The position numbers were made by a program, and so were the translations under genes. The notes beneath the pieces are model-generated. The model had not been told where the DNA came from and did no database searches. It saw only the letters and a list, made by a program, of their open reading frames with translations. Positions 1 through 64,000 of a stretch of 64,000 nucleotides of DNA are shown here, piece after piece. Positions within the stretch are counted from its first letter, which is position 1; every line of letters begins with the position of its first letter. The stretch is taken from assembly GCA_022843805.1 (NCBI GenBank), contig JALHMY010000030.1, positions 9,169-73,168 of the forward strand, given 5' to 3'. The stretch comes from Fuerstiella sp. (GTDB lineage Bacteria; Planctomycetota; Planctomycetia; Planctomycetales; Planctomycetaceae).

Positions 1-429
1 GCGAGCTTTGCGCCTTTGCGTGAGGTAATTTTACGATTCAGACATCGACCACGATTTTCGCGATTCCATGTTCAATCATGCAAGTCTCCTGAAAGTGTCT
101 CACGCAAAGACCCTAAGGCGCTATACTGCGACAGCATTCCTTTGCGAGCTTTGCGCCTTTGCGTGAGGTAATTTTACGATTCAGACATCGACCACGATTT
201 TCGCGATTCCATGTTCAATCATGCAAGTCTCCTGAAAGTGTCTCACGCAAAGACCCTAAGGCTCTATGCTGCGACAGCATTCCTTTGCGAGCTTTGCGCC
301 TTTGCGTGAGGCAATTTTACGATTCAGACATCGACGACGATTTTCGCGGTTGCATGTTCAATCATGCAAGTCTCCTGAAAGTGTCTCACCCAAAGACGCG
401 ACAGAATTCCTTTGCGGAGCAATAGGCGA
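1..429. repeat. 143-bp tandem repeat, about three copies
   Basis: Three head-to-tail copies start at 1, 144 and 287, each opening with GCGAGCTTTGCGCC; the first is cut by the window edge or starts there, and the third diverges near its end. Each unit also holds an inverted pair, CTCACGCAAAG and CTTTGCGTGAG, so it can fold. Short open frames across it are artefacts of the repeat. It lies downstream of the PVC haem gene. No coding function is seen. Confidence 0.85.
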
Positions 430-490
430 CATTGATTGTCTGACAGAGACTAATCTTTGCTAAACAGAACTTCTAATCGTCGCCGGGCAG

Positions 491-3400
491 TCAGTTTCCG
501 GCAGTCTTAACCAGTACCAGCCGCACATAGTCCAGACCGGTCATGTATGCCCTGACAGCTTCCGGGTTGGCTCCCGTGATTTCCAGAACGAGTCGCTGGC
601 TGCCCTTTTTGAGCTCCATATTCGAGTAGGTCAGAACACCCGTTGTCAGAACTTCCGGACTGTTATAACAATCCAGACCGGCATCCAGAACCTGGTCACC
701 CAGCGACACCTTCACGATGGCGTAGTCTCGTGCTTTCGTAAAAGCCAGTTCCAGTGAGTAGACCCCGTCTTCTTCCACGGGGACTTCCAGAGCCAGTCGA
801 TCACCTGGTCCTGCACCCGTCCACCACAGATGATCGCTGCCGCTCCAGCGATCACCGGGGAATCCGTCCATCTTCTGACTGGCAACGGTGCCACCCGATT
901 TCTCCAGCACCTTCATTCCTTCACCTTCAATTGCACCAGGAACTTTGCCCGTGGCTTTATCCAGAGGTGATGGAGGACCTGACAGAGGGACCTGACCAGG
1001 AGCCGCAAGATAGGCAATCAGATCACGCACTTCATCACGGGAAAGAGCTTCCAGCTGCCGCTCCGGCATCATCGAGATACTGGACAGAGATCGTTCCTCA
1101 ATCTGTTTCTTTGGCACCACCACTCGGTCGTTAATCGTCTGAATGGTCAGCGCACTATCTGTTTCCTGCTTCAGAAGTCCGCTGACAATGCGTCCATCGT
1201 CCAGCGCTACCACGGTCATCCTGTAGTCACGGCCCACAACGGCACTGGGATCCAGAATATTCTCCAGAATGTAATCCAGATTGGCTCGGTTGCTTCCGGT
1301 GATATCGGGGCCGATTTCTCCCCCTATGCCAAACAGTCGATGACAGTTCTGACAGGTTTTGGCGAATACGCGACGACCGTTTCCCTTATGAGCACCTGCC
1401 AGGACTTGCGTGGTCAAAACCTTCTTCCAATCTGCCAGCTGCTGCTGTCGATCGGCACTGGCTTCACGCACTTCTCCCCAGTGCTTTCTTAACAGATCCG
1501 TCAGCTCAGGATTGTTGAACGTCAGTATCTGGCGAACATGGTAGGCATGCAGGTCACTGCTCGGAATCTGACCGGAACCCAGGGTTTCCAGCAGCATTTT
1601 CGTCCAGGCCGGGCGTGAAACAAGCGTACTGATGACATCCTTTCTGACGGCTTCATCAAATGACGTATACGCGCTGAGCAATACCTGTGGTGTCCGGTCG
1701 CCGCCAAGCGTGACCAGCGCGCGGACAGCTGAACCCTGCAATTCAGGATTCTTCAAAACCGAATCCGTCAGCAACAAATCTCCTGATGCTTTGTCCTGGC
1801 CTCGTACCAGTACGTCGAGAGCCTGTTGGCGCCGTTTCAGATCCTGAGCAGGATCCGTCAGCAAACTTCGCATCGGCGGAAAAACTCGCTGATCGCCAAA
1901 GATCACAGCAATCTGATCGGCCTTGTCGAGCACTTCCCGTTTCAGCCGTGCGATTTCCGCATCTGAGGAATCGCTCTTTGAGGCAGCTCCCGACAGACGC
2001 ACCTTTTCGTATGCATCCATCCATGCTTTCGGCATGGGGATGTCAACCCGACCTTCAAAAGCGATCAGCATCTCCGTCAGCAGAAGATTTCGCTCAGATA
2101 AATCGTTCGAAGAGCTCAGGGCAGCAACAACCGGTTCGATCAGATCATTCTGTGCAGACGCCCGGCGAATCACAAAGCGACGGACCGTATCAATCTCTGC
2201 CGAAAGAGCGAGCTGCACAGCACGCTTCGCATTCGCCTGCACCAGAGGCTCAACGCCATACCAAAGCAGCAGTGGCAGGTTATGATCATCCGCATCCTCG
2301 GCCCGACCTGCCAGAGCGGCCGCGAGCTCCCAGCGCTGCTCCGGCGGAAGTCGCTGCAACGCGGATGTCAGATACATTCGTACCACAGCCGATGCTTCTG
2401 TCTTTGCCATTTCTTCCAGCTGTGCCACAAAGCTTTTCGAAGCCGACTGATCTTCCAGCTCAAGCTGAATGGCCCATGCACGAACATACTCGTCCCGATC
2501 CTTCAGCAGCTGCTGAGCATACTCTGATGTGAGACCGCCCACTGCGTGCAGCGTCCACAATGTGCGCAGACGCCGATCAGAAGGGCGAGTCACATCGAGC
2601 GTCCTTTTCCACAACAGCTCCTGACCGGCTGGCGAACATCCTTCGTGCATCAGCTGGCGGCGAGCAGTACGAACATACCACTCGTTGCGATGATCCATCA
2701 AATCAATCAGTTCATTCTCACTATGCTGGGCCAGGTCCTCCGTAACAGGAGTCGCATCGCCGTATACTATCCGATAAATGCGTCCGTTCGTGCGGTCCCA
2801 GATCTCCGGATTGGTCCGATGACATGCATTCTTGTCGTACCAGTCGATGAGGTAAACCGAACCGTCTGCACCATATCGCAGATTGATTCCGCGAAAATAA
2901 TGATCATTCGCCATCAGCAGATCTTTGCCATGATGCCCCACATAACCGGACTCGCCAGCCTCCCGTTCAAGGATGTCACAGTTGACTCGATTGCCGTGAA
3001 TGTTGTTGAAAAAAATCTGATTGCGATAAGCGTCCGGCCAGTTGTCTCCCAGATAAACCATGGCACCTGCGTGAGCATGACCGCCACCCGCTTCGGACGT
3101 CCCGTCTGCAATTTTCGGCTCATGCCCCCACCACGCATGATCACGGATATTCCCCACATAATGGGCGTGGTCGGCGATTGTTTTAATGTCATCGTAAGTG
3201 TATGGGTTAAAGTGCTGACCTCCCTGGCGATGATACCGGGCTCCCTGAATCACGTGCCACAGATGAGGAATCACGCAGGCTGTAATAAAACCCTGGCCCT
3301 GATCATTGAAGTCAACTCCCCAGGGATTGCTCGTACCGTTCATAAATGCTTCGAAAACATCCTTTTGAGGATGGTATCGCCACACGGCTGCGTTCAGCGG

Positions 3401-5257
3401 CAGGCGATCTTCAGCTGTCGCACCGGGGTGTCCCACCTTTGAATGAGTAAACACGCCGTGGCATCCATACAGCCAGCCATCAGGCCCCCAGATAAATGCG
3501 TTCAGAGTTTCATGAGTATCCTGCCAGCCGAAGCCATCTCTCAGGACAACAGCACCCGCAGGAACGTCCTTCGGAAACTGAACATGCTTCAGAAACTCCG
3601 GATCCTTCTTCTGATCAGACGATGGGCCATCAGGGATGTCATCGCCATTTCGATCAGGGATGAACATCAGATAGGGAGCTGCTCCCACAAATACTCCGCC
3701 GAAACCCACCTCAAGACCGCTGACCAGATTCAGGCCTTCGATGAATGTCTTTGACCGATCAAACAGGCCATCCTGATTGGTATCCTCCAGAATCAGGATT
3801 TTGTCCCTGCCCTGCCCGTCTTCCGCTCGCAGCGGATATGTATGAGCTTCCGCGATCCACAGGCGACCTTTGTGATCAAAACACATGGCAATGGGCTGGT
3901 GCACCATCGGTTCTCCAGCGGCCAGCTGCACCTGAAAACCAGGCGGAACTGTCATATGAGCAGCTGCAGCAGCTGGTTCAAGCCCTTCGGCCATCGCCAC
4001 GCGACGGCGAGGCTGAGCTTCCTGCCATTCCGCTTCACTCACCGGCCTGCGACTGTGCGTTAAAACATGGGCGCCCTTCATACCGCCGGTTACGATATCG
4101 ACCAGACCATCATTGTTAACGTCAGCAACTGTCAGTCCGCGGCCAATTCCCGCTTCTGCATCAGCCTGATGAGGAATAAAGTCAGCGGTTCCGTCTTCTG
4201 ATCGATGAAGTTCGAACCAGTAGACCACGGCCCCGGCATCCCACATGGGGCTTTTGGTATGATGCGACCAGTAGGTCTTGCCCGTGATAATGTCCTGAAG
4301 ACCATCGCCGTTGACGTCAGCCAGTTTGACGGCATGCAGTTCGGTAAACAGAACTCCGTAAGGACTTTCTTCTGCCTTTTCACCCATCAGCAGGTGCCGC
4401 TGAAACTCGACTGAGCCATCCGCAGCCTTACCGGTGTTCTCAAACCAGGCGAGTCCAAAGTCATGAGCACTCAGACTGGTAATGATATCGCTGTCGCCAT
4501 CTCCGTCGACATCATACGCAAACATATCGGCGGAAGCTCGAGCGAACTCGAATGCGTGAAATGGCCAGTGATCGCCATCAGTGTACCTTTCCGGCTGCTC
4601 AAACCAGCCATTCCGAGCCAGCATGTCCATGCGGCCATCGCCGTTCACATCTCCCACTCCAAGACCATGCCCAAACGGTTTTGGAGCCACATCGTCGCTG
4701 ATGGATACGAACTTCCATGGCTGCAGCGGTTTGTCGGAGGAAGCTCGATAAAAGCCGAAATGCCCATCACGAGTACAAATCAGTTCCGGGATTCCGTCAC
4801 CGGTAATATCTTCAAACTGAGGTGCCTCATTGCCCACCTGATCGGCCATGGTGAGTTTCTCCCAGAGTCCGGTCAGGCCATCCTTTCCTGGATTTCTGTA
4901 GACAAAACCGGGAGTTCCAGGAAATCCGGCCGTCAGCACGTCCTGATTTCCATCTCTGTCAAAGTCGTACACCCAGCTGAAGAAGTTGTCTGCATAGCCT
5001 TCCCGCCGCTGAGGAACCGCCGGATAGATTTCGCTGGCGGTTTTGTAATCGGGGCCCGCATACCAGTGAGGCCCGCAGATGATGTCCATCGCGCCATCAC
5101 CATTGATGTCACCGGCTGAAGCACCTTCTGAATAATAGATGTCCGTCAGTTGATGACGTTCGAAGGTATCCAGTGTTTTCTCGCCATCTGCATGCAGGGT
5201 GCCGGACACAAGAAGAAGTTGCAGAGCGATTCCGTTCAGAAACAGAAATCGATTCAT
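491..5257 (-). CDS. PVC-type FG-GAP / membrane-bound dehydrogenase-like / cytochrome c protein
   Basis: Very large secreted planctomycete protein of about 1588 residues. I start it at the methionine of MNRFLFLNGIALQLLL, a clear signal peptide; an upstream in-frame start adds only 13 unconvincing residues. The order is: FG-GAP/VCBS-like calcium loops (DINGDGAMD, DVNGDGRMD, DVDGDGDSD, DVNGDGLQD, DVNNDGLVD) in about the first 400 residues; the PVC 'membrane-bound dehydrogenase' propeller beginning VPPGFQVQLAAGEP; a HEAT-like helical region; a c-type haem site CQNCH near residue 1300 with the adjoining PVC haem-binding domain; and a C-terminal carbohydrate-binding-like beta domain. The family is known from planctomycetes and is presumed to act in periplasmic oxidation of carbohydrates, but no substrate is established. 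The gene stands alone. Confidence 0.85.
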   Translation of the reverse strand: MNRFLFLNGIALQLLLVSGTLHADGEKTLDTFERHQLTDIYYSEGASAGDINGDGAMDIICGPHWYAGPDYKTASEIYPAVPQRREGYADNFFSWVYDFDRDGNQDVLTAGFPGTPGFVYRNPGKDGLTGLWEKLTMADQVGNEAPQFEDITGDGIPELICTRDGHFGFYRASSDKPLQPWKFVSISDDVAPKPFGHGLGVGDVNGDGRMDMLARNGWFEQPERYTDGDHWPFHAFEFARASADMFAYDVDGDGDSDIITSLSAHDFGLAWFENTGKAADGSVEFQRHLLMGEKAEESPYGVLFTELHAVKLADVNGDGLQDIITGKTYWSHHTKSPMWDAGAVVYWFELHRSEDGTADFIPHQADAEAGIGRGLTVADVNNDGLVDIVTGGMKGAHVLTHSRRPVSEAEWQEAQPRRRVAMAEGLEPAAAAAHMTVPPGFQVQLAAGEPMVHQPIAMCFDHKGRLWIAEAHTYPLRAEDGQGRDKILILEDTNQDGLFDRSKTFIEGLNLVSGLEVGFGGVFVGAAPYLMFIPDRNGDDIPDGPSSDQKKDPEFLKHVQFPKDVPAGAVVLRDGFGWQDTHETLNAFIWGPDGWLYGCHGVFTHSKVGHPGATAEDRLPLNAAVWRYHPQKDVFEAFMNGTSNPWGVDFNDQGQGFITACVIPHLWHVIQGARYHRQGGQHFNPYTYDDIKTIADHAHYVGNIRDHAWWGHEPKIADGTSEAGGGHAHAGAMVYLGDNWPDAYRNQIFFNNIHGNRVNCDILEREAGESGYVGHHGKDLLMANDHYFRGINLRYGADGSVYLIDWYDKNACHRTNPEIWDRTNGRIYRIVYGDATPVTEDLAQHSENELIDLMDHRNEWYVRTARRQLMHEGCSPAGQELLWKRTLDVTRPSDRRLRTLWTLHAVGGLTSEYAQQLLKDRDEYVRAWAIQLELEDQSASKSFVAQLEEMAKTEASAVVRMYLTSALQRLPPEQRWELAAALAGRAEDADDHNLPLLLWYGVEPLVQANAKRAVQLALSAEIDTVRRFVIRRASAQNDLIEPVVAALSSSNDLSERNLLLTEMLIAFEGRVDIPMPKAWMDAYEKVRLSGAASKSDSSDAEIARLKREVLDKADQIAVIFGDQRVFPPMRSLLTDPAQDLKRRQQALDVLVRGQDKASGDLLLTDSVLKNPELQGSAVRALVTLGGDRTPQVLLSAYTSFDEAVRKDVISTLVSRPAWTKMLLETLGSGQIPSSDLHAYHVRQILTFNNPELTDLLRKHWGEVREASADRQQQLADWKKVLTTQVLAGAHKGNGRRVFAKTCQNCHRLFGIGGEIGPDITGSNRANLDYILENILDPSAVVGRDYRMTVVALDDGRIVSGLLKQETDSALTIQTINDRVVVPKKQIEERSLSSISMMPERQLEALSRDEVRDLIAYLAAPGQVPLSGPPSPLDKATGKVPGAIEGEGMKVLEKSGGTVASQKMDGFPGDRWSGSDHLWWTGAGPGDRLALEVPVEEDGVYSLELAFTKARDYAIVKVSLGDQVLDAGLDCYNSPEVLTTGVLTYSNMELKKGSQRLVLEITGANPEAVRAYMTGLDYVRLVLVKTAGN

Positions 5258-5478
5258 AATATAGACATCCAGCGTCAGAAACACGGAAGAGTGCAAAATG
5301 GCTTTTCAGGGAATCACGTATTTCACTGTCCGTAAGATCGTATGTCCACTGTTCTGTGAGACGATGACTCGGGTACGCCGGAATTGCCGTCATGTTTTTT
5401 GGCGATAACAGGTTCATTTGTAATCTGCACATGTCGCCGGTAGATTCAAAACATCGTTCGGCGCACGCGAATCACTCA

Positions 5479-5594
5479 CCAATGGCGTGGACTTAAGCAT
5501 CGTGCGGGCTTCCATAGTCGTTTTTCGCTCCGCGAAAAAACGCGAAAACGCTACTTTCGCGGAGCGAAAGGCGACTCTAAGTCCACGCCATTGG
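5479..5594. repeat. Nested palindromic element, copy A
   Basis: A 116-bp inverted repeat in the divergent gap between the PVC haem gene and the deaminase gene. The ends pair as CCAATGGCGTGGACTTA with CTAAGTCCACGCCATTGG. Inside is a second inverted pair around TTTCGCTCCGCGAAAA and TTTCGCGGAGCGAAAGGCGAC. The inner segment TTTCGCGGAGCGAAAGGCGAC-like is shared with copies at 44.9, 55.6 and 57.1 kb, although the outer arms differ. The rest of the 5258-5660 gap shows nothing else I can support. Confidence 0.75.
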
Positions 5595-5660
5595 AATCAC
5601 TCACTGCTGCGTGCACCTGCATCTCTGCTTCGGGCTTCTGAAATTCGGGACCAACATCTG

Positions 5661-6413
5661 ATGTCGCTGACTGTTCATCCTGCGGGCGATTATTACTACC
5701 TGCCAGGAATTGCACCTTACTCCTGCGGGGTTGTTTCGTGTCCCGGATTTGAGATCGTGCATGTCACACTGCAGCGGCCGATTCCCTGGCGAACAGGGTT
5801 CGAACTCGTTTCCCACTTCCTTGCCGACGCCGGACGTGCTCGTACTGCCCTCTGCAGTATCTCCCTTCGCAGCCCGCGTCCTTTCAGCTTTGCAGGGTTC
5901 GCCGAATTCAATGGGCAGTACACGGCTGTATTGAAGGACTGGGGAATCTTCGCAGACGGAGTCAACCCAATCGCCCGCACCAATATTGCACCCGTGCAGG
6001 ATCCCCCGGCGGAGCCATCACTCTACGGCTTTGCGTTTACCCGTCCCGTGAAGTCAGCTCAGCCACCAACATTTGTTGTGGCCGGTGCCGGGGAACTCCC
6101 GGAAGGAATTCTGCAGCGCGATGCCATCGTGTCACTGGGCGATACTTCTCCGGCCGGTCTCGTCTCGAAAGCTGCCTATGTAATGGACCTGATGGCAAAT
6201 CGGCTGAAAGGTTTGGGCGCTGACTGGGCTGATGTCACAACGGCAAATATCTACACACCCCATTCGGTCTCTCCACTGCTTCCGGAAGTCATTCTGGGAC
6301 GTCTGAGCGCCGCAAGAATGCATGGAGCTGTCTGGCACTACAGTCGACCACCCATTGATGAGATCGAATTTGAAATGGATATGCGCGGTACTCGAAACGA
6401 AATGAGGCTTTAA
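5661..6413 (+). CDS. CnbZ-like chloromuconate deaminase / RidA-superfamily protein
   Basis: About 250 residues. I start at the ATG of MSLTVHPAGDYYYLPG because the upstream in-frame 58 codons run through palindromic element A and look non-coding. The sequence follows the family annotated as 2-amino-5-chloromuconate deaminase CnbZ: an N-terminal part with DYYYLPGIAPYS, the block NPIARTNIAPVQDPPAEPS in the middle, then a RidA/YjgF-like C-terminal half with AGAGELPEG and WADVTTANIYTPH, ending WHYSRPPIDEIEFEMDMRG. Family knowledge suggests hydrolytic deamination of an enamine/imine or aminomuconate-type substrate in the cytoplasm. There is no aromatic degradation operon around it, so the substrate here is unknown; a general RidA-type imine deaminase role is the alternative. 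Confidence 0.7.
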   Translation: MSLTVHPAGDYYYLPGIAPYSCGVVSCPGFEIVHVTLQRPIPWRTGFELVSHFLADAGRARTALCSISLRSPRPFSFAGFAEFNGQYTAVLKDWGIFADGVNPIARTNIAPVQDPPAEPSLYGFAFTRPVKSAQPPTFVVAGAGELPEGILQRDAIVSLGDTSPAGLVSKAAYVMDLMANRLKGLGADWADVTTANIYTPHSVSPLLPEVILGRLSAARMHGAVWHYSRPPIDEIEFEMDMRGTRNEMRL

Positions 6414-6433
6414 GGCAAACGGCAAAATCGTTT

Positions 6434-6800
6434 TTCCCGGGAGGGCGAGGCTCCTGCCGAGCCGAGGCCGAGCTTTTCTCGGGAGGGCGAGGCTCCTGCC
6501 GAGCCGAGAGCCGGGTTTTTCTCGGGAGGGCAAGGCTCCTGCCGAGCCGAGGCCGAGCTTTTCCCTGGAGGGCAAGGCTCCTGCCGAGCCGAGAGCCGGG
6601 TTTTCCTCGGGAGGGCAAGGCTCCTGCCGAGCCGAGGCCGAGCTTTTCCCGGGAGGGCGAGGCTCCTGCCGAGCCGAGAGCCGAGCTTTCCTCGGGAGGG
6701 CGAGGCTCCTGCCGAGCCGAGAGCCGAGCTTTTCTCGGGAGGGCGAGGCTCCTGCCGAGCCGAGCGTTTCTCGGCTCAGCAGGCGCTTCGCCCTCCCATT
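6434..6800. repeat. 42-43-bp GC-rich tandem repeat (GEAPAEP-type), eight copies plus an inverted end
   Basis: Eight direct copies of a unit containing GAGGGCGAGGCTCCTGCC begin at 6441, 6483, 6526, 6568, 6611, 6653, 6696 and 6739; the spacer between units alternates between two versions. The block closes with an inverted copy (GGCTCAGCAGGCGCTTCGCC, 6772-6791). Read on the minus strand it gives the familiar spurious GEAPAEP/RSLALPRK peptides of planctomycete intergenic repeats. It sits between two convergent genes and could form strong hairpins that end transcription. Confidence 0.85.
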
Positions 6801-6814
6801 TGGCTCCACTGCGA

Positions 6815-7576
6815 TCATTTCGCTTCGCTCTCCAGCCCTTCAAAAATCCGGCTGCCGATTCTTACCAGCGTGGCTCCTTCTTCCACAGCCGGGACGTAGT
6901 CTCCGCTCATCCCCATCGAAAGAAGGGGCAAAGTCATGCCGAGTGCCTGACTGTCCGGCGCTGTGGCCAGCTCGTTCCGCAGGTCACACAGCAATCGAAA
7001 ACATGGACGAGCATCCTCCGGATCGTCACTCTCCGGCGCCATCGTCATCAGACCATCAATCTGTATGGCCGCGGCACCCCTGCTTCCGGACATCATTTCC
7101 AAAACGCGGGGCCAGTAGCCTCGCAGTTCCTCCGGGGAGAAACCGGACTTTGAAGCTTCTCCTGAAACATTCACCTGCAGAAGCAGTCGTGGTTTCCTGC
7201 TGAGTTCCTCCGCTACGACGGCAATTCGTTCAAGCAGTCTGAGCGAATCGACCGAGTGAATCAGAGCCGCATGTTCGAGAGCCAGTCGAACTTTATTTCG
7301 CTGCAGCTGGCCTATCAGATGCCACTCAATCTGCGGAAGCAGTCGCTGCCGGTCAGCAAGCTGCTGGGGCCGGTTCTCGCCAAATACTGCATGATGTCGG
7401 CTGAGCAGTTCAATCCAGCGCCAGTCCGCATACTTTGTTACGGCGACCAGCTGTACAGAATGTGGATCTCGCCCTGCCCGTTCGCAGGCAGCAGCGATTT
7501 GCTGGCGAATCTGCTGCAAATTTTCGCAAATCCGATTCTCTGTCTCTGTGTCTGTGTCTGAAAGAGCCACCCGCAA
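6815..7576 (-). CDS. yggS: YggS/PROSC family PLP homeostasis protein
   Basis: A 253-residue alanine-racemase-fold protein with no second domain, as in YggS/PLPBP, which binds pyridoxal 5'-phosphate and buffers vitamin B6 and amino/keto acid pools in the cytoplasm. The PLP lysine is K48 in LVAVTKYADW. Other family marks are FGEN, WHLIGQLQRNK, LLLQVNVSGEASKSGF, IDGLMTMAP, LSMGMSGDY and the C-terminal LVRIGSRIFEG. FGENRPQQ and WHLIGQLQ differ slightly from the usual FGENYVQ and WHFIGHLQ. A later start just before NRICENLQQI is possible. It converges on the deaminase gene across the GC-rich repeat. Confidence 0.9.
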   Translation of the reverse strand: MRVALSDTDTETENRICENLQQIRQQIAAACERAGRDPHSVQLVAVTKYADWRWIELLSRHHAVFGENRPQQLADRQRLLPQIEWHLIGQLQRNKVRLALEHAALIHSVDSLRLLERIAVVAEELSRKPRLLLQVNVSGEASKSGFSPEELRGYWPRVLEMMSGSRGAAAIQIDGLMTMAPESDDPEDARPCFRLLCDLRNELATAPDSQALGMTLPLLSMGMSGDYVPAVEEGATLVRIGSRIFEGLESEAK

Positions 7577-7748
7577 CCATTCCGGAAGTCTGAAGTGCGT
7601 TTGATATGGACAAAATCAGGATCGGCGATGGACAATCCCGTAAAGACCGGGTTTATTTTTTCAAACCCTTTGCTGATCCTGCCAGATGAGCTTTTCGTAT
7701 TGTATCACGTTACAGCTCACCCGACATGTCACCATCGAAGGTTGCACA

Positions 7749-9827
7749 ATGAATTCTTTTTCGCATGCATTTCTGCGATTTGTTCTGGCAGTCTGGCTGT
7801 TTTCAGGCGGACTTCTGACACCACTAACTCTTGCTCAGTCGGGTGGACTGGCGAAAGAGCCGATTGTGGTGATGCGCAGTAACAAACTGAATTCACGATC
7901 TTTCATTGATTACGTGAAAGAGCTGAATCGCGAACTGCAGGTTGGCACACAAATGGCTGGCATGTTGTCTGCGGACCAGGTAAAGGAGACCCTTTCGGCC
8001 CTGGACGCCCCGATGACAGGACAAATGGTGTTTATGGTGCAGGGCCTGATTCCGGGCGCTGAAAGTATCACATTCACCGAAGTCGTGGATGAAGCGGAGT
8101 TTGAACGAATCATCCGCGCTGCGAAGGCTCAGGCTGGAGCGACCGCTGTGCTCGAAGGCAGCAAAGGACGCTACAAACAGACAATCAACAGCTCCTGGCG
8201 ACAGGATATCACGGATCAGCCAGGTGCCCCGGTTGCTCCCACTGTCCCACCGGAACTGCCCGGTGAGGATATCGAACCTGTGGAGACAGAAGAGACACAG
8301 TCGGTAACTCTGCAGGTTGGCGTATCGCCCACAGGCAGCTCGGCAGGTGTCAGCAGCAATCTGGCGACCAGCGAAGTTATCGAAGAAAACGGACGCCGTT
8401 ATATGGAACATAAATTTACAGTCGTGCAGTACCTTCGTTATCACGACGGATTTATGTTCTCCAGCACCTATGAGGACCTGCACACGATTGACCTGCCGTC
8501 CGGTGATTCTCTGCGAGGCGCGTCAAAGTCCGGCCTGGATGCAGAGATTGAATTCTTTCCTGATCGAATTCCGTCAGGTTTCAAACATCTGTTCTGGAAT
8601 ACAATGAACTCCACAGCCAGCACAGAATTGCAGCAGAGAGATGAAGAAGATCCGGTCGACTATTCCGTCCGCAGGACAGCCGGTGATCTGGGAATGGCTG
8701 CGATTCAGGCTGTTCTGTTTGATACCGATCTGGTATCCGGACAAATGCTTCTGGCGGCCAGTGATCGACCTCTCACCGGCCAGTTAAAACTCCAGGCGAG
8801 GAAGAACAGCCGGTTTTCCAAACGCCTGGAAGAACTGGCTTCTGCTCGCAGTCGATTCTCCCCGGTTCTGAATGACGAAGCGGCCCTGACATTTCATGTC
8901 GCACTGCAAATGCCGGAGGACGCTCAAAAACTCACAACCGCAATTGGCGAATGGATTCGAACTCAGCTGATCAATGCGGGCGCTCAGGATGCTGCCCTGG
9001 CCATCGCTGGCTCGGAACTCAAAACGACTCTGGATGGACTGGCCGAACATCGTAACCTCGAACTGATGCTGAAAGTTGGCTGGTCGCCCACGACGGCCGG
9101 TGTTCTTTACGGCGGAATCCAGGTCGACCATAACCCACACCTGCTGACCGCACTTTACGATCTGATGACAAATGCAGAAGTACCCGAGGAAATCGCCGAT
9201 CGAGTAGCGATGACCACAAAGGGCGACCTGAAGCTGATCCGGATTCAGATCCCCCCCGCAGATCCCGAAATTCCGCTGCGGCTGACGCATGTGTATCTTG
9301 CCCACTCCGGCGCCTGTGTATGGTTTGCAGCCGGCACAGAAAACGCCGATCAGATTCTGCAGCAGTGCATTGAACGCTGCGGAGAAGCCGGTCTGCTCGC
9401 GAAAACACCGCTGCTGACGGCAAAAGTCGACTTTGAGAAATGGATGTCCTGGCCGGACGACGATCCAACCGGTATTGCCAGCCTGCCAAATTTTGCCGAC
9501 ACGTCCATCTCCTCCGGCATCTCCTCCGGACTGCAGCAGAGGATGGGCCCGGTTGCTGAAGACCAGCCGGTTCGATCCAGTCCCGACAGCCAGATGCTCG
9601 AAAAAATTCGCAGTATGGGCGGTACCAGTTCCGCGGGCCTGGTGCTCGATGCTGATGAATCCGGTTTCGTTCTGAAGGGAGATATCGGTGCAGCCATGTG
9701 CCGATATGTCATGGCCCGATGGCTGATGATGGTCGATGCGTTTATGCCGGCCGTCAATGCTGCACAGGAAGGTTCCAGGGCGACCGCCGAGCCATCAGAC
9801 GAAGCGACGCCGACGACTCCGGAATAA
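7749..9827 (+). CDS. Secreted planctomycete protein of unknown function
   Basis: About 692 residues from the ATG of MNSFSHAFLRFVLAVWLFSG, which gives a standard signal peptide ending near LTLAQS; an upstream in-frame start adds 21 residues without signal character. The mature protein is acidic, with repeated alpha/beta segments (for example EFERIIRAAKAQAGA and KLTTAIGEWIRTQL) and proline-rich or serine-rich stretches. I recognise no enzymatic motif, cysteine pair or membrane anchor. The style matches large secreted planctomycete proteins that have no named domain. It lies upstream of and on the same strand as the NUDIX gene, separated by 72 bp. Confidence 0.7.
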   Translation: MNSFSHAFLRFVLAVWLFSGGLLTPLTLAQSGGLAKEPIVVMRSNKLNSRSFIDYVKELNRELQVGTQMAGMLSADQVKETLSALDAPMTGQMVFMVQGLIPGAESITFTEVVDEAEFERIIRAAKAQAGATAVLEGSKGRYKQTINSSWRQDITDQPGAPVAPTVPPELPGEDIEPVETEETQSVTLQVGVSPTGSSAGVSSNLATSEVIEENGRRYMEHKFTVVQYLRYHDGFMFSSTYEDLHTIDLPSGDSLRGASKSGLDAEIEFFPDRIPSGFKHLFWNTMNSTASTELQQRDEEDPVDYSVRRTAGDLGMAAIQAVLFDTDLVSGQMLLAASDRPLTGQLKLQARKNSRFSKRLEELASARSRFSPVLNDEAALTFHVALQMPEDAQKLTTAIGEWIRTQLINAGAQDAALAIAGSELKTTLDGLAEHRNLELMLKVGWSPTTAGVLYGGIQVDHNPHLLTALYDLMTNAEVPEEIADRVAMTTKGDLKLIRIQIPPADPEIPLRLTHVYLAHSGACVWFAAGTENADQILQQCIERCGEAGLLAKTPLLTAKVDFEKWMSWPDDDPTGIASLPNFADTSISSGISSGLQQRMGPVAEDQPVRSSPDSQMLEKIRSMGGTSSAGLVLDADESGFVLKGDIGAAMCRYVMARWLMMVDAFMPAVNAAQEGSRATAEPSDEATPTTPE

Positions 9828-9899
9828 TCAACAGGATTGTTCGCCCATCAGCGATACCTCCATGTTCAGAACTTCAATTCAGGAATTCCCGGACACCTC

Positions 9900-10472
9900 A
9901 TGCCCTCACCCAAAGTCGTTCGCCCGATTCAAAAAGTCTGGACCCATTGTCCCCGTTGTGGCGCTCCGGCAGTGAAAAAGGGTTTGAACCCTTTTCGCTG
10001 CGCATCCTGCAGCTACACCCATTATTTCAGTCCCTGCACGGCAGTGGGAGCAATCACAGCTGATCCGGAAGGTCGAATACTGCTGCTGGTCCGGGGCAAA
10101 GATCCTGGCAAAGGATTGTTTGGTCTGCCTGGCGGATTTGTGGATGTCGGCGAAACTGCCGAAGAAGCTCTGCATCGGGAAGTGCAGGAAGAAATCGGAC
10201 TGACTGTTGTTGGTCAGCAATATCTCGCATCCTTCCCGAATCAGTATATCTATGACGGAGCGATCCTGCCGGTGACCGATCTCTTCTTTGTCATGCACGT
10301 CGAATCATTTGATAAGATTGAGTTACTGGACGGAGAAATCACCGACTGGCATTTCTGCCATCCGACTTCCAGGGAACTGAAGAAGATGGCGTTTGAATCC
10401 AACCGTCGAGCGTTAAAACTATACCTTGCACAGCAGAACCGGGCACAGAAAAAGACAAAGAGCAAATCCTGA
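9900..10472 (+). CDS. Zn-ribbon NUDIX hydrolase
   Basis: 190 residues from the ATG of MPSPKVVRPIQKVWTHCPRC. An N-terminal zinc ribbon uses C17/C20 and C34/C37 (CPRC ... CASC), followed by a NUDIX domain with a complete box at about residues 79-101 (GFVDVGETAEEALHREVQEE: GX5EX7REUXEEXGU, with metal-binding glutamates present). Zn-ribbon NUDIX proteins include NADH pyrophosphatase-like and nucleotide-sugar hydrolases; this one lacks the extended N-terminal part of NudC, so the substrate cannot be assigned. The C-terminus is lysine-rich. It is followed by a hairpin terminator and then deoC. Confidence 0.85.
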   Translation: MPSPKVVRPIQKVWTHCPRCGAPAVKKGLNPFRCASCSYTHYFSPCTAVGAITADPEGRILLLVRGKDPGKGLFGLPGGFVDVGETAEEALHREVQEEIGLTVVGQQYLASFPNQYIYDGAILPVTDLFFVMHVESFDKIELLDGEITDWHFCHPTSRELKKMAFESNRRALKLYLAQQNRAQKKTKSKS

Positions 10473-10499
10473 GCGGCTTCGCCAGTGTCGCCGCTTTTT
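10472..10499 (+). terminator. Intrinsic terminator after the NUDIX gene
   Basis: AGCGGC pairs with GCCGCT across a 12-nt loop and is followed by TTTTT. It starts at the last base of the NUDIX stop codon and separates that gene from deoC. Confidence 0.65.
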
Positions 10500-10521
10500 C
10501 AACGAGCTCTGAAGGAAATCC

Positions 10522-11247
10522 ATGAACTATACGTACGAAGACATTTCGCGAATGATTGATCATTCGCTGCTGAAGCCCACAATGACCGTCCAGGATTTTG
10601 AGACCGGATGTCAGCTGGCGGTCGCCTGTCAGGCCGGCAGTGTGTGTATCCAGCCGTACTATCTGAAGCGATGTGCGGAAATTCTGCAGAACAGCGGAGT
10701 AAAAGCCAGCACGGTCATCGGATTTCCCCACGGCGGGCATGCCACCGCAATCAAGCGGGCAGAAGCTCTGCAGGCACTTCAGGACGGCGGCGAAGAACTG
10801 GATATGGTCTGCAATATCAGCAAAGTGCTGAGCGGAGACTGGCAGTATGTTCGTGATGATATCGCTGCAGTCATTGATGTAGCGCACTCCGCCGGGCAAA
10901 AAGTAAAAGTCATCTTTGAGAACTGTTATCTGAACGACGAACAAAAAATCAGGCTGTGTGAGGTCTGCGGAGAACTAAACGCTGACTGGGTCAAAACATC
11001 AACAGGCTATGGCACCGGCGGCGCCACGATGGATGACCTGAAACTCATGCGCCGACATACGCCTGCCCATGTGCAGGTGAAAGCAGCGGGAGGAGTACGA
11101 GATCTGGACACACTTCTGCAATGCCGTCAGATCGGTGTGTCCCGCATCGGTGCCAGTGCCACTCAAACGATTCTTGACGACTGCCGGAAGCGACTGGGAA
11201 TGCCCCCGCTGGAATTTGCCGCCGTTCCACAGATTCAGGGTTATTAA
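10522..11247 (+). CDS. deoC: Deoxyribose-phosphate aldolase
   Basis: 241 residues, the usual DeoC length. The enzyme splits 2-deoxyribose 5-phosphate into glyceraldehyde 3-phosphate and acetaldehyde through a Schiff base during deoxynucleoside breakdown. Visible marks are IDHSLLKPT at the N-terminus, FPHGGHATAIK, D94 in the ELDMVCNI strand (normally DVVxxI), the Schiff-base lysine K158 in WVKTSTGYG, and the second active-site lysine K187 in VKAAGGVRD. AAGGA lies 5 bp before the ATG. No other deo gene is adjacent, and the upstream terminator makes it a single-gene unit. Confidence 0.93.
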   Translation: MNYTYEDISRMIDHSLLKPTMTVQDFETGCQLAVACQAGSVCIQPYYLKRCAEILQNSGVKASTVIGFPHGGHATAIKRAEALQALQDGGEELDMVCNISKVLSGDWQYVRDDIAAVIDVAHSAGQKVKVIFENCYLNDEQKIRLCEVCGELNADWVKTSTGYGTGGATMDDLKLMRRHTPAHVQVKAAGGVRDLDTLLQCRQIGVSRIGASATQTILDDCRKRLGMPPLEFAAVPQIQGY

Positions 11248-11632
11248 GCACCCTCGGACGACGATCAGGCCTCTGCGAATTTAAAGCAAACGGCATAGGT
11301 CTCAGGCAACCGGAATCTCAATGCGTGGGATGCGTCATTGCGTCATTTTGACGGGCAGGAATGCCCATCGTACCCCAAAACGAAGTATTGACAGACACTA
11401 CCCGCAAATCAGCCCGGCACGGGTTTCATTGCAGAGCGGCCGATAGCCTGTTGTCGCATGTGTCTCCGGCGAAGGTCTCACGACTCCCAACATTCTTTTA
11501 TAAAAAGCCAGGAAAATCGCGCACGATAATCGCGCGAATGACGCCTTCATCAACAGATAGCCCGAAGTCGACCGCGTTACCCGCAGGTATTTCACCGTAT
11601 TCGAGCACATCCTGTTACAGATGGAGAATCTT
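11248..11632. other. Non-coding gap between deoC and the orphan gene cluster
   Basis: 385 bp without a convincing gene. I see no clear terminator after deoC, no repeat family and no tRNA-like fold. It marks the change from housekeeping genes to small orphan genes of unlike composition. Confidence 0.5.
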
Positions 11633-11989
11633 ATGGAAATGCAGATTAAAGCCGCATTGTCGGGGCCTGAGCTAAAAAAGACGAAAGTAAAGGACCCTGA
11701 ATCCGGCAAAGAACACGAGTTCAACATCAAGGCCGTCAGCTATCAGATCGACGGCCAGCAATTAGTGGTCCATGGGCAATTGTCACATTGTCTTGCCGGG
11801 CGCCCCGATGACCAGCTCTGGTACGCCTTCGCAAAGACAGGGAATCAAATTTCTCCAAACGATCCAGCAAAATGTTTGTACGCCGCCAGGAAGGTGGAGT
11901 ATCAAAGATCGTCGGAGGAATCGCAGATCTTGCAGATCGCGCCAAAGACTTCCTGCCCGGATTTGCCACAAAGCTCATTGCAGTCCTGA
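11633..11989 (+). CDS. Small protein of unknown function, possibly frame-shifted near its end
   Basis: 118 residues from the ATG of MEMQIKAALSG, chosen because GGAG lies 5-8 bp upstream; a start 12 bp earlier is also open. The first 85 or so residues look natural (ELKKTKVKDPESGKEHEF, VSYQIDGQQLVVHGQL). The last 35 are unusually rich in Ser/Gln and less convincing. In the +2 frame, 11872-12015 reads a better helix (GGIADLADRAKDFLPG), so either a frameshift has occurred or a second small ORF overlaps. No family is recognised. The stop codon at 11987 is directly followed in the same frame by the ATG of the crystallin-like ORF. Confidence 0.45.
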   Translation: MEMQIKAALSGPELKKTKVKDPESGKEHEFNIKAVSYQIDGQQLVVHGQLSHCLAGRPDDQLWYAFAKTGNQISPNDPAKCLYAARKVEYQRSSEESQILQIAPKTSCPDLPQSSLQS

Positions 11990-12133
11990 ATGAAAACAAG
12001 TCTCCAGCTGTTTGAACATGCCGGTTTTGGGGGCAGGAAATTTGAGATCGGCCCCGGGTTATGCATCATTGGGGACCTGAAAATCCACGACTTTAACGAC
12101 CGCATCAGCAGCATTCGATGGCAGTCTGCCTGA
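11990..12133 (+). CDS. Single-motif beta/gamma-crystallin-like miniprotein
   Basis: A 47-residue ORF, MKTSLQLFEHAGFGGRKFEI at its start and ending NDRISSIRWQSA. The pattern xxLFEHxxFGGRxFEI plus NDRISS is the beta/gamma-crystallin Greek-key signature; NDxxSS is the Ca2+-binding (N/D)(N/D)xx(S/T)S motif of microbial members. A normal domain has two motifs (about 85 residues); this has one, so it would need to dimerise, be a remnant, or be the C-terminal end of the preceding gene, whose TGA stop lies immediately before this ATG in the same frame. Readthrough or a nonsense mutation are both possible. The function is unknown. Confidence 0.6.
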   Translation: MKTSLQLFEHAGFGGRKFEIGPGLCIIGDLKIHDFNDRISSIRWQSA

Positions 12134-12163
12134 GGCACTTTTTAGAATTCACAGGACACACAA

Positions 12164-12652
12164 ATGTTCGGCTTCGATACTATCAAAGATCTCATGGAGG
12201 TTGTGCTGGTTCCCGCTGTCGGAGGCGCAGTCGCGATCTACTGGCCTGAACTTCAGGCCTCAACGAGACGAAGGAAGTTCAGGAGGCTGATTGAGCGCGA
12301 GCTTAAGGAACTCGGTCCCTACCCGGAGTCGCGACCCGTCGACACCAATCACCCCTGTAACGAATGGACAGATCACCTGAAGAAACAGTTTGTTCACCAG
12401 AAACTTCTCGGGGACGCTACCGAGAACCGAGACTTCATTTTGTCTCTTGACCCCGATCTTGTGTACAACGTCAGTCAGCTCTGGGACGCCTACGGATCTA
12501 AGAACGACGTGCAATGGCTGTATCATCTCGAGGAGCTGGCAAAAAATCACTTTCCTGATGTTCACAAACCGCTTCAGCAATGGAAGAAGCTCATCGCCGA
12601 ATACAAAAAGCATGATAACACCGTGAACGCTAAGAAGGGAGGTGCAACATAA
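12164..12652 (+). CDS. Membrane-anchored protein of unknown function
   Basis: 162 residues beginning MFGFDTIKDLMEVVLVPAVG. AGGA lies about 8 bp before the ATG. Residues 8-27 form one hydrophobic, probably membrane-spanning segment; the rest is charged and helical (RRRKFRRLIERELKELG, LWDAYGSKNDVQWLYHLEEL), predicted to be cytoplasmic. I recognise no domain. It is third in a row of small same-strand genes with the two preceding ORFs and may be co-transcribed with them. Confidence 0.6.
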   Translation: MFGFDTIKDLMEVVLVPAVGGAVAIYWPELQASTRRRKFRRLIERELKELGPYPESRPVDTNHPCNEWTDHLKKQFVHQKLLGDATENRDFILSLDPDLVYNVSQLWDAYGSKNDVQWLYHLEELAKNHFPDVHKPLQQWKKLIAEYKKHDNTVNAKKGGAT

Positions 12653-13034
12653 CCTATACTTGAAGGGACCACCACGCGGGCGATTCAGTTGGTCGTATTG
12701 AGCGACTGTCAGATCTCCGAAATGAACTCGCACATTTTCCGTCGCAGGTTTCACCAATGATTGTTCACATGATCGAATCCGTACTCCCGGGTGGCAGTCT
12801 CCAGCAACCCCGGGAAGATTCCGACGCCCACTTCGTCATTAAACAGAGATTCCCCGGCGACCCTGATTTCAAGGTCCCTCGGTGTCCGAGCTGCTGTAGG
12901 ATTGAAAGGACAGATCAAACGATCGAATAAAAAAACAAAAATCTGGAAATTCCTGACAGCACCGACAACAGATGTCGTAGTGCCTTCGGTAAAGTCGGCA
13001 CAGGCCCTTACTGAACTTGTCGAGGAACTCCAAA
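12653..13034. other. Gap with one doubtful small ORF
   Basis: No confident gene. A frame open from about 12664 to the TAA at 12928-12930 reads plausibly (GRIERLSDLRNELAHF, PCPSCC-like C-terminus) but its first ATG is at 12757, giving only 57 residues. Either a short Cys-containing protein or a decayed gene end is possible. The other open frame here, from 12791, has poor composition and overlaps the WYL gene. Confidence 0.35.
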
Positions 13035-14015
13035 GTGTCTCCCGTTACACGACCACCATTTCGACGATTTCTGGCGATCGACCGCTCTGTACGCAGCGGC
13101 CAGTATCCGAATTCAGAGTCGCTCGCTGCGGAGCTCGAAGTCGATTCAAGAACAATTCAGCGCGACATTGCATTTCTCAGAGATCAGCTGGGGGCGCCTC
13201 TGGAGTTTTGTCGTAAGCACAATGGCTACATGCTGACGGATCAGTCGTGGACGTTGCCGTCGTTTCAACTCACCGAAGGGGAGTTGGTCAGTGTTTTTCT
13301 GGCCGAACGACTCATCCGGCAATACCGTGGTACTCCATTCGAATCGGACCTTTCACATGCGTTCGAACGAATTGTGCGAATGCTTCCGGAAGAAATCACG
13401 GTCAGCCTTGCGGAGGTATCAGACACACTCTCTGTGACACCCTGTGTGCTGACAACGCAGGATATGGAGACGTTCCGTTTGCTGACAACAGCCGTTCAGC
13501 AACGGAAGCAATTGCGATTGCTCTACTGGTCTGCATCACAGAATCGAGATACCGATCGCATAGTGAATCCGCTGCATCTGTCACTTGTGGACAACGACTG
13601 GTATTTGATCGCGTGGTGCCACACTCGCGGTGAGATCCGCATGTTTTCGACAGTTCGCATTCGAGGAGCAGAGCAAACCGGGACATCGTTCGAGCGTCCC
13701 GAGGATTTCGACATTACCGTATACCTCGGCAACAGCTTCCGCGCCGTACGCGGGGCCGGCAACCAGACGTGGACCGTCAGGCTGAAGTTTCGATCTGAAA
13801 TGGCAGGCCGGATCCGGGAAAAAATCTGGCACCACACGCAGACTCTGGAGGATCAGCCTGATGGCAGCGTGATCATGCATCTGCAAGTCAGCAGTCTCAT
13901 TGAAATCCGCCGCTGGGTCCTTTATTGGGGTGCCGATTGCCAGGTATTAGAGCCGGAGGAGCTGCGAGAACAGATACGAAGCGATGCCCGAGCCGTGGAG
14001 TTCAACTATTCATAA
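13035..14015 (+). CDS. HTH-WYL domain transcriptional regulator of the CRISPR locus
   Basis: About 326 residues. I choose the GTG at 13035, with GAGGA 8 bp upstream; a TTG at 13017 is the alternative. Residues 10-60 form a DeoR-like winged helix (PFRRFLAIDRSVRSGQYPN then SRTIQRDIAFLRDQLGAP). A WYL domain follows at about 145-220 (LRLLYWSASQ, DRIVNPLHLSLVDNDWYLIA, MFSTVRI), then a WCX C-terminal extension. WYL domains sense nucleic acid or nucleotide ligands, and such regulators often accompany CRISPR-Cas and other defence loci, where they repress or activate cas transcription. It is first in the same-strand block that runs through cas4, and is the obvious candidate to control the promoter at 14115. 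Confidence 0.85.
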   Translation: MSPVTRPPFRRFLAIDRSVRSGQYPNSESLAAELEVDSRTIQRDIAFLRDQLGAPLEFCRKHNGYMLTDQSWTLPSFQLTEGELVSVFLAERLIRQYRGTPFESDLSHAFERIVRMLPEEITVSLAEVSDTLSVTPCVLTTQDMETFRLLTTAVQQRKQLRLLYWSASQNRDTDRIVNPLHLSLVDNDWYLIAWCHTRGEIRMFSTVRIRGAEQTGTSFERPEDFDITVYLGNSFRAVRGAGNQTWTVRLKFRSEMAGRIREKIWHHTQTLEDQPDGSVIMHLQVSSLIEIRRWVLYWGADCQVLEPEELREQIRSDARAVEFNYS

Positions 14016-14114
14016 AATCATGGAGGAAAACAGCTTGCGGAGGTGACAGGAGTTTTTTTCACAGATTTTGAGTTGCAAATCCTATCGCACCGGACATTAC
14101 TAGTGTGAGACTGT

Positions 14115-14142
14115 TTGACACATATGCTCAGATGCTTATCAT
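14115..14142 (+). promoter_or_regulatory. Strong sigma-70-type promoter before the small-ORF/sigma-4 genes
   Basis: A perfect TTGACA at 14115-14120, a 16-bp spacer and TATCAT (5/6 to consensus) at 14137-14142. A start near 14149 would leave a very short leader before the ATG at 14163. The -10 box overlaps the first of two ATCATGCAA direct repeats. Confidence 0.6.
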
Positions 14143-14168
14143 GCAACGGCGGATAAATAATCATGCAA
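14138..14168. promoter_or_regulatory. Two direct repeats ATCATGCAA, 22 bp apart: operator or pseudo-crRNA target sites
   Basis: Identical 9-mers at 14138-14146 and 14160-14168, two helical turns apart; the first overlaps the -10 box, the second the start codon of the 68-aa ORF. On the minus strand each reads TTG then CATGAT, i.e. a TTG in PAM position followed by the first five bases of the pseudo-spacer at 14708. The second site also matches pseudo-spacer positions 7 and 8. They could equally be operators for the WYL protein. Confidence 0.5.
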
Positions 14169-14369
14169 GGAATGATTGACTGGAAACGAATCCAAATTCT
14201 CCAGGCAGAGCTTGGCGTCATTGCAAATCGCAACGGGAACGGCTTTGCGGCGCTCGAAGCCGCCAGCGATGCGTTGTTCTTTTTCATAGAGAACCCTGAG
14301 TCGAGCGCGAGTCCCGTCGGTGTCTTCCGTAATTGTCTGCGGGACATCAAACGCACATTGCTCCAATAG
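14163..14369 (+). CDS. 68-residue protein of unknown function in front of the cas genes
   Basis: 68 residues from ATG 14163 (a second ATG lies at 14172). It is helical and neutral, with segments MIDWKRIQILQAELGVIANR, AALEAASDALFFFIENP and PVGVFRNCLRDIKRTLLQ. I recognise no family. The gene lies directly behind the TTGACA/TATCAT promoter, its start codon lies in a TTG-CATGAT site, and only 10 bp separate it from the sigma-4-like gene, so the two are probably co-transcribed. By analogy with CreTA modules of type I-B loci it could be a toxin or regulator whose expression Cascade represses, but nothing in the protein itself shows toxicity. Confidence 0.5.
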   Translation: MQGMIDWKRIQILQAELGVIANRNGNGFAALEAASDALFFFIENPESSASPVGVFRNCLRDIKRTLLQ

Positions 14370-14379
14370 GATCTGAAAA

Positions 14380-14670
14380 ATGCCACGAAGAAGACTGGAT
14401 TCACTGGACCGACACTCAGAGGCGGGGCTTGCCCTTGAGGATGTGCGAGCAGCAGAACCAATTGAGCAGCTTGCTAAGGAGGAGGAATTGCAACAAATCA
14501 AAGCTGTGCTAAGTACTTTGTCCCGGCGAGAGCAGATTGCAATTCAACTTCGGATAAATGACGGAATGAGCTTTGGGGATATTGGAAAACGCTTTGCCGT
14601 CAGTCGAGAGAAAGCGCGGCAGATGTTCTCCCAGAGTATCAGTGTTCTGCGTGAAAGGATCGCGTCATAA
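14380..14670 (+). CDS. Sigma-70 region 4-only small protein
   Basis: 96 residues, ATG preceded by AGGA at 9 bp. The N-terminal 45 residues are charged (MPRRRLDSLDRHSEAG, EQLAKEEELQQIKAVL). Residues 46-95 are a sigma-70 region 4 helix-turn-helix: LSRREQIAIQLRIN, then GMSFGDIGKRFAVSREKARQ, closing VLRERIAS. There is no region 2, so it cannot be a full sigma factor; free region 4 domains act as anti-sigma-like or transcription-activating adaptors, or bind -35-like DNA. It lies between the 68-aa ORF and cas8b on the same strand and is a good candidate for a cas regulator, possibly through the -35 region. The link to CRISPR control is inferred from position. Confidence 0.75.
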   Translation: MPRRRLDSLDRHSEAGLALEDVRAAEPIEQLAKEEELQQIKAVLSTLSRREQIAIQLRINDGMSFGDIGKRFAVSREKARQMFSQSISVLRERIAS

Positions 14671-14682
14671 GACGTAATGGTA

Positions 14683-14761
14683 TTCCATGAACAACACGGT
14701 TTGAAACCATGACTAAGCGAGCTGGGCATGATCCCATTCCATCATAACAAGGATCTTGCAG
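14683..14761 (+). ncRNA. Degenerate CRISPR repeats flanking a pseudo-spacer (mini-CRISPR / crRNA-like RNA candidate)
   Basis: Pseudo-repeat 1 (14683-14707) starts TTCCAT and ends GGTTTGAAAC; aligned to the last 28 bases of the array repeat it matches 21 of 25 positions with one 3-base gap, and its final eight bases TTTGAAAC differ from the array 5' handle ATTGAAAC at one base. Pseudo-repeat 2 (14737-14761) contains TTCCATC and TAACAAGGAT, matching 17 of 18 with one 4-base gap, then decays. Between them lie 29 bp (14708-14736) beginning CATGACTAAGC. Neither copy keeps the first nine bases of the repeat. The orientation equals that of the array and cas genes. Cas6 processing of pseudo-repeat 1 could yield a crRNA-like guide, as in CreA or cas-autorepression RNAs. 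A decayed relic array is the alternative. Confidence 0.65.
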
Positions 14762-14808
14762 TCGTGCTTCATCATCGCGTTTTTGGCCAATAGAGTAGAG
14801 ATCACCCG

Positions 14809-16791
14809 ATGATTATCGACATGTACAATCTCGGAAAGGCGTACGTCGAATCCGGAGGTAGTTTCGGTTCGACAGGATTGACGGATCAGCAGAAACGTCT
14901 GGCCTTCCTGACTGAACCACACGAGACCGGGACACCACTATTTGTATTGTGGCTGGATGATTCCGGAGTCGCGAGGCTGGAACAGCACGAGGTTCGGGCC
15001 GGCCAGTCGTGGCGGCTGCCTTTCATCAAAGTGGCTCCAAACGCAGCCTACTTGTGCCCAGTTTTCAAATCTGACGTGAAGAAGGGTATTCAGCCGTCTA
15101 AGCGAAATACCACGCTGAAACGATTCGAGTTGCTGGCGCAGGCTGCTGACCCGTCGGCCGCCTATTTCCAGCGGGTCGTGGATACGCTCACCGCAACAAA
15201 ATTCCGCATGGCTGGGGATGCAGAGTTTCGGACAGTCGATGACGCATTTGGTGCAACAGTGACAGTTATCGTGGCCGCAAATCTTTCTGGCAGATCGCCG
15301 ATCATTTGTGTCGCGTCCGATTCCAAAGGTGCGGTCTGGCCCGGAGACGACGAACGACTCGCGACGTGGTTATTGAATGCCCGTGAACGACTTTCCATCT
15401 ATGAAACAAAGTCCGTTCCAAACATCGAACGAGCGGTATGTCCGTTAACGGGAGAAGCATCGGAGCTTTTCACTAACGGCCTCACTGGCGCTGGACTGAA
15501 CTTCGTCAACGGAGACTTTGAAGGTTCGTTTTCCGAGCTGAATGGAGAGCGCGGCTGGCAAAGGGCCGCCGTCTCGGCAGATGCCGCCGACATTCTGTAT
15601 ATCTACAAGAATCACGTCGCGCCGGATTTCTTTGAGTACATTGCCGGATCAAAAGCACTGGTCATTCCCGCTGCCAGCGCTGGCCCGGACGCTCGCAAGC
15701 GGTTCGTGAATGCCGTTCAGGGACTAACAGAAAAGAAACATACGGAAGGAGCAGAAGGGCGATTGCTGAGTCGGTTTGCTCAGAATGATGGTTCAGTGGC
15801 CTCGATCACACTCCTCTGGGCTTCCTTTGCCCAGAAGTTCGAAGAGGCGACCGCAATGATTTCCCATGTATTGCCAAGTCGCCTGGCGGAACTACATGGA
15901 ATACATGACGACTACATTAAGTCGAAAGATCCGTTTCATCCGCAGCACGCCCATGAACACATCCGTCGTCCTTTGAATTTGACGTATTCACTTGCGGCAG
16001 AACTGACGTACCGGCCCGGTGGTGCCCGGGTCAAAGAACAAAATGCTAGTCCGCGTCGGCATGCATTGCTGCGTGAGCTTGTCGCGTCGATCTACCACCG
16101 ACAGCCACTCTGTGCAGATGGGTTCTGGAAACAAATTGCTCAGACGGCGCGAGCGTATGTTGTACTGCTGCTGGAGCAGGCCGAGAGTCGCGGAGTGGTT
16201 TATCAGCTTCAATATGAAGGCCCGAATTCGCCTAAAAAGCAGACACCGTTGACGGTCAACGGTTGGATACGTCATTTGACGATGTTCTTGTCATTCCTTG
16301 CTGATCCGCGGATTGGCGTCTTTTCGAAGGAGGATTATGTGTACGAACCCACGCAGGAAAGCTTGAAGCCGCTGTTGGCTCACGCAAAAGGTCTTAATAA
16401 TCCCGCCAAACAGTTCACATTTCTGCTGGGTGTGCTGTATGGTCATTTGATTTATGTGCAGGCTGAAAAAGCAAAAGTCAGCGTCGCATCCAATGCGTTG
16501 AGCTGGCTCAAAAGTGGCCGTGTTCGAGCTGCTGATTTGCCCGAACTGTACGGAAAGATTTCGTCGAAGCTGCTGGAATACCACTCGCTGGGAATTGCCC
16601 GAAAGTTTGCACGTGTGCATGCAATCGAAACAGAACTCGGGCATTTGGGAACTTCGATCGGCGACGGCGTGAATGCTCGTGATCTCCCCGATGATAAGGT
16701 TCTTTACTTTCTAATGCTGGGCATGTCTATGTCCTACACATTCACTTTCACAGAGAAACGTGACACCCGGAAGAACGGAGATACTGAATGA
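14809..16791 (+). CDS. cas8b: Cas8b (Csh1/TM1802-like) large subunit of type I-B Cascade
   Basis: 660 residues, the usual size for a type I large subunit; a second ATG lies 12 bp downstream. This subunit reads the PAM and recruits Cas3. The C-terminal third has the Csh1 pattern: FTFLLGVLYGHLIYVQAEKA, a helical linker with ADLPELYGKISSKLLEY, then KVLYFLMLGMSMSYTF. The middle has CPLTGEASELFTNGLTG but only one cysteine there, so the zinc-finger pairs found in many Csh1 proteins are missing. FEYIAGSKALVIPA follows. That central block also faintly recalls Cas8c; the neighbours favour Cas8b. Its TGA overlaps the cas7 ATG (ATGA), so the two are translationally coupled. Upstream lies the pseudo-repeat region. 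Confidence 0.8.
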   Translation: MIIDMYNLGKAYVESGGSFGSTGLTDQQKRLAFLTEPHETGTPLFVLWLDDSGVARLEQHEVRAGQSWRLPFIKVAPNAAYLCPVFKSDVKKGIQPSKRNTTLKRFELLAQAADPSAAYFQRVVDTLTATKFRMAGDAEFRTVDDAFGATVTVIVAANLSGRSPIICVASDSKGAVWPGDDERLATWLLNARERLSIYETKSVPNIERAVCPLTGEASELFTNGLTGAGLNFVNGDFEGSFSELNGERGWQRAAVSADAADILYIYKNHVAPDFFEYIAGSKALVIPAASAGPDARKRFVNAVQGLTEKKHTEGAEGRLLSRFAQNDGSVASITLLWASFAQKFEEATAMISHVLPSRLAELHGIHDDYIKSKDPFHPQHAHEHIRRPLNLTYSLAAELTYRPGGARVKEQNASPRRHALLRELVASIYHRQPLCADGFWKQIAQTARAYVVLLLEQAESRGVVYQLQYEGPNSPKKQTPLTVNGWIRHLTMFLSFLADPRIGVFSKEDYVYEPTQESLKPLLAHAKGLNNPAKQFTFLLGVLYGHLIYVQAEKAKVSVASNALSWLKSGRVRAADLPELYGKISSKLLEYHSLGIARKFARVHAIETELGHLGTSIGDGVNARDLPDDKVLYFLMLGMSMSYTFTFTEKRDTRKNGDTE

Positions 16792-17864
16792 ACAACACAC
16801 TTTCCAACCGCCATGAATTCCTTTTCCTGTACGATATCCGAATGGGGAATCCCAATGGTGATCCCGATGAGAATCGTCCACGGCGATTGCCGGATGGCAC
16901 AGTCTATGTGACAGACGTTCGTCTTAAGCGATTTGTTCGCGACTGGCTCAAGACTCAGGGTGAAAGCATTCTGGTAGATCGACCGGAAGATGCTGCGACC
17001 AATCTCACCGGACGACTGCAGTATTTCCTGAACCCCAGCAATACTCCCGAGGCATTGAAGGCAGATGTTCAGGAATACCTGACGCTGGCGGCCAGCAAAC
17101 CAAAAAAGAAAGGAAAGGGTAAGAAAAGAGGCGATACCGAAGAACCAGAGGCAGACGCAGAGACAGACGATACAGCGGATGAATCCGCCCAGCCACTTGG
17201 TCAGAAGCTGGTCCGGATTATTCTGAAAGCATTCATTGATGCTCGCTTGTTTGGCAGCTCCCTCGCGTTCAAAGACTGGGACGTCGATCCTCGGCCAAAA
17301 ACACTGACCGGCGCCGTGCAGATCAATATGGGTGAGACAAAGAATAAACCACAGGAAGTCGACATTGCCGGAACGTCCATCTTCGCGAGCTCCGTAGAGA
17401 AGACTCAGGGAACCTTCACTACGTTCTTTGGTCTGCGGTATGGCCTGATCGCTTTCAATGGTCTGGCCAATGAACACTCCGCACGACTGTCGCAATTGAC
17501 GGATGCAGACTATGAATTGCTTCTCAAGGCATTGTGGAAGAGCGTCAGCAGCTCTCCAACGGCGAACACACGCAGCAAAGCTGGCCAGGTGCCACGCTTG
17601 CTGGTTGACGTAACCTACAAACCTAAGTCTGAGTTTCAGTACGGATGTTTGCTGGATTACGTGGCCGTTCGTCCGAAAGGCGAGATTCCGGAATCCGATC
17701 TTTCGGGTCCGCATGACTACGAGTTGGACTGTTCGAAGCTGGTGGAGCGTCTGAGCTGCAATCTGGTGCAATCGGTTCGCGTTGCGATTCATCCGGACGT
17801 CCAGTTGGCAGGAGAACTGCCGGCGGCTTGGACGGAGCTCAACTTTGATGGCACTGAGGGCTGA
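16788..17864 (+). CDS. cas7: Cas7 (Csh2-type) Cascade backbone protein with a charged insertion
   Basis: 358 residues. Csh2-type Cas7 subunits polymerise along the crRNA to form the Cascade backbone. The N-terminus NRHEFLFLYDIRMGNPNGDP followed by VTDVRLKRFVRDWLKTQ is the Csh2 signature, and DARLFGSSLA belongs to the RRM core. Members are usually near 300 residues; the extra length is a low-complexity insertion at about 104-136, first lysine-rich (KPKKKGKGKKRG) then acidic (EADAETDDTADE). The gene overlaps the cas8b stop and is followed two bases after its own stop by cas5, so Cascade genes form one translational unit. Confidence 0.9.
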   Translation: MNNTLSNRHEFLFLYDIRMGNPNGDPDENRPRRLPDGTVYVTDVRLKRFVRDWLKTQGESILVDRPEDAATNLTGRLQYFLNPSNTPEALKADVQEYLTLAASKPKKKGKGKKRGDTEEPEADAETDDTADESAQPLGQKLVRIILKAFIDARLFGSSLAFKDWDVDPRPKTLTGAVQINMGETKNKPQEVDIAGTSIFASSVEKTQGTFTTFFGLRYGLIAFNGLANEHSARLSQLTDADYELLLKALWKSVSSSPTANTRSKAGQVPRLLVDVTYKPKSEFQYGCLLDYVAVRPKGEIPESDLSGPHDYELDCSKLVERLSCNLVQSVRVAIHPDVQLAGELPAAWTELNFDGTEG

Positions 17865-17866
17865 TC

Positions 17867-18652
17867 ATGCAGACACTTTCGTTTCGATACTTCGGTCGCG
17901 TTGGGCACTTCATGCGGGCTGAGATGAATGCTTCGGCACTGTCTTATCCTGTGCCTCCGCGGACGGCTCTGCTTGGTATGCTGGGAGCAATCCTTGGGCT
18001 ACCCAAGGATTGCTCTTCTACGGAACTGTCGGATGCACAAATCGGGCTCAGGATTCAAGGCGGTATGCCGCTGAGACACTACCACAAAGCCAATGTTCGA
18101 AAGCGAAACGGAATAATCAAAGCCGTGTCTGTGAAACTCAAACCGGCAAAATCCGGAACCACGTGGGACGAATCCGACGCGTCGGGCCGTGGTGCTGCCA
18201 GTCAGGTGACGCAGGAATGGCTGATGAATCCTGATTTCGAAGTGTTTGTAGGATCTTTTGAAAGACGCTCGTGGTTTGCTGATCTGGTCGCGCGGTTCGA
18301 TGGTGAGGTTCCTCGCTGTCATTTTACTCCATGTCTGGGCACCGCATGGATGACAGCGCAATTAAGAAAAAAGCATCTCGCTGATGCAGTGCCAATGCCA
18401 GAGATCGAACACGCCGTTGAAACGATTTGTCGAACAGATCAGGCAGATCCGCCATCTTTGCGGCGACTGCTTGAAATAAAGTATGACGATGGATCGTCAC
18501 CTGCGGTGCAGGAAATCCGTTTACCGAGAATCGTGACAGAAGATCGTATCTTTTCGCAGGCCGATTACTTCATGGAGATGAATGGTCGCACAATTCCACT
18601 CAAAACCAGTCACGCCTGGCAGTTTGAGAATCGAGTGATTACGTTCTTGTAG
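17867..18652 (+). CDS. cas5: Cas5 (type I-B) Cascade subunit
   Basis: 261 residues. Cas5 caps the 5' handle of the crRNA and contacts the large subunit. The N-terminal RAMP fold is clear: LSFRYFGRVGHFMRAEMNAS followed by SYPVPPRTALLGMLGAILGL, the typical glycine-rich entry of Cas5. SFERRSWFADLVARF and the C-terminal LKTSHAWQFENRVITFL agree with full length. It lacks the catalytic extension of Cas5c, consistent with a separate Cas6 in this locus. The start lies two bases after the cas7 stop. Confidence 0.88.
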   Translation: MQTLSFRYFGRVGHFMRAEMNASALSYPVPPRTALLGMLGAILGLPKDCSSTELSDAQIGLRIQGGMPLRHYHKANVRKRNGIIKAVSVKLKPAKSGTTWDESDASGRGAASQVTQEWLMNPDFEVFVGSFERRSWFADLVARFDGEVPRCHFTPCLGTAWMTAQLRKKHLADAVPMPEIEHAVETICRTDQADPPSLRRLLEIKYDDGSSPAVQEIRLPRIVTEDRIFSQADYFMEMNGRTIPLKTSHAWQFENRVITFL

Positions 18653-18863
18653 TGTGACCAAGGGCGGCGTTCATCCACATTCGCGGATTCATTTGCCCCC
18701 GGGGCTGACATGCTGTGCCCCGCTTGGGGCGAAACGCAATCTTTCCGGCTTGAGAGGCGATCGCCGTCTGCATTCCGGCCTGAAAAACCATGGCCTGTCA
18801 GCCCTGGGGATCGCCCCTTGTCAGAGACTCAACAAGCTCAAACGCCCTGAAAAGGCATAGCAA
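18653..18863. other. Unexplained 211-bp gap inside the cas operon
   Basis: The only sizeable gap between the effector genes. A 68-codon frame is open (18654-18860) but its GC-rich, Pro/Cys/Gly-laden reading (HLPPGLTCCAPLG) resembles spurious intergenic frames, and it starts with no ribosome-binding site. The segment contains inverted GC tracts (TTTGCCCCCGGGGC and GCCCCGCTTGGGGC), so it may fold in the mRNA or be a small inserted element that separates Cascade from cas3 expression. Confidence 0.45.
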
Positions 18864-21281
18864 ATGCTCTACTCGCATCCCGAAAAACCACTCAAACATC
18901 ACCTTGAGGAAGTTGAACTCGCTGCCATGGCAATTCTGGGACGCCATTCTCGCCAACCGTTCGCTTCGCTGGGAATCGATGTCGCGCAGACCATGCGGCA
19001 GCTAGCCGGGTGGCATGACATCGCGAAGGGAACAGCCTACTTTCAGGAGTACATTAGTAACGGCGAATCATGGGAGAAGAAGGTCAGACAGAATCAGGCG
19101 TCGAACGACGAAAAGACCCACACCCCATTGGGAGCACTTCTGGCTGCGGACCATTTTTCCCGGCACGCCAAAGAGCAGCCGTGGTTTGTGCCTCTCCTGA
19201 TAACACTGGCAATTCGCGGCCATCACAGTCGATTGCCTACCATGAAAAGCCTCTGCGGAGGTCTTGATACTCAAGCAGACTTGTTGGCCAAACAGGCGGA
19301 CAATCTGTCTCCGGATGTGGTCGTATCCCACGAGTCACTTTCCAATGCCATCGATCGAATAACGAACGACGGATTCGATGCAGTCTATGATGCAACAATG
19401 GAACTGGTCGAACAACAATGGCCTGATTCGCTGAAGGAGACACCTGTCACCGAAATGGTCCGCATACGCCTGGCGGTCCAGTTCTGCTTTTCATGTCTGC
19501 TGGAAGCTGACAAGGCTCTCCTGATCAATCCGACGCTGGTGGACTACTTTGGTGCAACGCCGCGAGCGTACCCGGCAACGCTGGTTGAAGATCAGTTGCC
19601 CGCAGGCGATGCGGTATCCGCCATCAATCAGCAGCGCAGACTTGCTTATCAGGCGGTGATTTCTGATGCCGCGTCCCCCATGAACGACGTTCGCCCTCGA
19701 GTTCTCACATTGCCAACCGGTCTGGGAAAAACGCGATGTGCGGCAGGCTGGGCGATACATTGGAGATCCCGCATTGAACGAGACACCGGCGTACGCCCGA
19801 AGATTCTCGTTGTCCTTCCGTTTCTTTCCGTAATTGAACAAACAGCCAAAGTCTATCGGGAACTGCTGGGACTGGAGGAACATTCCAATGACGTTCATCT
19901 GCAGACCAGCCATTCTCTTTCGCTTCGCGATCATATGGACGTGGAAACGGACTCGCTGGAAGGTGATGCAAAAGATGATGCTCAGGGCCGTGCTGAGTTT
20001 ATGCTCGACACCTGGCGTTCAGAGATTGTCCTGACAACGTTTGATCAATTCCTGCTGGCTCTAATGGACGCAAAATCGCGTCATCAACAGCGGTTTCATA
20101 ATCTCTGCGATGCCTTGATCATCATTGACGAGGTTCAGGCATTTCCGGTCCATCTTTGGCATCCTGTGGGAACTCTGCTGACCGAACTGGCTGCTGTTGG
20201 AGGTGCTCGGTTGCTGTTAATGACGGCTACTCAACCGGGCATTATTCCGGCTGCGTCACGACTTGAACTGATCGAAAACCCAGGCAGATTCGCTCAACCA
20301 CGGTACCAGATGGAGTTTGATCTGAATGAGCAACCACTCTCGGAGTGGCTCGCAAAGATTGCAGTCGAGCTGAAAGCTCGCCGAGAAATCGCCAAATGGC
20401 TGTTGGTCTTCAATACCCGCCGCTGTGCACAGGATGTTTATCGCTATTTGCGAGGCGAGTTGGATGGCCTGCCACAAGAATTGATGCTGTTGTCGAGCGA
20501 CATTGTTCCTCGCGATCGACTGGCTCGTATCGAGCGCATTAAGTCCAGTAGCGCCTGTATTGCCGTGACGACTCAATGCGTCGAAGCTGGCGTTGATATC
20601 GATATGGATCTTGTCGTTCGCGATTTTGCACCGATGGACTCGCTGGTGCAGGTCGCCGGGCGCTGCAACCGAAACGGAAAGAGGCAGCGACAGACGGTCC
20701 GCGTGATTCGATTGATAAATGAACGAGAAGACGGAACGATCGATAAGGCGTTTTGTGAATATGTCTACCGTGATGCACGCAATCAAACCACGATTCAACT
20801 CGATACCACTGCCGAACTCCTTCGCGGTGCCAGAGTTATCAACGAAGAAGTCGTTACCGAACTGGCAGAACAGTATTTCGCCGAGCTTGCAAACAAGAAG
20901 GACGGCGGATCGGAATTGACAGCGAACTGGGCTCGTTTCGCACACGATGACATCAATATTCAATATCAACTGCGCGGCGACAACAATCGCCAGGTGTCAT
21001 TTGTCGTCGAGAAGCTTGATCCGTCGCTCCGCGACGAAATCGTGGCGGCCTATCAGGAAAAGAATCGCTGGAAACGTCGCAGTAAGTTGCGAGACCTTGG
21101 TCCTCGAATTGCCCAGGTCACTGTCACCGCATGGAAGAATAGATCGTTCCGACCCGAAGACGTGGCAGAGCCGTTTCCAGCTGCCGACTTTCCGTCATTC
21201 TGGTTTCTCCAGGATCAATACTACGATGAAAAAGAGTTGGGGCTTTGCCTGACAAGTATCTCTGGTTCTGAAATCTATTGA
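18864..21281 (+). CDS. cas3: Cas3 nuclease-helicase (HD-helicase fusion)
   Basis: 805 residues, a full-length fused Cas3 that degrades target DNA once recruited by Cascade. The HD nuclease is N-terminal: HHLEEV at 12-17, WHDIAKG with H51/D52, THTPLG with H86, and RGHHSRL with H120/H121. The SF2 helicase follows: Walker A PTGLGKT at about 284-290, Walker B DEVQ at 422-425 (in place of DEAH/DEVH), MTATQP at 453-458 and motif VI QVAGRCNRNG near residue 600. All key residues are present, so the protein should be active. It precedes cas6 by 91 bp. Confidence 0.95.
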   Translation: MLYSHPEKPLKHHLEEVELAAMAILGRHSRQPFASLGIDVAQTMRQLAGWHDIAKGTAYFQEYISNGESWEKKVRQNQASNDEKTHTPLGALLAADHFSRHAKEQPWFVPLLITLAIRGHHSRLPTMKSLCGGLDTQADLLAKQADNLSPDVVVSHESLSNAIDRITNDGFDAVYDATMELVEQQWPDSLKETPVTEMVRIRLAVQFCFSCLLEADKALLINPTLVDYFGATPRAYPATLVEDQLPAGDAVSAINQQRRLAYQAVISDAASPMNDVRPRVLTLPTGLGKTRCAAGWAIHWRSRIERDTGVRPKILVVLPFLSVIEQTAKVYRELLGLEEHSNDVHLQTSHSLSLRDHMDVETDSLEGDAKDDAQGRAEFMLDTWRSEIVLTTFDQFLLALMDAKSRHQQRFHNLCDALIIIDEVQAFPVHLWHPVGTLLTELAAVGGARLLLMTATQPGIIPAASRLELIENPGRFAQPRYQMEFDLNEQPLSEWLAKIAVELKARREIAKWLLVFNTRRCAQDVYRYLRGELDGLPQELMLLSSDIVPRDRLARIERIKSSSACIAVTTQCVEAGVDIDMDLVVRDFAPMDSLVQVAGRCNRNGKRQRQTVRVIRLINEREDGTIDKAFCEYVYRDARNQTTIQLDTTAELLRGARVINEEVVTELAEQYFAELANKKDGGSELTANWARFAHDDINIQYQLRGDNNRQVSFVVEKLDPSLRDEIVAAYQEKNRWKRRSKLRDLGPRIAQVTVTAWKNRSFRPEDVAEPFPAADFPSFWFLQDQYYDEKELGLCLTSISGSEIY

Positions 21282-21372
21282 TCTCGTCTGTATCTATCTC
21301 TTTATTCCATGATTCCCTGATACAATGAACCCTGACTCCAGCCACACCTGTGCCCACGAACGATCTCTTTTG

Positions 21373-22017
21373 ATGGCGACGCTGCGACTGAATATCTTGC
21401 CGTTGCATCCGTTGCCTCTGGCAACCCATGTACGTGGTGCGCTCGCTCACATGTATCCTCATTTGGACTTGCTGCATCAGCACGGGGAAAACGGTCTTAT
21501 CTATCGATCTCCGCGAGTTCTCTACTCTGTGGACGACAACGGACCCCTGATTACGGCTGTTGAAGAAGGTGCTGAAGAACTGATGAAGGTACGGATACTA
21601 AATCAATCAATGCGTATGGGGCACGTAGATCGAATGGTTACTGATACAACCCTGAAGGTGTCACAAGCCGCCCTGGGACAGTCTTCGGAACACATTCGCT
21701 ATCGATTTCGCAGGCCGTGGCTTGCGTTGAATCAGGAAAACCACCGACGTTACGAATCGCTTTCTGAATCTGAACGAACGGAGTTTCTCAATCGACAACT
21801 TTGTAACAACTGTCTCGCGCTTGCAAAATCCTTCGGAGTCCGAATCGATCTTCGTTTGACCGCAGAGTCAAACCTTCGTCCGACGACCACAAAACACAAG
21901 GGGATGCCGATGCTGGGATTTGTCGGGGAATTCGTCCTGTCGTTTCAGATTCCGGAAGGAATGGGTCTTGGAAAATCTGTGGCCAAAGGTTTCGGAACAA
22001 TCACAAGGATTTCCTGA
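21373..22017 (+). CDS. cas6: Cas6b-like CRISPR pre-crRNA endoribonuclease
   Basis: 214 residues from the ATG of MATLRLNILPLHPLPLATHV; an in-frame start 48 bp upstream is possible but adds a hydrophilic tail unlike the family. Cas6 cuts the repeat RNA eight bases before its 3' end, leaving the ATTGAAAC handle. The C-terminal half has the Cas6b layout: RFRRPWLALNQENHRRY, LCNNCLALAKSFGV, HKGMPMLGFVGEFVLSFQIP and the glycine-rich GMGLGKSVAKGFGTI RNA-binding loop at the end. The catalytic residue cannot be assigned by eye. Its position between cas3 and cas1 is unusual, since cas6 normally heads I-B operons. It meets cas1 at TGATCATG, the same junction as cas7/cas5. Confidence 0.85.
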   Translation: MATLRLNILPLHPLPLATHVRGALAHMYPHLDLLHQHGENGLIYRSPRVLYSVDDNGPLITAVEEGAEELMKVRILNQSMRMGHVDRMVTDTTLKVSQAALGQSSEHIRYRFRRPWLALNQENHRRYESLSESERTEFLNRQLCNNCLALAKSFGVRIDLRLTAESNLRPTTTKHKGMPMLGFVGEFVLSFQIPEGMGLGKSVAKGFGTITRIS

Positions 22018-22019
22018 TC

Positions 22020-23090
22020 ATGCAGCTCATCCTGAACACATTCGGAACCAGTCTGCGGAAGCAGGATGGGATGTTTCTGGTTCTGGCAAATGATAAGAAA
22101 GCAGTGCTGTCGCCGGAGAAGGTGGACAGCATTCTGCTGGCAACAGGCGTGCATCTTTCAACCGATGTCATCCGGCTGGCGATCGAACATCACATCGATA
22201 TTGTTTTGCTCGACAGCGTCGGTGAACCGTATGGACGATTCTGGCACGGCCGGCCAGGGTCAACAGCCGCTCTGCGACGTGCCCAGCTGGAGGCATCGTT
22301 CCGCGAAGAAGGTGTCCTGCTGGCTCGTGAATGGGTCACCATAAAACTTAATCATCAGGCCAGTATGCTGCGCGAGCTCGCTCGTAACAGGCCAGATCGC
22401 CTGGATGCACTCGAGCAACAGGCACTCAAAATTGATCGAATGGTCATCTCCGTCGAAGCAACCCGAGGAACCGCCGTGGACGAACTGCGCGGTACGCTGA
22501 TGGGACTCGAAGGTGTGGCCGGACGAGAGTATTTCAGTGGGTTGAGCCTGGCATTGCCGCAGCGATTCCGGTTCACCGGGCGCAGCCGATCCCCCGCAAA
22601 AGACGAATTCAACTGCCTGCTCAATTATGCCTATGGCGTGCTCTACGGCCTGGTGGAACGAGCCTGCATGATCAGCGGACTCGATCCGTACATCGGCCTG
22701 CTGCACACGGATAACTATAATAAGCTTTCGCTGGTGTTCGATCTGGTCGAGCTTTTCCGGGTGCATGCGGAACGTGTTTGTATCAACCTGTTTGCCGCTC
22801 GAAAGATCAGTCCGGAATTGTTTGACCAGAAGGACACCGGGTTTCGTCTCAACAAGGAAGGACGAACCCTTCTGCTGCAATCGTTAAACGATTACCTCGA
22901 TCGCAGACATCGGCATGGGCGTCGAAATCTGAAAATCCGAGACACGATTCCTTATGAATGTCAGAGACTTGCGAGTCGCCTGCTGAAAGGCATCGACACT
23001 GAATCCGACATCGATCTGGAAGTCTTCGACTTCGACGCTAACTCTGATCCCTCCACCCCTGAAACACAACAACAGGCTCCTGAAGACTAA
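22020..23090 (+). CDS. cas1: Cas1 spacer-acquisition integrase
   Basis: 356 residues. With Cas2 it inserts new spacers at the leader end of the array. The beta N-terminal domain (MQLILNTFGTSLRKQDGMFL, DSILLATGVHLSTDV) precedes the helical catalytic domain with metal ligands E164 (MGLEGVAGREYF), H229 (GLLHTDNYNK) and E244 (FDLVELFR). RHGRRNLKIRDTIPYECQRL is the usual C-terminal helix pair; the last 25 residues are an acidic tail (DLEVFDFDANSD). All catalytic residues are present. Confidence 0.95.
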   Translation: MQLILNTFGTSLRKQDGMFLVLANDKKAVLSPEKVDSILLATGVHLSTDVIRLAIEHHIDIVLLDSVGEPYGRFWHGRPGSTAALRRAQLEASFREEGVLLAREWVTIKLNHQASMLRELARNRPDRLDALEQQALKIDRMVISVEATRGTAVDELRGTLMGLEGVAGREYFSGLSLALPQRFRFTGRSRSPAKDEFNCLLNYAYGVLYGLVERACMISGLDPYIGLLHTDNYNKLSLVFDLVELFRVHAERVCINLFAARKISPELFDQKDTGFRLNKEGRTLLLQSLNDYLDRRHRHGRRNLKIRDTIPYECQRLASRLLKGIDTESDIDLEVFDFDANSDPSTPETQQQAPED

Positions 23091-23219
23091 CTTAAGGATG
23101 CCTTTTAACTTTGCGTCGTCTGCCCCGACAAAGCGGAATGGATCAGAGAGAACAGGGGAGTGGGCCTTTCCCGGGTCTGTTTGAGCCTCTAAGCCAACTT
23201 ACACTGAAACTACGACGTT

Positions 23220-23510
23220 ATGCTTACCTGGGTAATCTACGACATCTCGAACGACAAACAACGTTCAAAGGCCGCAAAGAGCTGCCTGCGTTCGGGGCTC
23301 TATCGTGTGCAGAAGAGTGTCTTCCTCGGAGACCTGAACAGCAACCTGGTCGATCAGCTCGCACTCGAGCTGGAGCAGACAATTGACCCGAAGATCGATC
23401 GAATCTTTGTTTTTCCGATTCGTAAGTCAGACTTTCATCAGGCTCGACTACTTGGGCAGGCATTCGATGAGAAGCTGGTCACCGACGAACTAAACGCACT
23501 TCTGATGTGA
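23220..23510 (+). CDS. cas2: Cas2 spacer-acquisition subunit
   Basis: 96 residues, the standard size. Cas2 dimers bridge two Cas1 dimers. It starts MLTWVIYDISNDKQRSKAAK, with the ferredoxin-fold beta strand ending in the conserved aspartate of YDIS, followed by SGLYRVQKSVFLGDLN and IDRIFVFPIRKSD. A 129-bp gap without features separates it from cas1. Confidence 0.95.
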   Translation: MLTWVIYDISNDKQRSKAAKSCLRSGLYRVQKSVFLGDLNSNLVDQLALELEQTIDPKIDRIFVFPIRKSDFHQARLLGQAFDEKLVTDELNALLM

Positions 23511-23545
23511 ACGGCAACCCACCGAATTTACTCTGTGAGGCACTC

Positions 23546-24139
23546 ATGGATCTCGATTTTCCTGGTATTCTGCTGACGGTGACAGACGTGCTCGAACACT
23601 TGTATTGTCCTCGCTTTACGTGGTTTGAGAAGTACCAGATGCTGCCTGAGTTTCAGGAACGTCGCACAAAAGTACAAATGGGCAGGACTCTGCATGAATC
23701 GCGAGAGAAGAATAACCGCGGATACATGCGACAAAGACTGCAGGCAGTTGACAAACAAATCGACGTCAGCCTTGTGAGCGAACGGTACAATCTTCGAGGC
23801 CGGATTGATGAAGTTCTGTTCTTTAAGGACGGAACAGCAGGGCCTCTGGATTACAAGTTTGCGCGTGATCCGGGCGTGATCTACCGAACGCTCCGATTTC
23901 AGTCGGCGATTTACGCAATGCTGATCCAGGAGCATTTCGGCCGACCCGTCCCTCGGGGCTACGTAGTTTACACAAGATCCAATAACTTCGTACGGACGAT
24001 CGAGTATACGTCGGACGACTTTCGGGAGGTCGGCGATATCCTCAGGGAAATGCTCAACGTGATTCAAAACGGGCATCTTCCCCGGCGTGCTCCACCCAGC
24101 CGCTGCCAGGACTGCTGCTACCGACGTATTTGCACATAG
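23546..24139 (+). CDS. cas4: Cas4 PAM-selecting exonuclease
   Basis: About 197 residues from the ATG of MDLDFPGILLTVTDVLEHLY, which has GAGG 5 bp upstream; a GTG at 23507 inside the cas2 stop would add 13 residues. Cas4 is a RecB-like nuclease with a 4Fe-4S cluster that trims prespacers and sets PAM choice. Cluster cysteines are C21 (LYCPRF) and C187/C190/C196 in RCQDCCYRRIC. Nuclease residues are D88 (GRIDEVLFF) and D102-Y103-K104 (PLDYKFA, usually ExK). It is the last cas gene, after cas2, rather than before cas1 as in most I-B loci. Confidence 0.92.
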   Translation: MDLDFPGILLTVTDVLEHLYCPRFTWFEKYQMLPEFQERRTKVQMGRTLHESREKNNRGYMRQRLQAVDKQIDVSLVSERYNLRGRIDEVLFFKDGTAGPLDYKFARDPGVIYRTLRFQSAIYAMLIQEHFGRPVPRGYVVYTRSNNFVRTIEYTSDDFREVGDILREMLNVIQNGHLPRRAPPSRCQDCCYRRICT

Positions 24140-24312
24140 AACGATGCGATCTGTAAAGTCTTTCCAGAACAGCCGTTACGCCAGGAAAGTCTATGTTGAA
24201 ATACACTTCTTCTTCCCCTGGAATCGAGAAAAGTCGCACCGAATCCGCGAAAATCGGTCACTGTAATATTGCCGTAAAGTCCTACGAAAGCTCTACTTAT
24301 GAAGCATGAGAG
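24140..24312 (+). promoter_or_regulatory. CRISPR leader with four AAAGTC motifs
   Basis: 173 bp of AT-richer, non-coding DNA between cas4 and the first repeat. AAAGTC occurs at 24155, 24186, 24230 and 24276. A weak promoter may be TTGCCG (24269-24274) with TACTTA (24294-24299), though the 19-bp spacing is long. Position and array orientation (repeats end ATTGAAAC on the plus strand) make this the leader and the site of spacer insertion. Confidence 0.7.
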
Positions 24313-27300
24313 GCTTCAGCGTTCCATCCACAACAACAAGGATTGAAACTGCGTACGCAAACGGCTATCAGTTTCCAGGCCGGAAAGCTTCAGCGTTCCA
24401 TCCACAACAACAAGGATTGAAACCCAGTATCCGCAACCGGAGCTAACACTACATCAGGTGCTTCAGCGTTCCATCCACAACAACAAGGATTGAAACATAA
24501 TCAGCGCGTTATACTGTTCGTCAAAGTCTTCTTGCTTCAGCGTTCCATCCACAACAACAAGGATTGAAACGTTTCCTGGGGACTACGAACGTCGCAAGGT
24601 TCTTCCGCTTCAGCGTTCCATCCACAACAACAAGGATTGAAACCGATTGGTCAACTGATAGGAAACTATGCCCTTCGCCTGGCTTCAGCGTTCCATCCAC
24701 AACAACAAGGATTGAAACCACTAACCACCCTGTGCACATGCACGTCAGCAGTACGGCTTCAGCGTTCCATCCACAACAACAAGGATTGAAACCTAGAACG
24801 TGCGAACCCTTCTACCGCGCTGCCAGCGGCTTCAGCGTTCCATCCACAACAACAAGGATTGAAACCCCGTTCCTGATCCCGCCTTCAGTCAATGCGGTCC
24901 GGCTTCAGCGTTCCATCCACAACAACAAGGATTGAAACTCGTGCCCTTCGCCGGTCACTGTGCGATCGTGCGAAGCTTCAGCGTTCCATCCACAACAACA
25001 AGGATTGAAACGCGGATGGCGAATGGGCATCATATGCCTTCTGCTGCCGCTTCAGCGTTCCATCCACAACAACAAGGATTGAAACAATATCGGTCCGGAG
25101 CGGCCGTTGCCCGCGATCACAGCTTCAGCGTTCCATCCACAACAACAAGGATTGAAACCTGTTATGGAAAAGGGCTGGAAGGATCGCCCCACCGGCTTCA
25201 GCGTTCCATCCACAACAACAAGGATTGAAACCAGGATAAGTGCATATGATCACTGCTGCCGAATTCGGCTTCAGCGTTCCATCCACAACAACAAGGATTG
25301 AAACCAGGCGCTGTTAGCGTTTCGAATTCTGCCATGTGGCGCTTCAGCGTTCCATCCACAACAACAAGGATTGAAACAGTATGAAAATCAGGTATATGAA
25401 ATCCCGTCTATCAAGCTTCAGCGTTCCATCCACAACAACAAGGATTGAAACTATGTTACGGGTACTTTTGCCGATGCTGAAGCAGCGAAGCTTCAGCGTT
25501 CCATCCACAACAACAAGGATTGAAACCATCATTTCAGGATGCAACGTCATCGCGCTGTTTTGCAGCTTCAGCGTTCCATCCACAACAACAAGGATTGAAA
25601 CCTACGTTTACCAATGTGCGCGGAGATGTCTTCACCGATGCTTCAGCGTTCCATCCACAACAACAAGGATTGAAACTCGGCATGTGTCCACTTAGCAGCA
25701 GCAACATCAACCGCTGCTTCAGCGTTCCATCCACAACAACAAGGATTGAAACTATAAAACAGGTGCTTCGTGTGATTGTCAGCGAAGTGGCTTCAGCGTT
25801 CCATCCACAACAACAAGGATTGAAACTATACTACACGTCCGGTTTCGCCCCATAGGGTTTGAAGCTTCAGCGTTCCATCCACAACAACAAGGATTGAAAC
25901 CTTCAGCAGGGGCGGGTGTAACATTTGCTAAGTACATGCTTCAGCGTTCCATCCACAACAACAAGGATTGAAACCGAACCGCTTCAGCAACCGCTGCGGG
26001 TGTAACCTGGCTTCAGCGTTCCATCCACAACAACAAGGATTGAAACCTACCGTCAAATGATTTTATCTATGGTGTGGTACCGAGCTTCAGCGTTCCATCC
26101 ACAACAACAAGGATTGAAACTTCTACACAATCTATGGGCGCTTTGTTGCGGGCGAAGCTTCAGCGTTCCATCCACAACAACAAGGATTGAAACAACTAGC
26201 CGACGATAAGCTAGTCAATGCAATACATGCTTCAGCGTTCCATCCACAACAACAAGGATTGAAACAAAGAATATTATCATGCCAGCTATTGCCGACTATT
26301 TCTTCAGCGTTCCATCCACAACAACAAGGATTGAAACACCTACAGTTTGGACCAACCGCGCCATTAATGTCTGTGCTTCAGCGTTCCATCCACAACAACA
26401 AGGATTGAAACTCACCGGCCGCCACCGTAGCGAATCAGCACGCAAACAAGCTTCAGCGTTCCATCCACAACAACAAGGATTGAAACTTGGCGTATAGGTG
26501 TACCGAAGCGGACGGGGCCTAGCGCTTCAGCGTTCCATCCACAACAACAAGGATTGAAACCCATAGGTTACCTGACACATTTGACATTGAAACGTTGCTT
26601 CAGCGTTCCATCCACAACAACAAGGATTGAAACCCGTACAGTGCTACTGAAACAGCTAGTGCATGGTCTAGCTTCAGCGTTCCATCCACAACAACAAGGA
26701 TTGAAACCTACGCTTCGCAGTGTGCGGTGCACGGGGACTTGGTGCTTCAGCGTTCCATCCACAACAACAAGGATTGAAACAAGATTACCGGCAACGTCTG
26801 GTCATCGGCATTATCCGCGCTTCAGCGTTCCATCCACAACAACAAGGATTGAAACCTGCTGAAACGCTGCTTTATATGGAACCTAGCATAGCTTCAGCGT
26901 TCCATCCACAACAACAAGGATTGAAACTAGGGTGGGAAGCCCGACTCACCCGAACTTCAGGTCGTGCTTCAGCGTTCCATCCACAACAACAAGGATTGAA
27001 ACCCTGTAATTCAGAGGGGCTGTTCTATGGCTACCCTAGCTTCAGCGTTCCATCCACAACAACAAGGATTGAAACAGAAGTAGTGCCAATCGATGCTATC
27101 GCATAGCTGTTGCTTCAGCGTTCCATCCACAACAACAAGGATTGAAACTATCGCTGGGATAATCTGCTGGGGACTGTGCTCGTCGCTTCAGCGTTCCATC
27201 CACAACAACAAGGATTGAAACCAGGCCTTGAAAAAGTTTGTCACTGAGACGCTCGGCGAGCTTCAGCGTTCCATCCACAACAACAAGGATTGAAACATTG

Positions 27301-30300
27301 ATATGTAAAGTCCCCCAGATTGGCCGCTCTCCTGCTTCAGCGTTCCATCCACAACAACAAGGATTGAAACCCGGCGGCGAGTTTGCCGCTGGCCGAGGCG
27401 TCGACTGAGCTTCAGCGTTCCATCCACAACAACAAGGATTGAAACCCCAGCAGGAGCTGAGTAAGCTGGCACCTCTTCAGCGGCTTCAGCGTTCCATCCA
27501 CAACAACAAGGATTGAAACCAACATGGTGTCCGTAGTGCTTAGCAACCACTGCCACGCTTCAGCGTTCCATCCACAACAACAAGGATTGAAACGTGGCGT
27601 TCACTTCGGCGATACTGGCCGCCGCCAGTGCTTCAGCGTTCCATCCACAACAACAAGGATTGAAACCCTAGGGTCCACTTGCAACCCTTCCTGTTCAATC
27701 TCATGCTTCAGCGTTCCATCCACAACAACAAGGATTGAAACCATTCAGCAGCATCATAGAGACGTAAGCATTGACACGCTTCAGCGTTCCATCCACAACA
27801 ACAAGGATTGAAACCCCGGATCGGTTTCCAGATCCTTCGCGCGGCGTTCCAGGCTTCAGCGTTCCATCCACAACAACAAGGATTGAAACATCAGGTGGAT
27901 GTCGGCAGGAGTGTAGAGAGCTTCCAGCTTCAGCGTTCCATCCACAACAACAAGGATTGAAACATTGCCGTGGGCCAGGTACAGCTGAAGCATCCAGAAA
28001 GCTTCAGCGTTCCATCCACAACAACAAGGATTGAAACTCCGTGTTACGTGGTCATTCTGGTCAGGGCAATTTCGCTTCAGCGTTCCATCCACAACAACAA
28101 GGATTGAAACTAAACCGATGTAACTCCGTCAGCATCAAGAATGTTGGCTTCAGCGTTCCATCCACAACAACAAGGATTGAAACCCGGTAGCAGCGCGTGC
28201 GATCCCTGCATAAAGTTGCGCTTCAGCGTTCCATCCACAACAACAAGGATTGAAACACACAAGACCAACCGGAGCGCCAAGCAACTGCGTTCGCGCTTCA
28301 GCGTTCCATCCACAACAACAAGGATTGAAACTATTGATAGCTGCCAAGTTCGCGCTGCATCTTGAACATGCTTCAGCGTTCCATCCACAACAACAAGGAT
28401 TGAAACCGAATCGTGGTAATCGACTGCATGCTGCTGTCATACAGCTTCAGCGTTCCATCCACAACAACAAGGATTGAAACTACGCCCGTCGAAATCCCTT
28501 GTGCGGTCCGTTACCGGTGCTTCAGCGTTCCATCCACAACAACAAGGATTGAAACCTCCAATACCTGTCCGAGCTGTAGACGTGTCTCTCAAGCTTCAGC
28601 GTTCCATCCACAACAACAAGGATTGAAACTACAGAAATGCGTACATTCCGGTCAGAGCAGCGTAAGGGCTTCAGCGTTCCATCCACAACAACAAGGATTG
28701 AAACATCAAATCCGTATTGAAGGACGGATCGGCACTGCCAAGCTTCAGCGTTCCATCCACAACAACAAGGATTGAAACCTCTGGGTTGAGGAGCTGTTTG
28801 CCCAGCAGGAGCTGAGGCTTCAGCGTTCCATCCACAACAACAAGGATTGAAACCAGCTCAATGATCTGCTCATCGAATACATGGCCATGTGGCTTCAGCG
28901 TTCCATCCACAACAACAAGGATTGAAACCTCCGGTTGGGCGGTATCTCAATCTTGTGGTGGATAAGCTTCAGCGTTCCATCCACAACAACAAGGATTGAA
29001 ACTCCGGCTGCCGGCCGACATCTGCGATCGGCACGAGCGCTTCAGCGTTCCATCCACAACAACAAGGATTGAAACCTTGATCGGAATGGCCCGGCTGCTG
29101 GCTGCGTTCCGACGCTTCAGCGTTCCATCCACAACAACAAGGATTGAAACCTGATCGTTCAGTGATTGAATACCCTGCCGGCCGGGCTTCAGCGTTCCAT
29201 CCACAACAACAAGGATTGAAACAAGCTGGCTCCACCGTTTATCTATCCCGGGGACGTGGTGCTTCAGCGTTCCATCCACAACAACAAGGATTGAAACCCA
29301 CAATGCTTCGCAGTCGCCAGGAAATCCCGCTCGAGGCTTCAGCGTTCCATCCACAACAACAAGGATTGAAACCAAAGAATATCAGCCGCTGCAGTTTGAT
29401 CGGGTCAAGGCTTCAGCGTTCCATCCACAACAACAAGGATTGAAACCCGAAAGGGTCGTCATAAGTGATCACGCTGCCGACTTGCTTCAGCGTTCCATCC
29501 ACAACAACAAGGATTGAAACAAACCGTGGGTTCAATGGGTCTGCATTGATGCCCGGGCTTCAGCGTTCCATCCACAACAACAAGGATTGAAACAAAAGTC
29601 TCAAGTGGGTTCGGTTTGTCATCGGTCAGGCTTCAGCGTTCCATCCACAACAACAAGGATTGAAACTACGGGGCAAAGGTGCGGCCACTGCGGTTTTTTG
29701 ATGCTTCAGCGTTCCATCCACAACAACAAGGATTGAAACATGGCTATCCTGTCGTCAGCTGAGAGTCAGTGTATTGCTTCAGCGTTCCATCCACAACAAC
29801 AAGGATTGAAACCCCTTTAGCAAGCAGTGTCGTCAAGTCAGATATCGCAGGCTTCAGCGTTCCATCCACAACAACAAGGATTGAAACTCCATAGCGATCC
29901 AACCGGCACCGATCCATTGTGGGCTTCAGCGTTCCATCCACAACAACAAGGATTGAAACTGGAAGCTATAGATATGATCAGAAGTTCCATCTTCTGGCTT
30001 CAGCGTTCCATCCACAACAACAAGGATTGAAACTCTATGATCAGCGCGGGGACCTGTATAAGCTACTCCGGCTTCAGCGTTCCATCCACAACAACAAGGA
30101 TTGAAACCGGTCAGGACGACTACCGGAACCTCTGTGGCTGTCAGGCTTCAGCGTTCCATCCACAACAACAAGGATTGAAACTGATTTCCGCTGCAATCAC
30201 TTCCACAGTGCTGCTAAGCTTCAGCGTTCCATCCACAACAACAAGGATTGAAACCACGTATAGCAGCAGCGGTAGCCGCGCGAACGTACTGCTTCAGCGT

Positions 30301-33300
30301 TCCATCCACAACAACAAGGATTGAAACCAGTTGCGCCGACCGTGGTAGTACCCGAAGTGATTGCGCTTCAGCGTTCCATCCACAACAACAAGGATTGAAA
30401 CCGTTACTCTGTGATCGACAGCGCCGATACACTCGATGCTTCAGCGTTCCATCCACAACAACAAGGATTGAAACATGAGATCCGTATTGAAGGACGGATC
30501 GGCACTGCCGAGCTTCAGCGTTCCATCCACAACAACAAGGATTGAAACTCACACGAGCTAGTTTCTGCCCCTGAGCCAAGAATCCGAGCTTCAGCGTTCC
30601 ATCCACAACAACAAGGATTGAAACAATACATGGCCATGTGCATCGACCTGCCGTCCATCGCCGCTTCAGCGTTCCATCCACAACAACAAGGATTGAAACC
30701 TCTGCACCGTGCCGGCCAGCGCTCCCATCACCGCGGCTTCAGCGTTCCATCCACAACAACAAGGATTGAAACCTCTGAATGGTCTGGTCAGCCGAGTGAC
30801 GATTCTGCGTGCTTCAGCGTTCCATCCACAACAACAAGGATTGAAACCAAACGAGAATACCTCTCCCCAGAAGGATGACGCGAGCTTCAGCGTTCCATCC
30901 ACAACAACAAGGATTGAAACACCACCTTCTGCATCGGTGTCTCTTCGGTCTTCAATGCTTCAGCGTTCCATCCACAACAACAAGGATTGAAACATGCAAG
31001 CGTGGGTCGATCGATCCGTGAGCGTGTGTCGGGCTTCAGCGTTCCATCCACAACAACAAGGATTGAAACGGGAACTCGACAGCAGCAGCGCAGCCGGGGA
31101 CCCCGAAGCTTCAGCGTTCCATCCACAACAACAAGGATTGAAACCTACCTTTACCAATGTGCGCGGGGATGTCTTTACAGAGCTTCAGCGTTCCATCCAC
31201 AACAACAAGGATTGAAACTTTCTGGTTTGTTGTTTCGTTCCCGTGAGTCAGGATGCTTCAGCGTTCCATCCACAACAACAAGGATTGAAACTATGGCAGA
31301 CCTAAGAACGCCGCGCTGAAGTTTGTAGCTTCAGCGTTCCATCCACAACAACAAGGATTGAAACCTTTGCTCGGCCAGTGCGGTGGCTTTCTTTTGCTCG
31401 GGCTTCAGCGTTCCATCCACAACAACAAGGATTGAAACCGGAGTCGGACGCGTCAATCCACAGAGCGGGCGCGGTGCTTCAGCGTTCCATCCACAACAAC
31501 AAGGATTGAAACAGAGGTGAACCGGTACCGGTCTGTCAGACGTTCGAGCGCTTCAGCGTTCCATCCACAACAACAAGGATTGAAACAAACAAACTTGTGA
31601 GCCATTACAGCCCGACACCGGTGCTTCAGCGTTCCATCCACAACAACAAGGATTGAAACTCCGTAAATTAATCGGCATTTTAGGTTACAAGCCTCGCTTC
31701 AGCGTTCCATCCACAACAACAAGGATTGAAACTCAAACTTTCTGCCTGATGTTCAACGGTTCTCTCAGAGCTTCAGCGTTCCATCCACAACAACAAGGAT
31801 TGAAACAGATGCACGTTCGCCTGGGGAATGCCTGGTTCCCGAGCTTCAGCGTTCCATCCACAACAACAAGGATTGAAACAACGTGCAGGTATAAACCGTG
31901 TCATTTCCGTCGGCAGGCTTCAGCGTTCCATCCACAACAACAAGGATTGAAACTCGATTCGCCAATTCAATCAGCGTTTCGGCATGACATGCTTCAGCGT
32001 TCCATCCACAACAACAAGGATTGAAACCCGATCTGATCTCCCCGCGAAGAGAACGCTTTTCCAGCTTCAGCGTTCCATCCACAACAACAAGGATTGAAAC
32101 CGGACGTCAATGATCCGAGATGTGTTTACGCCTCATGCTTCAGCGTTCCATCCACAACAACAAGGATTGAAACTTGTTCGGGGCTGCACGTCGCTCTCTG
32201 TCAGTGGGGCTGCTTCAGCGTTCCATCCACAACAACAAGGATTGAAACCAGAGGATCATGGTCGGCAAAAGGCACGTTTTACAGCAGGCTTCAGCGTTCC
32301 ATCCACAACAACAAGGATTGAAACCCATCGGAGAGCTTTCGGGCTCGGAATTCAGCCTCCCGGCTTCAGCGTTCCATCCACAACAACAAGGATTGAAACC
32401 TTTTGTCACGCTCGTAGTAATGGCCATCGTCGGCGAGCTTCAGCGTTCCATCCACAACAACAAGGATTGAAACAAGCATAACATGCATTTAGCCGCAAGC
32501 ACACAGGATGCTTCAGCGTTCCATCCACAACAACAAGGATTGAAACTTTCAGTCCCGAGTTACACACCCGCAATTGACAAACGCTTCAGCGTTCCATCCA
32601 CAACAACAAGGATTGAAACCCGCCGTCGCAGCATCAGGAAACGCAGCTTTTTTTGCTGCTTCAGCGTTCCATCCACAACAACAAGGATTGAAACTCCATT
32701 CCAACGGCTTTTGCGCCGACTCGTGACCAAGCTTCAGCGTTCCATCCACAACAACAAGGATTGAAACCTCATCAGCCTTCAGCAATCTCTGCGTTACCGG
32801 ATGGCTTCAGCGTTCCATCCACAACAACAAGGATTGAAACCGTCCGATTTCAATATGAGCCTTTCGGAAACGGCGGTGGCTTCAGCGTTCCATCCACAAC
32901 AACAAGGATTGAAACTTTGCCCGGCTATCGCAACGCGCCGCCGATTGCCGAGCTTCAGCGTTCCATCCACAACAACAAGGATTGAAACACTTGCTGTGTG
33001 ATATCAAGGGTTAAATATGGCTGATGCTTCAGCGTTCCATCCACAACAACAAGGATTGAAACAAGTTCCGGAAAGCGTCACATCACCGCTGTTTGTGCGC
33101 TTCAGCGTTCCATCCACAACAACAAGGATTGAAACTATCGTACCGAGCGACGGCGTTATCCGTGGCACTCACCGCTTCAGCGTTCCATCCACAACAACAA
33201 GGATTGAAACACGGTACATGACGCGGCGCATAACGGAAGGCAATACGGCTTCAGCGTTCCATCCACAACAACAAGGATTGAAACATTCGGCAGTCCGTAA

Positions 33301-36300
33301 ACGACATCTCGCGATTGCCGGGCTTCAGCGTTCCATCCACAACAACAAGGATTGAAACGCCGGTGGCCATAACGGCGGCCCGGCGTGGGGCGAAGTGCTT
33401 CAGCGTTCCATCCACAACAACAAGGATTGAAACCTCGATACGCTAGCCCAGGATCTGGCTGGCCTGTCGTGCTTCAGCGTTCCATCCACAACAACAAGGA
33501 TTGAAACACGGTCTGCCATTACATCACGAATCAGTTCTGCGTTGCTTCAGCGTTCCATCCACAACAACAAGGATTGAAACCACGAGATTAACGCAGCACG
33601 ATCAATAGTGTCGCAGCGCTTCAGCGTTCCATCCACAACAACAAGGATTGAAACACGGTACATGACGCGGCGCATAACGGAAGGCAATACGGCTTCAGCG
33701 TTCCATCCACAACAACAAGGATTGAAACATTCGGCAGTCCGTAAACGACATCTCGCGATTGCCGGGCTTCAGCGTTCCATCCACAACAACAAGGATTGAA
33801 ACGCCGGTGGCCATAACGGCGGCCCGGCGTGGGGCGAAGTGCTTCAGCGTTCCATCCACAACAACAAGGATTGAAACCTCGATACGCTAGCCCAGGATCT
33901 GGCTGGCCTGTCGTGCTTCAGCGTTCCATCCACAACAACAAGGATTGAAACACGGTCTGCCATTACATCACGAATCAGTTCTGCGTTGCTTCAGCGTTCC
34001 ATCCACAACAACAAGGATTGAAACCACGAGATTAACGCAGCACGATCAATAGTGTCGCAGCGCTTCAGCGTTCCATCCACAACAACAAGGATTGAAACTG
34101 CGTGAAGCGGTGTAATCAATGGTTTTGTCTCGCAGCGCTTCAGCGTTCCATCCACAACAACAAGGATTGAAACCGGCGAAAGGCGATACAGGGGCGAACG
34201 GAACGAACGGGCTTCAGCGTTCCATCCACAACAACAAGGATTGAAACCAAATACCACAGACGCTGGTGAACCACCGCCGAGCACGCTTCAGCGTTCCATC
34301 CACAACAACAAGGATTGAAACTCAACAACGCAGCACTTATTCATGTGAAATACTTTCTTGCTTCAGCGTTCCATCCACAACAACAAGGATTGAAACCCTG
34401 CTCAGGATGCTGAGCGGCCATAATCGTGGCCAGGCTTCAGCGTTCCATCCACAACAACAAGGATTGAAACTCCATGCCGATCCGTTCCACGATGCAAAGC
34501 CGCGAGGCTTCAGCGTTCCATCCACAACAACAAGGATTGAAACCAGCCAGAATCGCGGAAATGATTCCGCTTCCAATACGCTTCAGCGTTCCATCCACAA
34601 CAACAAGGATTGAAACCTACCGTCGTCTTTGCCCCTGTATTAAATGGATCTGGCTTCAGCGTTCCATCCACAACAACAAGGATTGAAACCAGGCACCACA
34701 GGGGATTCCGGGGCCGGTCGAGCCAGCTTCAGCGTTCCATCCACAACAACAAGGATTGAAACAGGCTGCGTCTAGTCTTGAGCGTAAACCGGGCGAATGC
34801 TGCTTCAGCGTTCCATCCACAACAACAAGGATTGAAACTCGCTGATTGTTCCAGTCGCCTGCTTTTCATTGGCCGGCTTCAGCGTTCCATCCACAACAAC
34901 AAGGATTGAAACAGGAGTTTATCAGGCGGCTAGTTGCGGAGCCTGAACAGCTTCAGCGTTCCATCCACAACAACAAGGATTGAAACAGAAAATACGCCAG
35001 AGCCTGCAGGGAATTCGGCAGGGCTTCAGCGTTCCATCCACAACAACAAGGATTGAAACCCGAGTGCCATCGACACCGCGTGAATCGGATGTGTCGCTTC
35101 AGCGTTCCATCCACAACAACAAGGATTGAAACGTGATGATGACGACGACAGCGACGACGACGATCCGGGCTTCAGCGTTCCATCCACAACAACAAGGATT
35201 GAAACTCATGCAGGACGCCCCCTGTATCAGCCACAGGGATTGCTTCAGCGTTCCATCCACAACAACAAGGATTGAAACCGGGTTACTCTTCGGTCTCAGT
35301 GGGTTCTTCTGCGATGCTTCAGAGTTCCATCCACAACAACAAGGATTGAAACCCCGATACGGAAAGTCAATCCGAGACTTAACGCGGGGCTTCAGCGTTC
35401 CATCCACAACAACAAGGATTGAAACTTATGAATCACGAGCTCCAGAATGGGTTCCCGCGGGCGCTTCAGCGTTCCATCCACAACAACAAGGATTGAAACT
35501 CATCAATATCACTCTCTGTGTCATGAAGGACTGTAGCGCTTCAGCGTTCCATCCACAACAACAAGGATTGAAACTCCGAAAGGCCACTGGCAGAATCAGA
35601 CCGGACTCAGGCTTCAGCGTTCCATCCACAACAACAAGGATTGAAACGATGCTTCGGAATCGTTCCCGACTGCAGTGTGATCCGCTTCAGCGTTCCATCC
35701 ACAACAACAAGGATTGAAACACACTCGGACGATTCACACGGGACATGCAAAACTCGAGCTTCAGCGTTCCATCCACAACAACAAGGATTGAAACCTCAAA
35801 GAGCGACTGCCGACCCACGAAACGAAAAACCGGCTTCAGCGTTCCATCCACAACAACAAGGATTGAAACATTCCATGATCCGTGCCCAAGCCTCGCTGAA
35901 ACCACCGCTTCAGCGTTCCATCCACAACAACAAGGATTGAAACATTGTGACCCCGTTCCATCAAGTTCCCGGTATGGAGGGCTTCAGCGTTCCATCCACA
36001 ACAACAAGGATTGAAACTCCTCGTAGTACTGGACGATCCCGCTCCAGGTACCTTGCTTCAGCGTTCCATCCACAACAACAAGGATTGAAACAGCGCGGCT
36101 TCCCAGCGTTTAAGGCTCATGCGGCCTCGCTTCAGCGTTCCATCCACAACAACAAGGATTGAAACATTGCTGCAATTCGATCTGCAATTGGCATAGCAGC
36201 CGCTTCAGCGTTCCATCCACAACAACAAGGATTGAAACCACATCGCTCTGGATCGGATGGGATACTGCCTGTCGTGCTTCAGCGTTCCATCCACAACAAC

Positions 36301-39300
36301 AAGGATTGAAACTTTGCCTCGGGTGCGGCAGGCCAATATCACTTCGTCCTGCTTCAGCGTTCCATCCACAACAACAAGGATTGAAACAATGACGACGACA
36401 GCCCAGCAATGATCAGGCAGCCCGGCTTCAGCGTTCCATCCACAACAACAAGGATTGAAACCGAGCATCGCGCACAGCGGCAGTATGTCGGCATCGGGCT
36501 TCAGCGTTCCATCCACAACAACAAGGATTGAAACCTGAACCTTACCCGGCGACTCATCAACGTCGATATCCGGCTTCAGCGTTCCATCCACAACAACAAG
36601 GATTGAAACCTGCTTTGCGGCTTTGGCGGTTATGCGTGGCACTTCAGCTTCAGCGTTCCATCCACAACAACAAGGATTGAAACTCTTTCCGCAGATCAGT
36701 GAGAAGTAGTGCATTTCTTGCTTCAGCGTTCCATCCACAACAACAAGGATTGAAACGCGGCGCACGACGCAGCTCATAACGGCAGACAATATGGCTTCAG
36801 CGTTCCATCCACAACAACAAGGATTGAAACTCGGGTACTACATTTACATGGCGCAAGCCATTGGAGGCTTCAGCGTTCCATCCACAACAACAAGGATTGA
36901 AACCAGATCTGGTCACAATCAACCGGCTGCCCACCGTGCAGCTTCAGCGTTCCATCCACAACAACAAGGATTGAAACTACAGCTCAAATTTACCACTCAG
37001 GATTTCGCACAAATGGCTTCAGCGTTCCATCCACAACAACAAGGATTGAAACTATTTAACGACCGTCGCGATCAGCTCTTTCGCCCCGGCTTCAGCGTTC
37101 CATCCACAACAACAAGGATTGAAACCCATGTATTGGAGTACCACCAATACTCGCCGCGCATGGCTTCAGCGTTCCATCCACAACAACAAGGATTGAAACC
37201 GTCCGACTGGTCGACTGGTATGGCAGCTGTGGGACGGCTTCAGCGTTCCATCCACAACAACAAGGATTGAAACACCCTGAATTTAACTCATCACGATCGC
37301 CATATTCGGAGCTTCAGCGTTCCATCCACAACAACAAGGATTGAAACATGAAGAGTCGCAGGCCATCCGGGCAGTGATTCTGTGGCTTCAGCGTTCCATC
37401 CACAACAACAAGGATTGAAACAAAGTAGTTTGCCCTTTCCATAATGATGCTAACCCAGCTTCAGCGTTCCATCCACAACAACAAGGATTGAAACCTGACA
37501 TGGTAAACGGTGATCCCGCGTTCCCGCTCCACCCTTCAGCGTTCCATCCACAACAACAAGGATTGAAACCGGTATCCGGGAAGGCACAAAACCAGCGCCT
37601 CCGGAGCTTCAGCGTTCCATCCACAACAACAAGGATTGAAACCCTTTGCCGAGGCCATGGCGGCCGACGTCGACACGGCTTCAGCGTTCCATCCACAACA
37701 ACAAGGATTGAAACCCTTCGCCCCTGGCGTTCACGCATCGACGTGACCAGCTTCAGCGTTCCATCCACAACAACAAGGATTGAAACTTCACGGCTTCATA
37801 CAGCCGCCGGTCCAGCTGATCCGCTTCAGCGTTCCATCCACAACAACAAGGATTGAAACCCGGATTGCCCTGCGTCTGTAAATGCTGCTGCAACGCTTCA
37901 GCGTTCCATCCACAACAACAAGGATTGAAACTGGGTTCAGGTATCTGCCCGCGTCTGGCAAGCCGACGGCTTCAGCGTTCCATCCACAACAACAAGGATT
38001 GAAACCTGGCCACCTGGGCGGCGGATTCAGACTGCGTGACAGCTTCAGCGTTCCATCCACAACAACAAGGATTGAAACATCCAGACCGCGTGGCTGATCC
38101 CCTGGGCGGTCGGTTGCTTCAGCGTTCCATCCACAACAACAAGGATTGAAACACCGAAGGCCGCCCGGCTTTCTCGCGTAGTTCATCAGCTTCAGCGTTC
38201 CATCCACAACAACAAGGATTGAAACACGCTATCGGTCTGGTACTAGCTGGCACGGCTACCATGCTTCAGCGTTCCATCCACAACAACAAGGATTGAAACA
38301 CTGTGGACAGTGTGTGAATATTGGCGTATTGGCGCGCTTCAGCGTTCCATCCACAACAACAAGGATTGAAACCCGGTGCACGTGCAACAGTGCAGGACAC
38401 TAAAGCGCCGCTTCAGCGTTCCATCCACAACAACAAGGATTGAAACATTCCTGACAGGCTAATTGCCCACCCGGTTTGCGGCGGGCTTCAGCGTTCCATC
38501 CACAACAACAAGGATTGAAACACGGTGAGCGCACCGAGAGCGGTTTCGATTTCCGCCCGGCTTCAGCGTTCCATCCACAACAACAAGGATTGAAACTCAA
38601 TCAACGGGAAATCCATCGGCGTGACCGCCACCGCGAGCTTCAGCGTTCCATCCACAACAACAAGGATTGAAACACGACGGAAGCCGATGCAACCGGCCTC
38701 GGGTCGGGTGGCTTCAGCGTTCCATCCACAACAACAAGGATTGAAACTCATGATTACGTCCGTGAACAATTCCGAATTCGCCCAAGCTTCAGCGTTCCAT
38801 CCACAACAACAAGGATTGAAACCCGATTAGCTCTAGTACTGATTCAACGCCACTACTGTGTTTCAGCGTTCCATCCACAACAACAAGGATTGAAACGATG
38901 GTGAGTTGCGACTGTATGAGCAGGCAGAGCTGAGGCTTCAGCGTTCCATCCACAACAACAAGGATTGAAACATGTGAACCGGATTGCTCAGGTGTCGCCT
39001 GGTGACGATGCTTCAGCGTTCCATCCACAACAACAAGGATTGAAACATAAGTGTGCCGACGAGGATGATCTCGCGGCATCAGGCTTCAGCGTTCCATCCA
39101 CAACAACAAGGATTGAAACTCGTGAAACTCAGCACCGGCTCCAGTCGATCAACCGCGCTTCAGCGTTCCATCCACAACAACAAGGATTGAAACATAGCTT
39201 CCCTAACAAGTACAGCGTTATTAGCAGCAGCTTCAGCGTTCCATCCACAACAACAAGGATTGAAACCCGGTTGTCGCCAATGTGAGAAGCGGCATCACAT

Positions 39301-39414
39301 ACGAGCTTCAGCGTTCCATCCACAACAACAAGGATTGAAACTGTGCATGTTCGCGCCCTAGATGTCTGCGCCGTCCGGCTTCAGCGTTCCATCCACAACA
39401 ACAAGGATTGAAAC
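24313..39414 (+). CRISPR. Type I-B CRISPR array, 205 repeats and 204 spacers
   Basis: I traced every repeat start from 24313 to 39378 and counted 205 copies of a 37-bp repeat that begins GCTTCAGCGTTCCATCC and ends GGATTGAAAC; spacers are 35-40 bp, mostly 36-38. Only four repeats are imperfect: 26301 and 37533 (first base T and C), 35316 (base 8 C to A) and 38860 (base 2 C to T). TTC.ATCC and GGAT.GAA can pair across a 10-nt loop with one mismatch, a weak hairpin. The ATTGAAAC end gives plus-strand crRNAs, so the leader is at 24140-24312 and the oldest spacers lie near 39 kb. Both terminal repeats are perfect. Six spacers occur twice, leaving about 198 distinct ones. ORFs reading FHPQQQGLK, FSVPSTTTRIET or FNPCCCGWNAEA are translations of the repeat. 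Confidence 0.99.
33174..34061 (+). repeat. Perfect 444-bp tandem duplication inside the CRISPR array
   Basis: Six repeat-spacer units at 33174-33617 recur in the same order and, as far as I compared the spacers, without a difference at 33618-34061. This is a recombination product between repeats, not re-acquisition. Confidence 0.97.
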
Positions 39415-39700
39415 CTGGCATTGGCAAAACGTCCGCAGTCGGCTCGGCGGCCAGCCGTTCGGATCTACGGCGTTTTATGTCTTCGATGTCCAGAGGCGAA
39501 ACTCGGCCCGCCTTGATGTCATCCAGGCCGATTTGAATTTCCGATCGCAACGCATCCAGTTTCTGTTCTCGCCGCCGCAGCAGGTCGAATGCCTCTGACG
39601 CGGTGTCTTCTTCTGACCGAAACCGGCCACTTGCGAGGCATTGCTGCCAGCCAATCCGATCATCTGATTCGCAGTGCTGTTCGATTTGAAACAATGTTTG
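39415..39700 (-). pseudogene. Fragment of a ParD-like antitoxin gene at the distal end of the array
   Basis: The minus strand from about 39700 down to the last repeat reads RIGWQQCLASGRFRSEED, EAFDLLRRREQKLDALRSEI, then GLDDIKAGRVSPLDIEDIKR and RRSERLAAE. This is the pattern of ParD/RHH type II antitoxins (ASGRYxSxSEVxREALRLLxxRE, then LRxEIxxGLxDxxAGRxSPLD). No proper start is present: upstream the frame runs into the REP palindrome. At the other end the frame continues straight into the last CRISPR repeat with no own stop. No partner toxin is visible. It looks like a gene cut by the array end and the RAYT element. Confidence 0.6.
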
Positions 39701-39880
39701 GACTGCGGCAGCCTGCTGCCGCTTTTCGTCCAACAGCCTGCTGTTGGACGAATGTCATTAAACGGTCACGACTGAATGAATTTGAATTCACAATTTATCC
39801 CTTTGATTCTCGACTGCTGACGCAGAAGAGCATTACTCGGCAGCAGGCTGCCGAGGCCAAAGCGGCAGCAGGCTGCCGCA
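39701..39880. repeat. REP palindromes on the downstream side of the RAYT gene
   Basis: Two doublets in opposite orientation. First: GCGGCAGCCTGCTGCCGC (39705-39722) and GTCCAACAG/CTGTTGGAC (39728-39749). Second: CGGCAGCAGGCTGCCG (39839-39854) and GCGGCAGCAGGCTGCCGC (39862-39879). The same palindromes recur on the other side of the transposase gene, so these are its cognate REPs. Confidence 0.85.
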
Positions 39881-39892
39881 GTCCAGGGATTT

Positions 39893-40471
39893 CTATTCGC
39901 CATCTTCGAGGGCAATTTCATCGTACTTGAAACTGAAGATGGTCTTTAGCCATGCGGGGGTGACTGACTGCTCGAACTTCTTCGCACTGCACCATTTCCA
40001 ATCCGAGGCGACTCGCACCAATCCATGATGCACGGCGTTTTGATGGACGTAATTCAGGCGAGCCAGATAGCTCCTCTGAAATGTCAAATGCGTCTCTCTG
40101 AAGTTTTGCCACAGCCGAGTTCTGCCCGGTGTCCTGTCTCGACGGTTCAACTCCTTCGTCGTCAGACTATGCAGTTTCTGAATCATCGCACTGAGCGACT
40201 CTGCCGAGTTTACTCCGACTGGACTATGTGCCACAAAGTGATAGTGATTCGACAAGACGCACCATGCTTCATGCCGCCAGCCGAACTCGACCGCCATCTC
40301 CAGGAGTTTCGTTTCGAACCAATCCTTCATGTCGTCGACTTTAAGCAGATGTTTCTGGTCACGCGTCCGAGCTGTCAGGAAATAGACGCCAGCTTCCGAC
40401 AACCGATGCGGCGGAGCATGAGGCCAATCGAGCGTCCCCTTCGCCGTCTGCTCGGAATCCGGAATCTCCAT
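39893..40471 (-). mobile_element. REP-associated tyrosine transposase (RAYT)
   Basis: 192 residues encoding a Y1/HUH transposase of the REP-associated family (TnpA_REP), which nicks single-stranded DNA at REP hairpins. The metal-binding HUH is H76-Y77-H78 in LSNHYHFVAHSP. The probable catalytic tyrosine is Y141 in LNYVHQNAVHHGLV, matching the family's YxxxNPVxxGLV. WRHEAWCVLSNH and DWKWCSAKKF are further family marks. TGGAG lies 7 bp before the ATG. The gene is intact and lies between REP doublets at 39701-39880 and 40498-40672; it has settled between the distal end of the CRISPR array and the sialidase gene. Confidence 0.9.
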
Positions 40472-40497
40472 AGGAAATCTCCATTTTCTTTTTTTGG

Positions 40498-40672
40498 ACT
40501 GCGGCAGCCTGCTGCCGCTTTCCGTCCAACAGCCTGCTGTTGGACGAATCGCACTTTACGGCCACTGTAATTCGCTTTCAAATAATTGATCTTCCAGGCT
40601 GGTTGGGATGCTGCCATCTGCTTCGGGCAGCAGGCTGCCCGAAGTGAAAGCGGCAGCAGGCTGCCGCAGTCC
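40498..40672. repeat. REP palindromes on the upstream side of the RAYT gene
   Basis: GCGGCAGCCTGCTGCCGC (40501-40518) with GTCCAACAG/CTGTTGGAC (40524-40545), then in reverse orientation CTTCGGGCAG/CTGCCCGAAG (40621-40644) and GCGGCAGCAGGCTGCCGC (40650-40667). The pair mirrors the set on the other side, giving a BIME-like arrangement. It ends 20 bp before the sialidase stop. Confidence 0.85.
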
Positions 40673-40691
40673 AAATTAACTGTTGCCAATA

Positions 40692-43600
40692 TCACTTGCT
40701 GTCCGTTGCTTCACCGTAGAACCAGGATTTGTCGATAACGGCAACCCGGATATCGATCACATCCTGCATCGCCCAGTTCGGCAAATACTCGCAGGTCCAG
40801 TAGTTGATGATGGCGCGACCGTCGCGAGTGAAGCGGCAACCGGGGTTCGAGAACGCTCGTGTCGGGTCGGTCTCGATATCCCGCACATGCTGCCATGTTT
40901 TTCCATGGTCCTTTGAAACGGCTGCGGTCAGCGGACTGCGTTTGCCGAAATGCGATCGGAACATTGGATCGTACGAGTTGTTCCAGATCATCAGCAGGTC
41001 GTTCGTGCCAGGAATCCGGGTTAACTCGGGGCACGATTCCGGCGAGGTCAGGGAACTGGCGAAGGGTGGACTCCATGTTGCTCCGTCATCTTTGGATTCG
41101 GAGAAAAACAGCTTCCCGAGCTGATTCCGCATGACCATCAGAACACGTCCGTCGGCCGTCTGTTCGACATGCGGCTCCATGGCGCCGCGCATCGGCAACT
41201 CGATACGAGACTCCGATACATGCCATGTCCGTCCATCGTCGTCGCTGTAGAGCATGGTTGCTGAATACGGCCCGGTCTCTGCCGGTTTGCCGGGAGCTGG
41301 CGGACTGGCAGGCAGCAGCAGACGTCCCGAAGCGAGTCGCTTCACCGTGGCATTGCATAATGCAAGATCCCGCTTTGCAACGAACTCCACCAGGGGCGAA
41401 AACGTCTTCCCCTCGTCGGTCGACTTCCAAACATGGTTGGTCAGCGAACCTGGTCGATGCTGTCGCATAAACAGAAGAAGAATGGCGCCATCCTTCGCAC
41501 GAATCAGATTGGGCGAATACACATTCAGATCGCCCGGCAGCGTTGCGGTAATGAGTCGATGCTGACCCCATGTGAGACCGCCATCGGACGATTCATGTGA
41601 CACGAAGCGAGTCGTGGCAAAGTCGCTGCCATCGCCACCGAACTCCATCGAAACCAGCAGCAGACGCCCGTCTGTCAGTTCGATGACATCCCCTTCACTT
41701 TTGCGAGGCAGCTCCGGAGTGCTCCTGCTGACCGTCACGATTGTTTTTGTACCTTCGCCACGGTTCGCTGTGACTGTCGCGGCAGGCTGCGGTTTTCCGT
41801 CGGTCGAGGTCTTAGCCAGCAAGTTCGGCTTTGACCACTTTACTCGGCCGACCCACACCGTCCCGTCGGCACCTTTGGGATGGGGTCGTTTGCCCGCGTC
41901 GGGCTCAACCAGCCGCGAGATAAACTCGGCATCGGTCACCCACGACTCATTCGGTGTGATCGCTGAAGCTCCAAAGTTCCCCAGCATGACTCCCCGCTCC
42001 GGCAGAAGCAGCTGCTCGGTACTTCGCATGACCTGAAGGGACTGAGGATTGACCTGAGCCACAAACAGAGGAGCACGATGGCGGGCGATGTGATCGTTAT
42101 TCGCGCCGCGTCGCGTGTAGGACAGGAACAAACCATCGCTGTGCGTCAGCCAGTGCGCCTGAGTATTGTAACTGCCCAGCTCCTTTCCGTCGTCAAACGT
42201 CCATGCCTGCGGCTGACTAAAATTCAGTCCGTCGTCGCTTGTCGCCACGTAAGCCGAGGCATCATTCCGCAGAGTCAGATAGTACTTTCCCTGAAACAGA
42301 GCGAGCGACGGTTCGGCGAATCCCCGCCCGCCGACGATCGAGAACTCGGTGCCATGCCGCAGGTACTTCATTTCAGTGCCATCAAAGCTGCAGTGCAGAA
42401 CGGTATTCAGCCAGTCGCCACCCTGCTTCGGCTGATACTGGATGGGAACGAACAGCGAGCCGTCGGAGTTCACCAGCCACTGTGAACAGCCACATCCGGC
42501 GCGAAAGAATTTCCCATCCGCTTCCGGCATCACCAGTTCTTTCCAGCCGGACCAGCGATCGCTGGCCGGGTCCCAGGTCGCGTACGATGTTTCATAGGAA
42601 TGCGGCATGGTCTGCAGCGAAGCGTAGTCCCCCGAGGCTGTGTAAAGAGTCTTCGCGCCGATCACAAGCAGCCGACCGCTCTGTGCATGCCAGCCCGGTG
42701 TGGTATCGATGACGGCCGCTGTGATGTCGCTGGTCTGCTTTCTCCATGCCAGTTCCGGAATCTCGGCAGGACCAGTCCAGGTCTGACCGAGATCGTCGGT
42801 CCTCATGAAATACAGCCCCGAGTAATGGTCGTCGGCTGCGAGATGCTTCATCAGCGTCATGATCACCGCAGGCTTGCCATCCCTGCCAGCACCAGGAACC
42901 GCCGCCGCCCGGGGGTGGAACCAGCAAAACTCGGGGCTCAACTCCTGAACTGCGCGGTCTGCCATGACGCTGAACGCCAGCCGGGAAGGTTCGGCAGCCG
43001 GGGTCGCATCGGCCGTTGCATCCGGTCGAGCATCGGCTGCAGCCTTCTCTTCCGCAGGTTTCGCCTCGTCGGCAATGCAGTACAGCCGGGTGCGAGTGCG
43101 GACGAAGATCTGTCCGTCGACAAGAGCGGGAGTCGCCGCGATCGGCTCTCCAAAATCGTTGTTGGCGAGCACCTTCTGTTCCGGTCCGCTCTCGATCACG
43201 CTGACCACACCTGGTTCCGACGTCACATAAATCTTGCCGTCACCGTAAACAGGAGCGGACAAATATGACCCATCAGCACCAACTCGCCGACGATCCCAGA
43301 CCTGTTCTCCGTTCGAGGCAAGGAACGAAGCGGTGATCCCGCCCTGCTTAATGAGAAACATGCGGCCATCGGCCACAAGTGGTGAAACAATGTGTGACGC
43401 GGATTTCGTTTTCTTCATCCAGAGCACGTGAGTCTTCGAAACATCGCCTTCTCCGCCGCCACGAACGGCCTGAATCGAGGCGTCCTTCTGAAGTTCACTG
43501 AGTTCCTCTGACAGTTTGTCAGCGTCGGTATCAATTGTATCGCCCAGTCTCGCCTGAACCTCGCTGGCGAGGAGTCCGCCCCGGTTTTTCGGATCAAGAA

Positions 43601-44663
43601 AAGCCTTGTCGATTTCGTCGCCCTCGAGCACCCCATCCCTGTTTTCGTCCCCTCGATCGAATTTCGCCCAGAATGCGTCGGGAATCGACTTACCCGTATT
43701 CAGTCGGTATTTGTTGTTGAGGATTTCGTCGCGAGTGATCTTTCCATCGCCATTAGCATCCGCAGTGACGCGCCACTGATACGAAATTCCGAAGCTTTCC
43801 ACAGAGACATAAATGATGCCATCAAATGTCACAGGGGTTGTCTTAATGTTGCGGCAGAAGACCTCGGTTGCCCATTTACGATGGCCGGTGTTGTAGTCGT
43901 ATCCAATCATTTTACCCGTTCCGGCGATGACGACTTCCGGCCCCTGTGGAGTTTCGCAGATCACCGGATGCGAATAGGAGCACGCCATATCACCGCGATC
44001 ATCCTTCCAGAGAATCTCACCCGTTTTTTTGTCGAGACAATACGCCGCCGGCGAAAGATCGTCGTCCTGACAGAAGAATAACCGGTCTCCATGGATCACG
44101 GGGGACATTCCTGGCCCCCAGTCAAAGACGAAATAAGGCTCGGGAAGTGCTCGCCGCCAGACCGTCTCGCCGGTCTTTGCGTCGAAAGCCATCATGCCCA
44201 GGCGAGCATGATAGACATAGACTCGATCCTCATCCGCAGCCGGTGTTGCGGAGGCGTAGCTGTTGGATTCGTGGATCTTTGGCAGGGCTTCACCTTCGAT
44301 GGGAAGTTCACGTTCCCACTGTTTTCGGCCAGTGGCAGCATCAAAGCAGAAGACAACAAACCTGTTGCCTGGCTTTTCACCCAGCATGGCCGTCGTAAAC
44401 AATCTTCCGGCAACGATCGTCGGGGAACCAATTCCGTCTCCTGGTTCCGCCGACCAGCGAACATTCTTTGTCGGAGAAAACTCAACCGGCAGCGGCTTTT
44501 TTGAAGTCGTGACTCCGGTGCAGTTGAGACCCCGCCACTGCGGCCAGTCCTCTGCCGATAGTGGCTGTGCGGCCAGACAAATTCCGCACGCCGCGATCAG
44601 AACACCGAAGCCAGCACGGGAAATCCGGTCGAATACAAAGCGACGTGTTGCAGTCTGAAACAT
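40692..44663 (-). CDS. Secreted PQQ-like propeller / EF-hand / sialidase-like protein
   Basis: 1323 residues with an N-terminal signal peptide (GVLIAACGICLAAQPLSA). Residues to about 560 form a PQQ-dehydrogenase-like propeller (EDWPQWRGLNCTGV, FDAKTGETVWRRALP, LDKKTGEILWKDDRG); inside it sit two EF-hand loops, DANGDGKITRDE and DENRDGVLEGDE. An Ala-rich linker (ADARPDATADATPAAEP) joins a second half resembling exo-alpha-sialidases, with Asp-box motifs SSDGGLTWG, STDEGKTF, SDDDGRTW, SKDDGATW and SKDHGKTW. The catalytic tyrosine/glutamate pair of sialidases cannot be assigned by eye. A role in sensing or cutting extracellular glycans is an inference. It is unusual to find both propeller types in one chain. 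Confidence 0.8.
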   Translation of the reverse strand: MFQTATRRFVFDRISRAGFGVLIAACGICLAAQPLSAEDWPQWRGLNCTGVTTSKKPLPVEFSPTKNVRWSAEPGDGIGSPTIVAGRLFTTAMLGEKPGNRFVVFCFDAATGRKQWERELPIEGEALPKIHESNSYASATPAADEDRVYVYHARLGMMAFDAKTGETVWRRALPEPYFVFDWGPGMSPVIHGDRLFFCQDDDLSPAAYCLDKKTGEILWKDDRGDMACSYSHPVICETPQGPEVVIAGTGKMIGYDYNTGHRKWATEVFCRNIKTTPVTFDGIIYVSVESFGISYQWRVTADANGDGKITRDEILNNKYRLNTGKSIPDAFWAKFDRGDENRDGVLEGDEIDKAFLDPKNRGGLLASEVQARLGDTIDTDADKLSEELSELQKDASIQAVRGGGEGDVSKTHVLWMKKTKSASHIVSPLVADGRMFLIKQGGITASFLASNGEQVWDRRRVGADGSYLSAPVYGDGKIYVTSEPGVVSVIESGPEQKVLANNDFGEPIAATPALVDGQIFVRTRTRLYCIADEAKPAEEKAAADARPDATADATPAAEPSRLAFSVMADRAVQELSPEFCWFHPRAAAVPGAGRDGKPAVIMTLMKHLAADDHYSGLYFMRTDDLGQTWTGPAEIPELAWRKQTSDITAAVIDTTPGWHAQSGRLLVIGAKTLYTASGDYASLQTMPHSYETSYATWDPASDRWSGWKELVMPEADGKFFRAGCGCSQWLVNSDGSLFVPIQYQPKQGGDWLNTVLHCSFDGTEMKYLRHGTEFSIVGGRGFAEPSLALFQGKYYLTLRNDASAYVATSDDGLNFSQPQAWTFDDGKELGSYNTQAHWLTHSDGLFLSYTRRGANNDHIARHRAPLFVAQVNPQSLQVMRSTEQLLLPERGVMLGNFGASAITPNESWVTDAEFISRLVEPDAGKRPHPKGADGTVWVGRVKWSKPNLLAKTSTDGKPQPAATVTANRGEGTKTIVTVSRSTPELPRKSEGDVIELTDGRLLLVSMEFGGDGSDFATTRFVSHESSDGGLTWGQHRLITATLPGDLNVYSPNLIRAKDGAILLLFMRQHRPGSLTNHVWKSTDEGKTFSPLVEFVAKRDLALCNATVKRLASGRLLLPASPPAPGKPAETGPYSATMLYSDDDGRTWHVSESRIELPMRGAMEPHVEQTADGRVLMVMRNQLGKLFFSESKDDGATWSPPFASSLTSPESCPELTRIPGTNDLLMIWNNSYDPMFRSHFGKRSPLTAAVSKDHGKTWQHVRDIETDPTRAFSNPGCRFTRDGRAIINYWTCEYLPNWAMQDVIDIRVAVIDKSWFYGEATDSK

Positions 44664-44855
44664 ACGGGAGACTCCCAGTGTTGAAGCGATAGTCTGAGGC
44701 CGGGGCGGGGGCGGGATACATGGGTCCGCTTTATTGTCTTAGCGAAGAAAAGTGACGATAACATCTTTCCCTTAAAAACGCAGCCATAGGGCTCAATCGG
44801 TTGTCGAGGGAACCGCATCGAAATTTCGACCAGCTTGAAGTAAGGCGATCTCAGA

Positions 44856-44931
44856 CAATAAGTGTCGCCTTTTGCTCAGCAAAAGGATGCTCTTTCGCGG
44901 AGCGAAAGGCGACTATGGCGGTAACTTCTTG
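44856..44931. repeat. Nested palindromic element, copy B
   Basis: 76 bp. The outer arms CAATAAGT and ACTTCTTG are nearly inverse; inside, GTCGCC pairs with GGCGAC around two hairpins, TTTTGCTCAGCAAAA and CTTTCGCGGAGCGAAAG. Copies C and D have the same plan and nearly the same sequence. Confidence 0.85.
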
Positions 44932-45042
44932 TTTTCCAGTTCCTTAAAGGTCGTTGCCAGGGACCAGGGCGATCTGTAACTCACGATTCATTTTTAAGAA
45001 TCGGAGATTGACAAATGAATTCACTTTAAGACAATGACAGCA

Positions 45043-45095
<53 letters not shown>

Positions 45096-45143
45096 AGTCG
45101 CAGTTAAAACAGAAGAGGCGGCACCCGCTGCGGAGAAACTGGC

Positions 45144-45707
45144 ATGACTAGTGATGACAAGAAGTTGGCGTCGTGTTCAGAGGTGCAACTTACGAGTAGA
45201 ATTACGAAGTCTGTTGTCATGTTGCTCGTGCTCGGAGCTGGGGGGATAGCGGTGGCTTCCCGATTGTCCGCATTCAATGTTTGGACGTTTTTTGGTCCTG
45301 GTTCAGTACGCGCGATTGTTGTCGAACCAGACATTTTTCGAATCGAAGCTACTCCCGGCGTCATTGCAACGGCAACCTTCTCTGTCACAAACCACTCGCC
45401 GAGACCCGTCAGAATTGCAGGCGTCGAAGCATCATGCGGATGTGTGGGATTACCGACGCTTCCGATAACGGTTCACAGCATGGAAGAGGTTGACTTGACA
45501 TTTGATGTCGCTGTTGGGGAATCCTCGCCCGAGAGGGCAGTTGTGAGACATGAGCTTCGGCTTTTTGTAGAACAATCACATCCACAGGTGACTCTAAAAA
45601 TTGATGTGGTTTCGCGACCTGCTAACTCCGCAGATGAAAGTTCAACTTATACAGAGGAATCAATTTTCGTGCCCATTGCAGATCCGACAGTTTCAGAAAT
45701 CCGTTGA
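45144..45707 (+). CDS. Membrane-anchored DUF1573 protein
   Basis: 187 residues. GGAG lies about 9 bp before the ATG. One membrane anchor (SVVMLLVLGAGGIAVASRL, about residues 23-42) is followed by an Ig-like DUF1573 domain with the signature TFSVTNHSPRPVRI and ASCGCVGLPTLPITV. The family is abundant in planctomycetes, usually outside the cytoplasm, and its role is unknown. It precedes a small Cys-rich secreted protein by about 50 bp and is probably co-transcribed with it. Confidence 0.85.
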   Translation: MTSDDKKLASCSEVQLTSRITKSVVMLLVLGAGGIAVASRLSAFNVWTFFGPGSVRAIVVEPDIFRIEATPGVIATATFSVTNHSPRPVRIAGVEASCGCVGLPTLPITVHSMEEVDLTFDVAVGESSPERAVVRHELRLFVEQSHPQVTLKIDVVSRPANSADESSTYTEESIFVPIADPTVSEIR

Positions 45708-45760
45708 AAGTGATGTTGTGTGATGTTCAGTCTCGGTACTCAGTTCGAAGGAGAAAGCGA

Positions 45761-45946
45761 ATGTTCCGAAACACCCGTGTTGTATTTTTGACGATGGTCG
45801 TGCTATGGGGGTCTGCTCAGTCAACTGCACTCGCATTGTTCTGCCAGGGTGCAAACCCCGACTCCTTCAACAAATGTCCACTTGAATGGCAATGTTCGGC
45901 AGGAACGTGTACGAAGGATGGAAATCTGTGCAAATGCCAAACCTGA
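45761..45946 (+). CDS. Small secreted cysteine-rich peptide
   Basis: 61 residues from the ATG of MFRNTRVVFLTMVVLWGS, with AAGGAGA 6-8 bp upstream, one of the clearest ribosome-binding sites in the window; an earlier in-frame start is not needed. A signal peptide ends near STALA, leaving about 37 residues with six cysteines (FCQGANPDSFNKC, WQCSAGTCTKDG, LCKCQT), likely forming three disulfides. I recognise no family. Its location behind a DUF1573 gene suggests a cell-envelope or extracellular role. Confidence 0.7.
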   Translation: MFRNTRVVFLTMVVLWGSAQSTALALFCQGANPDSFNKCPLEWQCSAGTCTKDGNLCKCQT

Positions 45947-46135
45947 ATTCGTATGGCTTTGTCCCTCGCTCATAAAACATTGCTCATAAAAAACATTCCA
46001 TAAAGGCATTCTCATCCAGATTATTAATCGTGTAAAAGAGCAGAACACTGGTGATTTCATGCCAGGGGACTCGTGGCTGCCTCGGCTCACGAGTCCGCTT
46101 CTTTCGACGAAATCACATCGATCCGGAGTCCAATC

Positions 46136-47140
46136 ATGTCTATCTTCCTGATGTTTTCGATCATGCTCGCCCAGTCGGCCGCTCCGCGTCCTCCAGTGAT
46201 TGATCAGGAAGTTCTGGCCCTGGTACGTTCTGAAATTGTACCTGCACTGCGAGAGCGTGAAAAACAACACGGTGGCTTCGATGTTGAATGCACTTTCGAA
46301 GCCTTCGATCTGAATGGTAAACAACCTCCGAAACTTAAGTTGCAGCGGCATCGACGATATGTGGTCACCGATGGCAATCAGTTGCGTTCACTTGAAAGCC
46401 CGGGTGACGGGATCGTCGCTGTGTATACAACGAATGACCGATACGGCTTTCAGGTTCTAAAAAGAGACGGCAGCGACAGCTACTCGCTGCATGAAATCGC
46501 AGAAAATCACACCCAACTGGGTGATTATGGTGGTCTTTCGTCACTGAATGTGACTGACAGGTGTGCCCGTGTGAGTTTCGAATTTGGCGGTATGCCTTTC
46601 GCTGACATGGTTGACGATGATTCGGCAAACTTTGAACTGCTGGAGGCCCAATCTATCGAAGACGCAGATCGACGGATTCGGATTGCCGCTCGCTATCGCG
46701 GCCCGGCAGATCCTTCCCGATGGAAAGGCATCTACTGGGCTGAATTTTCTTCGGAAAAGCCTCATCATACCGTACGCTGCGGAGTGAGCGACGAGGCCGG
46801 TGGATCGAGTGTTTCGGAAGTGTTTGAAATCACCTGGCACGACGACAAAGATTCGGCTGCTGTTCTTCCCAAACGTGTTTCGCGGACCAGTGGTTCGCCG
46901 GAGTATGGTGAGCTGCAAGTCTGCACGTTTGAAATCCCTGTTCCGGAAAAAGTTGATCGCAGCAGCTTCTATCTTCCGCACTATGGGATCTCTGAAGACG
47001 TAATCCCCGACAAAAACCCCCGGTCTGTGCGCCCGCGATCATTGCGATGGTACGTGATTTTGCCCACCCTGGTACCACTTCTGTTCCTGCTGGCACTTTT
47101 CTATTTACGGATGCGCCAACGTACCCGGAAAGCTTCCTGA
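46136..47140 (+). CDS. Membrane-anchored protein of unknown function
   Basis: About 334 residues from the ATG of MSIFLMFSIMLAQSAAPRPP, a short N-terminal signal-like segment; an upstream in-frame start adds 21 hydrophilic residues. A C-terminal segment (ILPTLVPLLFLLALFYL) is one membrane helix ending in the positive RMRQRTRKAS, so the bulk should be outside the cytoplasm. The soluble part is mostly beta and unrecognised. Its stop overlaps the ATG of the glycosyltransferase (ATGA), so the two are translationally coupled. Confidence 0.65.
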   Translation: MSIFLMFSIMLAQSAAPRPPVIDQEVLALVRSEIVPALREREKQHGGFDVECTFEAFDLNGKQPPKLKLQRHRRYVVTDGNQLRSLESPGDGIVAVYTTNDRYGFQVLKRDGSDSYSLHEIAENHTQLGDYGGLSSLNVTDRCARVSFEFGGMPFADMVDDDSANFELLEAQSIEDADRRIRIAARYRGPADPSRWKGIYWAEFSSEKPHHTVRCGVSDEAGGSSVSEVFEITWHDDKDSAAVLPKRVSRTSGSPEYGELQVCTFEIPVPEKVDRSSFYLPHYGISEDVIPDKNPRSVRPRSLRWYVILPTLVPLLFLLALFYLRMRQRTRKAS

Positions 47141-49032
47141 TGCGACCGGACGGTCCGGGAGATAACAGAAGTCTTCGGACAGAGAACGTGTCCGCTCACA
47201 AAGGCGCGGCATCGCTGATTGCTCGTTTCGATTTGGGCGGAGGGTTGCTCTGGCTGCTGCCCGTGATCATCCTGCTGCTTCATACTGCACTTCTCGTGTT
47301 CCTCGCCTGCCGGCATTCGCCCGTTCTGGACGAGCGGGCAAGAATAACATCCGGGCGTCTTGGCTGGCAAACCGGACTATTTGTAACAAACCCCGGAAAT
47401 CCTCCGTTGAATGATCTGATCGCTGCGAGCCCGGTTGCACTGGGACTTATGGCTGAGCAGCAGGAAAAACCGGAGCAACTCCTGGATCAGGTCATTGCCG
47501 GACGACTGGCTCTGATACCGTTTTCCATTCTGGGAGCCTGGGTGTGTTTTGTCTGGAGTCGGGATCTGTTCGGGCGAACGACAGCAATTTTCTGCATGCT
47601 GCTGTGGTGCACGGATCCGTTGATTCTTTCGCATGGGGCATTAATTACCGGTGATATGCTGGCCACTTCTGTGGGACTCGCCGGACTCTATGCTTTCTGG
47701 AACTGGATGCAGCAGCCATCCTTGTCCCGGTCGGTCGTCTGCGGAATCGTACTGGGATTCGTGCTGCTGTCGAAATATGTGTGGATCGTGATGCCACTGT
47801 TGTGGGGAGTACTCTGGGTCATCCGCCGATTGCTGTCCGTTCAGCCGCAACTGCGAGGACTGCTCGCCTGTTCTGTGGTGATGGCTGTGGCCGCCATTTA
47901 TGTCATCAACGCAGGCTATGCGTTCGACTCGACCCTGATGCCATGGCGGACGTTTCAGTTTCGCAATCCGCTGCTGCAGCAGTTCTGCGTGGATCCGACA
48001 GCAGAAACGGGGGTGTCGTCGTGGCTGGGAGCGATTCCCGTGCCAGTCCCGGCCAGCTATATCATGGGGATCGATGAAGTTGCGGATCACCTTGAGACAG
48101 CATCGTTTCCGACTTACGTGATGGGCCACTTTCATGACGGAAACGTCTGGTGGTTTCATGCATATGGGCTGCTGGTCAAAATGCCGCTGGGGACCTGGCT
48201 GCTGCTGGTGCTGGCCTTATATTCGCGAATGTTCAGGCCACGCACGAAGTCGGATTCAGCGTCCATTCCAAATCAGGCACAACGCCCCGAGTCGGGCAAT
48301 GTTGATTCTTTCGGGCGTGATCAGACTTCGCCCGGTCTGTTTGAATCCCGTCACTGGTTTACCGATGTGGTGCTTTGGCTTCCGGCATTAACAATTCTTC
48401 TGTTTGTGAGCTGGGTGACACAGATAAAGCTGCTGCGATACATCCTGCCAATGCTGCCCTTTGCATTGATCTGGACTGGTCATGCGTTCGTGTGGGCTCA
48501 GCACGGATCCCGATGGCGTAAGGCGATCGTTTACAGCGCGCTGTCGTTTTCAGTACTCAGCAGTCTGAGCATCTACCCGCACAGTCTGTCCTACTTCAAC
48601 GAAGCGTCGGGTGGCACGGCCAGCGGGCACAGCCATCTGATCTGGGCCAGCTTTGACTGGGGCCAGGACATCCTGTTTTTTAAGGACTGGGTCAACGAGC
48701 ATCCGAAGTCGCAGCCATTGTATGTCGGCTTTCATGCGGCGATTGCCCCGGAGCTTGTTGGGATTTCCAGCAGATCATTGCCGTGGAACGGTCCACAGGA
48801 GGGTTGGTATGCAATCAGCGCAAGCGTCCTGCGCGGTATCCAGCGTCCACGAAATCCGGAGATGACCTCAGCCGGCGCACCGACTAAGTATCTGGATTTG
48901 TTTCTCAGGCGAAAGCCGATCGACCGTGTGGCCTATTCGATTTTCATCTATCACCTGGACTGCCAGCAGGCAAATGAAATGCGGGAAGAGCTGGGCCTGG
49001 AGAAAATCGACTGTAAAGCGACAGACCGCTGA
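47140..49032 (+). CDS. GT39/ArnT-like membrane glycosyltransferase
   Basis: About 630 residues; I start at 47140, where the ATG overlaps the preceding stop. Many hydrophobic segments (LLWLLPVIILLLHTALLVFL, TAIFCMLLWCTDPLILSHGA, VVCGIVLGFVLLSKYVWIVM) mark a polytopic GT-C enzyme. The first loop has VLDERARITSGRLGWQTG and NPGNPPLNDLIAASPVAL, the DE and NPPL pattern of PMT_2/ArnT family enzymes, which transfer sugars from polyprenyl-phosphate donors to lipid or protein acceptors in the periplasm. The acceptor cannot be told. The C-terminal 150 residues are soluble. Confidence 0.75.
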   Translation: MRPDGPGDNRSLRTENVSAHKGAASLIARFDLGGGLLWLLPVIILLLHTALLVFLACRHSPVLDERARITSGRLGWQTGLFVTNPGNPPLNDLIAASPVALGLMAEQQEKPEQLLDQVIAGRLALIPFSILGAWVCFVWSRDLFGRTTAIFCMLLWCTDPLILSHGALITGDMLATSVGLAGLYAFWNWMQQPSLSRSVVCGIVLGFVLLSKYVWIVMPLLWGVLWVIRRLLSVQPQLRGLLACSVVMAVAAIYVINAGYAFDSTLMPWRTFQFRNPLLQQFCVDPTAETGVSSWLGAIPVPVPASYIMGIDEVADHLETASFPTYVMGHFHDGNVWWFHAYGLLVKMPLGTWLLLVLALYSRMFRPRTKSDSASIPNQAQRPESGNVDSFGRDQTSPGLFESRHWFTDVVLWLPALTILLFVSWVTQIKLLRYILPMLPFALIWTGHAFVWAQHGSRWRKAIVYSALSFSVLSSLSIYPHSLSYFNEASGGTASGHSHLIWASFDWGQDILFFKDWVNEHPKSQPLYVGFHAAIAPELVGISSRSLPWNGPQEGWYAISASVLRGIQRPRNPEMTSAGAPTKYLDLFLRRKPIDRVAYSIFIYHLDCQQANEMREELGLEKIDCKATDR

Positions 49033-49240
49033 ATCGTCCTTCGACCTCTGATCTCTGCCTGTATTTCCCGAAATTCCGTAAGTTGCATGATGTGTTCGGG
49101 TGACAGATCTCGCTGTTTAGCAGGCAGAGCGAATGTGTCAGTGACAACAGAGCTTATGTGTCACAGTTCCCGGCTCAACCGGAACAGACTTCACAGTGTT
49201 TCCAGCCCCCGGAAATCCCAAAAAAGAAGGATTTAGAGAC

Positions 49241-49783
49241 ATGAACAACGTCCTTTTGCCGCAGCCACCCAGAGTCACTCAAAATGAGCGGCGATGCTGG
49301 GCCGCCGCTTTTGAGAGCTGGGATCGGGCGAACGCAAACTGCTTTGGAATACCAGCGTGCTTCGATCAGGGGCAACTTGCCACCTGGTTTGATCGTACTC
49401 ATGGATTGACAGGGCATGGAGGAGCGGCCACGGCAGATGGGCTGAGCGTTATACAAAGCATCGGAATGATGCGTGTTCGATCAATGGTCGGTGCCCGTCT
49501 CACATCTGATCTGCTTGCTGAATGGCTGCAAATCAGTTATGTTTTTTGTGCTTATTCCTGGCCGGCGAGTGGCGGATCCAGGTCCGGATCGCACGCTATG
49601 GTCCTTTATGGAGTTCAAAAGGAAACGATTTTCATGATGGATCCGGCGGCACATCGCGGACTGGTTCGCGAACCTGTTCACTTCTTTCACAGGCCAGGAA
49701 TTCGTGCAGCATTCGGTGTGTCGCTGCTGGCCGATTTTCGACGTGGTCTCGACAGCACGATTGCTTCCCTCCAGGCTGGATAG
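49241..49783 (+). CDS. Papain-like cysteine protease
   Basis: 180 residues from the ATG of MNNVLLPQPPRVTQNERRCW, with AAGGA about 10 bp upstream. The catalytic triad of papain-like (C39-like/AvrRpt2-like) peptidases is visible: C19 in RCWAAAFESW, H118 in SGSHAMVLYGV and D134 in IFMMDPA. There is no signal peptide, so it is cytoplasmic or exported by another route. Such single-domain proteases in bacteria process peptides or act in competition; no precursor peptide or transporter gene is adjacent. Confidence 0.7.
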   Translation: MNNVLLPQPPRVTQNERRCWAAAFESWDRANANCFGIPACFDQGQLATWFDRTHGLTGHGGAATADGLSVIQSIGMMRVRSMVGARLTSDLLAEWLQISYVFCAYSWPASGGSRSGSHAMVLYGVQKETIFMMDPAAHRGLVREPVHFFHRPGIRAAFGVSLLADFRRGLDSTIASLQAG

Positions 49784-49935
49784 AATTCAGGTTCCGAGCT
49801 TTCGGGATGTCGCGGTAGTCGTTCATCATCAGGCGTTGCTGGGAACAAAAAAATGTCGTGCTAAGCGGGCCGTCAGGGAAGCCCTGACCTGGTTGTCGAA
49901 TGATGAGTTGACTGGAAGAAAACTGTCACGAAAAC

Positions 49936-50232
49936 GGCAATGGGACGAACCGAACCGGAGGAATCGCGAGGATGTCTGTGATCGGCGAACTCTTACGCAA
50001 TCGTCGGCAGGGCTATAGTCTGGAGCCGGCGTTCTAAATCGATCCACATATCTTTGAAATGGACGTTGAGCGAATTTATCGACGACACTGGTTACGGGCG
50101 GGGCCAGCATGTCGAGTGGCTCAGGCTGGCGATTATTTCACCTATCAGATCGCCAGCGATTCGATCGAAATTCTGCGGGAAGAGACGGGGCAGGTTCGGG
50201 CGCATCACCATGTCAGCGGGTCACAAACGCGG
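49936..50232 (+). pseudogene. Truncated pseudogene copy of the Rieske oxygenase gene at 55.9 kb
   Basis: About 300 bp closely similar to the start of the gene at 55875, including the upstream AACCGGAGGA region. The reading frame has a TAA at 50035-50037 where the parent has TAC (tyrosine 24), and an in-frame 9-bp deletion removes exactly Cys-Arg-His of the first Rieske half-motif near 50215. The homology then stops after GCGGGTCACA, so the catalytic domain is missing. It is a dead partial duplicate lying just upstream of a sigma-factor gene. Confidence 0.85.
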
Positions 50233-50331
50233 CAGAAAAATCCTTTCGGGGGCAGGAACCGGCTGATATAGTGAGCGTCTGTTCAAGGGATGAATGGAAT
50301 TGCTCAGAAGTCCTTCTATACCGATCCCAGT

Positions 50332-50913
50332 ATGCCGCACACTTCGATTAGTCTGCTGGACAGAATCCGGCGTGAAACAGATGCCGAGGCCTGGCAGCGG
50401 TTCGTACTTGTTTATACTCCCTGGGTGAATCTGGTGCTGCAGCATGCTGCGGTGTCGGCAGATGACGCGGACGATCTGCGACAGGATGTTCTGGCAGTTG
50501 TGTTTCAGGAGATCACCCGTTTCCAGCATAACGGTCAAACGGGAGCGTTTCGAAGATGGCTGCGAAACATCGTGCTGAATCGCCTGCGGAGTCACTGGCG
50601 AAAACACCGCGGGGACCGGCGTCATCCAGCGTCCGACGATTTACTGCATGAGATTCCCGATCCCTTTCCGGCACTCGAAACACTCTGGGAACTCGAACAC
50701 GACCGGCATATCACCGAACGATTGCTGAAACTGATTGAGACGTCTTTTACGCGTACCACGTGGCTCGCATTTCGCGGTCAGGTACTCAACGGGCTGACAG
50801 CCGAACAGGTCGCCGCAGAAATTGGAATTTCCATCAATGCGGCGTTACTGGCCAAGTCCCGGGTTCTGCGGAGACTGCGCGAGGAATCGGCCGGGCTGAT
50901 TGACGAGATTTAG
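50332..50913 (+). CDS. ECF-type RNA polymerase sigma factor
   Basis: About 193 residues from the ATG of MPHTSISLLDRIRRETDAEA; an upstream in-frame ATG at 50290 is possible. Region 2 reads WQRFVLVYTPWVNLVLQHAA then DADDLRQDVLAVVFQEI, and FRRWLRNIVLNRLRSHWRK follows. Region 4 is LTAEQVAAEIGISINAALLA with KSRVLRRLREE. It belongs to the planctomycete sigma factors that accompany membrane-linked Ser/Thr kinases. The kinase gene starts 168 bp downstream on the same strand; such pairs are thought to relay kinase signals to transcription. Confidence 0.88.
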   Translation: MPHTSISLLDRIRRETDAEAWQRFVLVYTPWVNLVLQHAAVSADDADDLRQDVLAVVFQEITRFQHNGQTGAFRRWLRNIVLNRLRSHWRKHRGDRRHPASDDLLHEIPDPFPALETLWELEHDRHITERLLKLIETSFTRTTWLAFRGQVLNGLTAEQVAAEIGISINAALLAKSRVLRRLREESAGLIDEI

Positions 50914-51080
50914 AGTCTTTGGGAGACCATTTTCAGGAGGACGCCGACAATTCTGGCTTTTCGTGCGTTTCGGCGGGATTTCCTGACAGATTTGTCGGAC
51001 TTTTCGACTTTGAATAAAGGACCCGGTTTGGGGTTCCCGCTTCCGTGTTCCTTTGCATCCGGGTGAGAATTGCGAAATTC

Positions 51081-54000
51081 ATGGCAGAAGATTCCGAGTT
51101 AAAGCTGATTTCGTCATCAGCAGTTCAGCCCGCTTTTTCTGAGCATCCGTGCGTGGAACGACTGCGAGACTTTGCGCTTGGACGGCTTTCTGAGGAAGAA
51201 CTTATCCGGTGTTCAGAGCATCTGGAAACCTGCCTGGAATGTCGGCGGGTTGTCGAGTCCGTCCCGGCGGATGTGCTGGTCACGCTGGTTCGAAAGTCGG
51301 TCTCAGCTGACGACACTCGGACGGATTCCTGCAGCGACGTTCGTCTTAACCGGGGCTTTGAAATTTTGGAGGAGATTGGCCGGGGTGGAATGGCAGTGGT
51401 GTTTAAGGCCAGGCATCCGGACCTCGGTAGGATTGTGGCATTCAAACAGGTCAGGCAGGACCTGATGACTGCCAGCGGTTTGTCGCGATTTCAGATGGAA
51501 GCAGGCGTGATGGCCCGCATTCAGCATCCGAACATTGTGCAGATCCATGATGTGGGCGAACAGGCAGGAATCCCTTACATTACCATGGAGTACGTTCGAG
51601 GTGGCGGGCTTGACAGGCAACTTCCCGGCAATCCACTCCCGGTTCGATCGGCCTGCCGACTTTTGGCGATACTGGCGAGAGCTGTTCAGGTAGCCCACGA
51701 TCATCAGATTATTCATCGCGATCTGAAGCCTTCGAATGTGCTGCTGACCTGGCCTGAGCAGATGCCAGCGAATCCTGCGGATGAAAGCTTCTGGGAAAAC
51801 GTAACACCAAAGATTGGGGATTTCGGGCTGGCGAAGTGGACGGAGCAGCACCACGGACACACGCAAACCGGCGAGATTCTGGGGACGCCCGGATACACTT
51901 CCCCCGAACAGGCTCGTGGTGTCACGGACAAAATTACTCCGGCGACCGATATCTTTTCATTGGGTGTCATTCTTTATGAACTGCTGACGGGCAGAAGGCC
52001 GTTTTTGGGCACAACCACGTTGCAGACGATTGAAATGATCTGCAATGCCGAACCGGTACCGCCTTCAGAATTTCAGCCCGGCCTGCCTGCAGACTTGAAC
52101 GTGATCTGTCTGAAGTGCCTGGAAAAGGAGCCAGCGAGCCGCTACCTGTCAGCAGGCGAAGTGGCAGATGACCTGCAGCGATGGCTGGACGGGAAACCGA
52201 TCTGTGCCCGACCGATTGGCGTCATGGCCCGCGCCCTGAAATGGACGAGGCGAAACCCCGTGAAGGGGCTTGCAGCAGCGGGAAGTGTTGTGGTGCTGGC
52301 GGGTTTTACTACAGGAGTTGTTCTGTACAACTGGCGCCTGCAGAAAGAGGTCATTCGAGCCAATAAAAATGAAGCGATCGCCATCGCGAACTTTCGAAGC
52401 GGACATGACGTCGTCCAGAAGATGATCGACGATGTCGCAAACGTTTCGGTAAACACCAGAACGTGGCGTCAGCTGCACGAAAACCTCTATTCTCATGCAC
52501 GCGAATATCACGACAATGCCCTTGAGGGAGCTGACGAATCGAATCCAGACGTCCGTCTGGCGAAGGCCATGGCTCAAATCTACCGAGGATCGATCCTGGT
52601 ATTGACGGACGGGGACCATCAGGAAACACTCGACCATCTTGAGCCCGCTCGTCGCCAGCTGGAACTGCTGCTGCAACAGACTCCTGACAATCCTGACGTT
52701 CGCTCCAGCCTGGCATCGTGCTATCGCAATTTTGGCTGGATGTACGCCAGAAGGTCGAATCCTGCCATCGCCAGGGAATACTTTGAAAAATCAATAAACC
52801 ATTTGTTACGACTGGTGGACAAAACTCCTGACAATATTGCGTTTCGGCGCCGGCTGGCCGGATTGTATGCTGATCTGGGGGGCGTATATTTTGCAGTTCA
52901 TGACAATACTCGCGCGCTGCAGTTTTTTACTCAATCCATCGAACTCTGGGAAAATATCTCGCAGGATCCTGCGTTTAGTGATACAGATCGGGCTCGCTTC
53001 GGACAATCCTGCAATGACATCGGGATGATTGGACTTCTGGCCAATCGAGTGGTCGAAACTGAGCGATACCTGAAGCGTGCCGAGCTGTTGTTACGACCTG
53101 CCGGGAATCAGCCGATCTCACTGCGCTGCGGTAAAGTCCTTGCGGAAACGTACTGGCGGATGAACGAGATTTCTGTCTTCCGCCGTCAGTTTGGTTCTGC
53201 GATCACTGAGATCGATCAGGCCATTGAGGTGATCAATGGGGTGCTTGTGGCGGAACCGCTGGAAGAAATTGCATGTGAACAGTTAATTCGCTATCAGAAC
53301 GGTCGATCAAGTTTGCTTGCCCGGATGGAAGCCTCAACGGAAGCCGCGGATACCGAGGTGTCGCCGGATATGATGATCGGTCCGCACGAACTCTTCGTCG
53401 CTGGGTTGAAGCTGGTCGAGCAGTACCGGCAGATGGGGCAGTGGGATGCGGCCGTCACCGAATTGCAGAAGATGGAAGCTGCTCTGCAGAGAATCAATGC
53501 GAATTCCAGTGTTATTCAGACGGCACGTGATCTGTCAGATCTGTATTTCGCATGGGGTGAGGTGAACATGGGGCAGGATCAGCTCGATGCCGCACTCGAT
53601 CGATACGAAAAAAGTATTGCTGCGCTGAACGGGATTATTGCTCAGAGTCCCGACGACGCTGAAACAAAGTTCGCTTTGTCAGCCCGTCATCGGTTAAATG
53701 CATGGCACCTGAGTCGGGCCGGACGGACGGAACAGGCAATGGCATCCTGGGATTCGGCGGTTCTGTTCTCCAGCGGCGAAACTCGGTACTTTACGCAAAC
53801 CGAGCGAGCACTGGAGGTTGCATTGCTGGGGGATCATGCAACTGCAGCACAGGAAGCGAATTCTGTGGCGGGGCAGCCAGAGCTTCAGGACACGACGGTC
53901 ATCCATCTGGCTCGGGTGTATTCCGTTTGCCTTAAAGTGCTTGGTCAGGACAGTGATCGCACGATTTCCGAGCGGGAGCGACTTGCCGCTACGTATGCGG

Positions 54001-54146
54001 AATCCGCCGTCAAATGCCTCGATCGAATCTCCCCGACGTGGTTTTTGGAATCCGACGGGCTGGAAAACGTGGACTCCGATTCGCAACTGGAATCGTTGAG
54101 GACCACAACCGAATTTCGAAAATGGCGCTTCGCAAAACAGCGATGA
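51081..54146 (+). CDS. Transmembrane Ser/Thr protein kinase with zinc-finger and TPR domains
   Basis: 1021 residues from the ATG of MAEDSELKLISSSAVQPAF. The N-terminal anti-sigma-like zinc finger has H47, C51 and C54 (CSEHLETCLEC). The kinase domain spans about 93-370: GRGGMAVVFKA, K122 in VAFKQV, H212-R-D214 in IHRDLKPSN, and DFG at 247-249, all intact. One membrane helix (about 396-417) follows, then some 600 residues of helical TPR-like repeats, presumably outside the cytoplasm as the sensor. It pairs with the ECF sigma gene upstream, whose activity the zinc finger or kinase may control. Confidence 0.9.
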   Translation: MAEDSELKLISSSAVQPAFSEHPCVERLRDFALGRLSEEELIRCSEHLETCLECRRVVESVPADVLVTLVRKSVSADDTRTDSCSDVRLNRGFEILEEIGRGGMAVVFKARHPDLGRIVAFKQVRQDLMTASGLSRFQMEAGVMARIQHPNIVQIHDVGEQAGIPYITMEYVRGGGLDRQLPGNPLPVRSACRLLAILARAVQVAHDHQIIHRDLKPSNVLLTWPEQMPANPADESFWENVTPKIGDFGLAKWTEQHHGHTQTGEILGTPGYTSPEQARGVTDKITPATDIFSLGVILYELLTGRRPFLGTTTLQTIEMICNAEPVPPSEFQPGLPADLNVICLKCLEKEPASRYLSAGEVADDLQRWLDGKPICARPIGVMARALKWTRRNPVKGLAAAGSVVVLAGFTTGVVLYNWRLQKEVIRANKNEAIAIANFRSGHDVVQKMIDDVANVSVNTRTWRQLHENLYSHAREYHDNALEGADESNPDVRLAKAMAQIYRGSILVLTDGDHQETLDHLEPARRQLELLLQQTPDNPDVRSSLASCYRNFGWMYARRSNPAIAREYFEKSINHLLRLVDKTPDNIAFRRRLAGLYADLGGVYFAVHDNTRALQFFTQSIELWENISQDPAFSDTDRARFGQSCNDIGMIGLLANRVVETERYLKRAELLLRPAGNQPISLRCGKVLAETYWRMNEISVFRRQFGSAITEIDQAIEVINGVLVAEPLEEIACEQLIRYQNGRSSLLARMEASTEAADTEVSPDMMIGPHELFVAGLKLVEQYRQMGQWDAAVTELQKMEAALQRINANSSVIQTARDLSDLYFAWGEVNMGQDQLDAALDRYEKSIAALNGIIAQSPDDAETKFALSARHRLNAWHLSRAGRTEQAMASWDSAVLFSSGETRYFTQTERALEVALLGDHATAAQEANSVAGQPELQDTTVIHLARVYSVCLKVLGQDSDRTISERERLAATYAESAVKCLDRISPTWFLESDGLENVDSDSQLESLRTTTEFRKWRFAKQR

Positions 54147-54369
54147 TCAGTACCGGATTGATGGTTGCGCCAACGTGAACCATGAGTTCTTTCGCACGAT
54201 TTCCCGCAAAATCGTCTCGCTTTCAGGATTTGCTGACAGGATTCATCGATCCGCAGACTTCTGCTCCTGATGGGTTCCCGGTGGCAACTGACGGAACGAT
54301 GCGTGAAAGCCTGTTTGTGCTCCGCCGATTTTCTTTTCTGAGTCTGTTCTGAACTGAGGGGATGTAAGT

Positions 54370-55041
54370 ATGCGAATGTTGAGTCTTTTGATCGTAGCTG
54401 CATTGACGGTGACGCAAACTGCAGCGGCAGGAGTTGTGTATCAGCAGGTCAATGGGGATTTTGGACGCGGCCCGGCATTCTTCTTCTGGAATCCAAACGA
54501 CATCGGCTGGTACTGGACTCCGGAGACGGACCTAATGCTGGAAGGAATTCAGACCCAGCTTGCGACAGCGAACAATATCAATAACAACGTCACTTTCACG
54601 ACGACTCTTTACAGTGACCGGCCGGCAGCTGGTGGAACGGCGCTGGGTTCGTTTACGTGGAACGGCACAGCATTTGTCGACGGGCCCTGGCTTGGCGGCA
54701 GTTTTGCCTCAGCTATCTCGCTGCTGGGAGGCACTCAGTATTTTGTCGGCATGACCGGTTGGGAAGCCCCGGGTAATCAGGGTGTGAACTGGACCGATGC
54801 CGTCACCGCTCAGAATCTGGGAGGAGGTTCCAGTTACTTTTCCGTTGGTGGTAATCCGCCCGGCACCTTTGAAACCCGCATCAGTGTCGATGGGAGTGTC
54901 ATTGTTACGGATCAGCCTATTCTGCGGTTTATTGCGGCAGACGTCGTGACACCCACGCCGGTTCCGGAACCTTCTTCACTTGCCATCCTGTCACTTGGAT
55001 GTCTTCTGGCGGGATGCTTCAGCCGCCGAAACCGAAGATAA
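54370..55041 (+). CDS. PEP-CTERM secreted protein
   Basis: 223 residues. A signal peptide (MRMLSLLIVAALTVTQTAAA) opens a beta-rich mature domain with NINNNVTFTTTLYSD and YFVGMTGWEAPGN. The tail VPEPSSLAILSLGCLLAGC followed by FSRRNRR is a PEP-CTERM sorting signal, recognised by an exosortase and used to display proteins in the outer layers or extracellular matrix. The exosortase is not in this window. Confidence 0.92.
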   Translation: MRMLSLLIVAALTVTQTAAAGVVYQQVNGDFGRGPAFFFWNPNDIGWYWTPETDLMLEGIQTQLATANNINNNVTFTTTLYSDRPAAGGTALGSFTWNGTAFVDGPWLGGSFASAISLLGGTQYFVGMTGWEAPGNQGVNWTDAVTAQNLGGGSSYFSVGGNPPGTFETRISVDGSVIVTDQPILRFIAADVVTPTPVPEPSSLAILSLGCLLAGCFSRRNRR

Positions 55042-55623
55042 CGAACCGCAGCTCCAAAGCATGGTTCCCTGTTCCTGGTTCCCTGTGACTATGGAACGGC
55101 ACGGCGGAACGGCACGTTCACGCGAGGCTGAACGTGTTTCGTATCTCCGTCAGATCGCTGGTCAACTGGGCAAAGGGAGGGTGACAGGCACATTTTCCCG
55201 GTGCAGTCTGGATTGAGTCGCGGGCGTTCACGCACGCCCCCGATTCTTCAGCGGGAAAATGAGCTGGTCCCCGGCCCGTGTACGGTTTCACGTTAAGGTT
55301 CTGTGTCCCCCGAACTCGTGGGATGGGCGGGGATCGCGACCAATCGCCCACGAGCTTGCCCAGTGGCATTATCACGCCCTTTCGGTTTGCCTGCGCCCAC
55401 ATCATTCAGGGTGGAACTGTCACAGCGAGTCTTGCATCAATGGCGGGCCACTGTTCCACTGTTTGAGCGGACGGAGGAAAGTGGCAGAAAAATTGTTTGG
55501 CAGGAAAATTGGGAAGGAACGGACAATGTGCCTGGGAGAGCTCCAGCCTGGTAAGGATTCCTTCAAAAATCACTGAGGGATCCGAAAGCAGCGCCAGAGT
55601 GCGAGTCCTAAGGCGCTGTCAGA
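55042..55623. other. Intergenic region upstream of palindromic element C
   Basis: About 580 bp (833 bp to the Rieske start, including element C) without a gene I can support. Several short open frames have poor composition and no ribosome-binding site. A small hairpin of GCGGGCGTTCACGCACGCCC type lies near 55210. Confidence 0.5.
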
Positions 55624-55699
55624 CCATAAGTGTCGCCTTTTGCTCTGCAAAAAGATGCTCTTTCGCGGAGCGAAAGGCGACTATGGCGGTCACTTATTG
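55624..55699. repeat. Nested palindromic element, copy C
   Basis: 76 bp with outer arms CCATAAGT and ACTTATTG, GTCGCC/GGCGAC arms inside, and the two hairpins TTTTGCTCTGCAAAA and CTTTCGCGGAGCGAAAG. It is followed by TTTTCCAGTTCCTAAC, as in copies B and D. Confidence 0.88.
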
Positions 55700-55874
55700 T
55701 TTTCCAGTTCCTAACTCACCGGACATCCGATTTTCCTCCGACTCCAGTGCGGTCGTCTTTGCTCCCAGGAAGCGATTTGTGTGGTATGATGAGCAGCGCT
55801 GACCCGATTGCGGGAAGAATGAGATTGACGTGAAGCCTGTCAGGAACATGGCAATGGGGCGAACCGGAGGAACT

Positions 55875-57080
55875 ATGCGGATGTCTGAGATCAGCGAACT
55901 CATCAGCAGACACCGGCAGGGTTATAGTCTGGAGCAGGCGTTCTACGTCAGTCCGCAGATCTTTGAGATGGACATCGAGCGAATTTATCGACGACACTGG
56001 CTGCTGGCGGGGCCAGCATGTCGAGTGGCTCAGGCTGGCGACTACTTCACTTATCAGATCGCGGGCGATTCGATCGTGATTCTTCGGGACGAGCTGGGTA
56101 ATATCCGGGCGCATCACAACGTCTGCCGACATCGCGGGTCACGAATTTGTCTCGACGAGCAGGGTCACGCGAAGCGGCTGGTCTGCCCATATCACAACTG
56201 GGCCTACGATCTGAATGGCGCGTTGTGTTCCGCGAGGCATCTGCCTGAGTCCGTTGATCAGTCATCGCTCGGCCTGCATCCGGTAGCGGTAAGAGTTGTG
56301 GCGGGGCTGATCTTCATATGCATCGCCAGTGATCCTCCGGAATTCGGGGCAACGGCAGCGGATCTCATTGAGTATCTCGCGCCGCATGGGCTCGAACGCA
56401 CAACCATTTGCCGCCGCGAAGTCGAGATCATCCGAGCGAACTGGAAAGTCGTTGCCGAGAACTTCTGGGAGTGTTATCACTGTGCTTCGACGCATCCGGA
56501 ATTCTGCTCGGTGATGTCATATGCCCACGCTCAGAACAATGAACGGCTGGCGGACGAACGTCGTGAGTTCGAGCGTGACTGGGAAACGGCTACTCAGCAG
56601 CTTGGACACAAAGTCGGTCGCGTGGAGTTCTCCGATCGCGGGCTGCATCAGGGAGGCCGACTGCCGATCCGGCCTGGATTCGTGACTCAGAGCCGGGACG
56701 GACAGCCGGTCGCGCCGCTGCTGGGTGAATATACGCAGTTCGACGGTGGCATCACCAGCTTCATGCACCTGCCGCTGATCTGGTATGTCGTCAGCAATGA
56801 TCACGCACTGCTGACACGTTTTACGCCAGTCTCACCGCTGGAGACCGAGCTGGAGCTGACGTGGCTCGTGCGATCCGACGCTGTCGCCGGCCGTGATTAC
56901 GATCCCGACGCCGTCTGCTGGCTGTGGCGAGTCACCGCCGAGCAGGACAAGACAATTTGCGAGAATAATCAGCGGGGCATTATGTCCAGCCGCTACCAGC
57001 CCGGTCCGTACACGACGGCCGAGTCGTCGGTGAATGATCTGGTCGAATGGTATCTTCAGGAACTTTCCCGAAACGATTGA
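55875..57080 (+). CDS. Rieske non-haem iron oxygenase, alpha subunit
   Basis: 401 residues, the usual size of Rieske oxygenase alpha subunits. GGAGG lies 4 bp before the ATG at 55875 and 10 bp before a second ATG at 55881; the pseudogene copy keeps only the second. The 2Fe-2S site has C84-R-H86 and C104-P-Y-H107. The catalytic iron site shows NWKVVAENFWECYHCASTHP with H202 and H207. This ENFxECYHC pattern is close to betaine/carnitine-type demethylases and related oxygenases rather than to classical aromatic dioxygenases. No reductase gene is adjacent, so the substrate is open. The upstream region carries palindromic element C, and element D follows the stop. Confidence 0.88.
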   Translation: MRMSEISELISRHRQGYSLEQAFYVSPQIFEMDIERIYRRHWLLAGPACRVAQAGDYFTYQIAGDSIVILRDELGNIRAHHNVCRHRGSRICLDEQGHAKRLVCPYHNWAYDLNGALCSARHLPESVDQSSLGLHPVAVRVVAGLIFICIASDPPEFGATAADLIEYLAPHGLERTTICRREVEIIRANWKVVAENFWECYHCASTHPEFCSVMSYAHAQNNERLADERREFERDWETATQQLGHKVGRVEFSDRGLHQGGRLPIRPGFVTQSRDGQPVAPLLGEYTQFDGGITSFMHLPLIWYVVSNDHALLTRFTPVSPLETELELTWLVRSDAVAGRDYDPDAVCWLWRVTAEQDKTICENNQRGIMSSRYQPGPYTTAESSVNDLVEWYLQELSRND

Positions 57081-57096
57081 AGTGGCCATTGTCAGA

Positions 57097-57172
57097 CAAT
57101 AAGTATCGCCTTTTGCTCCGCAAAAGGATGCTCTTTCGCGGAGCGAAAGGCGACTATGGCGCTAACTTATTG
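57097..57172. repeat. Nested palindromic element, copy D
   Basis: 76 bp between the Rieske gene and the convergent kinase gene. Outer arms CAATAAGT and ACTTATTG are perfect inverses; inside are TTTTGCTCCGCAAAA and CTTTCGCGGAGCGAAAG. It may act as a bidirectional terminator here. Confidence 0.9.
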
Positions 57173-57183
57173 TTTTCAAGGTC

Positions 57184-59592
57184 CTAACGAACCAGTTCGT
57201 GAAACCTGTCTGTGTCTGAACGGGTTTCGATGAAAAGCAAATCGGAGCCGGAAATGAGGCTGTGAACGGAGTCGGTGATAAGAATCGCGCCGAGCGGTGA
57301 CATATCCGCAGTGTGTCTTGCTGTGTCAGGGGCGGGACCGCTCAATGTGTGGTTGCCGACATCGCAGGCACCAGTATGAGCGCCACAGCGAACGTCCAGT
57401 TGAAAACGTCCGGCAAGATCCACCAGCGCGGCGGCTGCTCGAATGGCGCGCTCAGGCCCATCGAAGGTTACGAGGATCTCTGTTTCCGAAATAACCAGAT
57501 GCTGTCCGCGAAACAACTCAATCGTGCGCTGCACCTGTTCAACATAGTGTTCTGAATGCGGTGGATCGCCGCCGAACAGAATGCACACGACAGTTGCCAG
57601 AACCCGGTCGAGGGCCGGAGCATAGTTACATCCGGTCAGAAAGTGCTCAATCGCATCAGCAATCGAAGCTGAGTCGCCAACAAACGGCAGGTGATCTGCA
57701 CCTGGCAGTTCGACAAATTTCGCCCCCGGAATCCTGCTCGCCAGGTAGCGTCCTTCTTCAACCCGCAGACATTGATCATCGGTTCGATGAATCACCAGGG
57801 TCGGAACCTGGATGCTGGAAAGCACAGGACGCACGTCGATCTGCGAGTTCATTTGAGTGAGCGCCACTGCGGCACCGGGACTGGCTCCCATCCGCAGGTA
57901 GCTTGACCACCATGCTCTGAAATCCGGATCACCGGCTTTGCTCGGAGCCCTGTCTTCGATACCCACCGGTCCGCCCCAGCTCCGCTCGATCTCTTCCAAA
58001 AAAGCGTTGCGCTGTGCTTCCGTTGGTCCCCATGGATAGTCCTCGGTTTTCAATCGGCGGGCATAGGAGCCAATCATGACCAGAGCCGCCACCTTCTGAG
58101 GGTAACTGGCAGCAAACAGGGCGCACATGGGACCGCCCTCCGACACTCCGCACAGCACAGCTCGCGTCGAGCCGGCCGCATCCATGACAGCGCGAACATC
58201 GTCCATACGCCTTTCGAGTGTTGGAAGATCCCGAACTGGTACCTTATCGGAAAGTCCGGTGCCACGCTTGTCAAACAGAATAACTCGCGAGAACCTTGCG
58301 AGGCGCTGCAGAAATTTCGCGAAGGAAGGTTCCCGCCAGAACCATTCCAGATGCGATACCCAGCCCATCACAAAGACCAGATCGCCAGGGCCGTCACCGA
58401 TCGTTTGCCAGGCAATATTGACATCGTCGCTGCGAGCATATCGAATTTCACTCAGACTTTGATGCAGCGTCGCTGACGGCGCCATCGTCGACTTCGACTT
58501 CACAGCCGGTTTATCAGTCAACTCACCGGGATCTGCAGCAGAACCTTTGGTGTCCGTCTGCGAGGGTAACGAGTCGTGTATATCGCGTAATCTCCGAAGA
58601 ACCTGTTGTGCTTCAGGTCTAAGTTCGGGATTTTTATTCAGGCACTCTGACACAAGCTGTTTGAGTTGAGGCGGGATTGAACGGTCAAATTCTGTGAGTG
58701 GTTTGGGTGCTCGGTCGAGAATTGCCGCGATCGTGTCGCTCCTGGTGCGTGCAGCAAACGGATGCTCACCGGCCAGCATCAGGTACAGAACGATGCCGAA
58801 GCTGAAAATATCCGTACTTGTGTCAACTTCCTGTCCTCGTGCCTGTTCCGGCGACATGTAGTCGATCGTTCCGATCAGTCCTCCTGCCTGCGAAATCGCC
58901 GGAGCGTCTCCAAGAATGAACCCGGGGGCCTGCATAGAGTGCCTGGCGAGACCGAAGTCAAGAATTTTCAGCAATCCATCGGACCGAACCATAATGTTTT
59001 CGGGCTTTATGTCACGGTGGATTATGTGTTCAGCGTGAGCGGCGGCGAGTGCACCGATCAGTTGTATGGCAAAGTCAATGGATGTTGCGACACTCGGATT
59101 CTCCATATTCAAATGCATGAGCAGCGTCGTACCCTTAACGTACTCAGACGCGATGTATGGCACTCCGTTCTCCTGCCCGACTTCAAATATCGTCAGGATG
59201 CTGGGGTGATTGAGTGCGCTCGCGAGTTTGGCTTCGCGATAGAAGCGTCTTAGCCACGATCCGTCGTCTATGCGATCGCGGTTCAGCAGTTTAAGGGCCA
59301 CCTGCCGCTCAAGACGCGGATCGAAAGCGAGGTAAACGACACCCATTCCGCCTCGTCCCAGTTCTCGCCTGACTTCGTACGGACCAATGCATCGGGGAAA
59401 CTCACGATCGACCGGCATCGGCTTCGCGCAGTTCACCAATTCGAGAGCTTCGAGAAAGTCTTTCAGTTCAGCGCGATGCTCAGGGAAGTGTTCGACATAC
59501 TCTTCAATCGATAAAAACTCGCCATTACGACGGCGAGCAGTAAACTGTTCAGCGAGCTGTTCGATAATGTTGAGTGAAGTTTCTTCGTTCAC
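57184..59592 (-). CDS. Ser/Thr kinase fused to an alpha/beta hydrolase and a degenerate cyclase domain
   Basis: 802 residues in three parts. Kinase, about 72-340: GRGGMGVVYLA, K101 in VALKLL, H192-R-D194 in HRDIKPEN and DFG at 212-214, all intact. Alpha/beta hydrolase, about 380-655: DKRGTGLSD, nucleophile elbow GVSEGG with S484, D605 in IHRTDDQCL and H634 in PGADHLPF. Last, about 660-802, a class III adenylate/guanylate-cyclase-like fold: RVLATVVCILF stands where the metal-binding aspartate motif is expected, and only RCGAHTGACDV resembles the usual RxGxHTGE, so it is probably inactive or a sensor. Alpha/beta-hydrolase/cyclase fusions are known; adding a kinase is unusual. No transmembrane helix is present, so it is cytoplasmic. 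It is the second gene after the ECF sigma factor, 58 bp away. Confidence 0.85.
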   Translation of the reverse strand: MNEETSLNIIEQLAEQFTARRRNGEFLSIEEYVEHFPEHRAELKDFLEALELVNCAKPMPVDREFPRCIGPYEVRRELGRGGMGVVYLAFDPRLERQVALKLLNRDRIDDGSWLRRFYREAKLASALNHPSILTIFEVGQENGVPYIASEYVKGTTLLMHLNMENPSVATSIDFAIQLIGALAAAHAEHIIHRDIKPENIMVRSDGLLKILDFGLARHSMQAPGFILGDAPAISQAGGLIGTIDYMSPEQARGQEVDTSTDIFSFGIVLYLMLAGEHPFAARTRSDTIAAILDRAPKPLTEFDRSIPPQLKQLVSECLNKNPELRPEAQQVLRRLRDIHDSLPSQTDTKGSAADPGELTDKPAVKSKSTMAPSATLHQSLSEIRYARSDDVNIAWQTIGDGPGDLVFVMGWVSHLEWFWREPSFAKFLQRLARFSRVILFDKRGTGLSDKVPVRDLPTLERRMDDVRAVMDAAGSTRAVLCGVSEGGPMCALFAASYPQKVAALVMIGSYARRLKTEDYPWGPTEAQRNAFLEEIERSWGGPVGIEDRAPSKAGDPDFRAWWSSYLRMGASPGAAVALTQMNSQIDVRPVLSSIQVPTLVIHRTDDQCLRVEEGRYLASRIPGAKFVELPGADHLPFVGDSASIADAIEHFLTGCNYAPALDRVLATVVCILFGGDPPHSEHYVEQVQRTIELFRGQHLVISETEILVTFDGPERAIRAAAALVDLAGRFQLDVRCGAHTGACDVGNHTLSGPAPDTARHTADMSPLGAILITDSVHSLISGSDLLFIETRSDTDRFHELVR

Positions 59593-59650
59593 ATTAGCAC
59601 TTTGTCTGCGTTAATGTCTGCGTTAACGGTTCGTTATCCACGCTGAGCGA

Positions 59651-60289
59651 TTATTCCATGAACCCGGGAATGGCGGCCAGGGCTCGTTTCAGTCGAGTCA
59701 TTGCCCGAACAAAGCGGTTACTGGTCGCGTTTACCGAAAGACCCAGTACTTCCGCCGCCTCAGCGTTTGTCAGCTCTTCGAACGACCGCAGCAGTATAAT
59801 CTCCTGATCCATCGCATCGAGCGAGTTTATTGTCTCAAGAACCGCTTCCGCCATTTCCGCTCGTATGACTCGACCACTGACTGAGCTCACCTGAGCAATG
59901 AGATGGCTGGCGAGGACTACGGTAGCAGAGCTGCTGATCGGCGAACCTCGCACGACTTCTCTTCGTGCGTCACGTGCTTCGACGAGCAGATTTTTTCGGT
60001 TTGTAATCAGTACGCGTTCGGTGATTACCAGTCTGATCCACACGAACGGCGTCATAGACTCCTGTTCGCTGCAGAACTTTGGCAATCGTCCTGCCAGGTC
60101 CAGGTAGGCTTCCTGCAGCACATCCGCAGGGTCCAGACGCCGTCGCACGCGATGGTCCAGTCGGGCTTCCACGATGCGAAGGCAGCGACCACGCCACAAT
60201 TCAAGCAGCTCCGCCAACGCAACGGCGTCACCGGCTCGCAGACGGGTAATCAGCTCGTCGAAATCTCGAGAACTCAATGGATCTTCCAT
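59651..60289 (-). CDS. ECF-type RNA polymerase sigma factor
   Basis: 212 residues. Region 2: RCLRIVEARLDHRVRRRLDP, then DVLQEAYLDLAGRLPKF and WIRLVITERVLITNRK. Region 4: LDAMDQEIILLRSFEELTNA, then AAEVLGLSVNATSNRFVRAM and LKRALAAIPG. The pattern matches planctomycete sigma factors whose genes neighbour Ser/Thr kinases. It is the first gene of a minus-strand pair with the kinase-hydrolase fusion 58 bp downstream. Confidence 0.88.
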   Translation of the reverse strand: MEDPLSSRDFDELITRLRAGDAVALAELLELWRGRCLRIVEARLDHRVRRRLDPADVLQEAYLDLAGRLPKFCSEQESMTPFVWIRLVITERVLITNRKNLLVEARDARREVVRGSPISSSATVVLASHLIAQVSSVSGRVIRAEMAEAVLETINSLDAMDQEIILLRSFEELTNAEAAEVLGLSVNATSNRFVRAMTRLKRALAAIPGFME

Positions 60290-60586
60290 CGTCGCGGCTG
60301 AGGCAAGTCATCTTTGGCACAGCAGTGTTTGAAACAGCAGTCGTGGCTGGAACAGCATTCGTGAATACGGGAAGCATTTTAGATGATCGCAGCGAATTTC
60401 GGAAATAAGTCGGGCGTTTCGGTGGGAACCGGCCTGTCCGTGAGCTTTGAACCAGCCATTCTGAAAAGCGACAGCAATTTTTTGCAGAATTCCTGTGGGC
60501 ACATCAAAACCCAGCGCAGGCAATACCGGGGCCACTCATACCCGAATTTTCGGGCGATACGCTTAACCTTGTTTCAGGAGTTCAAA
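60290..60586. promoter_or_regulatory. Divergent promoter region, no recognisable gene
   Basis: 297 bp between the sigma gene (minus) and a PEP-CTERM gene (plus). An in-frame extension of the PEP-CTERM reading frame to 60383 exists but lacks a signal peptide and is not chosen. AGGAG precedes the true start at 60587. Confidence 0.45.
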
Positions 60587-61414
60587 ATGCGGACCTTCAG
60601 ATTGTCATTGTTTTGTCTTTTTGCGATTGCCTCAATTGCAGAACATTCCCGTGCTGCGATCATCTTTTCTGCGAGTGCCCCCAATCCCGCCGGAATTCAG
60701 TCCACCGTCGATGCCTTTCGTGCCGAACTCGGGAATCTCAACGGTAACCTGCCCCGGAATTTTACAGGCGGGCGGCGCCAGATCGACTGGGACGGAGTGC
60801 CCAACGCCTTCGCCGATCCCAATCCATTCCCCGGCAACTTTTTCAATGGCAATGTACCGGGCCGCGCTCGGGGTATGGAATTCGTGCCGACCGGCACAAC
60901 GACCAGCTTTTCCGTGAGCGCATCTGCAGCATCGGGCACGCCCCCGCGTTTCAATACCCCGGGCGGTTTTACGGCATTCAGCGAAGAACGCCTTTTCACA
61001 CCTCTGGGTGGAACGACCTTCGACGTGGTGTTTTTTGACCCTGCGAATCAGACAACCCCTGCCCTCTCTCGCGGCTTTGGTTCCGTCTTCACTGATGTTG
61101 AGACTGCCGGGTTTGCGTCCATGTCGTTTTACGGCGCCGACGGCAATCTTCTCGAAATCAATGGTTCTCCAGCAACGTTGTTCGTTGCGGCGGGCGTGAA
61201 CGCAGGGTTGAGCTTTCTGGGCGTCACCTTCGACATACCCACAATTGCACGCATCTCGATCAATGCTGGCATCGGAGGCTCTGACTCCATCGTCATGGAC
61301 GACTTCATTTTCGGCGAACCAACATCGGCAGCAGTTCCCGAGCCTTCATCACTTGCCGTCTTTGCACTTGGTATTGGCCTGTACGGCGTTGTTGTCAATC
61401 GCCGACGTCGTTAA
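60587..61414 (+). CDS. PEP-CTERM secreted protein
   Basis: 275 residues from the ATG of MRTFRLSLFCLFAIASIAEH, with AGGAG 6 bp upstream; an open frame continues 204 bp further back but has no signal character. The mature domain is beta-rich with long Asn/Gly/Pro stretches (NPFPGNFFNGNVPGRA). The end VPEPSSLAVFALGIGLYG and VVVNRRRR is a PEP-CTERM sorting signal. It converges on the PhoX gene over a strong bidirectional hairpin. Confidence 0.9.
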   Translation: MRTFRLSLFCLFAIASIAEHSRAAIIFSASAPNPAGIQSTVDAFRAELGNLNGNLPRNFTGGRRQIDWDGVPNAFADPNPFPGNFFNGNVPGRARGMEFVPTGTTTSFSVSASAASGTPPRFNTPGGFTAFSEERLFTPLGGTTFDVVFFDPANQTTPALSRGFGSVFTDVETAGFASMSFYGADGNLLEINGSPATLFVAAGVNAGLSFLGVTFDIPTIARISINAGIGGSDSIVMDDFIFGEPTSAAVPEPSSLAVFALGIGLYGVVVNRRRR

Positions 61415-61434
61415 AGAAGGGATTGCGATATTCA

Positions 61435-61463
61435 CCGATCACCCGGTTCTCCGAGGTGATCGG
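61435..61463. terminator. Bidirectional hairpin terminator between the PEP-CTERM and PhoX genes
   Basis: CCGATCACC and GGTGATCGG pair perfectly across an 11-nt loop, followed by TTTGATTTGATG. It lies in the gap between two convergent genes and can serve both. Confidence 0.75.
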
Positions 61464-61580
61464 TTTGATTTGATGACCTTTTCCATGCCTGATCACACCG
61501 TAACGGAGGGTCGTGGCGGCCTTGAATCGAATTCTGCAGGAAACGCTGCTGGCCATCCGCAGGCGAGCTCACTGAACGTT

Positions 61581-62960
61581 CTAAATGCCCAGTGATTCCC
61601 AGTCGCCGGTAATCGCAAACGTGATCCCCGGTATCTGAATGTTGACGAATAACCACTTTCCGTCCGGGCTGAATGTTGCCCCTGCCCATTCCGAATCCCG
61701 ATAGTCACCTTGAAAGCCATTCTTCTGACCATTCAGCATCACGTTGTTTTGTGCAAACTCCGACAGCTGACCGGCCTTAGTCAGTACCTGAAGTTTCTGG
61801 GGGACTCGATCACCGTCCTCACACAGAACCATTCCGCCACGGGGGCTGATACAAATGTTGTCCGGACAATCAAGTACCTGCGGACCGGGCGATTCGAAGA
61901 TCAGCTGCAGCGTTTCCGATCGAGGATTGTAGGCCCAGACCTGCCCGTAACCGTTTGGCCCGCCATGGCTGGCCACGAAATAACACCGGTCGTTGCCCCA
62001 CCAGCAACCTTCCAGTTTCTGAAACGAGGCCGCTCCCTGTTCGTGGCCCTGTTGAAACACGCCGCCTTCGTCTTTTGTTCCCGGTGCATGAGCGCGCTCA
62101 GGGTCTGAGATTGTAACCCAGCTGACGTCATAGGTTTTTCCCGGCTCAGCCCTGCGAATCAGATCGGGGTTACCAGCAATCTTCATCATCTGCAACTGCC
62201 CGCCAGCTGACAGCTTGCCCGGCTGGACAGGAGTAAAGCGATAGAATCCAGCTGGCTTACGATCTTCTGTCTCGTAAACTGTTCCGGTAAGCGGATCGAC
62301 AGCGACGGCTTCGTGGACAAATCGCCCCATCGACTTCAACGGAATCGGATGTCCTTTGCCGTCAGCTGGAACCTCAAACACATATCCATGAGGCTGCTCC
62401 AGGCGAAGCACGATATCATCATCTGAATCACCGTCCTGCAGAACCGTTTCTTCGCAGCTGAGCCAGGTTCCCCATGGTGTCGGCCCGCCGGCACAGTTCT
62501 TCAAAGTTCCGGAGAGACTGCTCCACGAGCGTCCCCATGCACCAGACTTTGTATCAAAAGTCAGATTAACACAGCCAGCAGTCGCTTTGGAGTCATAGGT
62601 AATCGACGAAGAACCGAATGCGTGACCCGACCCCTTCAACTCATGGTTACGGCAGATCGTCAATATTCCCTGATCGTCGGAAATCACGCCCATTCCGTCG
62701 TGCTGATCGGGTGTTGGGGCTCCATCAATCAACAAGTCGCCAGTCCAGCCAAAGGATGCGTAACGAAAACCGTGAGGTAAATGCAGCAGCGGCAGACCAG
62801 TCGATTCATCCGCAGTGGGAATGAGGCGAGCTCGCACAACACTCCGGACCGGCGCGGCAAGCAACTTCTCAAAAGACTGCGGTACAGCCCATGAACCCAG
62901 TGCAGCTGCTGTCGAAAGCAAAAACCCACGACGCCGGACAGACGCAAACTGCGACGACAT
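61581..62960 (-). CDS. PhoX/DUF839 family alkaline phosphatase-like protein (Tat substrate)
   Basis: About 459 residues from the ATG of MSSQFASVRRRGFLLSTAAA; a longer start is not needed. The twin-arginine RRRGFLLS with a hydrophobic stretch is a Tat signal. PhoX marks follow in order: TICRNHEL, NCAGGPTPWGTWLSCEE, GRFVHEAVAVDPLTGTVYET, CPDNICISPRGGMVLCEDG. PhoX enzymes are periplasmic Ca2+/Fe-dependent phosphomonoesterases induced by phosphate starvation. This protein belongs to the broader DUF839 group, which includes members of untested activity, so phosphatase function is likely, not certain. No pho box is evident upstream. Confidence 0.85.
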   Translation of the reverse strand: MSSQFASVRRRGFLLSTAAALGSWAVPQSFEKLLAAPVRSVVRARLIPTADESTGLPLLHLPHGFRYASFGWTGDLLIDGAPTPDQHDGMGVISDDQGILTICRNHELKGSGHAFGSSSITYDSKATAGCVNLTFDTKSGAWGRSWSSLSGTLKNCAGGPTPWGTWLSCEETVLQDGDSDDDIVLRLEQPHGYVFEVPADGKGHPIPLKSMGRFVHEAVAVDPLTGTVYETEDRKPAGFYRFTPVQPGKLSAGGQLQMMKIAGNPDLIRRAEPGKTYDVSWVTISDPERAHAPGTKDEGGVFQQGHEQGAASFQKLEGCWWGNDRCYFVASHGGPNGYGQVWAYNPRSETLQLIFESPGPQVLDCPDNICISPRGGMVLCEDGDRVPQKLQVLTKAGQLSEFAQNNVMLNGQKNGFQGDYRDSEWAGATFSPDGKWLFVNIQIPGITFAITGDWESLGI

Positions 62961-63265
62961 AACATTCTCCGTAGGCAAACCCGAGGACTGTTCAGATCGC
63001 AATCCGGACGAACAGCAGATCGATTGCCGAATCATGTGGCTGATTGCGAAGAAAGAATTAAAAGACTGTGAGGAAATTCTGAAATCAGAAAATAATCACC
63101 CCCTGGTCGCCTTCTGCATTTCCACGGGCTTACGCCCCCAGGTGGCACTTCACTGGCCACGGCCTGCAATTTCGGCCATTTTCGCGGCAGAAACCGCAAA
63201 TCAGGAAGCAAAACGGAAAATTTATCTGTTCTTTATATGCGAATGAGGCGTAAGACACATAAGAT

Positions 63266-63808
63266 ATGCAGGTGGATTTCGCCGAAATCTGCTCTGTGTA
63301 CTCCAGCGTGTTTGTCGTCAACTGGGGCCGTTCCTTGCGTTTTGTCAGCATTTTACTGCTCGCAACCTATGGAGTCCTGTCTGTCGCAGGACATGGCGGG
63401 TTGCATGCGCTGACGTCAGATCACTCGGCGTGCTGCGGCGGTATTCTGCAGGGATGCTGCCTGGACGGTTCTGACAAACACTGCAGCGATGGCAGCTGTT
63501 TGCATGGTGATCAGACGGCAGACTATTGTCCGTGGGGCCATGGCGACTCGAGGACTGCAGAGGGCACGCCTGCTGCGGATGCGACGTCGAACAGAGATCC
63601 CGGTGATACGCAGGGTTCCCGGCGACCGCTGCACAATCCTCAGAACTGTCGGATCTGTGAGTGGTACACGGGTGCACAGGCCGTGCAGCCTCAGCAGCTG
63701 CAGATCTCTGACGAACTGGCTGTTGAGTTCCGTCTGGCATTGACTGATGGAAGCGCCGGCTATTCATCGCCGATTACCGTGCAGGCTCGAGGCCCACCGA
63801 TCGGCTAA
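63266..63808 (+). CDS. Cys/His-rich membrane-anchored protein, possibly metal-related
   Basis: 180 residues. One membrane or signal segment (RFVSILLLATYGVLSVAGHG) is followed by a Cys/His-rich region (SACCGGILQGCCLDG, KHCSDGSCLHGDQ, DYCPWGHGD) and a later NCRICEWYTG. In planctomycetes, similar small proteins stand in front of heavy-metal efflux genes, but the downstream neighbour lies outside this window. Function unknown; metal binding is suggested only by composition. An alternative start within VNWGRSLRF is not available as ATG. Confidence 0.6.
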   Translation: MQVDFAEICSVYSSVFVVNWGRSLRFVSILLLATYGVLSVAGHGGLHALTSDHSACCGGILQGCCLDGSDKHCSDGSCLHGDQTADYCPWGHGDSRTAEGTPAADATSNRDPGDTQGSRRPLHNPQNCRICEWYTGAQAVQPQQLQISDELAVEFRLALTDGSAGYSSPITVQARGPPIG

Positions 63809-63912
63809 CTTCGACGGTGTGACTGTTCTTCATTGCAGTCCGAAGTGACACGTTCAGCACAAAGTGGAATCGTACTCTCTCAGGGAATTCGGCGTTTTAT
63901 AAAAGCACGGTC

Positions 63913-64000
63913 ATGATTCCTGTGGCCGTTTTCCGCCGACTCCCGCACGATCCCACTGCCGCACCAGGCGTCAGCCGCCTGAGGCTCAGACAGAAACGGT
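63913..64000 (+). CDS. Possible 5' end of a gene cut by the window edge
   Basis: An ATG at 63913 opens 29 codons without a stop to the end of the window (MIPVAVFRRLPHDPTAAPGV onward). TATAAAAG lies 16 bp upstream. The reading is arginine- and proline-rich, as in N-terminal leaders before a prepilin-like helix in some planctomycete proteins, but too short to judge. Confidence 0.25.
   Translation, partial: MIPVAVFRRLPHDPTAAPGVSRLRLRQKR

Follow-up and report, generated by a model that had tools for sequence, protein, structure and literature searches.

The closest described relatives of the element reported here are the small guide RNAs CreR and CreA, both of which direct Cascade; self-control of the CreR kind has been described only recently. 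CreRs of types I-B, I-E, and V-A are crRNA-like guides that come from degenerate repeats at the cas locus (PMC12737573, PMC12948488, PMC13131331), and they repress the cas genes of these types through partial complementarity to a promoter (PMC13131331, PMC12737573). Relief of this repression by competing crRNAs or by anti-CRISPRs is described in reviews. CreA belongs to the haloarchaeal type I-B CreTA modules and is flanked by two diverged repeats, psiR1 and psiR2 (PMC8501985, PMC9458426), the first of which keeps the Cas5-binding handle and the second of which loses it (PMC9458426). Mutation of CreA showed that its pairing is indifferent to guide positions 6 and 12, and this pairing is ungapped and uses the PAM TTC (PMC8501985).

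The window, by which we mean the whole 64-kb stretch of DNA that was analyzed, is part of a 92-kb contig from a planctomycete genome of 9.2 Mb and holds a very large type I-B CRISPR system with the genes cas8b, cas7 (Csh2), cas5, cas3, cas6b, cas1, cas2, and cas4. On the plus strand the locus begins with a regulator gene identified by its WYL/WCX domain match (13017–14015), followed by an open reading frame of 68 aa without a Pfam or PHROGs match (orf1, 14163–14369) and one of 96 aa that matches sigma-70 region 4 only (14380–14670). These are followed by cas8b (TM1802/Csh1-like, 14809–16791), cas7 (16788–17864), cas5 (17867–18652), and then, between 18864 and 24139, cas3, cas6b (21325–22017), cas1, cas2, and cas4, all assigned by family matches. 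For cas8, cas7, and the Cas5h model the NCBIfam scores lie under the cut-offs and the Pfam matches above them. The gene set is followed on the same strand by a CRISPR array (24313–39414) of 205 repeats (GCTTCAGCGTTCCATCCACAACAACAAGGATTGAAAC) and 204 spacers with a period of 72–77 bp, made up of the 37-nt repeat and spacers of 35–40 nt. A search of the genome for the 28-nt repeat core with up to three mismatches returned 205 occurrences, as many as the array has exact copies. An identical block of 300 bp occurs twice inside the array, at 33170–33469 and 33614–33913.

The first-pass annotation of this DNA had proposed that two degenerate repeats lie on the array strand directly before cas8b, and both the alignments and the score of the pair confirm this. 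The pair is located in the 138-bp gap 5' of cas8b. The first repeat, psiR1 (TTCCATGAACAACACGGTTTGAAAC, 14683–14707), aligns with the 3'-terminal 28 nt of the array repeat with 22 matches in 25 positions and one 3-nt gap; the position and the gap are as originally given, and the original count of 21 in 25 is corrected here. For psiR2 (TTCCATCATAACAAGGAT, 14737–14754) realignment gave the same result as before, 17 matches in 18 positions with one 4-nt gap. Re-measurement likewise returned a separation of 29 bp between the two. The distance of 75 bp that had also been given does not hold, however: the starts are 54 bp apart, which is below the array period, and 75 bp is roughly the whole span. 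Compared with its own array, the element has the 3' half of the repeat, the strand, and the handle in common, and it differs in its deletions, its shorter spacing, its single unit, and the 5'-terminal 9 nt of the repeat (GCTTCAGCG), which are unrecognizable and absent from both local alignments. Taken by itself, psiR1 is unremarkable genome-wide, its local score of 32 being reached by one of 19,998 tiles from 600 kb of simulated sequence. The pair scores 49, a value that none of 1,000 shuffled repeats reached (maximum 37), nor any of 500 other 380-bp stretches of the window drawn from 250 places on both strands with the array and its neighborhood left out (maximum 34). The original claim that two such matches are unlikely by chance is thus upheld, and that the two-repeat degenerate element is real is near certain. 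The minus strand of the same region yielded no match to a repeat pair, and RNA folding of the two repeats was no better than that of shuffles.

The two copies differ in what they retain at their 3' ends. The seven 3'-terminal bases of the repeat (TTGAAAC) are intact in psiR1, so that the near-normal handle noted earlier is indeed present as TTTGAAAC at 14700–14707, to be compared with ATTGAAAC in the array. In psiR2 the bases AACAAGG are retained and are followed by ATCTTGCA where the handle would stand. Judged from these sequences, the arrangement of a handle kept in psiR1 and lost in psiR2 is that of CreA. Between the copies lies a pseudo-spacer (14708–14736, plus strand) with the putative guide CATGACTAAGCGAGCTGGGCATGATCCCA, whose start is placed at 14708 because the end of the repeat fixes the register. 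Assuming cleavage by Cas6b 8 nt upstream of the repeat end in each copy, the predicted mature CreR-like RNA extends from 14700 to 14752 on the plus strand and is 53 nt long.

To place the element among related loci, we collected at least 80 loci by Cas7 alignment against genome contigs; among the matches listed, 22 form a group with 46–54% Cas7 identity (L019–L037, L044, L047, and L048). Eight loci (L015–L017, L028, L032, L037, L051, and L079) were left out of the survey for repeat pairs because of their orientation or missing upstream DNA. The survey took in 78 loci, 72 of which were testable, used 200 shuffles for each, and took the longest upstream open reading frame as the start of cas8; a generic repeat replaced the native one where an array was absent or unparsed, as was the case for L044, L066, and L070 among the positives. 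Eight of the 72 loci tested, the window included, reached the floor of 1/201 (0.4 expected): the window, L044, L066, L067, L070, L071, L083, and L085. The remaining 64 did not, the next values being 0.025 and then 0.12. With eight of 72 loci at the floor, the unit thus recurs, though in a minority of these loci. L066 and L070 have the same sequence throughout the 360 bp upstream and count as one case, and L085 has a single convincing repeat, which leaves L044, L066/L070, L071, L067, and L083 as independent pairs besides the window; L066 and L071 are homologs, and L067 and L083 both come from Bacillaceae. L044, a Latescibacterota metagenome-assembled genome (MAG) from the 46–54% group, has a WYL-like gene upstream and two degenerate repeats, the second of which ends 18–30 bp 5' of cas8, depending on the choice of start codon. 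A convincing guide target was not found in L044, L067, L083, or L085.

L067 (Anoxybacillus) has, besides the pair before cas8 at 7952–8045, a second near-repeat pair at 6546–6642, upstream of a gene for an aminoacyl-tRNA editing domain (6794–7240). In L085 (Terrisporobacter) a near-complete copy of the repeat lies upstream of cas8 at 7816–7852, apparently, as judged by eye, at the 3' end of a coding sequence, and is followed by a terminator-like hairpin; this repeat may be a one-repeat CreR or CreA.

In the two homologous loci L066 and L071, guide and target vary together. The guide of L071 (Petrimonas) has a minus-strand match 240 bp before cas8, after TTTA, that covers positions 1–16 except 6 and 12, and the guide of L066 (a Parabacteroides MAG) has one 241 bp before cas8, also on the minus strand and after TTTA, that covers positions 1–16 except 12. 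The upstream regions of the two loci align as homologs with the sites at the same place. The two guides differ at positions 2, 7, 9, 10, 11, and 14, and the two targets carry the identical six changes plus one at the flipped-out position 6; each guide matches the region of the other locus more poorly (11 of 16). Shuffled guides reached the 16-nt score in 4 of 2,000 cases for L066 and in 5 of 2,000 for L071. The score of the seed only was reached by 49 and 17 of 2,000 shuffles, respectively, and this evidence is modest because the DNA is AT-rich. Promoter-like matches at these sites are weak (9/12), in a scan whose consensus does not cover Bacteroidota promoters. Given the covarying guides and targets, the indifference of CreA to positions 6 and 12 (PMC8501985), and the description of CreR in the reviews (PMC12737573, PMC13131331), L066 and L071 look from their sequences like CreR genes, and the two loci amount to a natural covariation experiment for CreR. 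The order of target site, mini-CRISPR, and cas8 in the window, as well as the placement of its candidate target on the minus strand, parallel L066 and L071.

That candidate target, for which the first-pass annotation had given no proposal, overlaps a predicted promoter that precedes two small open reading frames and is not a separate promoter of cas8. P1 (TTGACA-16-TATCAT, 14115–14142, plus strand) agrees with the consensus at 11 of 12 positions and is the only sigma-70-like match within 13900–15000; because shuffles of the region average 1.1 promoter-like sites, P1 stands as a prediction only. Candidate target A (CATGA-TAAGC-ATCTGAGCAT) occupies minus-strand positions 14143 to 14124, over the −10 element of P1, with TTG at 14144–14146 as its 5' flank on the putative PAM side. 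Its alignment with the guide CATGACTAAGCGAGCTGGGCAT has one-base gaps at guide positions 6 and 12 and mismatches at positions 14 and 18. Under a model in which positions 6 and 12 may be skipped, framed after the alignment had been seen, the site matches at 18 of 20 nonflipped positions, and the next best site on both strands of the 64 kb matches at 15 of 20. By plain edit distance, the value of 4 over 22 nt was equaled within 710 bp upstream by 5 of 6,000 shuffled guides and 7 of 6,000 real 22-mers from the window, and within 2.1 kb by 4 of 2,500 and 9 of 2,500, respectively, which corresponds to P values of about 0.001 to 0.004. Over 17 nt the match is weaker (57/6,000 shuffled and 76/6,000 real in 710 bp; 95/2,500 and 91/2,500 in 2.1 kb). 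With a standard gap penalty it is not significant: depending on the size of the region, 90 to 428 of 1,000 shuffled guides and 96 to 494 of 1,000 shuffled regions did as well. A flexible pattern derived from the alignment, and thus chosen after both sequences had been seen, matches the genome twice, at the guide and at the P1 site.

We also looked for other targets. A weaker candidate, target B (TTGCATGATTA, TTG-CATGA, 14158–14165, minus strand), matches guide positions 1–5, 7, and 8 and not 9–11. For the guide starting at 14708, no ungapped target with at least nine of ten seed matches exists within 12600–14900, and the two ungapped 9/10 sites in the whole window, on the minus strand at 49560 and 34345, are far from the promoter. 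The best ungapped site near cas8, at 14776 on the minus strand, has eight of ten matches with position 1 mismatched and was rejected. Other guide registers between 14700 and 14721 gave three 9/10 sites, for starts at 14709, 14714, and 14719; these were set aside, the start being fixed at 14708 by the repeat end.

The gaps in target A fall where a type I-B complex might tolerate them. In type I-B, Cas7 binds the crRNA in a 5+1 arrangement in which the sixth base is flipped out (PMC11096372), which makes skipping at guide positions 6 and 12 conceivable. The promoter site could be two bases shorter than the guide, with blocks of 5 nt pairing, the flipped-out bases 6 and 12 having no partner in the target, and the skipped RNA bases looped out. 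We put this forward tentatively, as a possibility less likely than not. Our literature search, as far as the texts retrieved extend, returned no report of Cascade tolerating targets that lack bases 6 and 12. Binding at P1 does not strictly depend on such looping, since for E. coli Cascade five seed base pairs and a good PAM suffice for binding; incomplete R-loops repress poorly (PMC5904413). If true, bulged pairing could give the system an inherent means of binding and repressing its own promoter without triggering Cas3, and it is possibly the new aspect of this locus, the CreR kind itself being already known. The P1 site provides a compact way to test the acceptance by Cascade of targets without bases opposite the flipped-out positions, a question relevant to the off-target rules of type I tools.

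We consider it probable, from the sequence features described, that the element is a CreR-type mini-CRISPR through which Cascade is guided to repress its own cas operon at P1. The mini-CRISPR would be transcribed with the 5' part of the operon, which would run from P1 through orf1, the sigma-70 region 4 gene, and the mini-CRISPR to cas8 and onward. Cas6b would cut both degenerate repeats to give a crRNA-like RNA of about 53 nt with the handle UUUGAAAC and the guide CAUGACUAAGC. Loaded with this RNA, Cascade would sit on P1 through partial complementarity, using the putative PAM TTG and a pairing too weak for interference, and would thereby repress the operon. Repression would be relieved when array crRNAs compete for Cascade or when anti-CRISPRs disable it; with 204 spacers, the array would compete for the same Cascade as the private guide. 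The first-pass annotation had proposed a crRNA-like RNA that makes Cascade a repressor of cas genes, and the anatomy of the handle, the recurrence of the unit in type I-B loci, and the covariation in two of them support this. It had named both a CreTA-like unit and a cas-repressing RNA; cas regulation of the CreR kind fits better, and the CreTA-like reading fits less well, no toxin having been identified from the protein families of the two upstream frames.

Compared with CreR, the element likewise consists of degenerate repeats that lie at the cas locus but apart from the array, keeps the handle and processing features of the array at the level of sequence, and lacks an identified toxin; its guide may be partially complementary to a predicted promoter leading into the cas genes. 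It differs in having two small open reading frames that separate the mini-CRISPR from its candidate target promoter, in a candidate target that has no counterparts for guide bases 6 and 12, and in its planctomycete host. With CreA it has in common the two diverged repeats, one with and one without the handle, as well as a putative seed-type pairing indifferent to positions 6 and 12; unlike the ungapped pairing of CreA (PMC8501985) and of L066 and L071, the match in the window is gapped, and a CreT RNA is not among the features identified here.

Among other explanations, a decayed relic, that is, a former mini-CRISPR or an off-site spacer integration that gives no working RNA, would account for the 3–4 nt deletions, for the absence of the repeat's first 9 nt from both alignments, and for the imperfect target match. 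It is nonetheless unlikely, as one copy retains the handle and the other has lost it, which is the pattern of a processed CreA gene, other loci show the unit at the same place, and the guide still matches P1. CreTA- or CrePA-like addiction, in which orf1 or the sigma-70 region 4 gene would be a toxin silenced by the guide and the cell would suffer once Cascade is lost, is possible because two small open reading frames of unproven role lie under P1; P1 is directly 5' of both, the degenerate repeats are 3' of both, and CreTA and CrePA share the same guide logic. When the protein families of the two upstream frames were examined as to the protein toxin of CrePA, one matched sigma-70 region 4 and the 68-aa frame matched no family. 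Because transcription from P1 would continue into the cas genes as well, regulation of cas is the simpler outcome, and we regard addiction as quite improbable. That P1 and the pseudo-spacer instead share a DNA operator, bound by the WYL regulator or the sigma-70 region 4 protein, is hinted at by the two adjoining regulator genes and by the score of 13 that the P1 site also has on the opposite strand under the skip model, which suggests partial symmetry; it is very improbable given that the pattern matches just these two sites in the genome, begins at guide base 1, and has its gaps at guide positions 6 and 12. Chance likeness of intergenic DNA to the repeat, although psiR1 alone is expected repeatedly in a 9-Mb genome at one tile per 600 kb of simulated sequence, has a negligible probability in view of both pair tests and the recurrence before cas8 elsewhere. 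The CreR-type reading adds a planctomycete case to the CRISPR systems that apparently tune themselves with a private guide; the literature search found no planctomycete CreR case in titles and abstracts.

Searches for close cas8 orthologs found none in 170 genomes of the family and none in 392 genomes of the phylum, the latter giving one remote match. PF09484 identified five remote loci in the 392 genomes besides that of the window, of which L018 and L014 alone entered the pair survey. Single-protein cas8 scans of genome contigs and viral contigs gave no match, as did a search of plasmid proteins with the cas8 of L044; with a cas8 profile, matches were obtained in 2 of the 64 genomes from the phylum of L044 and in 5 of the 297 from that of L022, the starting genome being counted in each. 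Protospacers of the array spacers were found neither in phages or plasmids by megablast nor in the genome itself, and three union patterns covering 6 of the 204 spacers had no match in viral contigs. In the 170 family genomes, spacer matches were confined to a related array in genome G130 and to short matches of about 29–57 nt, several of which are, by eye, of low complexity or lepA-like and which were set aside. The sister system in G130, from another genus of the same family, has Cas1, Cas2, and Cas4 that are 87%, 86%, and 80% identical and the repeat GTCTTTGAACCCAATCCACGACAACAAGGATTGAAAC. This system (L139, 1–5550, contig C116) has 48 repeats that differ in their 5' half; its contig begins within cas1, so the cas8 side is missing.

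The L044 genome contains two further composite sites. At 1501–1600 of L105, a I-B-type degenerate repeat is followed by a sequence like a second array repeat (CATCCACATGCGTGTGGGGAGAT) and then by TTCCAACAGAACAAGGACTAAGG, in a unit that sits between helicase/cas3-like and cas1-like genes (named by eye) and that is possibly a mini-CRISPR addressing two systems. At 640–720 of L101, the first spacer shown of a CCCCACGCTTGTGGGG-type array contains a I-B-type repeat (TCCAATAAAACAAGGATTGAAAT).
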